This document shows positions 1 through 37,187 of a stretch of DNA of 37,187 bases, in pieces. Positions within the stretch are counted from its first letter, which is position 1. Each line of letters begins with the position of its first letter. The DNA is from a virus. A program made the position numbers and the translations under genes. The DNA lies in IMG/VR virus record IMGVR_UViG_3300024062_000022, positions 1 through 37,187 of that record; one strand, given 5' to 3'. The notes under the pieces are model-generated. The model saw nothing but the letters and a program-made list of their open reading frames with translations, searched no databases and was not told the origin of the DNA.

Positions 1-2128
1 GTGCTTTATTTGGATTATATGCAAGTTTAATTGAATTGTTCAGAATACCTCTTTGCTGTCCAGCAGGTGAGAACCAAGGATAAGCAAAAATTGAAGTTCT
101 TACACAAAGACCAGCAACATCTGCGTTACACGGAATGTAACGGAACTTGTTATTGAATCTATCGAAGGTATACTTATAACCACTATCTAAAATGGCGTAA
201 GATGATGAAGAAATAGGAGCAAAAAACTCAACAATGTTATTGGTAATTTGTTCCGTTGTCAGATATCTTGGTACTGATGGCGCAGAAGGATCTGGGTCAG
301 AAACAACATCATATCTATGTGGAGAAATTACTGCAACACAATCTTTTCTCGATTGAGCAAGAGAGATTAGTTGATTTGCCTTTGCTTGAGACAAGTACTT
401 GGTTTCAAGTCCAGGTCCCATAATTAAGTAATCAACTTCAACTTCTTCTTTATTCTCAAATAGATTATAAGAAGTTATCAAATCTCCAAGAGTTGCTTTC
501 AGACTTCCTGACTTACCATTTTGACCAGTCAGATAATCAGTACCTCCAGTAAGTTCATAAGTGACGTTACCCATTACACTGAAAGTAGCATCTTGAACTG
601 CTAAGTTCCAGAGACCATCTGCTGCAGTGTCATTTACATTCCAATCATCATAGATTGAAGATGTTGCATCAGTTTCAAAGAATGTTTGATAAACTCTTTC
701 CGAGTTTCCATTATCCGAAGGATTGTCTCCGGCATAAACATAAGCGGAGTATTGTGCAAGATACTCTTTCCACCAAACTCTAAGTGATGGATTTACTGAA
801 GAGATTGTATCAGTTCCTTTGGAAAGGAATAAGTGCTTTTCTAGAATGTTACCTTGAACTCCAGAAATATCTCCGGTGTCATCAACTATAACAATATGAA
901 GCGCATCATGTCTTGCGTTTCTATCGTTTGCAAACAGAGTATCAGTTGGTTTTGGTGCAATTGATTTCCACAAAATTGTAGTATTGTCAAGTGCTAATGA
1001 CTGATTGTCATACCAATCAGATACATCATCAGATACTGTTGCAACTGATGTTAAAGCAACACCAACAGAACTCATAAGTTGAACAGTATCTCCATCTCTG
1101 ATGGAAGTTGCTCTGTTCTTTTCGTCATAAGAAATTTTAGTAACAGTGTCTGTAGTGGTATCTACTCTTTCGACAATCTTAACATCAATAGAGTCTTCAC
1201 TCTGTCCTGTTACAATCCCTTTAAGGAAACCGGTAAAGGATGAAGTTGTTCCTACTCCAGGAAGAACTGCATCTACTACTGAAACACTAACACCAAGACC
1301 AACTGCAGTTCCGCCAGCGCCAACTGCCTGAAGGACACTTGCACCCAGTTTAATTGTTTGATCTGCTTTATCATCAATAAAACAAACTTTTAAATTATTT
1401 GACCAAGAACCAGGATTTTTTGCTGCAAAGACGTAATTTTTACTGTCATCAGACTGGTTTGCATTATAGTCATCAAAGTTCTTAATCTTAAGTGCGGCAT
1501 TGCCCACAATAGAAGAACCTTCTTGGTTATCACTATAAACACCGTTTGTACTGAAAGTTAGGTCGTATGCCCCAGTACCTCCAAATGCAGTTCCATCGAT
1601 GATGATGACTTCATCATCTGTAAATCCTGCACCGCCATTAGTAACTGTAACTGCAACATCTGAAGTTGTGATACCAGAAACTACAACTTGGAAAGTTGCA
1701 TTCACTCCAGAACCACCATAAGTTACAGTGCCATCTCCACTAGAAATAGTATAAGTACTGGAAACAAAATCTGATGCGGTTGTTCCAATTCCTACGCCAT
1801 CAGCAGAAATAATTTCTCCACTAAGAACTCTCTTAGCATTGGCATTTACAAGGTCATCACCATCAGTTCTTATAACTTTCATCACTCCACCATAGGAGAG
1901 GAATGAAGAAGCACTCATCCAATATTCATATTGTCCGTCAAGACTATTTGGTTTTCCAAATACATCAACTAATTCTTGCTCAGTAGTAATGTTAATTGGT
2001 TCATCTACTGGACCAATTGTAAATGGTCCTGCAATAGCACCAATGTTATCAAGTACATTATCAGCCCTTCCTATAGTTAGGTCAACCTCCCTGGATAATA
2101 CTCCAGGAGATAATTGAGGAGTCGCCAT
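1..2128 (-). CDS. 18: Tail sheath protein gp18 (partial, C-terminus beyond left edge)
   Basis: This is the contractile sheath subunit that surrounds the tail tube and drives injection. The frame is open for 709 codons from the ATG at 2128 to the left edge, with no stop. The start follows a strong Shine-Dalgarno (AAAGGAGAG), and residues 1-20 begin MATPQLSPGVLSREVDLTVG, a typical sheath N-terminus. Near the edge, VRTSIFAYPWFSPAGQQRG and NNSIKLAYNP match the conserved sheath core motif (W-x-x-PAG-x-x-RG ... KLAY). Residues about 102-200 are Gly/Thr/Val-rich and contain a G-G-A-G-F segment of the kind repeated in other proteins of this window, so this looks like an inserted surface domain. T4 gp18 is 659 aa, so this protein is longer. 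It is the first gene after a late-type promoter at 2164-2171. Identity is near certain; the C-terminal end is unseen. Confidence 0.95.
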   Translation of the reverse strand, partial: MATPQLSPGVLSREVDLTIGRADNVLDNIGAIAGPFTIGPVDEPINITTEQELVDVFGKPNSLDGQYEYWMSASSFLSYGGVMKVIRTDGDDLVNANAKRVLSGEIISADGVGIGTTASDFVSSTYTISSGDGTVTYGGSGVNATFQVVVSGITTSDVAVTVTNGGAGFTDDEVIIIDGTAFGGTGAYDLTFSTNGVYSDNQEGSSIVGNAALKIKNFDDYNANQSDDSKNYVFAAKNPGSWSNNLKVCFIDDKADQTIKLGASVLQAVGAGGTAVGLGVSVSVVDAVLPGVGTTSSFTGFLKGIVTGQSEDSIDVKIVERVDTTTDTVTKISYDEKNRATSIRDGDTVQLMSSVGVALTSVATVSDDVSDWYDNQSLALDNTTILWKSIAPKPTDTLFANDRNARHDALHIVIVDDTGDISGVQGNILEKHLFLSKGTDTISSVNPSLRVWWKEYLAQYSAYVYAGDNPSDNGNSERVYQTFFETDATSSIYDDWNVNDTAADGLWNLAVQDATFSVMGNVTYELTGGTDYLTGQNGKSGSLKATLGDLITSYNLFENKEEVEVDYLIMGPGLETKYLSQAKANQLISLAQSRKDCVAVISPHRYDVVSDPDPSAPSVPRYLTTEQITNNIVEFFAPISSSSYAILDSGYKYTFDRFNNKFRYIPCNADVAGLCVRTSIFAYPWFSPAGQQRGILNNSIKLAYNPNKA

Positions 2129-2163
2129 TTTTCTCTCCTTTGTGATCTCTTATTGACTAAATT

Positions 2164-2171
2164 TATTTATG
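2164..2171 (-). promoter_or_regulatory. Putative T4-type late promoter for gp18
   Basis: The minus strand reads CATAAATA, 7 of 8 bases matching the T4 late consensus TATAAATA. It lies 36 bp upstream of the gp18 ATG and just downstream of the stop of the preceding small gene (2209-2211). The spacing leaves room for a start site about 10 bp downstream and the strong ribosome binding site. That the octamer is functional is inferred from T4 biology. Confidence 0.6.
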
Positions 2172-2208
2172 AAAAAGTAGTATTTCGTGAGAGGAAACTG
2201 TGCGTGAA

Positions 2209-2448
2209 CTACCAATCTGGATATTCCCAGTTAGAATTTAAAGATTTTTTCTTTGGTTTATTTTTTCTTGTCTCCATAATTCTTTTTATAGTACAACTTT
2301 TACACTCATAAGAATATGAAGATGCATTATAATTTTTTTTCTTAGTTCTATAGAAACTATCAATCAAATCTTTCGTTTCTCCACATATCCTACAAGTTCT
2401 TTCTGTCAAGTAAAGATGCTCTAGGTTAAAATGATCAGTTATGTCCAT
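2209..2448 (-). CDS. Small Cys-pair (zinc-ribbon-like) protein between gp17 and gp18
   Basis: This 79-aa protein is hypothetical. Two Cys pairs, C-R-I-C and C-K-S-C, lie about 29 residues apart and could bind one zinc ion. The C-terminal third is basic (KNKPKKK) and ends in Trp-rich NSNWEYPDW. The spacing and the aromatic/basic residues between the pairs resemble the zinc-finger leader found before HNH nuclease domains in phages, but no HNH catalytic domain follows. I chose the ATG at 2448 because it overlaps the gp17 stop as TGATG, implying translational coupling. A GTG at 2463 would add five residues. Function is unknown; nucleic-acid binding is a reasonable guess. Confidence 0.75.
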   Translation of the reverse strand: MDITDHFNLEHLYLTERTCRICGETKDLIDSFYRTKKKNYNASSYSYECKSCTIKRIMETRKNKPKKKSLNSNWEYPDW

Positions 2449-4091
2449 CACCGATATTCCCACATGTGTGACATATCTCCATACTCATCAGTGAACCATC
2501 TATCTCCATTGTTATCCACAAAACTAGTTTCACTTAATCCATCATCCATAAAACCAAATGGTGCCATGTCTTGTTCAATTTGGTTTTTTTGATCTTCGTA
2601 TAATCTCTTACGAACATCCTGATCAGTAAGTTCTTTAAAGTAATCCTGCGAGACTAACCAAGCGTAAATGACTAAGCACATTGCTAAGTCATCATTGCAC
2701 CCTTCTTCTGCTTCAAAGGAATTGTGTTTTTGAATAAATGTAGTAAGTTCTGAAATAATCTCATAGTCATTAAAGATAAGTTTATCTTCTTCAATTATCG
2801 TCTTGAGATTAAGAGATCCAACTTTCTTAACTGTTTTGGACATCTTGACACCAAGTTGAGTTTTCTTTCCAGAAAAACCTTGACCTACAATTTGACCTGC
2901 TCTACCTCTCATGGAACACATAAGAAGATTTTGGTATTCTAAGTCGTATTGAAGAATTGATGCTACTTGATCACCAATGTCATTGACTTCGCATAGAATA
3001 AATGCACTATTATAACTTTTTGCTACCTCATAAATGATGTTTGGAAACAACATCGGTTTTATTTCATTATTTCTATATTTTGCAACTACTCTGTGTGGAA
3101 ATTCTGTGATGTCTACAACAACAAAAGCAGAATAATCTTCACTAACTCCCCTTGCTACATCAACAGTCATTGCATAATCATGGTTTTGTTTTGAATCCTC
3201 ATAAACATCTAACCCAGCATTACGTTTAATTGGATTATCGTAAATAAGACTCCTAAGTTTTGATGGTGCAATCAGAGTATCGACAGAACCTAAGAACTCA
3301 CACTCAAATTCAACTTTAAACTGGGATTCTGAAGTATTTGCAATCGTGGTCTCTTTCCACTTTGCATCTCTACCTGGAACTTCTGACCAATGAACATCAG
3401 TTGGAATGTATTCATTCTTTCCTTTTTCTGCATCATGCCAATACCTATAAAAATGGTTCATCCCGTGAGGGGTAGAAACCATGATTACTTTGGTGCTTTT
3501 ACCAGAAGTAATAGTAGGATAAACAGAGGCAAAGAACGAGTCAGCAATGTGATTTGGGACGAACGCGAATTCGTCGAGAAAGAGGATGTTAAATGACATA
3601 CCTCGAACAGCACTTGCAGACGTAGAAGCTGCCAATATCTTACTGCCATTTTCTAATTCAATAGAACCTTTATTCCATGATATAATACCTTGCTGCATCC
3701 ACTTTGGTAAATTTTCATAAGCAGTTGCAAGTCTCTGTAACAATTCTCTTGCAGTTGCTGCTTTGTTTGCCAGAATACCGATGTTTACACTATCATTAAA
3801 AATAAGATAATGAAGTAAGTAAGATATAACAGTAGTACTTTTTCCCGTTTGACGGGGCATTTTGCAAATATTAAATCTGTTCTCATGAAACCTATTAATG
3901 AGTTTCTCTTGAAAATCATAAGGATGGAACTGTGTCAATCCTTCATCTAGAGAAACAATCTTAATATAATTGTCCGCAAAATAAACAGGGTTTTTTTTAC
4001 ATTCTAGAAATTCCTCAATTTGCTCCTGAGTAAACTCAATCGCAGTATTTGCTTTTTTTAATAATGGATTACCAAGATATACGTCACTCAT
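2448..4091 (-). CDS. 17: Terminase large subunit gp17
   Basis: This is the ATPase-nuclease motor that packages DNA into the prohead and cuts concatemers. Counting from the ATG at 4091 (547 aa; T4 has 610), the Walker A motif RQTGKST lies at residues 80-86. Walker B ILFLDEF ends with D173 and E174, and the coupling motif MVSTP is near 204-208. The RNase-H-like nuclease residues are D311 (in VDVARG), E368 (in LCEVND) and D468 (in CNDDLAM). The first two are 57 residues apart, as I recall for the T4 pair. A TTG at 4097 in the same frame would add two residues, but the ATG has better spacing from TAGGTAA. The gene starts 6 bp after the 442-aa protein and is coupled to the downstream small gene by TGATG. 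All key residues are present, so the enzyme appears intact. Confidence 0.97.
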   Translation of the reverse strand: MSDVYLGNPLLKKANTAIEFTQEQIEEFLECKKNPVYFADNYIKIVSLDEGLTQFHPYDFQEKLINRFHENRFNICKMPRQTGKSTTVISYLLHYLIFNDSVNIGILANKAATARELLQRLATAYENLPKWMQQGIISWNKGSIELENGSKILAASTSASAVRGMSFNILFLDEFAFVPNHIADSFFASVYPTITSGKSTKVIMVSTPHGMNHFYRYWHDAEKGKNEYIPTDVHWSEVPGRDAKWKETTIANTSESQFKVEFECEFLGSVDTLIAPSKLRSLIYDNPIKRNAGLDVYEDSKQNHDYAMTVDVARGVSEDYSAFVVVDITEFPHRVVAKYRNNEIKPMLFPNIIYEVAKSYNSAFILCEVNDIGDQVASILQYDLEYQNLLMCSMRGRAGQIVGQGFSGKKTQLGVKMSKTVKKVGSLNLKTIIEEDKLIFNDYEIISELTTFIQKHNSFEAEEGCNDDLAMCLVIYAWLVSQDYFKELTDQDVRKRLYEDQKNQIEQDMAPFGFMDDGLSETSFVDNNGDRWFTDEYGDMSHMWEYR

Positions 4092-4097
4092 AATCAA

Positions 4098-5426
4098 TTA
4101 CCTACTAATTTCTTCCCAGTCCATAGAAGCGTGAACATCTTTATCATCTTTATCACAAGTAGCAACAATAGATAATTCTAATGGAGTTCCAGTTAATCCA
4201 TTTCTTTCTAATTGAAATTTGAATAATGCTTCTTTAAGAATATCTATTGATCCAATATTATTTTTACTACTATCTATATAACCACTTGCTAAAATTCTTC
4301 CGCCCGTGATACTTGCTGGAGTTATATTATATTCTACTGAACTATCTGTGCCAGCACTTACCCATGTTCCACCAGTAGTAGATCCGCTTGCTATTACTTG
4401 CCAATTATATGTGCTATCTCCCAATCCCAATATTGATAATGCTGTTAAAATTACTACAGCATCTAAACGAGTTGTTTTTAACTTTAATGAAATTAGTGGA
4501 TAGTATATTCCTTTGTCAGCTAAATTCCTTGGAGATAGAATTGGTGTTCCAACTGCTTGTTGTAATCCACGAAGCTCATAACCACCTTCAGAAATGACTG
4601 TGGAACAAACCTGCTTTAAAGTGCCGCCAGCAGTAACACCAGTATTTTTAATCTCGTATCGTAAAGGTAATGAAGCAGTTGTGATATAAGTAGATGAAAT
4701 TCTATTTGCGTGGTGGAATGTGTGACAAATAATAAATTGACCATCAATAATAAATCCCATTCTTACAGATCCAAGACCTAACCACTCAATATCCATCCAA
4801 AGAATTTGTGCTTTATCTTTTGATAGTGTAAGACCAGATGGACCAGTTCCATCTAGTTTATCTCCATTCCATCCAGTATCGCCAGCACCATAAACACCAC
4901 CAGTTTGACTAATGAGAGTTTCTGTTACTGATCCAGTAACTAAAGTTCTTTCTACGAATGCTGGAGTTAATCCATCTAGTTGATAATACATTCCATTACT
5001 AGCACCATAATATCCAATCCTCTGGCGAAGATTTGTTTGTGGTGTTGCTGGAACAAAGGTGCTCATTACAAGAAGAGATTTTCCTGGCTGATAAGAAAAT
5101 ACCTTTGTTGTTTCTCTAACTACTTCTGCGTTTGCTACAGTAGTTACTGTTAAATCAACTAATCCTTGACTAGCATTAAAACTGGTAGATCCTCCAGTTA
5201 CAGTTGCCGTGCTCCAAAGATTATTGTCGGCAAATCTGTGTGAAGAATCAAATAAAGTTAATGGACTTGATACTCTTGTTCTTCCAAAAGCATCTGGATT
5301 TACACTAACAGGAAATCTGTTAATGTTATCTACTATTCTTCCGTCCCTTGTTGCAACCCCATTAACCTCAAAGAGACTTCTTTCTTGATTTAGAAAGTCT
5401 TGTGTATTCTTATTCCACTGTGCCAT
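4098..5426 (-). CDS. Putative virion structural protein between gp16 and gp17
   Basis: This 442-aa protein is Gly/Thr/Ser-rich and beta-strand-like throughout, with no signal peptide or membrane segment. It starts MAQWNKNTQDFLNQERSLF and carries R-F-P-V-S-V-N-P-D-A-F-G-R-T-R-V-S in residues 37-53. A middle segment (about 205-260) reads W-M-D-I-E-W-L-G-L-G-S-V-R-M-G-F then I-D-G-Q-F-I-I-C-H, which looks like a jelly-roll-type sandwich. I recall similar proteins among particle proteins of marine T4-like phages, but I know no assigned function. It starts 2 bp after the 107-aa gene and lies 6 bp upstream of gp17, inside the same late unit. A capsid decoration or fibre-like adhesin is possible, but nothing in the sequence decides this. 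Confidence 0.85.
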   Translation of the reverse strand: MAQWNKNTQDFLNQERSLFEVNGVATRDGRIVDNINRFPVSVNPDAFGRTRVSSPLTLFDSSHRFADNNLWSTATVTGGSTSFNASQGLVDLTVTTVANAEVVRETTKVFSYQPGKSLLVMSTFVPATPQTNLRQRIGYYGASNGMYYQLDGLTPAFVERTLVTGSVTETLISQTGGVYGAGDTGWNGDKLDGTGPSGLTLSKDKAQILWMDIEWLGLGSVRMGFIIDGQFIICHTFHHANRISSTYITTASLPLRYEIKNTGVTAGGTLKQVCSTVISEGGYELRGLQQAVGTPILSPRNLADKGIYYPLISLKLKTTRLDAVVILTALSILGLGDSTYNWQVIASGSTTGGTWVSAGTDSSVEYNITPASITGGRILASGYIDSSKNNIGSIDILKEALFKFQLERNGLTGTPLELSIVATCDKDDKDVHASMDWEEISR

Positions 5427-5428
5427 AA

Positions 5429-5752
5429 TCAGTCAATCCATTCCAGTTTTGAAGGGTGGTATCTTTTTGCTGTTTTAATATTAAAGTTCTTTTCTTCTGC
5501 TGGATAGATGTTATGTACCATTGCACCAGGATATTCACTCTGAAGTTTTTCAGCCAATTCCTGCTTTGATGGTATTCCAGTCTTTGTTACCATCTCAATT
5601 CTATATATGCTATTTTGCCAAGTTATATCGGCAACATAACTCTCACCAACTTCCTCTTGAGATTGTTGATCTTGAGAGTTGATGTATAGGTTTCCGTTGA
5701 AGTCGCCAGAAATATTGACTGACTCTGAAATGAATTGTTTAAAGTTTTTCAT
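5429..5752 (-). CDS. 107-aa protein with capsid-targeting-like N-terminus
   Basis: The ATG at 5752 is chosen over an upstream in-frame start at 5764. It overlaps the stop of the 454-aa gene as ATGA, and it gives the N-terminus MKNFKQFISESV. That resembles the T4 capsid-targeting sequence of internal head proteins (MKTYQEFIAEA in IPI, from memory). It includes I-S-E followed by S, which fits the (L/I)-x-E cleavage rule of the gp21 prohead protease. Residues about 39-88 (W-Q-N-S-I-Y-R-I-E ... Y-P-G-A-M-V-H-N-I-Y-P) share a fold-like pattern with residues 312-360 of the upstream 454-aa protein. It may therefore be packaged inside the head. Function is otherwise unknown. Confidence 0.85.
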   Translation of the reverse strand: MKNFKQFISESVNISGDFNGNLYINSQDQQSQEEVGESYVADITWQNSIYRIEMVTKTGIPSKQELAEKLQSEYPGAMVHNIYPAEEKNFNIKTAKRYHPSKLEWID

Positions 5753-7113
5753 CGGCAATTCCAAGATCTCAAACTTTTATTGATTCTGCTATCGGGATCT
5801 CTAGCAGTCTTGGCAGAAGTTAGTTTTGCCTTCATACCTTTCATTCTTGCACAGAATGATGCTCTTCTCTTATTACCTTTCTTTTTACTAGGTGCTTTCA
5901 GGTCAGAACCAGGATTCTCTTTTTCATAAGACTTACGTCCCTTTTCATTGAGTCCACCTTCTTTATTCTTACCTGCTTTCTTAGTCCAAGCAGCACCTTC
6001 AGTTACTTGAAGTAACGGTTGTCCTGGTTCATAGTCAGAAACCATAAAGTTATAAACTCTTGCTCCTGGATAAACCTTATTAATTTCGTTCTGTACTTCT
6101 GCTTTGTTGGGTACTTTTGTATGAGGGAAGAAAATTCTAATGCTGTAGTATCTTCCTCTCCATCCAAAACTAACTGCAACAATGTTTCCCGTTTTTGCTG
6201 GAAGTCTTACTGCTTCATTAACTTTAGATACTAAAGGATCTGGATTAATAACATCAATTACTTCAATAAAAGTGTTTCCATTTGCATCTTCAATGGTAGT
6301 GTTTTCACCATAAAGTTTTGGACCCTTTGCTTTCTTTTCTGCTGCTGCTTTTTCTCCTGGATTGGAAGTGTTTCTGGCAAGATTGCCAATCTTTGCAGCA
6401 CGCTTTTCTTTATTGTGTTCTTTAGGGTCAATAGTAAATGAACCTTCTTTTACGCAACGGTTGTAAGTCTTACCGAAGAGTTTCTGAGTTCCTGTTTTCT
6501 TATAACCTTTCCAGCACTTCTTACCTTCTTCGTCAAGTTCTACGAATCCATTTGCTTCCAATGCAGCAATTTGTGCAGGACTAAACTCTTCCTTTTTAGT
6601 GCTATTACCCCAGTTATCTGCACCTTTCTTACGACACTTAACCAATGCACCAGATGCATAAGCACTTGGCCAAACTTTATAACGTGACTTTACTTTATTG
6701 TAGCAAGCATCTTTTTTGCCTTCTTCCACTGTTACTGGTTCAGCATTATTGTCCCAATAACTTGTTCCATATGCACAATCAGATCTTTTTTCTGCCTTTT
6801 TGCATTTTGGACAATAACGGAGTTCTTCTTTTCCTTCAGTTGCCACGTTTTTTGCTTTCCCTTTTCTATCTGGATTTGGATCTTCAGCATTTTTACGGCG
6901 GAATGCTGCATCCTCTTCGTCTTTATTTAGGTCTCTCTTCATTTTTGAAGAACCACACTTTGGTTTTGTGGTCTGTCCCGGTTGCTTTGCACAGGGTTTA
7001 CCTGCATACTTACCACCTAATTGAACCCAACCGGGTGTTCCATCAGAAGACTTACTCTTTCCAAACCAGTCGCGAAGAGAAGAATCTCCACTTTTATTGC
7101 CTTCACTAAGCAT
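5749..7113 (-). CDS. Lys/Cys-rich mosaic protein (DUF5872-like and DUF6321-like ends)
   Basis: This 454-aa basic protein is built from segments I recognise from phage hypothetical families. Residues about 10-95 (SSLRDWFGKS ... GTPGWVQLGGKYAGKPC ... P-N-P-D-R-K-G-K-A) look like DUF5872. Residues 136-170 (ACYNKVKSRYKVWPSAYASG ... GADNWGN) are a motif common in phage particle proteins. Residues 196-222 hold a Cys pair in a short C-W-K-G-Y segment, and 312-360 match the downstream 107-aa protein. Residues 372-454 (AAWTKKAGKNKEGGLNEKGR ... RRASFCARMKGMK) look like DUF6321. High Lys/Arg content and scattered Cys suggest nucleic-acid or metal contact. It follows gp16 after a late-type octamer at 7140-7147 and couples to the next gene by ATGA. 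There is no clear Shine-Dalgarno. The domain names are from memory; function is unknown. Confidence 0.85.
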   Translation of the reverse strand: MLSEGNKSGDSSLRDWFGKSKSSDGTPGWVQLGGKYAGKPCAKQPGQTTKPKCGSSKMKRDLNKDEEDAAFRRKNAEDPNPDRKGKAKNVATEGKEELRYCPKCKKAEKRSDCAYGTSYWDNNAEPVTVEEGKKDACYNKVKSRYKVWPSAYASGALVKCRKKGADNWGNSTKKEEFSPAQIAALEANGFVELDEEGKKCWKGYKKTGTQKLFGKTYNRCVKEGSFTIDPKEHNKEKRAAKIGNLARNTSNPGEKAAAEKKAKGPKLYGENTTIEDANGNTFIEVIDVINPDPLVSKVNEAVRLPAKTGNIVAVSFGWRGRYYSIRIFFPHTKVPNKAEVQNEINKVYPGARVYNFMVSDYEPGQPLLQVTEGAAWTKKAGKNKEGGLNEKGRKSYEKENPGSDLKAPSKKKGNKRRASFCARMKGMKAKLTSAKTARDPDSRINKSLRSWNCR

Positions 7114-7139
7114 AGGTAGTAAGTATTATCTACAATTAT

Positions 7140-7147
7140 TATTTATT
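7140..7147 (-). promoter_or_regulatory. Putative late promoter before the 454-aa gene
   Basis: The minus strand reads AATAAATA, 7 of 8 bases of the T4 late consensus, overlapping the gp16 stop codon (7146-7148) and 27 bp upstream of the next ATG. The octamer is seen; its activity is inferred. Confidence 0.5.
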
Positions 7148-7574
7148 ATTTTTCTTTATTCTGCTTTAGGAGTTTAGATAATTCTGCTGTAGAACCTACA
7201 AATAAAGCATTAGTGACATTAGTAGGTCCTTTCGATCCCTTATCTTCTTCAAGATCCTTAAGTTTCTTTTGAAGGTCTAATAGCTTATCTGTAGCATCAC
7301 CAACACTCTTAATAAGTTGCCCAGCAACTTCATACGCACGGGCAGAATCACTTTCTTGTGCAAGTTCTAAAACTCCATCAAGTGCTTCTTGACCTTTTTC
7401 GATAATTGAATAAAGATTACCTCTGGTATAGTTGTAATCTTTATCAATATCTACAACAACATCTTTAACCTTATTATCAATAACTTTTGCTTCAACTTCA
7501 ACGTTTTTTAATTCCACATGCTCATCATCCTTCGTTTTAAAAACTTCATTTAGATTGTCAAATTGATCTTTCAT
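7146..7574 (-). CDS. 16: Terminase small subunit gp16
   Basis: This is the DNA-recognition and regulatory partner of gp17. At 142 aa it is close to T4 gp16 (164 aa). It is strongly charged and helical. A central segment, residues about 46-110 (D-Y-N-Y-T-R-G-N-L-Y-S-I-I-E-K-G-Q-E-A-L ... L-D-L-Q-K-K-L-K-D-L-E), matches the coiled-coil core of T4-family small terminases. The YxxxRxNLYxLI-x(2)-GQ-x-A-L-like pattern is the best marker. The C-terminus includes NALFVGSTAELSKLLK, also typical. It begins 2 bp after the gp15 stop and sits in the T4 position after gp15. As in other marine members, two unrelated genes and the 442-aa gene separate it from gp17, whereas T4 has 16 and 17 adjacent. Confidence 0.92.
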   Translation of the reverse strand: MKDQFDNLNEVFKTKDDEHVELKNVEVEAKVIDNKVKDVVVDIDKDYNYTRGNLYSIIEKGQEALDGVLELAQESDSARAYEVAGQLIKSVGDATDKLLDLQKKLKDLEEDKGSKGPTNVTNALFVGSTAELSKLLKQNKEK

Positions 7575-7576
7575 AT

Positions 7577-8578
7577 TTAAAATGTAGTATCAAATCCAAA
7601 ACTATCGCCCAATTCTATGAGGTCGTTATCTGCGGACGTGATAAGTTTAACATCAGTTCCAAGTACATGCTGAGTAATTGGAGTTCCATAAGAACCTCTT
7701 TCTACTTGAATTTCTGTACCATCAATAGCAGTAATTTTCATAGTTTCTGAATCAATAGTAATGTATTCGTTCACGATCAATTGAGAAGCATCACCTACAT
7801 TAAAGATGTCAGTAGAAATCTCTAAATCACTAGAGAGTGTTGTTGCTATGTTATTGGTATAACTTTTTGTTGCAACAGGTTCTGTTCTATAAGTAACATC
7901 TCTGATAGAACCGTTTGAATCTCCAGAAACAAAACCAATAGATGCCTTTTTGATAATGTCTTTGGAAGAATCTGAAGGAACTGGTCCAAAGAGATATGTT
8001 TTTGCAGTAAATCTAAGAGTATAAATTAATGCTCTTCTGGAACTGAAATCTCCTTCATAATCATCATCAAAATTAATATTCGTTAGAGTAAATGGAATAT
8101 CTTTTTTTTCTCCAATAGAATCAACTAAATCTATAGTTACTGTATATGCTGGTTGGAAGTACGGAAGAATTTGTTCTACGATCTGTAAAGCATCATCATT
8201 CTGCTTTGTCATAATACTCAGTTCAAATTCCATGTTGTATGGAACTGGCATAAAAACTTTAGCTACTTTAGAACTATCAGTTTTTAATGGAACTAAAAAT
8301 GACTGAGTAGTAGTAACTTTTCTAGAAGAATCATAATTAAGTCCAGTAAACTCAAATGACATTCTAGGTAAAGTAATCTGAGTTGGATTATTCAAATCAT
8401 CTGGAGATTGATTTAATCTCGCAAGAAATTTTTGAGTAGGTCCATACGCAAGAGGAACTTTAATTTGTGATACAATTTGATTAGAACTATTTCGCTGTTT
8501 AATAATAATGTTATTAAACAAAGTTCCAAAACCAATTACAGTTCTTCTAAGAATTTCGTGATAAAAATATTCAAACAT
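7577..8578 (-). CDS. 15: Tail sheath stabiliser / tail terminator gp15
   Basis: This protein caps the tail tube and sheath and joins the tail to the head neck. It is 333 aa; T4 gp15 is 272 aa. The N-terminal core starts M-F-E-Y-F-Y-H-E-I-L-R-R-T-V-I-G-F-G-T-L-F-N, then K-V-P-L-A-Y-G-P-T-Q-K-F-L-A-R (residues 40-54), which is characteristic. P-R-M-S-F-E at 71-76 and M-P-V-P-Y-N-M at 110-116 follow. Residues about 246-313 are an added module of the form LSSDLEIS ... EYITIDSETMKITAIDG ... VERGSYGTP ... HVLGTDV. The same module recurs in the two giant proteins and is absent from T4 gp15 as I know it. Order gp14-gp15-gp16 is conserved; the gap to gp14 is 20 bp. Confidence 0.93.
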   Translation of the reverse strand: MFEYFYHEILRRTVIGFGTLFNNIIIKQRNSSNQIVSQIKVPLAYGPTQKFLARLNQSPDDLNNPTQITLPRMSFEFTGLNYDSSRKVTTTQSFLVPLKTDSSKVAKVFMPVPYNMEFELSIMTKQNDDALQIVEQILPYFQPAYTVTIDLVDSIGEKKDIPFTLTNINFDDDYEGDFSSRRALIYTLRFTAKTYLFGPVPSDSSKDIIKKASIGFVSGDSNGSIRDVTYRTEPVATKSYTNNIATTLSSDLEISTDIFNVGDASQLIVNEYITIDSETMKITAIDGTEIQVERGSYGTPITQHVLGTDVKLITSADNDLIELGDSFGFDTTF

Positions 8579-8584
8579 TGTCTC

Positions 8585-8592
8585 TATTTACA
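8585..8592 (-). promoter_or_regulatory. Weak late-promoter candidate before gp15
   Basis: The minus strand reads TGTAAATA, 7 of 8 bases of TATAAATA, ending 6 bp before the gp15 ATG. That is too close for a leader with a ribosome binding site unless the transcript is nearly leaderless, so a chance match in AT-rich DNA is quite possible. Confidence 0.2.
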
Positions 8593-8598
8593 ATAATT

Positions 8599-10014
8599 TT
8601 AAGGCATTCCAAAAGGATTTCTCTCTGTGAAATCTAAAATACCATCTGCTTCAATTTGAATTTGGTTATTATCTTCGTATTGACCAGATTTATTTGTAGA
8701 ATCTCCAGAATCTTCTAGGTTATCTGTATTTAGTATTATTAATGAGTAAGATGCTCCAGATTCTTCACCAACTAAGGATTCTCCACTTATAAAGTCTCCG
8801 TTTATGTTAGCAACTTCTAGGACATTTGTAACAGCATTCCAAGATTTAACTCTTCCAGTAACACCACTCGAAGAACCTGTAACAATCTCATTATAAACAT
8901 AAGATCCAGAACCTCCAAAAGAAATTGGATCACCAATAACTATTGTTGGAGTTTCTGTATAACCATAACCAGCATTAATAATTCTTATTTGACTAATAGT
9001 TCCAGCAGCACTTACAACAGCATATACTTCAGGAGAAGTAGATCCAACTCCAACAAAAGAAACTGGTGGAGGTGTTATATATCCTCCGCCACCATCAGTT
9101 ATAGTAACAATTCCTACAATTCCATCATTAATGTATGCAGTTGCTTCTGCCCCAGAACCTGGATCTCCATCAGTAAAGAAAAGAACTTTAGGTGCTACGG
9201 TGTATCCAGAACCTGGATTACTAATTTCAACACCTTGAACCATAAGTTTATTTCTATCGTCAGGAGTGCAGGAAATGAGACCTCCCAGCATAGTAGCAAC
9301 CCCTACAGTAGTTGTACCACCATCAGGTGCCGCTGAGAATGCTACTCTAGGTACACTTAAGTAATCTTTTCCTCTATTAGTAACATCCGCATACTGGACA
9401 GCACCATTAACGATGCTAGTGATTGCAGTTGCAGTAGAACCTGCACCAATCATTTGTAATGTCTGAATGTAACCAATGTCTTTAGTATTATCATCAATAA
9501 ATTCTATATCTGTATCAATGTCTTCATCTTGATACCTGTATAGTTCACACTTTAATTCATAAACATAATTTTTTTTGAGTTGATAAAATGGTTGTTCATG
9601 TTCAACATACTTGATTTCAAATAATCTATCACCTAATGGGAAATAGATTAAATCACCTTCTTTAGGTCTACTGGTAAGTTTTGTATTAGGTATATCTTTT
9701 GACAATGGTCCAATATAATTTTCGTATCTTTCTTTCGAAATAATTAAAGTGAGGTCATCAATTTCCTGTATACCAAATTTAGAAAGTAGAGTTCCTTGCC
9801 CACCGTATCCATCATAATTATCTACATAAGCTTCAATTGGATAGGCGTTTCTGAATTCTGATTCAACAACTTCTTTCATAATGGTTTTTTCAGTCACGTA
9901 TCTTCTAGGAAGATAATAAACCTCAACACCATAAATTTTTAATTGTTCGTTAATTAGATCTTGAACTAGACCCTGTTCTCCGACTGAACCCTGCAGAAAA
10001 AATGGATTTAACAT
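8599..10014 (-). CDS. 14: Neck protein gp14 with large internal insertion
   Basis: This head-completion/neck protein joins the portal vertex to the tail. The conserved N-terminal core is residues 1-175. It opens M-L-N-P-F-F-L-Q-G-S then G-E-Q-G-L-V-Q-D-L-I-N-E-Q, followed by YGVEVYYLPRRYV, F-G-I-Q-E-I-D-D-L-T-L-I-I-S-K-E-R and L-K-C-E-L-Y-R-Y. The conserved C-terminus is residues 445-471 (QIQIEADGILDF, ERNPFG). Between them, residues about 195-430 hold three or four tandem Gly-rich beta modules (G-S-G-Y-T-V-A-P-K-V, GGGGYITPPPV, G-Y-G-Y-T-E-T-P-T-I-V) and one GE-x-x-x-G-x-x-SGA module. This raises the length to 471 aa against 256 in T4. The gene starts 4 bp after gp13. Confidence 0.94.
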   Translation of the reverse strand: MLNPFFLQGSVGEQGLVQDLINEQLKIYGVEVYYLPRRYVTEKTIMKEVVESEFRNAYPIEAYVDNYDGYGGQGTLLSKFGIQEIDDLTLIISKERYENYIGPLSKDIPNTKLTSRPKEGDLIYFPLGDRLFEIKYVEHEQPFYQLKKNYVYELKCELYRYQDEDIDTDIEFIDDNTKDIGYIQTLQMIGAGSTATAITSIVNGAVQYADVTNRGKDYLSVPRVAFSAAPDGGTTTVGVATMLGGLISCTPDDRNKLMVQGVEISNPGSGYTVAPKVLFFTDGDPGSGAEATAYINDGIVGIVTITDGGGGYITPPPVSFVGVGSTSPEVYAVVSAAGTISQIRIINAGYGYTETPTIVIGDPISFGGSGSYVYNEIVTGSSSGVTGRVKSWNAVTNVLEVANINGDFISGESLVGEESGASYSLIILNTDNLEDSGDSTNKSGQYEDNNQIQIEADGILDFTERNPFGMP

Positions 10015-10018
10015 TAAT

Positions 10019-10849
10019 TTATCCGATCATGTCTAAGGGTGGAAGTTCATAAGTTGAAGACATTTGATCCATTATCATATCAAGTTCTCTTTGTCCATCA
10101 TCATACATTTGCCTTCCATTCAACTCAACTCCTCCCGGAAGTTTTACTCCTTGAAACTTAATTAAATTTTGTCCCCACTGACGTTTAATTAAAGAAGTAA
10201 GATATTTTTTAAGGAATGAATCATTCCAAACTTGAGAGTAATCATTTGGGTTCATCATTCGATAACAATCAATTACAAAATAATCTCCCACTGATACACT
10301 AGACCAATCAATGTCTAAATATAATCTATCTTGTCTTTTGTTAAATCTTATTTGTTTTTGAGTATTCAATAAAAAATCAATATCTTCCAAATACGTTTTA
10401 GTCATCGCATAAGTAAGAAGTTCAGTTGATCCCCAATAATAAATGTCGTTTAGGAACAACTGATACTTAATACTAAACATTCCAGATGAGACTGAATTAG
10501 AACCTCCAAAAGTAAAAATTTTATTTACTCCAATTACTGAATCAGGAACCTGAAGATAATTACCATTTTCATAATAATTGAAAGTAGTTCCAGCTCCAAC
10601 AGTAGAAATTGATGATATTCCAACTCCAGATAATCCTGTTGCTCTACCTCTATCAATATCTTCCTGTGTTACTTGATACTTTAAAAAAGTAGCATAAACA
10701 CCATCAAAATGCCTTTCTTGGAAATACTGAACTGCATCATCTACAAGATCTTCAATTTGCTCTGTTGCAACATTAATTTCCAAAACAGGAGCGCCCAGTT
10801 TTCTTAAACTGTAATCTATTAATTCTTGTCGGGTAGATGGTTGTGCCAT
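10019..10849 (-). CDS. 13: Neck protein gp13
   Basis: This is a head-completion/neck protein that works with gp14. It is 276 aa (T4 309). The N-terminal motif TRQELIDYSLRKLGAPVLEI, residues 6-25, is followed by V-D-D-A-V-Q-Y-F-Q-E-R-H-F-D-G-V (31-46). Both align with T4 gp13 (R-R-L-G-A-P-I-I-N-V ... Y-G-E-Y-H-F-D-G-V). The C-terminal KLPGGVELNGRQMYDDG followed by a Pro/Leu tail ending in I-G also matches. The interior carries W-N-D-S-F-L-K-K-Y-L-T-S-L-I-K-R-Q-W-G-Q-N-L, corresponding to the conserved helical core. Its ATG overlaps the stop of the 54-aa gene as TAATG. I see no inserted Gly-rich modules, unlike neighbours gp14 and gp15. Confidence 0.93.
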   Translation of the reverse strand: MAQPSTRQELIDYSLRKLGAPVLEINVATEQIEDLVDDAVQYFQERHFDGVYATFLKYQVTQEDIDRGRATGLSGVGISSISTVGAGTTFNYYENGNYLQVPDSVIGVNKIFTFGGSNSVSSGMFSIKYQLFLNDIYYWGSTELLTYAMTKTYLEDIDFLLNTQKQIRFNKRQDRLYLDIDWSSVSVGDYFVIDCYRMMNPNDYSQVWNDSFLKKYLTSLIKRQWGQNLIKFQGVKLPGGVELNGRQMYDDGQRELDMIMDQMSSTYELPPLDMIG

Positions 10850-11013
10850 TATAGTTTAAATACGACTTCTTGCTGTTTGAAGTATAATTTTAGATAAGAC
10901 TTTGCTACATTTTTCAAAGCATCTAAATCATCTATACTATCTATGTCTCTAGCAATTTTCTCATATTCAAAAGATTTGGATACTGTATCTAATTCAATGT
11001 TATTTGGATCCAT
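10849..11013 (-). CDS. 54-aa hypothetical protein upstream of gp13
   Basis: The start is MDPNNIELDTVSKSFEYEKI and the C-terminus reads Y-L-K-L-Y-F-K-Q-Q-E-V-V-F-K-L. The protein is entirely helical in character, acidic at the N-terminus and amphipathic, with no membrane segment. Its ATG at 11013 lies inside the last codons of the 75-aa gene (14-bp overlap), and its stop overlaps the gp13 start (TAATG). It is therefore locked into translation of the neck genes. I recall similar small proteins immediately before gp13 in cyanophages, but no function. It may be an assembly helper or a minor neck component; that is inference from position only. Confidence 0.8.
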   Translation of the reverse strand: MDPNNIELDTVSKSFEYEKIARDIDSIDDLDALKNVAKSYLKLYFKQQEVVFKL

Positions 11014-11227
11014 CTGCAATACTCCTTAATAAAGATTTAATTTCACCAAGATCTTCTTTAATTGAAGAAACTTCTTCTTGAAGATCTTTTATTTTTTTAG
11101 TCTCAGATAATTTTTGCTTATAAGATTCAATATACTTTTTATAGTTTTCATAATCTGTACTTACTATCCCGTTAGATTCAACTTCTCTAATGAGATAGTC
11201 TTTATCCTTTACTTTAACATAATCCAT
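11000..11227 (-). CDS. 75-aa coiled-coil protein in the wac/fibritin slot
   Basis: The N-terminus (M-D-Y-V-K-V-K-D-K-D-Y-L-I-R-E) is followed by a D-Y-E-N-Y-K-K-Y segment. A heptad-like coiled coil fills residues about 35-70 (LSETKKIKDLQEEVSSIKED, then L-G-E-I-K-S-L-L-R-S-I). It starts 2 bp after the DUF4815 giant and overlaps the 54-aa gene by 14 bp. T4 places wac (fibritin, a trimeric coiled coil) between gene 12 and gene 13. This protein occupies that slot but is far shorter and shows no fibritin foldon that I can recognise. Oligomerisation is likely; role unknown. Confidence 0.82.
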   Translation of the reverse strand: MDYVKVKDKDYLIREVESNGIVSTDYENYKKYIESYKQKLSETKKIKDLQEEVSSIKEDLGEIKSLLRSIADGSK

Positions 11228-11229
11228 AA

Positions 11230-14200
11230 TTATAACTTAGGTTTAATGGTAGCGATTGCTCTCAGGTCTTTAACTTGAGGAACTAATGCTTGATTTTCAC
11301 TTGCCAATACAATTTTAATTGCAAAGGAATTGAACTCAGGCAAATCATCTACAGAATACTCATAATCTTTGAAAGTAGGATCATCTCCAATTATAACTTT
11401 AGAATCATTAGTTCCATCACTTTGCGATGGATCAATCACCCTCTTAATTCCATCACCATCAACCCTATAATTAGAGAATCCAGGGAACAGTTCATAATTC
11501 ATTGCTGACTCTGGAGCATCATCTCTATAAAGTTGATAAAGAACTCTAATGTCATTATCTCTCATGTGCAATGCTTTTAGGATAACTTTTATTGAATTTG
11601 CTGGAATTTTCAACCTAATTGGTTTTGAAAGATAAATGCACGCATGATTATCATCATTGAGACTTCTAACTAATTCATCGTTTTTATAATTAGCATTTTC
11701 ATTAACTCCTCCAGTTGGACTGTTAATTAAGTTTGATGTTAATACAACATTAGTTTGAACTGTGTCTATTACCGGTGATACTCTAGAATCAGTAGTATTT
11801 AAATCAAGTTCAATGGAAAGTGAACGGTTCCCTGGAGAATCAGTAATAAATCTACTTTCATTTTCTTGGGAACAAATTAAACAAGGTGCTCCTAAGTAAT
11901 TAATTTGGTCTAAGTTGAGGTTTTGAAATCCATTATCAATAAAAGACTTTTCACTACCAGAAATACTAGTTCCACTAAATGTTCTTACTCTTGATTTAAT
12001 TGTAGTTTTTCCAGGAAGCATATTTGTAATCTTTGGAGTAATTGCTTCATACTGAATATTATTGGAAAGATGAGATCCAGTTCGTCCTGTTTTTTCAGTA
12101 TTTGTAAAATATAGTTTTGATATGATAGATCTATTTTTTCCAATCACACTACCTTCAAAATCAGTGTCCGAATTATCAATTTTAATAAAGTAAGAATTCA
12201 ATGTAGTTGGATGATTAGTACGATCAACCTCAGCAAAATTATGAACTTTATTAATTCTTCTCAAAGAAACTCCATTGAATTCATATTTTGCTACTCTTGT
12301 TCCAGAAGAATAACTAAATGCAAGAGTACCATCTACTCCTCTAGTGTTTATTGTGAGACTATTTCCACTTATATTTGTATATTCCATTACTTCATTTCCG
12401 ACAATTATGTATCCAGGATAAGATCCACTAACTGTCTGACCTTCAAATGTGCCAAATCCAAATACAGAATCTAAAGATAATATAGTATCTGTAGTGGTAA
12501 TGTCAGATGAGAGAGTACTATTGACTTCTGAAAGAAGTGGTCTTACTTTTTCAATCTTTACATAGTTTTCTGAAGAATGCATTCCATGATTTAATTGAGT
12601 AATCTTCATGTGAAGACCATCATAATAAGGGTCATTAATAATAGAAGAAACTGTTGCTCCAGTAGATACATTTGTTCCTACTCCACTAACATAAGAGATT
12701 GAAGTAATTCCGACTTCAAATTCTCCTTGGACATTATCAATGACTAGTGTATTGCTAATTACAGAAATTGAGGTAACTCCAACCTTTCCACCAAATCCAA
12801 CATCAAGTCCAAATTCTCTTGATGGTAAAGAAAGAACGTCGCCAACTAAGTAGTTTAATCCTCCATTAGTAATTGTTGCTGTTCCAATTCCCGAAGAATC
12901 TATTTCTAAAGTAGCAATAGCACCAGTTCCATCTCCAGTATCAGTTTCTAACTCAACACCAGTAAATGTTCCAGTAGTATAACCAGTTCCTGTATTAATT
13001 ACTGATAAAGTAGTTACGCTTCCGGCAAGACCAACTAGATTTCCAGTTGCAGTTCCTTGAACTAATGATGCCCCTTCAACAAGACCAGTTGCATCGTAAC
13101 CATCAGAACCTAAACCAACAATAATTTTCTTAGAAAGAGGTAAAAACTGATTAGTCCCAGTTACAGTTACTTTTTTATTTCCGAGACCAAGTTTTGGATT
13201 AAAGAATTTAACAAGACCTAGATTAGTTGTAAAATCTGCTCTGTATAGTCTATATTTTAAGTCCTCTAATTGGGAGGGGGTCCAAGTAGAACCATTCTGA
13301 GACTTAAACAAACTACCTAAAGTTGATTGCTTGGAAATTTTTATACCAGTTTCAATGTCATTTTGACCTAACTCTGCAATGTATACCCTATAATTAGGGC
13401 TTCCTGATAAAAGAACTACAGAAAATACAGAACTTTGTTGACTTGCAATTGGAGCAGAACGAACCTCAAGACTTTGTGGTCCAGGAAGATATACCGGTGA
13501 TGAGAAAGTAAATTTAGTAGGAACACTGCCATCAGAAGAAAGAATTATCTGATCTGGATCAAGTGTAACTTCTGAGAAAGGTACAACTTCATTACTAGGA
13601 ACACCAGCAATCATTGGACGAATTTGAAGTGTTACAGGAAGTTCCTCATCTTTAGTTTCAAAGAACACCTCAACATCAGTTAAGAAAATTCCAGTGTTAT
13701 CTCTAACATAGAAAGATTGCGCTAATGGATCGTGGTTTTCCCAAACAGTGAATTGATCAGTACTGCTCTCACTACCATTACCACCAGATATAGTTGTTGT
13801 AGTAGTATTTGTTGTGGTGTTTGTAATATTATTTGTATTTCTATTAAATGAACTGAGAACTGTTACATTTCTGGTCGAGAGAATGTTTGTTTGAGTTATA
13901 CTAAGAGTTCCTGCAGACGTAAATTCTGCCTCACCACCACTTTCATTAATTCTCTGATTTGGTGTAAATTTATTAAATACTTGAGTTAACTCATTTAGAG
14001 AAGGAGTATCAATTAGTGTAAAAGTATTTTCTCCATTAATCCATCTTGGATTTTCTGGGACATTTGGATTTACAACAAATAATGAACCTATAAGTCTTCC
14101 ACTATTATCAGAGACTAATCTAGTGGATTTAATTTCTGCCACAGCACCAGAATCCTTACCAATCAACCTCATGTTTTCTTCAATCCAACCATAATATTCC

Positions 14201-17200
14201 GATTCTTGCTGTAATTCTAATGATTTGGTATCTACATTGAGGAGTGTAGATGATGCCGTATATGTACTTTCAAAAGATTGTAAGGTATAAGGATTTAATT
14301 TAAAGAGAGTTCCATCTCCAGTTCCATCAAAAGGACCTGATTTATGATTTGGGGTACATAGTCGGAATGAAATTTCTTTAGAAACACTTCTTACGGGATC
14401 ACTAATTACAGTTTCTCCTACAACGAAACTACCAGAAATCATTTCAACTTCTAATAATTTTGGAATAACATAATTGCTTACGTCTATACCCTCAAAGAAA
14501 GGATAGAATCTGGTTCTTGGTCTTAATCCTGTTGCATCAAATTCAATGTTTCTACTTCTAAGGAATCTAATTTCTTCTGTAAAGTTTTCAGTTGATGTTT
14601 CTGTATTTGTATCTGTTATAATTTCTTCTGGAATTATAATCGTTGATACATCACTAGTCGATTCTGTAGTTGTAGTGTTAGTTTCTGTGACAGTAGCAGA
14701 ACCAGTTTGAGGGATAAAGTTTATAACCGCTCTGGCGTTCCCATTGTTGGCATCAATAGCAGTTAAGAATTGAGTAGCTGCATCTGGAGGGAGAAGTTGA
14801 TTAATTAAGTTCCTAGATTGTTGATCAACCCTTCTTTTCCATACATTCAAATGAATAATATCACTACCAATAACATTTCGCCTCTCGCCCGTGCCTGAAG
14901 TCCTAATATTAGATGAGTTTCTATTGTTATCAAATGCAACATTATTACCACCTAATCTAGACACGCCAATAAGTAAATCCTTTGCATTTTGAATCCAATC
15001 AAAAGGTGCAACTCCTGTTTGTGGATTTGGTAGAACTTGACCTGCACCACCAACAAAAACTTCATTATCTACAGTTACATTATTGATAACTGTGATATTT
15101 TCATCTTCTCTTTCAACACGATTGACGACTTCTTGAGTAGCATTTGTTTCTCTGGCAACTTCATCAAACCAAACATCAATTGAAGGATTAAGTTGAATAG
15201 TTCCTTGCCAGTATCTAACTAAGAATGGAGTAACACTTTCAGTCTTAGTTCCGTATGGTTGCTCAAAGTAAAGAACAGAATCATAGTTTAGAGTAACCAG
15301 ATCACCCGTCTTTCTAACATTTACAGATCCCAAATCAGAGACAAAACTAGAATCTGCATTTGGTGTAAATGTACTGGTAAATCCCTCAATGACTTCTGAA
15401 CCTAATTGAAGATCCAATGAAGTTGTATAATGTTTTGGTCTTAATGTATTTGATGATGTATCAATTGCTGCTTTAAAATTAGGATTTAATAAATTATGAT
15501 ACTGATGATTACTGAAATTATCCACAAAGAATCCACACTTGAATCTATCTAATCCAGTTTCTGCATCTTTAATCATAAAGTTTTCAGTTTTGGATTCAAG
15601 CATAGAAAGAGTAGTAAATCTTTCTACTCTATGGATCCTATCTTCCAATAATGAGATGTCTTGCATTCTATATCTTTTATGCACAGACATAAAGACATTT
15701 ATATTCTTTGTATTGAATACATATGGAGGAATGAACACTGTGGCAATACTTAATCCAGTAGATATAGATTCTGCTGGTTGTGGATTTGCTGATGGTTCAC
15801 CAGAAAGAATCTGGAACTGTCCATCAGGATTTAAGAAGATAGTATCAATTCTACCAACATAAAACTCATAGTCTAAAAGAATATTTTCATTTGGCACCAA
15901 AATGTAATCAGAATACTGTCCATCAGACGCAAAATTTCTTGAATCAAATTCAAATGGAGATTTATTTGTTAATGTATATGGAGCAACTCTTGGTCTAATA
16001 TCAACAAAATCAGTTAATCTCGAACCTTGATAAAAACCAACATCATGCTTAAAGTTCTCTTGAGAATAACTATTTGCTGTAATAAATTCTCCAGTATCTG
16101 AAGAGTCAATAGTATAGTTTTGGAATATAACTGTTAATTTCTTTTTGGGAGATTCTACACCTTGCCTTCTGATAATTCTGGAGAAATCATAAAATGTATC
16201 TCTCTGCCCATCATCAAAATCAAAGTTTTGAGTAATATTTTTACTTGAAAGTATTTTTGCAGATACTATTGATTCTTCTTCAGAATCTTTCCCGGAAACA
16301 ATCTCTCCCAAAGAAAACTGACTAGTATTCAAATAAGTGTATTCTAACTTATCTACACTAACTTTAGAAGTTACTATTGCAATAGCACCTGATAATTTTC
16401 CTTCTATACGTTCACCAACAATATAATTAGAATTTCCAGAAGAACCAGTTAGTTGTAATTGCGAAAGAGTTGGATTAAAAGTATTATCAGACTCATAAAC
16501 TGCCAAAACCCTAACAACATCAGGAACATTTAAACTAATTTCGTTATCTTGTACTCTAGTTCCATACACATTACTGTAAGATAGTCCATCGTTTAAAGTA
16601 GTTGTTCCAATGCCAGAAGAAACTAATGAAGAATTTTCTATAGTTATCTTGCCAACTTTATTTAATTTTTTATTCTTTGAGTTTGGTTTTATATTCTTGA
16701 CTGTAGTGATAACTTCAGTATTACTTCCACTTGATTTTGATAAACCATTAAAAGTTACAGTTTTACCATCAAGTGACAATAAAAACTTATCTTGTCTCAT
16801 TAATTCTGTAGTGCCATCCTCATAAGAGATCAAATATCTATCTTCATCAAAAGATTCAAAAAATAAATCAGTATCATCTGCATCTATATCAATACTAAAA
16901 GAAGAACCAGTAAAACTTGCAACATTAAAAGTTCTTCTTTGAATAATTTCAGTCTCATTTAAACTAATTTGAGAGACATTTTCATGATTTAGTTTTGTTA
17001 AAAATGAGTTATTTCTAGAATTTAAACTTGGTTGATACTTAAGAATATTAGTTACTTCAAAAGATCCAGTAGGAAGAGTACCATTACAAACTCCAGTTAC
17101 GTCAGTAATTGAAGAAATTGTAAAGTTTGTTCCTGAAGCACCTACAGCAGTTACTCTATTGTAGATAGGATCACCAGTAAATTCAGTACTTGCATAAGAA

Positions 17201-19011
17201 ACAATATCACCTACGTTTACTACATTGGTAAATTTAGTATCTAATCCAACAGAGACAACACCATTATCTACTTTAAAAGTTGTTCCTGGATTTGCAGTAT
17301 ATGATCTTCTCGAAAGAACTAAATCTGCATTAAATGTAGATAATCCTACAGAATTTGTTCCATAAACAGACTTAATATCAGAAACAGAATAATCAGTTAC
17401 AGAGTTTATTAATCTACCATTATCAATTCCATTAATAACTATCTGTTCATTTTCTAGGAAATTGCCTGTAGTTTCATATAAAGTCATCTCTGTATCTAAA
17501 GATCCCAAAGCAGTTTTGAGATATCCAGTAGCGTTACTATTTTTGCCTCTAATAAATGCGGGTAATGATAATCCTTCAGAAATTGAAGTGGTTAATCCGA
17601 TAGTAGTGTATGTTCTTATATCAAAAAGACGTAACTCTAATCTACTTGTTTGATCTACATAATCACTTTCTGGAACAAAATCATAAACTCTTGCAACACC
17701 AATAGTAGTGCCAGATTGTACGTCAGGGTCTAAACCCTTACGCTCACTCTGAAGATAAACAACAGCATCAGTCCCAAGTCCTATTGATGGAGCGCCAGTT
17801 CCATTATTTAAAATTGCTAACGTTCCCGAATTATATGGTAAGTTAATTTGGGGAGATTTTTCTGTAGTTCTTGTTTTCTTTACATCTATTAATGTAGGAG
17901 AAATCGTTTCTACATCATACCCTTTGACATATGCCTTTCCTGGACCAATCTGATAAACCATTGAGTCTTCAGATGGATTATTTCCTTCTACGGTAGTCTG
18001 TTCTTCGAAATAAATTCCTCTATTTAATACTCTATCGTTAAGACTGTCTCTAACATTAACAGTAAATGGTTTTACGAAATAATCTCCAGATTCATCAAAA
18101 GTTCTTCTTGCTAATTCTTCTCTGATTAAATTATACTGTGGATTTTCATCAAAAAATTGTGGAGTTCCTCCATTAATTCTAAGAATTTCTACAAAAGAAT
18201 CTGTATTTAAGTCATCAATTTCTCTTTTTGAAAACTTAAGTTCTATCTTAAATCTATCTGCACCAGGAGCAGCAAAATTGGAAAATCCTTTGGAATTGTC
18301 GAATAGAGTATCATCTTCATCAGAATTTACAATAGTTTCTAATACATCAAATCCAACCTTATATGATGGATTAATTCCATACTGGTCTAGTAAAATTGTT
18401 TGTGTTTCTACTCTAGCAAAAACTCCTCTTACAAAGTAGACACCTTCAGATACAGTTACAGCACTACCTTCAGATATAGCATTTTCTGAAATAGTGTTAG
18501 CAAAACCTTCACCCGTCTGAATAAAAGTATTATTCCCAAGAGAAACGTCAGATTCTAAGATTAAAGTTTCTGAACTTGAGAAAGTTTTGGTGTCAAAATT
18601 ATCACCACCACTACCAAGATATTTTACATATAATGTATAATTTCCTTTTTCTGAATCTGTATCAGTTAAGAGAATTACTACTTCTGCACTAACACCACTG
18701 GTTAGACCTTTTATCTTTACTCCTTTAAGATCATTAAAGTAAACAGACACAGGAATACCATTGTATTCTGATTCAATCTGAACAGCATACAATGGATTTT
18801 CATATTTTAACTGCCCAGGTATAACTACAGACCCTTCTTTAAATAAATGCTTACCAAACTGTTCAGTTTGATTTTGTGCAATTGATTGTAGAGTATTTAA
18901 TTCTCTAGCCTGAACCGGATATCCTGGCTTAAATAATACCTTGTAATAATCTTTTTGAGGATCATAATCGTCAAAGTAAGGTGAGACGTTGAGATTGGTT
19001 TCCTGTGACAT
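11230..19011 (-). CDS. Giant DUF4815 virion protein (2593 aa), probable baseplate/fibre-attachment component
   Basis: The N-terminus (N-V-S-P-Y-F-D-D-Y ... F-K-P-G-Y-P-V-Q-A-R-E-L-N-T-L-Q-S, then EQFGKHLFKEGSVVIPGQ) is the hallmark of DUF4815 phage proteins. A second conserved stretch lies near residues 1227-1280 (F-E-Q-P-Y-G-T-K-T-E-S-V-T-P-F). A third lies near 1762-1937 (D-P-L-A-Q-S-F-Y-V, then PVYLPGPQSLEV and F-K-S-Q-N-G-S-T-W-T). Residues about 1440-1478 and 1720-1750 are Thr/Asn/Glu-rich low-complexity linkers. Gly-rich modules recur near 1997-2060 and a GNEVMEY ... RGVDGT module near 2163-2245. It lies between gp8 and gp13, where T4 has 9-12 (outer wedge and short fibre), so a peripheral baseplate or fibre-bearing role is inferred. 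The start follows TAAGGAAG. The reading frame is intact across 7.8 kb. Confidence 0.9.
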   Translation of the reverse strand: MSQETNLNVSPYFDDYDPQKDYYKVLFKPGYPVQARELNTLQSIAQNQTEQFGKHLFKEGSVVIPGQLKYENPLYAVQIESEYNGIPVSVYFNDLKGVKIKGLTSGVSAEVVILLTDTDSEKGNYTLYVKYLGSGGDNFDTKTFSSSETLILESDVSLGNNTFIQTGEGFANTISENAISEGSAVTVSEGVYFVRGVFARVETQTILLDQYGINPSYKVGFDVLETIVNSDEDDTLFDNSKGFSNFAAPGADRFKIELKFSKREIDDLNTDSFVEILRINGGTPQFFDENPQYNLIREELARRTFDESGDYFVKPFTVNVRDSLNDRVLNRGIYFEEQTTVEGNNPSEDSMVYQIGPGKAYVKGYDVETISPTLIDVKKTRTTEKSPQINLPYNSGTLAILNNGTGAPSIGLGTDAVVYLQSERKGLDPDVQSGTTIGVARVYDFVPESDYVDQTSRLELRLFDIRTYTTIGLTTSISEGLSLPAFIRGKNSNATGYLKTALGSLDTEMTLYETTGNFLENEQIVINGIDNGRLINSVTDYSVSDIKSVYGTNSVGLSTFNADLVLSRRSYTANPGTTFKVDNGVVSVGLDTKFTNVVNVGDIVSYASTEFTGDPIYNRVTAVGASGTNFTISSITDVTGVCNGTLPTGSFEVTNILKYQPSLNSRNNSFLTKLNHENVSQISLNETEIIQRRTFNVASFTGSSFSIDIDADDTDLFFESFDEDRYLISYEDGTTELMRQDKFLLSLDGKTVTFNGLSKSSGSNTEVITTVKNIKPNSKNKKLNKVGKITIENSSLVSSGIGTTTLNDGLSYSNVYGTRVQDNEISLNVPDVVRVLAVYESDNTFNPTLSQLQLTGSSGNSNYIVGERIEGKLSGAIAIVTSKVSVDKLEYTYLNTSQFSLGEIVSGKDSEEESIVSAKILSSKNITQNFDFDDGQRDTFYDFSRIIRRQGVESPKKKLTVIFQNYTIDSSDTGEFITANSYSQENFKHDVGFYQGSRLTDFVDIRPRVAPYTLTNKSPFEFDSRNFASDGQYSDYILVPNENILLDYEFYVGRIDTIFLNPDGQFQILSGEPSANPQPAESISTGLSIATVFIPPYVFNTKNINVFMSVHKRYRMQDISLLEDRIHRVERFTTLSMLESKTENFMIKDAETGLDRFKCGFFVDNFSNHQYHNLLNPNFKAAIDTSSNTLRPKHYTTSLDLQLGSEVIEGFTSTFTPNADSSFVSDLGSVNVRKTGDLVTLNYDSVLYFEQPYGTKTESVTPFLVRYWQGTIQLNPSIDVWFDEVARETNATQEVVNRVEREDENITVINNVTVDNEVFVGGAGQVLPNPQTGVAPFDWIQNAKDLLIGVSRLGGNNVAFDNNRNSSNIRTSGTGERRNVIGSDIIHLNVWKRRVDQQSRNLINQLLPPDAATQFLTAIDANNGNARAVINFIPQTGSATVTETNTTTTESTSDVSTIIIPEEIITDTNTETSTENFTEEIRFLRSRNIEFDATGLRPRTRFYPFFEGIDVSNYVIPKLLEVEMISGSFVVGETVISDPVRSVSKEISFRLCTPNHKSGPFDGTGDGTLFKLNPYTLQSFESTYTASSTLLNVDTKSLELQQESEYYGWIEENMRLIGKDSGAVAEIKSTRLVSDNSGRLIGSLFVVNPNVPENPRWINGENTFTLIDTPSLNELTQVFNKFTPNQRINESGGEAEFTSAGTLSITQTNILSTRNVTVLSSFNRNTNNITNTTTNTTTTTISGGNGSESSTDQFTVWENHDPLAQSFYVRDNTGIFLTDVEVFFETKDEELPVTLQIRPMIAGVPSNEVVPFSEVTLDPDQIILSSDGSVPTKFTFSSPVYLPGPQSLEVRSAPIASQQSSVFSVVLLSGSPNYRVYIAELGQNDIETGIKISKQSTLGSLFKSQNGSTWTPSQLEDLKYRLYRADFTTNLGLVKFFNPKLGLGNKKVTVTGTNQFLPLSKKIIVGLGSDGYDATGLVEGASLVQGTATGNLVGLAGSVTTLSVINTGTGYTTGTFTGVELETDTGDGTGAIATLEIDSSGIGTATITNGGLNYLVGDVLSLPSREFGLDVGFGGKVGVTSISVISNTLVIDNVQGEFEVGITSISYVSGVGTNVSTGATVSSIINDPYYDGLHMKITQLNHGMHSSENYVKIEKVRPLLSEVNSTLSSDITTTDTILSLDSVFGFGTFEGQTVSGSYPGYIIVGNEVMEYTNISGNSLTINTRGVDGTLAFSYSSGTRVAKYEFNGVSLRRINKVHNFAEVDRTNHPTTLNSYFIKIDNSDTDFEGSVIGKNRSIISKLYFTNTEKTGRTGSHLSNNIQYEAITPKITNMLPGKTTIKSRVRTFSGTSISGSEKSFIDNGFQNLNLDQINYLGAPCLICSQENESRFITDSPGNRSLSIELDLNTTDSRVSPVIDTVQTNVVLTSNLINSPTGGVNENANYKNDELVRSLNDDNHACIYLSKPIRLKIPANSIKVILKALHMRDNDIRVLYQLYRDDAPESAMNYELFPGFSNYRVDGDGIKRVIDPSQSDGTNDSKVIIGDDPTFKDYEYSVDDLPEFNSFAIKIVLASENQALVPQVKDLRAIATIKPKL

Positions 19012-19017
19012 GCTTCC

Positions 19018-20601
19018 TTAGAATTGCAAAATTACTTTAATATCTTCTTTTTGATTTGATGACCTAGTTATAGAAGGTCTGTTATCAACATAAATTATGT
19101 TTCCAGAATACTTCTCAACTTCTGGATTGGAAACTCCTTTAATAAAGGATTGTCCTAATTGATATGTATTATTATTTATTGTCTCAGTTGAACCATCAAA
19201 ATCAACATTGATCTGTAAATCTACACTATTTTCAAAGTTTATTTCAACACTTCCATTTGAAGTTGGAGCATCAGTAAATCTTTCTAAATTAAATCCATAA
19301 GACGGAGAAGAATTTCTACTTCCATCAGTATTAAATCCTACAAGTCTTCTATCTTGCCAATACTTTAATACTCCCGTATTCTTATCATACGAAATTACTC
19401 TACCAACAGCAGTTACATTAGTATCTAATGTTTGAGTAAAGAAAGAATCTGCGTTAATTGTTACTTCTTTATAAAAATTTGTAGATTGGGTGTTTAATGA
19501 TTTTAATTTTAATGCATACAACGAACTTACTGTCGAATCTTCTAGAATTTCTGAAGATGCATATTTTAATGCATTTTCGACTATACCAAATCTTGAGATT
19601 TGATTTCCTGTAATAAAATCAGGATTTTCTGTGGTGTTTTCAATTCTGGTATAAAGAAGAACATTTGATGCTCCAAGTTCATTATAAATATCAAATCCAT
19701 GACCACCTTTTGGTGGGATAATTACATCAAATACTGGAGCAGTATCTTGAATACTTACTCCTCTGGATACCAAATCAAGTGTCCCGAAAGTATAACCAGA
19801 ACCCCCTTTAGAAATAACAACACTTTCAACTTTCTGGTCGCTATTTAAAATTACCGTAGCAAAAGCACCAGATCCATCTCCTTTAATTGGAACATCTGTG
19901 ATCGTATTACCTGAAGTAAATGTTACACCTACTCCTCTATTTCTAATTTTTGCAATTTTTAATTGTCCACTAGAAGAAGCATGGTTTTTAACTGCTTGAG
20001 TGTCTGTATTTGTTGCCCAATTTTTTGGTGTGGGCATGTAGAATACAGATTCAAATTTTATTAAATCTCTTGGTTTAATAGTATAGAGATATTTCCAAAC
20101 ATAACCATCTCCACTGTTACCTGCTTTTCTTGGTTCTAATGCAATAAATGTAGGTTCATCTAAAGATTGATTTCCTTTGAAATCATTCTCTGGGGATGCT
20201 CCATTATCTAAGCAGATATAAACATTCAAATCTTCATTAATTACATAATAATTTGAAGAGTAGAGACTTGTTGCTCCAGACTGAGGAGAAATATTTGATG
20301 ATGTTATATCATGGCGATACATATCATAAATGGATCCAGATTCCCATTCATTCTTTTTTACAACTTGAGATGCATCTTGAGGTAGGATTTTTGACAACCC
20401 TATCATAGTATCCCAATAATCATTTTCTTGATCAAAAGAGTCTTTAGGTGCTGGTGGAACAACATCCCAATCTGAAGCATATTCAGTAGCATTTGGCAAT
20501 CCAATAAACGCATAGTAAGAATTATCATCCGAGTTAGTAACTTTAGATACAAAATTACTAGCGTTCAATATTCTTAACTGATCAGTTATAATTGCCGACA
20601 T
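19018..20601 (-). CDS. 8: Baseplate wedge protein gp8
   Basis: This is a wedge component that sits with gp7 and gp10 in the T4 baseplate. The key match is GDGYVWKYLYTIKP at residues 164-177 (T4: GDGYVWEYLFEIPP). It is supported by the Pro-rich N-terminal region W-D-V-V-P-P-A-P-K-D (46-54), D-Y-W-D-T-M-I-G-L-S-K-I-L-P (61-74), and the C-terminal ending IIYVDNRPSI then Q-K-E-D-I-K-V-I-L-Q-F (T4: MIYMENRPPI ... EEINILFTF). At 527 aa it is about 190 longer than T4 gp8 (334). Residues about 215-305 contain a GGSGYTFG-type Gly-rich module that T4 lacks. It follows the 4029-aa gene by 25 bp, with a late-type octamer in that gap. Confidence 0.92.
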   Translation of the reverse strand: MSAIITDQLRILNASNFVSKVTNSDDNSYYAFIGLPNATEYASDWDVVPPAPKDSFDQENDYWDTMIGLSKILPQDASQVVKKNEWESGSIYDMYRHDITSSNISPQSGATSLYSSNYYVINEDLNVYICLDNGASPENDFKGNQSLDEPTFIALEPRKAGNSGDGYVWKYLYTIKPRDLIKFESVFYMPTPKNWATNTDTQAVKNHASSSGQLKIAKIRNRGVGVTFTSGNTITDVPIKGDGSGAFATVILNSDQKVESVVISKGGSGYTFGTLDLVSRGVSIQDTAPVFDVIIPPKGGHGFDIYNELGASNVLLYTRIENTTENPDFITGNQISRFGIVENALKYASSEILEDSTVSSLYALKLKSLNTQSTNFYKEVTINADSFFTQTLDTNVTAVGRVISYDKNTGVLKYWQDRRLVGFNTDGSRNSSPSYGFNLERFTDAPTSNGSVEINFENSVDLQINVDFDGSTETINNNTYQLGQSFIKGVSNPEVEKYSGNIIYVDNRPSITRSSNQKEDIKVILQF

Positions 20602-20619
20602 TTTTATAGTTTTTTTATT

Positions 20620-20631
20620 TATTTATTTATG
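20620..20631 (-). promoter_or_regulatory. Putative late promoter(s) before gp8
   Basis: The minus strand reads CATAAATAAATA, giving two overlapping 7-of-8 matches to TATAAATA (20624-20631 and 20620-20627). They sit on the TAA stop of the 4029-aa gene (20627-20629), about 20-25 bp before the gp8 start. There is no good Shine-Dalgarno between it and the ATG. Confidence 0.5.
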
Positions 20632-23600
20632 AAGAATAAAGATCATTCTTTAATGGTTTAGATCTCTGGATAATTGCAGAAGTCTCAATTCCAGAAATTC
20701 CATTTTGATATACATCAAATTGTTTTTCATTAGATCTAGTCAAATTACTAATTCTACCCCAACTGTAATCGCCATAATAATAAGTTTGACCTAAACTTAC
20801 TAATCCATTATAATCCGAAACACTTACAACTACTTGTGCAATTGAGGTAGTTCCTACACCAGAAACTGTAGTTTGTGCAATAGAAACTTGAGAAACTCTA
20901 TAAACATTATCTATAAAAGTAGATCCAATTCCAATCACATTATTACTTTCGTCAAGTGAGGTTAATCCATATCCAACATTACTATCTCTAATAGTAAAAT
21001 AGTATCCTGTTTGGATTCCACTTATAGAAGTAGATGCTGAACCTGTTATCTCAGAATCTCTTATAAATGAATTTTCTGGAATAAACAGGTCAAAAACAAT
21101 TCCAGTAGAAGCGACTCCAACAATAGAAGTAGTTCCAATTCCAGTAACGATTCCAAAATCACCTTCATATTCTACTTTTGTGATAGTTTCAAAAGTTCTT
21201 TCTGGAAATTCAACAAGAACTGATGGTGGTGTAGATGAAGTATAACCAGAACCAGAATTTGTAAGATTTATTATAGAAACTGAAGAACCAGACAATGTAG
21301 CAGTTCCAGTAGCAGTCGTTCCAAGTCCAACTGGGGAAGAAATAATAACCGAAGGTGTTGTGCTATAACCAACACCACTCTCATTAATTTCTATGGAAGT
21401 TATAGTTCCTGTCGATGATACTACGGCAGTAGCAGCACATGAAACTAAATTATCTTGATTAAAGATTTTTATAGTTTTAAATGTATTGTCAATTGCACCA
21501 AGTTCATCAAAACTATCGAAGAAAGTCTTTAAGTTATCAACAAATAGTTCATTATCACTAATAGAAAGATCTTTTATCAAATACGCAGTTGGATTTATGG
21601 ATGGCGATAATGATTCTCTTGCCTTTGAAACCACAAATCCTCTAGAAGAACTTGCTGATCCAACAAAAGATGCTGAAGATAAGAACAAATCATTTCTTTG
21701 CTTACACCATATTGCATTTCTAAAAAGATTTTCATTATCCGAAATTCCTCTACCAGAATAAACATTAGTTCTAACTGCATCTGATGAAATAATTTCATTA
21801 ATAATTCTAGATTTTTCCTTCAGATTTTGATCATCTGAATCTAATCTAAGACTATCACCAACCTTTACATTTCCTAAAATATCAACATCCCGAACGTCAA
21901 TTTCGTTTGTTCCTTCGTAGAATAAAATTTTCGAAGTTGATACATTAGTAAGTTTTGATGACAAGTCATCAAAAGATTGAGGGGCTTCTATGAATTCAAT
22001 CACACTTCCGCCATTAAACACATAAGATTCTCCCGGAACTTGGAGGACATCATTAATGGTGATAATTAAGTTGTTTGCAAGATTGAGATTAGATCCTGGT
22101 TTTGCTTCGAATGAAGCTTGTTTTCCATCAATTTTAAGAGGGAAAAATCTCCTAGTACCATCTATTAAATCATTAATCGGGTCAATAGAAATTATCTTAC
22201 CAAAATGCCAAGAAGAAATTTCATCTTCATATGTTTCTTCGATGGAGATTTGGAATTCTTGGAATGATAATGAAGAATCTGTCGGAATTCCTTCTAACCC
22301 ATTAATAGGGACAGTGAGAATGTCATCTTTTTTGTATGAATACCCATAATTTTGTATTTCAAAGTTAAGAACACTACTATCCAAACTTACTTGAATGTTT
22401 ACAGTTGCTTGAGTTCCAACACCAGATTGTGGAGTAGAAGAACTATAAGTTAACGGTAAATTTGAATAAGGTAATGGAGTATCAAATACTATCGTTGGAG
22501 GCATAGATGATATAAATCCACCTACAGTTTCAGTAATGTCTACGGAAATAACATTACCATTATTAACAACAGCAGTCCCAATAAATTGAATAGTAGGAGA
22601 TTCGGAAATTTCAGTGGCAACACCCACATTAACTGTCTGAATTCCTACTCTGTAACCAGACCCACTGTTTCCAATACTAACAGAGGAAACTGTTCCAAGA
22701 CCAGAGATGATAGCAGTGCCACCAGCAGAAACTAATGGTTGATAACCAAACCCAGCAGAAGAACCCACAGAGACGATAATACCTCCTCTAGGTACACTTG
22801 ATGTATTGGTGTCATAAACTGCTTGTATAGGGTCTCCTGTGAAGGTTATAGAGGTTATTCCTGGAGACTCTACGAGATCATAAGAACCTTGAATTGGAAT
22901 AGTACTGTTTCTCGCAGGTTGCTGAAGAACACTTCTAATTAAAGTAATTCCATTATTAGTGGAAATTCCTGTAATATCTTGACCATCAGATTGAATAGTG
23001 AATGTGTCATCAATTCCGTTAAATTGATCAGAAACAGAATCAAAGATGTAATTATTACTATAAGGAGTTATTCCAGTTCCTTCTACTCCTGATTTCAAGA
23101 AAATTCTTCCACTGAATGTAGAAGATGTTTTTATGCTATTAAAATCGACTTCTTCTGGGTCAGATGGATTTTCATTAGGGACTTCTCCTTTAGGTGCATC
23201 TGCAAAATAAATTGTATTGTCTACAATATTATAATTTGCTTTTACTTTTCTAACAATAGACCCAGATAAATGGTTTTCAATTTCAGTTCCTAATTGAGAT
23301 CTAGTCACTAAAACATTATTTTGGATATTATTATAATTAACGACGTTTATTTTAATAATCTCACCATTAATCTTAAGTAAATCTCCACCAGATAATTGTA
23401 AGGCATCATCAACAGAAACAATGTTACTGAGTGTAGTTACGTCTGTCGTAAGTGATGTAGTTTTTGCAGTAGCAACTACTGGAGATTGAATTACATTGTC
23501 AATGGAAATAAGTGCTTTTGTATTTTGCTTTTTAGAATTAAACTGATGATTTGCCCCAACCCCAACATTTGCAATGTCCAGATAAACAGGAGGTACTGCT

Positions 23601-26600
23601 AAGGCATCAGTAGCAGATCCAGATACTCTAATTTTTAAATCATTAATCTTAACGACATAGACTGATGATGGAAGAATGTCAGTAGAACCTATTCCGGAAA
23701 TAGTTGTTGTTGATATTCCAATAGGAGATCCAGTAGCTCCCCCCTGATTATATACAACTTCTTCACCAGTACTAAAGAAATGATTAGGGACTAGGAAAGT
23801 ATCTTCATCAAGATCTATATAATCTGTGCTTGTTCCATCAAATGTTTTTTTGAAGATTGGATTATCGTTATGGGTAAGATTAAAAGATTTTTTGACATCA
23901 TTAAGAGTTCCAGTATATAATCCATAATCTTGTTTAATTTCAGATTTATTTGTTTCTATTCCAATAAAATCATACTGAGTACTACTCCCAAAAACAAATT
24001 TAAATAATCTTACTTCATAATCAATGTTTGCATCCGGAGTAAAAAATAATACAACTTTTTCGGATACACCAGAACCAATAGTTCCGGTAGATAAAATACC
24101 TAAATTAGAACCAGTATTTACAATACCATATTCTATTTGATTGGAAGTATTTGCATCTGGATTAAACAAAGATACAACTTCACTGAATTGATATTCACTA
24201 TTTGTCAAGTCCTCGATAGAAACTGCATAGTATGCTGAATTATAATCACTCCCAGCAAAAGAAGAAATTGCTACTGTAGATGGAGATGGTGAAGAAGAAA
24301 TTGCTATGAATTCGGATTCAATGTAATTTTGCAACATTGTTTCTGTTGCTACTCCAGTTGCAGAGGTATTTGCAATTCCAATAGTTAATGAATTTATGGT
24401 ATATGTAGAAGCAGTAGATACATTTGGTGTAAATGAAACTATTAGATTTGAACCAGAAATAGAAGCATCAAATGTTCCTATTCCTGTTCCATACGATGAT
24501 GAGAAATTAGATTCTAAACTTGCATAATCAGTAATGTATACATCAGTGTCATCATGAATGACATTTATTTCTACAGATTCATATTCATTATTATCCGTAT
24601 CAGAAATTAAAGTGTGAAGTTTGAGTGCTCTATAAGTGCTTCCAATAGAAACAATCGTAGAAATACCTGATGTTCCTTGTGGTAAAGTCGTTGAATGAGT
24701 ATTTAAAGATACTACATCACCTAAAGATAAAGTACCAATTCCAGAAATAGTCTCATCCAAATTAAAACTACATACATTTAAATGGTAGTCATTAATGCTA
24801 AATTTATCTGGATAGTAAAGTAATTCTATGTTATCCGAAATAATTCTTGCATCAAAATATCCCAAATCGTCTTGGGAAAATAATTTTGCATACTGATTGA
24901 TGTAGGTAAATGAATTATCATGAATTAGTGAGACTATATTAAACATAGATTCACTAGAGAATAATTTATCTGTAGAAGTCACAAGATACTTTACATATCG
25001 AACATCAGAATAATGTTTTCTGTTAACTACAGTAAAATGTTCAAATCTAGGACTACTATTGAAAAATTCTGAAATATTGTCAATGTCAAGAACTCTATTT
25101 CCAGATGATTCTCTATAATCTTGAACTAATCTGCTATTGAAAATAATTTGATTTGAGGTAGTTAAATCTCCAATTGTAAATAAATTTTCCCTAGCTAGAT
25201 CGAAATTAAATACACAATCTAAATCAATTACAGAATCTAAATTCTGAATTGCTCCTATAAATCCTAAATTTTGGTTGGTAGAAATTCCACTACTTATATC
25301 TGGAGATGATGGAATTTCAAGAGTAGAAAACTTTTTAAATCCAGAAGTATGATTTAATGAAGAAACTGGATCATTCCAGGTTTCAAAAGGAACTTCTGAT
25401 TTTACAACATATGAAAAATACTGATAATAATGATTATCATGTATTCTCTGGAATGTGTCATTTAAAAATCCCTTTTCAAACTTCCAACCTTTTCTTCTAT
25501 CAGAAGAATTTGAAATTTTATAATACCCATTTGATACTATTGAATCTTGGATAATTGATTTATTTCCACTAGTTTCTCCTATCAAAGTACTGCCAATTTT
25601 AAATGTGTCGGAAGAAGCAACTATAAGAATTCCTGGCTGTGGATTCCAATTCTGAACGACCCCTGTAGAATTGTCTGAAATAATTCTTTCACTAATAACA
25701 AAGTTGTTTTGCTTAAGTATAGAATTGAAAGTTGGGAAGTATGATTCTGGTATTACTTGAGGATTAGATAAATCCGAATTAAAGATACCTAAAATCTCAT
25801 CCGATCCTATAAGATCAGATACACTATAAGTAAAGTTTGCATTAATTCCACCTATATTTGGATCGGTTGATGTAATTTCAAAAAACTTATATTCAAAATC
25901 GGAGGAATTATATGATCTTGTAGTTACTCCTATTTCTGGTTCATCAATTGCAACTCCTTCAACAAATACTTTTGTTCCAACTGTAAATGGGAAATCTTCA
26001 ACAGAACTAAACTGGGTTTCTAAAGTAACGGTTACATTTTTTAGTACAGGATCATAAGTTACATTTGTAATTTTTAATCCATTTGAATTTGAAATTGGTA
26101 TTATTTTAGGTTGAATTTGATTAATACCTGAAGTATTCTTTAAAATGTTTACTTTTCCTTCACTGGGTATATATTCTAATTTGACATCATTTACAACTTT
26201 ATTGGTCAGTCCATCAATCACAACTAAATCTGTGTCTGTTATATAAGAAAATCCTGCTGTCAAGATTTCAATTCTATCAAAAACTGATAATGCATTTACT
26301 TCTAAAATTGTTGGTATTTTTGCAGAAGGAACAATAGTGGGATCGATAGAATAATTAAATCCTATAGAATCGAAGTAATAGTCTTTTATTTTTCCAATTG
26401 TATTAGAAGACGCATAAACATATCCATCTTTTCCAGAATCACTTTCTATATAAAGTTCCGGAATTGAAGAAAACTCAATAGTTTTATTTTTCAAGACTAA
26501 TTCAGAAATCGGTCCAGTTAAACTAGTATTGGTTGTAGAATATTTAAATGTTGCTTCAGAAGATGTATAAGATTCTTTCTCTGGGTAATTTTGAAGTTCA

Positions 26601-29600
26601 TATGAAAAAGTATTTACTCCAACATTAGTAACTTCATGAAGTCCATTAAATTTACTTGAAATTAAATTGATTGCAGAGAAGTTAATTTGATTTTTATCGA
26701 CTATTAATTCTTTTTTGGTAGGATTAGTTCCAGTTAAAATTGGACTTAACTTATAAAATAATTTTTTCTTTGTATTTGAGTTTATTTCTATTGATAGATT
26801 AGCATCAGAATCCACACCAACTTCTCCACTGGTCGTTAATTTATATTGCGTATTATTTGCAGGATAAATTTTATCTAAGAAATTCTCATCAGAGAAAAGT
26901 TCTAATTCAAATGCAGATTTTAATGAAGAACCTCCCGTAGAATAAGAAAGGCTGCTATCAGAGAGATCAAACTTTAGTTTTTGATACTCTATTAATTGTA
27001 TTTCGGGATTAACTTTTGAAACTACTCCTTCAGTTCCAGTAGACGTTAAATCTACATAAATCTTATTATTTAAGTTATAAAGATTAGTAGAAAGTTTAAA
27101 TGAATTTGAATCAACTGGCGTCACATAATAAAGGTTTTCATTTACTAACCCATCAAATCCACTAGTCTTTTCAAATAAAACTTTTTCCCCAAAAATCAAT
27201 TGATGATTATTAATGGTTACAGTATTATCCACTAAATCTACTGAGGATACATTTAGTGGATCTACTACAAATCTTCTATTGGTATCATTATATTTTACTA
27301 CTACAGTTTTAGTATTTGTAGGTAAAACTTCTACATCAACAGTAGATAATAAAGAAAGACCATGAGATTCTGCAAGAGAAACATTAACTACATTTTTTAA
27401 TAACTCAGTAGTGAGTACATTATCTTTTGCAGTTTTTAAACTATGATATGTATTAGTTCCTATTCCAGTAAAGAATAATAAATTTGCTGGAATAGTACCT
27501 ATCCCGGCATAATTACCTAATGAGTTTAATCCAACAGGGAGTGTAGATAAACCAATAGTATCATTAGTAAATTTAGTAGCATAAAGAGAATCAAAAGAAC
27601 TGAGTGATGTAGACACTCCAGAACTAGTTTCTGATACCTCTATAGAATCTCCAATGTTTGAAGAATATGAAAGTAAATCGCCATTTTTTAATTCGTGTTT
27701 TGGAAGATAAATTGCTCTGGTTGGAATTGAAATTGAAGTATTACCTACACCTGGATTTGAAAAATAAAGTGTAGATGTTATTCCAACACCAAATGATGTC
27801 CCAATTCCTACTGACTCTATAGGATTAAAATAAATTTCTTTATTTACTTCTGAATTGTATGTGTTTGAAGTTTTATAATTCAGTGTAAATTTTCTAGGAT
27901 CTTCTTTAAGAATAGAACCAGAAGAGTAAGTGCTTAATCCACTAGTTCCATTTTGTGCTCTCAAAATTCTAAATCTAGAAGACAAGAAGTCTACAGAAAG
28001 AATTTTTATGTCTTCATTTTCAATTCTATAAATGTCATTTTCTTTAACTCCCGATAAGTTACCAGAAACACTGACATAAGTAGAGATTCCAGTATCTGTA
28101 ATTGATGAAATGCCAGATGATAACCTAAATGAGTTGTTATTTACATTTACTCTTAAGTATTGGGGTGATTCTGAGGGAGAAAATACATTAACATTAGTGT
28201 CATTTACTATATTATGAGGCAGAGTTGAATAACCAACATAAAAACTCGAATTTTCTTTATATAATTCAGCATCTTGAATTGAGATTATAGATGAAATTCC
28301 TATACTCTCAATAGATTTACCCGAAATTTTAGATACTTCTCCAATTTTCTTTTTTCTATCCGTCAAAATAACATTATCACCAACTTTATATCCATCTCCG
28401 GCAATTTTTAACACTAAATTATCAATTTTTCCTGAGATTACTGATTTTACTTCAGTATCAATATTTAAATCTGAAGAATTTAAGAAATAATCATAAGTAC
28501 TTCTATCTTTGTTTTCATTGTAAGGTTTTGTATTTCTTAACCAATTTTGAGTGCTTATGTCAAGTTGGTCTTGATTTGATGCAAAGTCAAAATTAAATTC
28601 TATCTGTGATGACTTGTAAGTATTACCGATCAAATATGGAAATGCTGGTACTCTATTTCCATCTTCATTTAATTCAGATTCAAAAGTTGAGAAGTAAGCA
28701 TATACTCCATTTGGAAACTCTGGAGTAACACAAAATCTTCCATTATGCTCATCAAGATCTCCAGAATTATCAAATTCGTAATCTTCTAAGAAAAACCCTC
28801 CATTAAATGAAAGACCAAATTCACTTGCAGATGGTCTATTTTCACTACTACTAACTTTTAATGAGTATCCTGAGGAAATTAGTTTGATTCCACCAGTTCC
28901 ATCAGTATTTGTATATGCATATGGTCCATAAATTGGATTTCCGTCATATGCCCAACCAATTATTCCAGAGTGTGCTAAAATGTTTCCTTCTTGTAGATTA
29001 TCAGATAAAATGTCTGAGATAAAGGATTTAACTCCATTGCCAAAGTAAGTACTTAATAATTGTGATCTTAACGGTCTACTAGCATAAAAATGAGTATACT
29101 GAAGACCACCTCTAGGTCCAGAAATTAAATAACCATCGTCGCCATTTTTTTCTGTATTAAAGATACTTAAAATAGAAGGATACCTTTTAGGAGTTAAAAT
29201 ATTCCAAGATTGAATATTTGTGAAAAGTTTTGCTTCCTCTCCAGCAGATAAAACATCTACAGAAGTGCTACTGTTAGTATAACCTGTTCCACTAGAGGAT
29301 ATTACTACATCAATAATGCTTCCAGATTGTATTATTGGAACTAAAACTGCACCTCTTCCATCACCATTTACAACTAAAGTAGGAGGGGAATTGTATTCAA
29401 CACCAGGATTTAGAACGAATGCTGAAGTTATTCTTCCATCTTCAATAGTTAAACCAATGTCCCCATTTTCGCCAGACTTAAACGTTATGTTTGGTTGTTC
29501 TTGGTAATTAATGATTTCCTGATTTCCATATTGAATTCCACTATTTTTTACAAATATTGATTTTATTTCACCTCTAACAACTGGTTGTATCTGACATTCA

Positions 29601-32600
29601 AAATCTACCGAAGATTGATTCAATGTTGGAATCTGTAAATCTCCAATAATATCAACTATTATTGGTGGGTAATTGAAAACATGCTCTTCTCCGCCAGTCG
29701 AAGTTAAATCAATATACTGATCTGTTTCTAAAAGAAAATCTTCATTTCCACTCAATGAAATATCATAAAGTCTAAATGTATCACTATCAATAGGATTTAC
29801 AAAATATGTTGTATTAGTTGAAAGTCCACCAATAGCAGATCCATTTGCAGTATAGACAATTTTTTCTCTATACTTAAATCCATGATTTTTTATTGAAATA
29901 GTATCCGAAACTATGTTGATCTGAGATTTTGATGTAAAGGCGATTAATTCCTTGTTTGTATACCCAGATCCACCATCAATAACATTAATAGATGATACTT
30001 TTCTTTTTTTTAATTTTGATCTAAAAGATTGACTACCTAAATCACCAGAAGATGCAACAGAAATAAAATTATCATCAGAAAAATTTGTTTCTGTTGAGTA
30101 TAATTTTATTGTGGTAATACCTACAACTTTAACGTAATAAGTTGAATTTGTAGACAATCCTGAAATAGTAGCATTATTTCCTGGATCATAAATTACTTCT
30201 TCAAGATCAGAAAAATTATGTGCGTCTTCAAATGTAATCTGATTTCCACTGATAGATTGAGTATTTACAATTAATGATTTTGAATACTCATACTGTATTA
30301 AATTTGCTTCTGCAATAGCTCCAAATCCATTACCACCATTGATAACAACTTGTGGAGTTTTAGAATAATTAAATCCAGAATTAATGACATCAATTCTTTC
30401 TAATGATCCTGATACTGAAGCAGTAGCAACTGCTCCAGATCCCGAAGATGAATCTATAAAAACTTCTGGAGGGTTAATTACATCATAACCAATTCCACCA
30501 GAAGTTACTTCAATAGATTTTATTTCTCCATAATAAAGATTATCCTCAGACTTATAATTCTGAATTTCTACACCATTAATAAAAAGACCAATTGGACCAG
30601 TTATAGTATTATTTTTTTCCTTAGTGTTTATTGGAGATTGTAATTTTCTTATTAATTTTTGTGGTTGTAATAGTTTTGATTCAAATAAATTAGTTTCCGG
30701 ATTTAATTCATTAAATTTAAAAAACTCAACTTTTACTCCAACAGAGGAATAATCCGAAAAATCCAAATAAGTATTAGAAATAATCGATTCTTTATTTCTT
30801 GCAATTTTTATTGTTTTTTCATTAATTCTCTTTACGTATCCAATTTCTTGAAAGTTGGAGGATTTTAAGATTACAAGATCCCCAGTCAAGAATGAGTGCG
30901 AAGCAGATACACTCAGATTTATTTCATGTTTATTAAATGAAGAAACTAGAGCACTTAAATCAGTAATTCTAATTTTAGTATTATTATAATTTGGTAGTGA
31001 TGGTGATGTCACATACACACTTTCATCATTTCTATCATAGTAAGTATTTGAAACATTAGAATTGTAAATAGACAATTCTGGATAATTTACAATTTCTGGT
31101 TTGGAAATTAATTTACGAATAGAAGTAAAAATAAAGTTTCCTGTAGAATCTTTTGGTAGTTCACCCTGCCCTCTAATAACTAAAGTGTTTTCGTTATTGA
31201 TCGATTGAACGACACCAGTGGCATTTGTGTTTGTCAGTTCAAACTTATCTCCGATGTTAAAATCATTAACATCATAAGTTTTAATACGATAAGTATTATC
31301 TGAAGTATCCCCCAAAGCAATAATACTTTCAATCTCATATCTAGATGAGACATTATATATCCAACTATCAAATTTGAGAGAATCTAAATCACTTTTCCCT
31401 AAAGTTGATGACTTAATTATATCTCCAGGTCTTAAATTTTTATTATTGTCGTCGTATTCAAATTCTGAAATTACACCAGTAATTCTAACTCTTATTTCAT
31501 CATCACCATCAATAGCAAATGAATATGAAGTATCTTTTACTTCCTCTCTTGGATTTATTGTTTGATCGATTCCTTCACACTCAAAAAATTGATTTATGCT
31601 TTTTGATTGGTAAGTAATATTTACAATAGAACCGTTTGGTTGATTGATTATGAGTTGTCCACTATTCGGAAATCCCAACGTCGAATCAACATCTAAATGA
31701 GTGTCACCAGAAAATGCTCTAGTAACTAATCTTGTTTTTGGATTAATAGAAAAATTTCCAGTAGTTGTTCCTCTGGTTTCAATATCTTTATCGTAGTCAA
31801 AATCTATACTAATCAAATAATAAATTTTCGTTAGTGCTTCTGAAGATAATTCTGATGTATCATCCAGAAATACACTATCCCTGAAAAGATTAGAAATTTC
31901 TATTTCTTCTACTGATGTGACTGTCCCACTAGACCCATCTAAATTAAAAAGAGTTCTATTTTCTAAATCTAAAGGATTCCCTTCAATTTTTTCAACAACA
32001 AGATCTTTAGTGATTCTATAAGAAGATGCAGAAGGTTCTAGAAGATATTCCTTTGGTAAAATTATCTCGACAGGTTTCCCATAAAGAGCACCAAATAAAA
32101 TTTTAAATGATTCCTTAGTTCCTTTAGATGAATAAAAATTATTTGATTGCTTTACAAACAGACTTTCATTTAAGTCCTCAGAAAAAGATCTGTTTTCAAA
32201 TCCAGGTGTAATTTGAGTTTTTACCTTTTTAAAGAACTCTGATAATAAAATAGTATTTAAATTATTTACAATAGAATCTGAAGAATGCTCTGCAGATTCA
32301 GATTGAGAAAATGTCAGCTCATCAGTTGACGTGTTAGTATTGTATGAGGTTACTCCAGAAAATCCTCTATAACAATTTTCAAAAGTTGTTTCAGTTTTAC
32401 TCTCATAAGAAATAATCTCATCATTAATCTGTATCAAACCATAATTATCTACAAATCCTGCAGTTGATTCTACATTAATGACAGTATCAAAAAAATCAAC
32501 GTTAGCAGTTAATGTAGTAGAGTTAATCAAATTTGAAACATTATCGACCTTAACATATTGGTCGATGTTATTCATCAAATCATAAGGATTTCCCCTAGAC

Positions 32601-32716
32601 TCTAAAGACTTATAATACTGATCTAAAAATTCTGATAGTAATGGAAATTCTGATCTAACAAACTCCGGCAGCTGATTATTCAGAATGGAAGAAATCTTAA
32701 CTCTTTTCTCTAACAT
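20627..32716 (-). CDS. Giant baseplate protein (4029 aa) with gp7-like N-terminal core and YHYH-type domain
   Basis: The N-terminus holds the family signal. Residues 18-50 (E-F-V-R-S-E-F-P-L-L-S-E-F-L-D-Q-Y-Y) and 157-220 (NNFYSSKGTKESFKILFGAL, then Y-G-K-P-V-E-I) parallel the C-terminal core of T4 gp7 (Y-D-F-Y-S-T-K-G-I-E-A-S-Y-K-F-L-F). A YHYH-like domain spans about 1247-1365 (GWAYDGNPIYGPYAY ... FPNGVYAYFST). The rest is beta-rich and repetitive. Gly-rich G-S-G-Y modules occur near 735-805, 910, 1050-1160, 3340-3460 and 3775-3837. T-Y-Y-V/I-D-S modules occur near 855, 965, 1860 and 3020. RG-type modules occur near 66-125, 330-375 and 3085-3160. T4 gp7 is 1032 aa. The gene lies between gp6 and gp8, exactly the gene 7 position. 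No frameshift is seen over 12 kb. The gp7 assignment is probable; the roles of the added modules are unknown. Confidence 0.9.
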   Translation of the reverse strand: MLEKRVKISSILNNQLPEFVRSEFPLLSEFLDQYYKSLESRGNPYDLMNNIDQYVKVDNVSNLINSTTLTANVDFFDTVINVESTAGFVDNYGLIQINDEIISYESKTETTFENCYRGFSGVTSYNTNTSTDELTFSQSESAEHSSDSIVNNLNTILLSEFFKKVKTQITPGFENRSFSEDLNESLFVKQSNNFYSSKGTKESFKILFGALYGKPVEIILPKEYLLEPSASSYRITKDLVVEKIEGNPLDLENRTLFNLDGSSGTVTSVEEIEISNLFRDSVFLDDTSELSSEALTKIYYLISIDFDYDKDIETRGTTTGNFSINPKTRLVTRAFSGDTHLDVDSTLGFPNSGQLIINQPNGSIVNITYQSKSINQFFECEGIDQTINPREEVKDTSYSFAIDGDDEIRVRITGVISEFEYDDNNKNLRPGDIIKSSTLGKSDLDSLKFDSWIYNVSSRYEIESIIALGDTSDNTYRIKTYDVNDFNIGDKFELTNTNATGVVQSINNENTLVIRGQGELPKDSTGNFIFTSIRKLISKPEIVNYPELSIYNSNVSNTYYDRNDESVYVTSPSLPNYNNTKIRITDLSALVSSFNKHEINLSVSASHSFLTGDLVILKSSNFQEIGYVKRINEKTIKIARNKESIISNTYLDFSDYSSVGVKVEFFKFNELNPETNLFESKLLQPQKLIRKLQSPINTKEKNNTITGPIGLFINGVEIQNYKSEDNLYYGEIKSIEVTSGGIGYDVINPPEVFIDSSSGSGAVATASVSGSLERIDVINSGFNYSKTPQVVINGGNGFGAIAEANLIQYEYSKSLIVNTQSISGNQITFEDAHNFSDLEEVIYDPGNNATISGLSTNSTYYVKVVGITTIKLYSTETNFSDDNFISVASSGDLGSQSFRSKLKKRKVSSINVIDGGSGYTNKELIAFTSKSQINIVSDTISIKNHGFKYREKIVYTANGSAIGGLSTNTTYFVNPIDSDTFRLYDISLSGNEDFLLETDQYIDLTSTGGEEHVFNYPPIIVDIIGDLQIPTLNQSSVDFECQIQPVVRGEIKSIFVKNSGIQYGNQEIINYQEQPNITFKSGENGDIGLTIEDGRITSAFVLNPGVEYNSPPTLVVNGDGRGAVLVPIIQSGSIIDVVISSSGTGYTNSSTSVDVLSAGEEAKLFTNIQSWNILTPKRYPSILSIFNTEKNGDDGYLISGPRGGLQYTHFYASRPLRSQLLSTYFGNGVKSFISDILSDNLQEGNILAHSGIIGWAYDGNPIYGPYAYTNTDGTGGIKLISSGYSLKVSSSENRPSASEFGLSFNGGFFLEDYEFDNSGDLDEHNGRFCVTPEFPNGVYAYFSTFESELNEDGNRVPAFPYLIGNTYKSSQIEFNFDFASNQDQLDISTQNWLRNTKPYNENKDRSTYDYFLNSSDLNIDTEVKSVISGKIDNLVLKIAGDGYKVGDNVILTDRKKKIGEVSKISGKSIESIGISSIISIQDAELYKENSSFYVGYSTLPHNIVNDTNVNVFSPSESPQYLRVNVNNNSFRLSSGISSITDTGISTYVSVSGNLSGVKENDIYRIENEDIKILSVDFLSSRFRILRAQNGTSGLSTYSSGSILKEDPRKFTLNYKTSNTYNSEVNKEIYFNPIESVGIGTSFGVGITSTLYFSNPGVGNTSISIPTRAIYLPKHELKNGDLLSYSSNIGDSIEVSETSSGVSTSLSSFDSLYATKFTNDTIGLSTLPVGLNSLGNYAGIGTIPANLLFFTGIGTNTYHSLKTAKDNVLTTELLKNVVNVSLAESHGLSLLSTVDVEVLPTNTKTVVVKYNDTNRRFVVDPLNVSSVDLVDNTVTINNHQLIFGEKVLFEKTSGFDGLVNENLYYVTPVDSNSFKLSTNLYNLNNKIYVDLTSTGTEGVVSKVNPEIQLIEYQKLKFDLSDSSLSYSTGGSSLKSAFELELFSDENFLDKIYPANNTQYKLTTSGEVGVDSDANLSIEINSNTKKKLFYKLSPILTGTNPTKKELIVDKNQINFSAINLISSKFNGLHEVTNVGVNTFSYELQNYPEKESYTSSEATFKYSTTNTSLTGPISELVLKNKTIEFSSIPELYIESDSGKDGYVYASSNTIGKIKDYYFDSIGFNYSIDPTIVPSAKIPTILEVNALSVFDRIEILTAGFSYITDTDLVVIDGLTNKVVNDVKLEYIPSEGKVNILKNTSGINQIQPKIIPISNSNGLKITNVTYDPVLKNVTVTLETQFSSVEDFPFTVGTKVFVEGVAIDEPEIGVTTRSYNSSDFEYKFFEITSTDPNIGGINANFTYSVSDLIGSDEILGIFNSDLSNPQVIPESYFPTFNSILKQNNFVISERIISDNSTGVVQNWNPQPGILIVASSDTFKIGSTLIGETSGNKSIIQDSIVSNGYYKISNSSDRRKGWKFEKGFLNDTFQRIHDNHYYQYFSYVVKSEVPFETWNDPVSSLNHTSGFKKFSTLEIPSSPDISSGISTNQNLGFIGAIQNLDSVIDLDCVFNFDLARENLFTIGDLTTSNQIIFNSRLVQDYRESSGNRVLDIDNISEFFNSSPRFEHFTVVNRKHYSDVRYVKYLVTSTDKLFSSESMFNIVSLIHDNSFTYINQYAKLFSQDDLGYFDARIISDNIELLYYPDKFSINDYHLNVCSFNLDETISGIGTLSLGDVVSLNTHSTTLPQGTSGISTIVSIGSTYRALKLHTLISDTDNNEYESVEINVIHDDTDVYITDYASLESNFSSSYGTGIGTFDASISGSNLIVSFTPNVSTASTYTINSLTIGIANTSATGVATETMLQNYIESEFIAISSSPSPSTVAISSFAGSDYNSAYYAVSIEDLTNSEYQFSEVVSLFNPDANTSNQIEYGIVNTGSNLGILSTGTIGSGVSEKVVLFFTPDANIDYEVRLFKFVFGSSTQYDFIGIETNKSEIKQDYGLYTGTLNDVKKSFNLTHNDNPIFKKTFDGTSTDYIDLDEDTFLVPNHFFSTGEEVVYNQGGATGSPIGISTTTISGIGSTDILPSSVYVVKINDLKIRVSGSATDALAVPPVYLDIANVGVGANHQFNSKKQNTKALISIDNVIQSPVVATAKTTSLTTDVTTLSNIVSVDDALQLSGGDLLKINGEIIKINVVNYNNIQNNVLVTRSQLGTEIENHLSGSIVRKVKANYNIVDNTIYFADAPKGEVPNENPSDPEEVDFNSIKTSSTFSGRIFLKSGVEGTGITPYSNNYIFDSVSDQFNGIDDTFTIQSDGQDITGISTNNGITLIRSVLQQPARNSTIPIQGSYDLVESPGITSITFTGDPIQAVYDTNTSSVPRGGIIVSVGSSAGFGYQPLVSAGGTAIISGLGTVSSVSIGNSGSGYRVGIQTVNVGVATEISESPTIQFIGTAVVNNGNVISVDITETVGGFISSMPPTIVFDTPLPYSNLPLTYSSSTPQSGVGTQATVNIQVSLDSSVLNFEIQNYGYSYKKDDILTVPINGLEGIPTDSSLSFQEFQISIEETYEDEISSWHFGKIISIDPINDLIDGTRRFFPLKIDGKQASFEAKPGSNLNLANNLIITINDVLQVPGESYVFNGGSVIEFIEAPQSFDDLSSKLTNVSTSKILFYEGTNEIDVRDVDILGNVKVGDSLRLDSDDQNLKEKSRIINEIISSDAVRTNVYSGRGISDNENLFRNAIWCKQRNDLFLSSASFVGSASSSRGFVVSKARESLSPSINPTAYLIKDLSISDNELFVDNLKTFFDSFDELGAIDNTFKTIKIFNQDNLVSCAATAVVSSTGTITSIEINESGVGYSTTPSVIISSPVGLGTTATGTATLSGSSVSIINLTNSGSGYTSSTPPSVLVEFPERTFETITKVEYEGDFGIVTGIGTTSIVGVASTGIVFDLFIPENSFIRDSEITGSASTSISGIQTGYYFTIRDSNVGYGLTSLDESNNVIGIGSTFIDNVYRVSQVSIAQTTVSGVGTTSIAQVVVSVSDYNGLVSLGQTYYYGDYSWGRISNLTRSNEKQFDVYQNGISGIETSAIIQRSKPLKNDLYSS

Positions 32717-32722
32717 TTTATC

Positions 32723-34660
32723 TTATTTTCTAATTAAGGAACCGTTTGAATAGCTTGAAGTTGCCTGATAATTTGTACCAGAAATATCATTACCAGAAGA
32801 AATGTTATCTTCTAAAATATTTAAGTCACTGTTACTAATATCTAGTTGCAAATATAAGTCTTGTAATCCAATTACATCATTAGATTTTGGAGTCACTGAA
32901 ATTTCAATACTATTAAATCCATTTTTGATCTTTTGTGTTCCTGTTATATTTAATATACTTAATTTCATCTCTCCTTTCTCATAATCAATTGATCCAGCAT
33001 TATTTTTTATAATTACTGGAGAACCATTTTCAATTTTGAAAATTGAAAGTCTTCCTTTTTTACTATTAGTTGGAAAGTCTGTCAAATAAACGTTTCCAGT
33101 TACTCCTGCAATCCGAAAAGCACTTGACTTGATGTTATAACCAGTGCTGCAATTTGGTAAGTGGAAAGCATTTCCATAACAAATTTCATACTCAGAGAAT
33201 TTGTTTAATTCTGCTTTCAGATCTCTTCTAATTCTAATCTTTGTAATGTTTGATGTAATTGCTGCATTGCCACTATCAATCAAATTCAAAAACTTACTGT
33301 ATTTAAATCTAGATCCATAAGCATTTAATTCTGATGAGTTTGAATACTTTGTAATATTATCTGATACAATGCTCAGAACTTCTGATCTTGAATTTGCCCT
33401 ATTAGTATCAAAGTAAATTACGGTATCGTATTCAATGTAAAGATACTTTAGATCAACTATCTCAGGAACAATTCCAGCAACATTAAATTTTTTAAGTCTT
33501 GCTTTAATGTTATCTTTTACTTGATTAGAAACAAATTGCCCATTAATTGGTTTGATTGAGATAAAAACTCTACCGTACTTTGGAGGATTTAACTCTTCTC
33601 CACCATACGCAGAAACTGATTCTGCCTCCGGATAAATCGTGGGAATTAAAGATTCGTAATCTGAGGAAGTAACTGCTCTATTTTGAGCAGAGTAAATTCT
33701 TGGAGCATACTTTCTCACAAACTCCACAGACTCTATTGATTTTCCACCACGAGAAGTAGAATCTGTACTTACAAGTGAAAAATCTTGTGTTATTAACCTA
33801 TCTCGATCATCAAGAATTCTACCTGCAAAACTAAAGTTCAATGCACCATTTGATCCCTCACCTGAACTTATGTTATAAGAAACCTCAACAACATTACCAT
33901 TATCTAATTTTTTACCAAAAATACCATCACCAAAAATAAGTTCGTATCTTTGATCTTCAATTTCTTGAATGTAAAAAACTCTTGATGTTGAATCGACATC
34001 AAAAATAGTGTTTGCTAGATTAAATTTTCTAACTACACTAGATCCTTCACTATCTCTGACATAGACATTTAATGTAGAGGTATCAATGTTTGGGTTAGAT
34101 AAAATAAATTTTTGATTTGGAACTAAAGAATCAACTACAAAAGACTCTGAAGTGTAAGTACCTTCAATGACTTCAATAGAATTAAACTGTGCAATGTTAT
34201 TAACAATTGGTACAGTAATAGTCTCTGGAATTGCAAATGTAAATGATTTTGATGCACTTCCAGTACCAAAAGAATTTGTAGTTGCTACAATTCCTTTCTG
34301 GAGAATTAATTTTAATGGTTTATTTTCTGCTGTCTCATTGTTTATAGGAAGATTCGTTATGTCAACAAAGAAACTAATGTTTGCTCTTGAAGATGTTACT
34401 GATCTAGGAACATATCCAATGTTCCTAGCAAGAGAAACAACATTCTCCCTTAGAGTAGCACTATCAATAAAAACCTCATTACTAAGCATGTTAGCATTGT
34501 ATGAGGTAATGTATGTGTTATAAGATAACGTATCGATAATGACTGAAAGATTTGACCCCTCAAAATCATAGTCAGTGAAACTTGAATTCGCTCTTAAGTA
34601 ATCGCGAATTGTTTCTTTTATTTGGTCGAAATCTAAATTTGAAAAATTTGCTAATGTCAT
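32723..34660 (-). CDS. 6: Baseplate wedge protein gp6
   Basis: This is the Baseplate_J-type protein that forms the inner ring of the wedge with gp25 and the gp7 core. It is 645 aa (T4 660). The N-terminus (F-S-N-L-D-F-D-Q-I-K then SSFTDYDFEGSNLSVIIDTL) is the typical start, followed by S-A-T-L-R-E-N-V-V-S-L-A-R-N-I-G-Y (68-84). Residues about 258-275 read YELIFGDGIFGKKLDNG, a strongly conserved baseplate_J element. R-A-V-T-S-S-D-Y-E-S-L-I-P near 322-335 is also conserved. It starts directly after the gp25 stop (TAG then ATG, no gap) and ends 6 bp before the 4029-aa gene. It lacks the Gly-rich modules of its neighbours and is close to T4 length. Confidence 0.95.
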   Translation of the reverse strand: MTLANFSNLDFDQIKETIRDYLRANSSFTDYDFEGSNLSVIIDTLSYNTYITSYNANMLSNEVFIDSATLRENVVSLARNIGYVPRSVTSSRANISFFVDITNLPINNETAENKPLKLILQKGIVATTNSFGTGSASKSFTFAIPETITVPIVNNIAQFNSIEVIEGTYTSESFVVDSLVPNQKFILSNPNIDTSTLNVYVRDSEGSSVVRKFNLANTIFDVDSTSRVFYIQEIEDQRYELIFGDGIFGKKLDNGNVVEVSYNISSGEGSNGALNFSFAGRILDDRDRLITQDFSLVSTDSTSRGGKSIESVEFVRKYAPRIYSAQNRAVTSSDYESLIPTIYPEAESVSAYGGEELNPPKYGRVFISIKPINGQFVSNQVKDNIKARLKKFNVAGIVPEIVDLKYLYIEYDTVIYFDTNRANSRSEVLSIVSDNITKYSNSSELNAYGSRFKYSKFLNLIDSGNAAITSNITKIRIRRDLKAELNKFSEYEICYGNAFHLPNCSTGYNIKSSAFRIAGVTGNVYLTDFPTNSKKGRLSIFKIENGSPVIIKNNAGSIDYEKGEMKLSILNITGTQKIKNGFNSIEISVTPKSNDVIGLQDLYLQLDISNSDLNILEDNISSGNDISGTNYQATSSYSNGSLIRK

Positions 34661-35062
34661 CTATCGTGTTTGCTGTAATGCAAATGATAATTGTTGCGGT
34701 GAAGCATTAATGCCTATGATTCTATAAGTTAGTGATACATCAAATTCTAAAGTAGAATAGTTTGGTGCTACTTTAACATCGATTAAATTAACTCTTGGTT
34801 CATAAAGATTGATCGATTCTCGAATTTGTCCTTTGATAGTATCTGCAGAAAACCCACTCATGTTCTCAAATAAAGAATTTGAGACAAAACTTCCAAATTC
34901 TGGATTAAAAGGTTTCTCACCAGGTTGAGTTAATACAATATTACGAATAGAACGAGAGATTGCAGTCTCATTGTTGAGTGCAATCAAGTCATTATTCAGT
35001 GGATTCATTAAGAATGACCCACTGATATCTTTAAATCCTTTGCTTATTCGTTCTAAGGGCAT
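34661..35062 (-). CDS. 25: Baseplate wedge protein gp25 (lysozyme-like fold)
   Basis: This small wedge protein nucleates the sheath at the baseplate and belongs to the GPW/gp25 family. Its 133 aa match T4 (132). Features are F-L-M-N-P-L-N-N-D-L (residues 17-26), S-I-R-N-I-V-L-T-Q-P-G-E-K-P-F-N-P-E-F-G (38-57) and Y-E-P-R-V (92-96), the family's conserved E-P-R motif. It is translated directly into gp6 and is preceded by a late-type octamer that overlaps the stop of the 80-aa gene. In T4, gene 25 lies elsewhere; gp25 next to gp6 is a common arrangement in marine T4-like phages. Confidence 0.95.
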   Translation of the reverse strand: MPLERISKGFKDISGSFLMNPLNNDLIALNNETAISRSIRNIVLTQPGEKPFNPEFGSFVSNSLFENMSGFSADTIKGQIRESINLYEPRVNLIDVKVAPNYSTLEFDVSLTYRIIGINASPQQLSFALQQTR

Positions 35063-35083
35063 TAAAAACCTATAAGTCTATCT

Positions 35084-35091
35084 TATTTATT
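35084..35091 (-). promoter_or_regulatory. Putative late promoter before gp25
   Basis: The minus strand reads AATAAATA followed by AG, 7 of 8 bases of TATAAATA. Its first base is the last base of the TGA stop of the 80-aa gene, and it ends 21 bp before the gp25 ATG. Confidence 0.55.
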
Positions 35092-35333
35092 CACTCAAAA
35101 AGAGGTTCTTTATCACTCCCTCTCTCAAACAACTCTCCTGAGTCATCAAAACGCTCAAAAAGTTCAGTCTCTTTCTTTTTATTAGACTTTTTAGGTGTCA
35201 TTTCATCTTCATTAATTTCTCTGAGCATTTTTTCTTCCATTGTTATCTCTCCATAATCTGTAATAAGTTTATTTGTTCCCCAATTTTTCATCATGTAGTC
35301 TACATTCCTATCGGGATTCGGTGAATTTGCCAT
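35091..35333 (-). CDS. 80-aa acidic hypothetical protein
   Basis: The start MANSPNPDRNVDYMMKNWGT follows a strong AAAGGAGA site, so the ATG at 35333 is well supported. The protein is highly charged, with a Lys-rich patch (PKKSNKKKE) between acidic stretches. It ends with three similar E/D-L-F-E repeats (E-L-F-E-R-F-D-D, E-L-F-E-R-G-S-D, P-L-F-E). It looks largely disordered, and I do not recognise a family. The repeated LFE tripeptides might be short linear binding motifs. It lies first in the unit that leads into gp25 and gp6. Confidence 0.75.
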   Translation of the reverse strand: MANSPNPDRNVDYMMKNWGTNKLITDYGEITMEEKMLREINEDEMTPKKSNKKKETELFERFDDSGELFERGSDKEPLFE

Positions 35334-35542
35334 TAGTCTCCTTTATTCGGCGTTGATACATCGTGGAGGACAAGGATTTTGTCCACAATTTTCGTAATTT
35401 TCACGTTCTTTGGCAGTTTTCCAAAAGTATTCGTCCTCTCGACTTAGTATTTAACATACCAAAGCGAGCTTCCGCTCTCTTAGCGAGCATAAGCGCCTAT
35501 AAGAAGCATAAACTCTCATCACACTCAAAGATACTAAAACAT
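35334..35542. other. Intergenic region between the terminator and the gp25 unit
   Basis: This is the longest stretch without a confident gene. It holds the residual ORF at 35343-35450, a GTTAAATA sequence (35448-35455, minus strand; 6 of 8 late-promoter bases) and a short GC-rich patch. In that patch GAGC-GGAA-GCTC can form a small hairpin (about 35467-35478, minus strand), flanked by two GCTCGCT repeats. No tRNA cloverleaf is seen. Confidence 0.5.
35343..35450 (-). pseudogene. Short Cys/Pro ORF without a normal start codon
   Basis: The minus strand encodes 35 codons ending in E-D-E-Y-F-W-K-T-A-K-E-R-E-N-Y, then ENCGQNPCPPRCINAE and a TAA. The composition (Trp, paired Cys, C-P-P-R-C) is far more protein-like than random AT-rich sequence, and I recall a similar Cys motif in small cyanophage proteins. 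The frame opens with TAA, then ATA-CTA-AGT-CGA; there is no ATG, GTG or TTG. A single change ATA to ATG would restore a gene beginning M-L-S-R-E-D-E-Y. It could be a decayed gene, use a rare ATA start, or be entered by frameshift from the ATG at 35456-35458. It lies 9 bp before the next gene's ATG. Confidence 0.4.
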
Positions 35543-35567
35543 AAAAAAGACCCCTGTAAGGAGGTCT
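35543..35567 (-). terminator. Intrinsic terminator after the 48-aa gene
   Basis: The minus strand reads AGACCTCCTTACAGGGGTCT followed by a run of T. The stem pairs AGACCTC with GGGGTCT (one G-T pair) around a six-base loop. It ends the transcript of the glycosyltransferase cluster before the gp25 unit. Confidence 0.85.
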
Positions 35568-35589
35568 GAAGTATCTTATAGGTCTTGTC

Positions 35590-35736
35590 TTAACGACCCT
35601 GACCACGATAACGCTTCTTTGCATTGTTACTGCTAGATGCAGCATACTTCGTGTGCTTCCCTTGACCCTGACGGGTATTCTTGGGTTTTGATTCGATGAA
35701 TGCTTTACCCATCAGTGACTTCTTAACTTTTGCCAT
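35590..35736 (-). CDS. 48-aa very basic hypothetical protein
   Basis: The sequence starts MAKVKKSLMGKAFIESKPKN and ends A-K-K-R-Y-R-G-Q-G-R. About a third of the residues are Lys or Arg, the rest mostly Gly, Ser, Asn and Gln, with almost no hydrophobic core. This suggests a disordered RNA/DNA-binding or ribosome-associated peptide. A GGAG site lies 9 bp upstream of the ATG. The ATG overlaps the last 14 bp of the 59-aa gene, and the gene ends 23 bp before the terminator stem. I recall close relatives in cyanophages (K-T-R-Q-G-x-G-K-H-T-K-Y ... K-K-R-Y-R-G-Q-G) with no known function. Confidence 0.8.
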   Translation of the reverse strand: MAKVKKSLMGKAFIESKPKNTRQGQGKHTKYAASSSNNAKKRYRGQGR

Positions 35737-35902
35737 AGATTAACTCCAATTCAATTTTTTGTGGGTCATAAGCATTATTATCATAATACTCTGATGCTAG
35801 TTCGTCAAGTGCTTCTGTAACCTCATCATACGTCAACTCAGAACGTATGACATCACCCTCATAAAGTATGTTGAATAAATCAGATGACTCTTGTTTTTTC
35901 AT
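35723..35902 (-). CDS. 59-aa acidic hypothetical protein
   Basis: I chose the ATG at 35902 (MKKQESSDLFNILYEGDVIR); an upstream in-frame ATG at 35956 would add 18 residues encoded entirely inside the glycosyltransferase gene. The protein is acidic and helical (ELTYDEVTEALDELASEYYD) and ends K-I-E-L-E-L-I-Y-G-K-S. It overlaps the end of the glycosyltransferase by 23 bp and the start of the basic 48-aa gene by 14 bp. An acidic partner encoded next to a basic one could mean they bind each other, but that is speculation. No family is recognised. Confidence 0.72.
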   Translation of the reverse strand: MKKQESSDLFNILYEGDVIRSELTYDEVTEALDELASEYYDNNAYDPQKIELELIYGKS

Positions 35903-36674
35903 GCCCAACACGAATTCTTGGATCACACCAAATCTTAAACCCTGCCTCAATTGCATCTAAACAGAATGAGACATCCTCTCCACACATGTCTTGTACTGCA
36001 CCAGATTCAAAAACTTGCATCTTAGGTGCAAACCATGGATACTTCATTCCCTCATTCTCAAAGACTCCTTTCTCAATCATCACCCACCCAAATCCTGTAT
36101 AGTCTACAGTAAATGGCTTCCGACGTTTTGTAATTGTCTCTCCAGTTTCATGATTCATGACTCCACCATTGTTTCGGAAGTCATCCTCATCTAACCAATG
36201 TGCAACTGATGTAGTACGACCATCTTCGGTCATGTACCATCCAGCAGTAATAGATCTCTTCTTTGTCTCATCCTCTACTGCTTCCGCAGGAAATGAAACA
36301 TCACATAATTGCCAGAACTTCTCACTACTAAACACAATGTCACTATCAATCCATAATTGATAATCATAATTTAACTTACCGCCCCATGGTATCTGATCAG
36401 GTCCTCTTAGTACATTCGCACCTAAACACTTACATCTTGCAAAGTTTACCATTGATGAGTAATCTTGACTAATCTGAATACTCATTCCATTTTGTACAAG
36501 ATCAAAGCATAGTTGTACAAAGTTTTTCAAATACGTATAAGAAACTCCTCTACCAGGTAGGCAAAATACAATTGCCTTTCCTTTCATTCTTTCTTTAATC
36601 GCATCATAGTCCCATTCAGACTCTGTTGATGCTTTCTCAGGCGCTTTCGCCTTTACTGTAAATCCTTTTGCCAT
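35880..36674 (-). CDS. GT-A-fold glycosyltransferase-like protein
   Basis: This 264-aa protein likely transfers a sugar from a nucleotide-sugar donor. A strand-loop-strand start, A-I-V-F-C-L-P-G-R-G-V-S-Y (34-46), is followed by L-W-I-D-S-D-I-V-F (107-115), whose D110-S-D112 is a metal-binding DxD motif. An acceptor-side segment is D-Y-T-G-F-G-W-V-M-I-E (191-201), and C-G-E-D-V-S-F-C at 231-238 probably carries the catalytic base. A late H258 may help bind metal. Similar stand-alone enzymes are common in cyanophage genomes. The gene lies upstream of baseplate genes behind a late-type octamer, so glycosylation of virion or host surface are both possible. It is short for the family but complete in motifs. 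Substrate unknown. Confidence 0.82.
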   Translation of the reverse strand: MAKGFTVKAKAPEKASTESEWDYDAIKERMKGKAIVFCLPGRGVSYTYLKNFVQLCFDLVQNGMSIQISQDYSSMVNFARCKCLGANVLRGPDQIPWGGKLNYDYQLWIDSDIVFSSEKFWQLCDVSFPAEAVEDETKKRSITAGWYMTEDGRTTSVAHWLDEDDFRNNGGVMNHETGETITKRRKPFTVDYTGFGWVMIEKGVFENEGMKYPWFAPKMQVFESGAVQDMCGEDVSFCLDAIEAGFKIWCDPRIRVGHEKTRVI

Positions 36675-36709
36675 AAGAGAATAAAAACCTCAATTCAATT
36701 CTAATACCT

Positions 36710-36717
36710 TATTTATT
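36710..36717 (-). promoter_or_regulatory. Putative late promoter before the glycosyltransferase
   Basis: The minus strand reads AATAAATA followed by AGG, 7 of 8 bases of TATAAATA, 35 bp upstream of the ATG at 36674. The AAATAAG core is shared with the octamer regions before gp25 and near 36.98 kb. Confidence 0.55.
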
Positions 36718-36721
36718 TCCT

Positions 36722-36753
36722 GTCAATACCCTTCGGGCGTCAATACCCTTCGG
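36722..36753 (-). repeat. Tandem 15-bp direct repeat between small gene and glycosyltransferase
   Basis: GTCAATACCCTTCGG occurs twice (36722-36736 and 36739-36753), 17 bp apart, in the gap just upstream of the late-type octamer. On the minus strand one copy forms a tiny CCC-GAA-GGG hairpin. It could be an RNA element, an operator, or a simple duplication. Confidence 0.7.
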
Positions 36754-36756
36754 ATA

Positions 36757-36948
36757 TTAATAACTTGCTTCTGCTAATTCTTGTCTATTATTCACAACTT
36801 TCTCAAATGTTAAATCTTCCCTTTGATACTCTGTGAATACTTCTACAAGATTATTCAGTTCTTCCCATGTTACATTAAACTCCGATTCACTCAGAGAATG
36901 GTAGATACATGTATCCTTTGCGTATATGTGATAAACTTTCTCAATCAT
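36757..36948 (-). CDS. 63-aa hypothetical protein
   Basis: The protein starts MIEKVYHIYAKDTCIYHSLS and continues ESEFNVTWEELNNLVEVF. It is a small mixed alpha/beta protein with no membrane segment. I recall a family of cyanophage proteins of about 60 aa with the pattern V-Y-H-x-Y-A-K-D-x-C-x-Y-H-S-L and E-F-x-x-T-W, so it is very likely a real conserved gene, but its function is unknown. The ribosome binding site is weak: a GAGG lies about 25 bp upstream. It is separated from the next gene by the 36722-36753 repeats. Confidence 0.78.
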   Translation of the reverse strand: MIEKVYHIYAKDTCIYHSLSESEFNVTWEELNNLVEVFTEYQREDLTFEKVVNNRQELAEASY

Positions 36949-36980
36949 AAATTTTTTTCGGATTTTTTTTACCTCACTCT

Positions 36981-36988
36981 TATTTACC
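36981..36988 (-). promoter_or_regulatory. Late-promoter candidate before the 63-aa gene
   Basis: The minus strand reads GGTAAATA followed by AG, 6 of 8 bases of TATAAATA, overlapping the TAA stop of the rightmost gene (36984-36986) and 32 bp upstream of the next ATG. Confidence 0.35.
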
Positions 36989-37187
36989 TTATCGCATTAT
37001 ATACCATAACTATCAAAATCCCTAAGGGTACTCCGATAATCTTGAAAAATTTTCCAGGATACCTAATCGCCCATCCTGCTAAGACTACTCTCCAAAAATT
37101 CCAATACGGGCGGCGTTTTTTCATCAGAGAGGTTTCAGAGGGTTTATAAGTCTGGGGAAAATTTTTATGGGTTCGATACTTATGTCG
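36984..37187 (-). CDS. Small basic/hydrophobic protein, open to the right edge
   Basis: The frame is open from the right edge to a TAA at 36984-36986. An internal ATG at 37124 gives a 46-aa protein, MKKRRPYWNFWRVVLAGWAI, then R-Y-P-G-K-F-F-K-I and a C-terminal hydrophobic stretch (I-I-G-V-P-L-G-I-L-I-V-M-V-Y). There is no Shine-Dalgarno before that ATG, and the frame stays open upstream (R-T-H-K-N-F-P-Q-T-Y-K-P-S-E), so the gene may begin outside the window. A basic N-terminus followed by one hydrophobic segment suggests a small inner-membrane protein. No family is firmly recognised. Confidence 0.6.
   Translation of the reverse strand, partial: RHKYRTHKNFPQTYKPSETSLMKKRRPYWNFWRVVLAGWAIRYPGKFFKIIGVPLGILIVMVYNAIR

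Follow-up and report, generated by a model that had tools for sequence, protein, structure and literature searches.

A giant T4-like marine cyanophage protein in the gene 7 slot, with a probable N-terminal baseplate wedge core

The giant gene and its neighbours

The window analysed here, a viral fragment of 37,187 bases, carries a T4-like virion gene cluster on its minus strand. The cluster comprises gp25, gp6, a giant gene of 4029 codons, gp8, a 2593-aa DUF4815 ('VrlC') protein, gp13, gp14, gp15, gp16, gp17 and gp18, where the names of genes without a Pfam match were assigned from gene order and resemblance to annotated cyanophages. The giant frame runs from an ATG at 32716 to a stop at 20627 with no internal stops and starts six bases past the end of gp6. 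The order gp25/gp6, gp7, gp8, which is conserved in relatives, is present in the window, and the placement of a 4029-aa gene between gp6 and gp8 in the first-pass annotation is correct in its coordinates, with the strand being minus and the neighbours confirmed by Pfam. The wedge genes are as follows:

34661-35062, minus strand: gp25 baseplate wedge subunit, positioned as the annotated gp25 of P-SSM2 and P-TIM68
32723-34660, minus strand: gp6, the expected partner in a (gp6)2-gp7 wedge trimer (Pfam Gp6-like_1st E=3e-16, Gp6_C-I 2e-6)
20627-32716, minus strand: giant gp7 homologue, 4029 aa, 441 kDa (phrog_2885 baseplate wedge subunit, full-length profile match of 2968 bits, best stretch residues 2-3368)
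19018-20601, minus strand: gp8 baseplate wedge subunit (Pfam Phage-Gp8 5e-18)

In P-TIM68 and S-B05 gp7 and gp8 are separated by a further gene (gp9/10-like in P-TIM68, at 28951-31395), which is absent from the window, where gp8 comes directly after the giant with only 20602-20626 between them. Elsewhere in the cluster, between gp16 and gp17, positions 5749-7113 encode a 454-aa protein that ends in a DUF6321 domain (E=4e-22).

A frame of this size might be an assembly artefact, with several genes joined by missing stop codons or misassembly, and the unusual length is the sole point in favour of this. Against it, the isolates P-TIM68 (4307 aa), P-SSM2 (5195), S-B05 (4024) and S-8S53 (3891) carry colinear full-length proteins in the gp6-gp8 slot. 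In two independent contigs, with 96% and 87% identity across residues 1-355, the frame stays open for 3688 aa, as far as the fetched DNA extends, and frames of the giant type are open over >3600 aa in dozens of further independent metagenome contigs. Synonymous versus non-synonymous codon changes relative to the two near contigs just described reveal constraint, and with it purifying selection, over the whole compared length of the giant. Isolate colinearity, independent open contigs and constraint together refute an artefact, to which we assign practically no likelihood, and we conclude that the 4029-codon frame is a real, intact gene.

Resemblance of the N-terminus to the T4 gp7 core

The N-terminal ~320 residues are divided as follows:

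32549-32698, minus strand: N-terminal helices of the putative wedge core, residues 7-56 (T4 gp7 from ~642; seen through bridging families, low-confidence helices in the model)
32267-32539, minus strand: inserted small beta-barrel ('RGF') module, copy 1, residues 60-150 (absent from the gp7 of phages Mendera, X1 and phiM12)
32042-32263, minus strand: helix and FYSSKGTKESFK motif, residues 152-225 (strongest T4 gp7 match, 725-758)
31757-32020, minus strand: probable counterpart of T4 gp7 domain V (767-843), residues 233-320 (sequence match; Z 7.2-7.7 at background level, same register)

Residues ~185-275 of the giant resemble T4 gp7 725-802 far above chance. In hhalign, 71 sequences compared with seven T4-like gp7 proteins gave 95.9% and E=6e-9, aligning residues 185-273 with T4 725-802, and the reversed control of this comparison returned nothing. 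The aligned stretch includes the motif FYSSKGTKESFK at residues 194-205, the T4 gp7 counterpart of which is FYSTKGIEASYK at 734-745. When a T4-like gp7 profile was run against all window proteins, reversals and 200 shuffles of the giant, only the giant was matched, at 22.5 bits against 6.0 for the best shuffle. In a search of all PDB sequences with a profile built from five cyanophage N-termini, the T4-type gp7 chains 9f4a and 5hx2 ranked first (E=6.5e-5 and 1e-4); the next match, at 0.5, was unrelated, leaving gp7 chains as the only ones above chance. Sequence searching turned up no solved cyanophage baseplate, this profile matching T4-type gp7 only, and a PDB sequence search with the whole protein returned nothing.

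Short gp7 proteins with an N-terminal core (498–1007 aa) bridge the two ends of this comparison, aligning to T4 642-828 (E=7e-10) as well as to residues 7-330 of the giant (E=5e-19). The gp7 cores of Mendera, X1 and phiM12 begin at residue ~2-10 and extend the homology to the N-terminal helices, where it is invisible pairwise. The first-pass annotation had likened residues 18-50 and 157-220 to the C-terminal core of T4 gp7, and the profile comparison that it proposed as a check did find similarity. The second of these parallels stands through the motif at 194-205, whereas residues 18-50 gave no significant pairwise match to T4 gp7 and parallel it only via the bridging families. The match is indeed to the core, but not to the extreme C-terminus of T4 gp7, as the counterpart spans residues ~642-850 of 1032. 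Equally, the core does lie at the N-terminus of the giant but is not continuous, a barrel module of ~90 residues interrupting it at ~60-150, with a second copy after domain V (325-416).

Several searches limit how far the resemblance reaches. Pfam gave no Gp7_5th, Gp7_6th or Gp7_helical match on the giant, whereas T4 gp7 itself matches all of these, and no counterpart of T4 gp7 domain VI was found in the giant. The N-terminal part of T4 gp7 (~640 residues) seems to be missing from the short gp7 relatives as well. PF23786 (Baseplate_wedge) matched residues 12-224 at E=7e-4, under the Pfam cut-off, and was not counted; a PF06841 control search was uninformative. The predicted structure of the wedge core has a mean pLDDT of 69.6 (helices ~45-65), and Foldseek found no significant PDB match for a model of residues 1-500. 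With a second-look aligner, 9f4a, 5iv5 and 5hx2 align to the model at domain V in the register of the sequence match (model 230-235 to gp7 759-767), at Z scores which are background level, no better than those of unrelated barrels, and were used for register alone. Taken on the profile comparisons, the bridging families and the 9f4a and 5hx2 matches, the first ~320 residues are homologous to the region by which T4 gp7 keeps the baseplate wedge assembled, and the main interpretation of the first-pass annotation is supported.

Repeat modules and the gp7 size series

The remainder of the giant, ~3,700 residues, is composed mostly of strand-rich modules of putative role, and three kinds of short module recur in the giant: GSGY in nine copies, RGF in two and YYV in five. 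The mapped modules after the core are:

31469-31744, minus strand: 'RGF' small beta-barrel module, copy 2, residues 325-416
30311-30532, minus strand: GSGY repeat modules, residues 729-802
30068-30220, minus strand: YYV barrel module, residues 833-883
29741-29884, minus strand: YYV barrel module, residues 945-992
29264-29587, minus strand: GSGY repeat modules, residues 1044-1151
28679-28969, minus strand: YHYH domain with degenerate signature (YAYF), residues 1250-1346 (Pfam E=6e-25)
27062-27205, minus strand: YYV barrel module, residues 1838-1885
23597-23782, minus strand: YYV barrel module, residues 2979-3040
21212-21433, minus strand: GSGY repeat modules, residues 3762-3835

Beyond the giant, the same virus has four copies of the GSGY module in gp14 (8599-10014) and one each in gp8 (19018-20601) and the sheath protein gp18 (2-2128), and one weak copy of the RGF module is found in VrlC.

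A model of residues 700-1450 is strand-rich and confident over most of its length (mean pLDDT 81). Foldseek/VIA searches with it yielded for the most part small barrels (E1 enzymes, EF-Tu, tail tubes), which we do not take as an indication of function, and no structural match was seen for its GSGY part. The YYV barrels can be aligned with that of the phi92/K1F endosialidases over 70–72 residues at 2.4–2.5 Å, with 20–24% identity and Z of 6.1–7.2, a resemblance that we treat as a lead only. The YHYH domain (PF14240) scores 88.7 bits against a cut-off of 25, covering 94-183 of the 193 profile positions, and has been proposed to be a tail-associated zinc hydrolase (PMC7824862). In the giant, its C-terminal signature reads YAYF (1339-1342), at positions that vary little or not at all among 55 relatives, and H1249 and D1258 are kept; the histidine-rich zinc-binding signature proposed for the family is not present. 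Hydrolase activity of this domain in the giant is doubtful, because the signature is YAYF throughout the 55 relatives.

Proteins in the gp7 slot have lengths of 498, 503, 1007, 1032, 1454, 1937, 3048, 3891, 4024, 4029, 4307, ~4446, 5195 and 6180 aa. Far from being one of the longest proteins to be expected in such a phage, as initially supposed, the giant is mid-sized and ordinary for its family (S-SM1 6180, P-SSM2 5195 aa). Its closest parallels, gp7 of Prochlorococcus phage P-SSM2 (PSSM2_111, 5195 aa), P-TIM68 gp086 (4307 aa), the S-B05 'baseplate wedge initiator' (4024 aa) and PHROG 2885, occupy the same slot. The three phage proteins are colinear with the giant over nearly their whole length, at roughly 20–50% identity per 100-residue stretch, share its N-terminal core, YHYH domain and repeat modules, and differ in length by insertions; the S-8S53 protein lacks most of residues ~2550-2950. 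In P-SSM2 and P-HM1 the gene goes by the name gp7, and in Bellamy, S-B05 and others by that of T4 gp7, 'baseplate wedge initiator'; the DLP6 paper includes gp7 in its listing for T4-like phages. Both the size class and the gp7 name are already in public records, and the giant is a further member of a gp7 family known from many marine cyanophages. No description of the N-terminal placement of the core, or of the size series, was found in the literature examined.

More distant members differ in what surrounds the core. T4 gp7 (1032 aa) shares with the giant the slot between gp6 and gp8 and the wedge core at 642-850, made up of the helices, the FYSTKG motif and domain V, but has ~640 residues before the core and ~180 after it, whereas in the giant the core is N-terminal, contains the barrel insert and has ~3,700 residues behind it. 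The gp7 proteins of Stenotrophomonas phage Mendera (503 aa), Xanthomonas phage X1 (498 aa) and Sinorhizobium phage phiM12 (1007 aa) have, like the giant, an N-terminal core followed by GSGY modules, but lack the barrel insert and are 4 to 8 times shorter. S-SM1 SSM1_102 (6180 aa, T4-GC969; gene 822-19364) has the slot and core of the giant, but its core is split into residues ~5-107 and ~614-797 by ~500 GSGY-rich residues lying inside the first RGF module. The gp7 core is extended on opposite sides in different lineages, giving proteins of 500 to 6200 aa. The S-PM2 protein S-PM2d081 (4531-13677, 3048 aa), annotated as hypothetical, is the gp7 homologue of that phage, its core being confirmed.

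Proposed placement, origin and competing explanations

We suggest that the giant is very probably the gene 7 baseplate wedge protein of a T4-like marine cyanophage, with its core in the wedge and the rest at the periphery. The N-terminal ~320 residues (helices, FY-S-KG motif and domain V), with a barrel module inserted within them, would pack with two gp6 chains to form a wedge unit, and by analogy with T4 and related systems six such units would make up each baseplate, in which case gp7 would contribute about 2.65 MDa. The chain of RGF, GSGY and YYV repeats and the degenerate YHYH domain, mostly strand-rich, would most likely lie at the baseplate periphery, carrying or contacting fibres or the cell surface, and may form, facing the host, the very large peripheral structure envisaged in the first-pass annotation. 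Relatives of the giant are virion proteins: the S-CREM2 homologue ORF122 was detected by mass spectrometry in purified virions with 91 unique peptides and 27% coverage (PMC10665884), and SSM1_102 was likewise detected in the virion of S-SM1 (PMC3037559). A peripheral placement fits published work on AlgoCIS, in which the gp7-like part is described as laterally exposed and fibre-binding, and as a hotspot of evolution and re-engineering in contractile systems (PMC8894135). It fits, too, the finding that S-PM2d081, the slot homologue of S-PM2, had by day 39 of a chemostat experiment on host-phage coexistence become one of the ORFs carrying non-synonymous mutations (PMC9910659), so that the question of the giant may bear on host adsorption.

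T4 gp7 has been described as absent from cyano- and pelagimyophages and apparently substituted by VrlC (PMC7029224), and the window does contain a VrlC/DUF4815 protein at 11230-19011. On that account the giant would be a peripheral structural or adsorption protein merely occupying the gene 7 slot. The gp7 core, however, sits in the giant; VrlC was not matched by the T4 gp7 profile, is additional to the giant and is located after gp8. Seven cyanophages, examined over their whole genomes, each have the core once and in no other gene, and a T4 gp7 family search through cyanophage genomes lands only in the core motif of the giant (5/7 genomes). A separate gp7 gene, which would have told against the first-pass reading, is found in none of these seven complete relatives, which suggests that this virus, of which the window is a fragment, would have no second gp7 either. 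We consider a substitution by VrlC, in which no gp7 signal was found with the T4 profile, highly improbable, and the statement that cyanomyophages lack gp7 appears, from these profile matches, to be wrong as far as cyanophages are concerned.

A different question is whether a normal short gp7 of about 500 aa, comprising the core and GSGY modules, was fused to a separate adhesin-like gene, so that the rest would be mechanically unrelated to the wedge. Short gp7s of this very composition exist, and the presence of a YHYH domain and the alignment of YYV modules to a phage endosialidase barrel, at 20–24% identity, could reflect such a partner. Yet GSGY modules are spread along the entire giant, RGF modules lie both in and beside the core, and family members form a graded size series from 1454 to 6180 aa. 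Because of this module spread and these graded sizes, stepwise growth is suggested over one fusion, which we regard as unlikely; it is mostly a matter of origin and compatible with the giant being a gp7 wedge protein.

More speculatively, it may be that different T4-like lineages have kept the gp7 core as a constant anchor and attached large structures to opposite sides of it, ahead of it in enteric T4-likes and behind or inside it in cyanophages, and that the marine cyanophage chain took over the peripheral and host-contact work of T4 gp9-gp12; we put this combined proposal forward as a tentative possibility that we do not favour at present.

Among the products of abundant ocean viruses, few are as large as giant baseplate proteins, whose public names are inconsistent, ranging from gp7 to hypothetical, structural protein and 'large exoprotein'. 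The core homology found here corrects the published claim of gp7 absence and delimits the wedge anchor at residue level, and the series from 500 to 6200 aa could be used for studying how a phage host-contact platform grows.

Follow-up and report, generated by a model that had tools for sequence, protein, structure and literature searches.

At one locus of a 37,187-base virus record, which in its full length is the stretch of DNA analysed here (the window), a protein-like reading frame stands without a start codon, and this raises the question of how such a frame arose and whether it is still used. The frame lies on the minus strand (35450-35343), opens straight after a TAA, and translates as ILSREDEYFWKTAKERENYENCGQNPCPPRCINAE followed by a stop. 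It has no ATG, GTG, or TTG, and the only in-frame start-like triplets among those checked are ATA at 35450 and ATC at 35357. The initial annotation had described a protein-like 35-codon frame lacking a normal start, and had offered three ways in which it could have come about, namely the loss of a start by one base change, initiation at the ATA, or frameshifting from a nearby ATG-started frame. Here, we find that the frame is very probably, judging from sequence comparison, a deletion scar holding the tail of a PHROG 3704 gene in a T4-like cyanophage, and that it most likely once coded for protein and is now dead.

The gene order at this locus runs from a PHROG 1574 gene through a 48-residue ORF of PHROG 516, the start-less frame, and an 80-residue ORF of PHROG 1414 to gp25, which encodes the baseplate wedge subunit, with the features described below all on the minus strand. 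Both immediate neighbors of the frame are intact. The upstream one (35590-35736; E = 3e-25) serves as a marker of synteny, the start of the downstream one (35091-35333; E = 3e-7) follows the stop of the frame, and gp25 (34661-35062; E = 3e-51) was our anchor for fetching relatives. Between the 48-residue ORF and the sequence leading into the frame, there is a terminator-like hairpin and then a T run (35548-35567), found in the same place in two relatives (L014 and L016); two terminator-like hairpins were found in all, against a shuffled mean of 0.5. Elsewhere in the window are open reading frames of 4,029 residues (20627-32716, minus strand) and 2,593 residues (11230-19011).

A tblastn search with the frame against 50,697 phage records returned 15 records, all from Synechococcus phages. 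The similarity lies beyond chance, with the lowest E-value across nearly the whole frame (1e-9) belonging to the tail of a protein from Synechococcus phage S-SKS1. In most of the 15 records, the match is to the C-terminus of a protein of about 230 residues, encoded upstream of gp25 and gp6, and labeled as PurM, phosphoribosylaminoimidazole synthetase, or ferredoxin. In S-8S53 and S-CAM9, the match is instead to an ORF of 57-58 residues, with the cysteine-rich ending alone in common. By itself, the 35-residue frame gave no match in Pfam, PHROGs, or Rfam. Together, the translation and the tblastn matches bear out the initial description of a protein-like frame without a normal start.

Relatives of the locus were fetched by scanning viral contigs for gp25, with the best 80 of 149 kept, and further loci came from two degenerate DNA patterns, the first giving at least the loci counted here and the second giving 33 stretches. 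Nearest among the kept gp25 relatives were L014, L015 (96% gp25 identity), and L016 (92%). A whole gene with an ATG is present in L014 and L016, and the L015 contig starts inside the gene. The closest relative to span the whole interval is L014 (contig 3300031957_000392), whose intact gene (1360-2064) encodes a 234-residue protein of PHROG 3704 (E = 4e-115). Residues 201-234 of this protein match the start-less frame with 82% identity (E = 1e-15).

When the window is aligned with L014, both flanks match: the leader corresponds up to ...TTAAATACTA, and the correspondence resumes at GTCGAGAGGACG. L014 1341-1963, a stretch of 623 nt, has no counterpart in the window; it consists of the 19 nt of leader that precede the ATG, the first 201 codons, and a single base of codon 202. 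The junction (35442-35446) is ambiguous by a base or two, and since one of its bases is unassignable, the sequence shared by the deletion ends amounts to one or two bases at most. Upstream of it is what remains of the deleted gene's intergenic leader (35445-35560), which aligns upstream of the intact gene in L014 and contains both the ATA and an ATG at 35457. The ATA CTA with which the frame opens belongs to the leader, and the codon after it straddles the junction; the old gene is read from REDEY on, for 32 residues and a stop (35343-35441), as established by the protein match and codon comparison with L014. Among viral contigs, the retained leader 19-mer TTTGGTATGTTAAATACTA is confined to that of L014, where it stands directly before the intact gene. 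No other part of the PHROG 3704 gene was found elsewhere in the 37-kb window, and the window's tail variant has no exact match in viral contigs.

Like the PHROG 3704 proteins of cyanophages, the window frame has the C-terminal similarity, through its last 32 residues, and the same position, upstream of gp25 and before the small ORF that precedes gp25. Unlike them, it has no full-length body with a start codon (aligned copies are about 215-243 residues), since 201 of the 234 codons, the start among them, are missing from its front. With codons 1-201 and the ATG absent, we therefore regard the frame as a relic and not as a member of PHROG 3704. The scar reading is grounded in homology, synteny, both flanks, the size of the gap, and the loss of one otherwise invariant cysteine, all of them observed. 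The history we propose would start from a T4-like cyanophage ancestor with an intact PHROG 3704 gene of about 234 codons between the 48-residue PHROG 516 ORF and the 80-residue ORF upstream of gp25. In one step, a deletion of roughly 620 bp, whose ends had no more than one or two bases in common, would then have taken the start codon, the 19 nt of leader ahead of it, and the codons up to 201, leaving the final 32 codons with their stop in place beside the ribosome-binding region of the next gene. That there was one event, and that its direction was loss, we infer. Lacking a start, the fragment is probably not translated.

As for the state of the relic, it differs from L014 at 11 of 102 positions (five codons changed in meaning and three silent), compared with 7 of 243 for the next gene (one changed and six silent) and 13 of 402 for gp25 (five changed and eight silent). 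Set against the two downstream genes together (20 of 645), the difference is significant (Fisher p = 0.0014). A raised substitution rate as proof of decay was withdrawn, though, after a control with intact pairs. The tail-to-gp25 ratio is about 3.2 and 4.6 in the two usable control pairs and about 3.4 for the window and L014; since intact tails change about as fast, the rate in the relic is not counted as decay. More conspicuously, the first cysteine of the C-x2-C-x4-C-x3-C pattern, kept in 25 of 26 distinct tails, is replaced by tyrosine in the window alone. This lost cysteine aside, the 32 codons of the relic are still open, as expected for a recent scar and equally for a frame in use.

The relatives also bear on the mechanisms first put forward. 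A single base change that removed the start of an otherwise complete short gene is suggested by the ATA, which is one base from ATG, but in none of the relatives examined does a short gene of this sequence begin with ATG here. The comparison of relatives for an ATG at this position, which the initial annotation had proposed, gave a full gene that begins at an ATG some 200 codons before the relic, and a deletion of about 0.6 kb in place of a point mutation; we give the base change next to no chance. The prospect of a programmed frameshift into the relic is just as slight. The ATG in question is at 35457 (35458, as originally reported, is not an ATG), within a 29-residue ORF that begins at 35490, and although the frames overlap from 35450 to 35401, a +1 shift would be required, the relic being +1 relative to the ATG frame. 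Moreover, this ATG frame is only six codons (MLNTIE and a stop) in L014 and is absent from L016, which leaves no ancestral gene as the source of a shift, and neither -1 slippery heptamers nor any of a few listed +1 candidates turned up in a scan of the overlap. If the ATA or some other non-standard codon served as a start, the tail could be translated into a small protein rich in cysteine; the open frame would agree with this, and the same four-cysteine ending is found on a different small ORF in S-8S53, S-8S55, S-CAM9, L216, and L220, and can therefore exist apart from the PHROG 3704 gene. However, the annotated small ORFs bearing it elsewhere begin with Met, whereas the ATA is non-coding leader of the old gene in L014, where it is not conserved as a start position. 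With no GGAG-like ribosome-binding site discernible by eye in the 20 nt upstream (AGCTCGCTTTGGTATGTTAA), and with the first cysteine lost, a live gene of this kind is highly improbable. A related reading, in which the four-cysteine tail moves between genes as a C-terminal cassette with a function of its own and the 32-codon remnant is still translated as a micro-protein by way of the ATA or coupling, has one observation in its favor, namely that the ending sits on an unrelated small ORF in S-CAM9, S-8S53, S-8S55, and others, and we hold it to be quite improbable.

Alternatively, the phage could keep an intact gene across which the assembler had joined in a mixed population. Here, the window is a virus record classed with the IMG/VR records, and its junction has no exact match in a second contig among viral contigs. 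Nevertheless, the genes flanking the junction are undamaged and stand in their usual order, and the tail has substitutions of its own, including the otherwise invariant cysteine. Moreover, the gene is missing from about half of the related loci, which makes its loss a common occurrence. An assembly artefact, the one doubt left about the scar, is accordingly unlikely, and we retain the deletion scar as our reading. Point mutation, ATA start, and frameshift are all needless for explaining the frame; the coding character and the lost start noticed at the outset stand, and the three mechanisms give way to the full gene of the relatives.

How often the gene or its tail occurs was surveyed at several levels. 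Among the 80 gp25 loci, the body of the gene is upstream in 35, absent in 32 (a number that may take in copies diverged past the tblastn cutoff of 1e-5), and beyond reach in 13 that are too short, making 35 of 67 testable. With near-equal numbers of loci having and lacking it, the PHROG 3704 gene evidently comes and goes, and is thus optional. In the collected loci, the EDEYFWKT/DENYFWKT motif is found at 169 places, with 150 or more open residues upstream at 138, a cut by the contig end at 28, and a short frame at three (the window, the same contig under a second id, and L127). By tblastn, tails were located at 215 places in loci that are partly redundant, since one contig can stand under several ids; 179 have a body adjacent, 15 are cut by a contig end, and 21 are orphans. 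Three orphans are the window and the same contig under two further ids, one is L127, and one is L230, where the four-cysteine ending is fused to another ORF. Six are four-cysteine endings on other small ORFs (L002, L005, L008, L216, L220, and L239), and the remaining ten are weak matches (E = 2e-5 to 0.05). We ascribe these ten to a non-coding element because nine are in loci that have it (L008, L024, L126, L136, L150, L185, L192, L216, and L238, with L238 and L024 seen by eye) and L239 is the S-CAM9 genome again. Matches of L238, L230, and L024 to one tail query were considered as relics and rejected, being this same element.

In L127 (IMG/VR 3300020179_000364), an orphan tail that lacks a start and is of the common type (IFTKNRVENSYERLAMGNEDEYFWKTAQERDSNPEKSSDFH; 12642-12767, minus strand) stands directly after a complete but different allele, and is likely the scar of an allele replacement. 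It resembles the window in being a start-less tail at the same locus, and differs in that a complete PHROG 3704-like copy is beside the scar, whereas in the window the body is replaced by nothing. The four-cysteine ending (e.g., CENCGQNPCNPRCINAE) also closes a different small ORF (MGIHPTDLG...) in L002 (862-1038), L005 (726-902), L008 (681-854), L216, and L220, as if it were a swappable cassette. In Sullivan et al. (2010; PMC3037559), purM, by the label used there, is listed for 8 genomes of 16 cyanophages, and of two phages isolated together one has it and the other lacks it. The S-SM2 record has its own PHROG 3704 copy, labeled T4-GC 171 purM.

The non-coding element is a conserved sequence (GGGATAGYAACCCC-nn-AAAAAGTTCTGATTT..AAATCAGGAG) that, in the loci read, is located shortly before the ATG of the ORF preceding gp25, with examples in L013 (840-900), L024 (2757-2817), L127 (12623-12683, minus strand), and L238 (8881-8941, minus strand), among others. 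It is not in the window. There are 81 matches in 81 of about 245 partly redundant loci, and one copy each in three of four phage genomes searched. The element consists of two hairpins, one with a conserved 8-nt loop and the other containing the ribosome-binding site. Covariation, assessed on 46 of 57 distinct copies (11 were left out by the analyst), scored 0.189 against 0.078 when shuffled (0/500), with strong covariation at two pairs that the fixed search pattern does not cover (A-U 23/C-G 21 and A-U 35/U-A 10); the invariance of the core is partly built in by that pattern. Rfam gave nothing at the element in seven loci, nor did the element appear among the papers listed by a literature search. 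Because its position varies among phages, overlapping the 3' end of the "PurM" gene in some and following that gene in others, it is probably a cis-regulatory RNA, and may merit more attention than the gene scar.

Cyanophage proteins of PHROG 3704 are labeled "PurM" or phosphoribosylaminoimidazole synthetase in several GenBank records, and "ferredoxin" in RefSeq and PHROGs. With the intact relative as query, Pfam gave two sub-threshold, unrelated matches and no AIR synthetase, NCBIfam gave no match, and a sequence search of the PDB gave nothing better than E = 0.21. Its AlphaFold model is weak (pLDDT 60.9, pTM 0.58) and mostly strands, and with a model of this quality AIR synthetase was absent among the 50 structure matches listed. 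The PDB structures listed reach a TM-score to the query of no more than about 0.2, which is meaningless, and three better matches in a viral structure library are two nameless entries and an uncharacterized protein from an uncultured phage. In the absence of an AIR-synthetase match in Pfam or NCBIfam and of a useful PDB match, "PurM" looks like an inherited label, and PHROG 3704 is possibly a mislabelled auxiliary metabolic gene. The label matters, since by it the gene would count as an auxiliary metabolic gene of purine synthesis; a 2023 survey (PMC9983427) treats the gene labeled purM in cyanophages as one of purine synthesis.

Taken as a scar, the frame no longer counts as a candidate for frameshifting or for initiation at a non-standard codon, and it illustrates that start-less, coding-like frames arise as scars of deleted or swapped optional cyanophage genes. 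The interval from the 48-residue PHROG 516 ORF to gp25 is a site of gene turnover. A known parallel is the cyanomyovirus S-PM2d (PMC4503421), with a spontaneous deletion that removed 13% of ORFs under laboratory passage. The likeness is that a dispensable region was lost from a T4-like cyanophage, and the difference is one of scale and setting, 13% of ORFs in the laboratory against the larger part of one gene in a genome from the environment. The window is thus an ordinary new instance of gene loss by deletion at a T4-like cyanophage turnover site.
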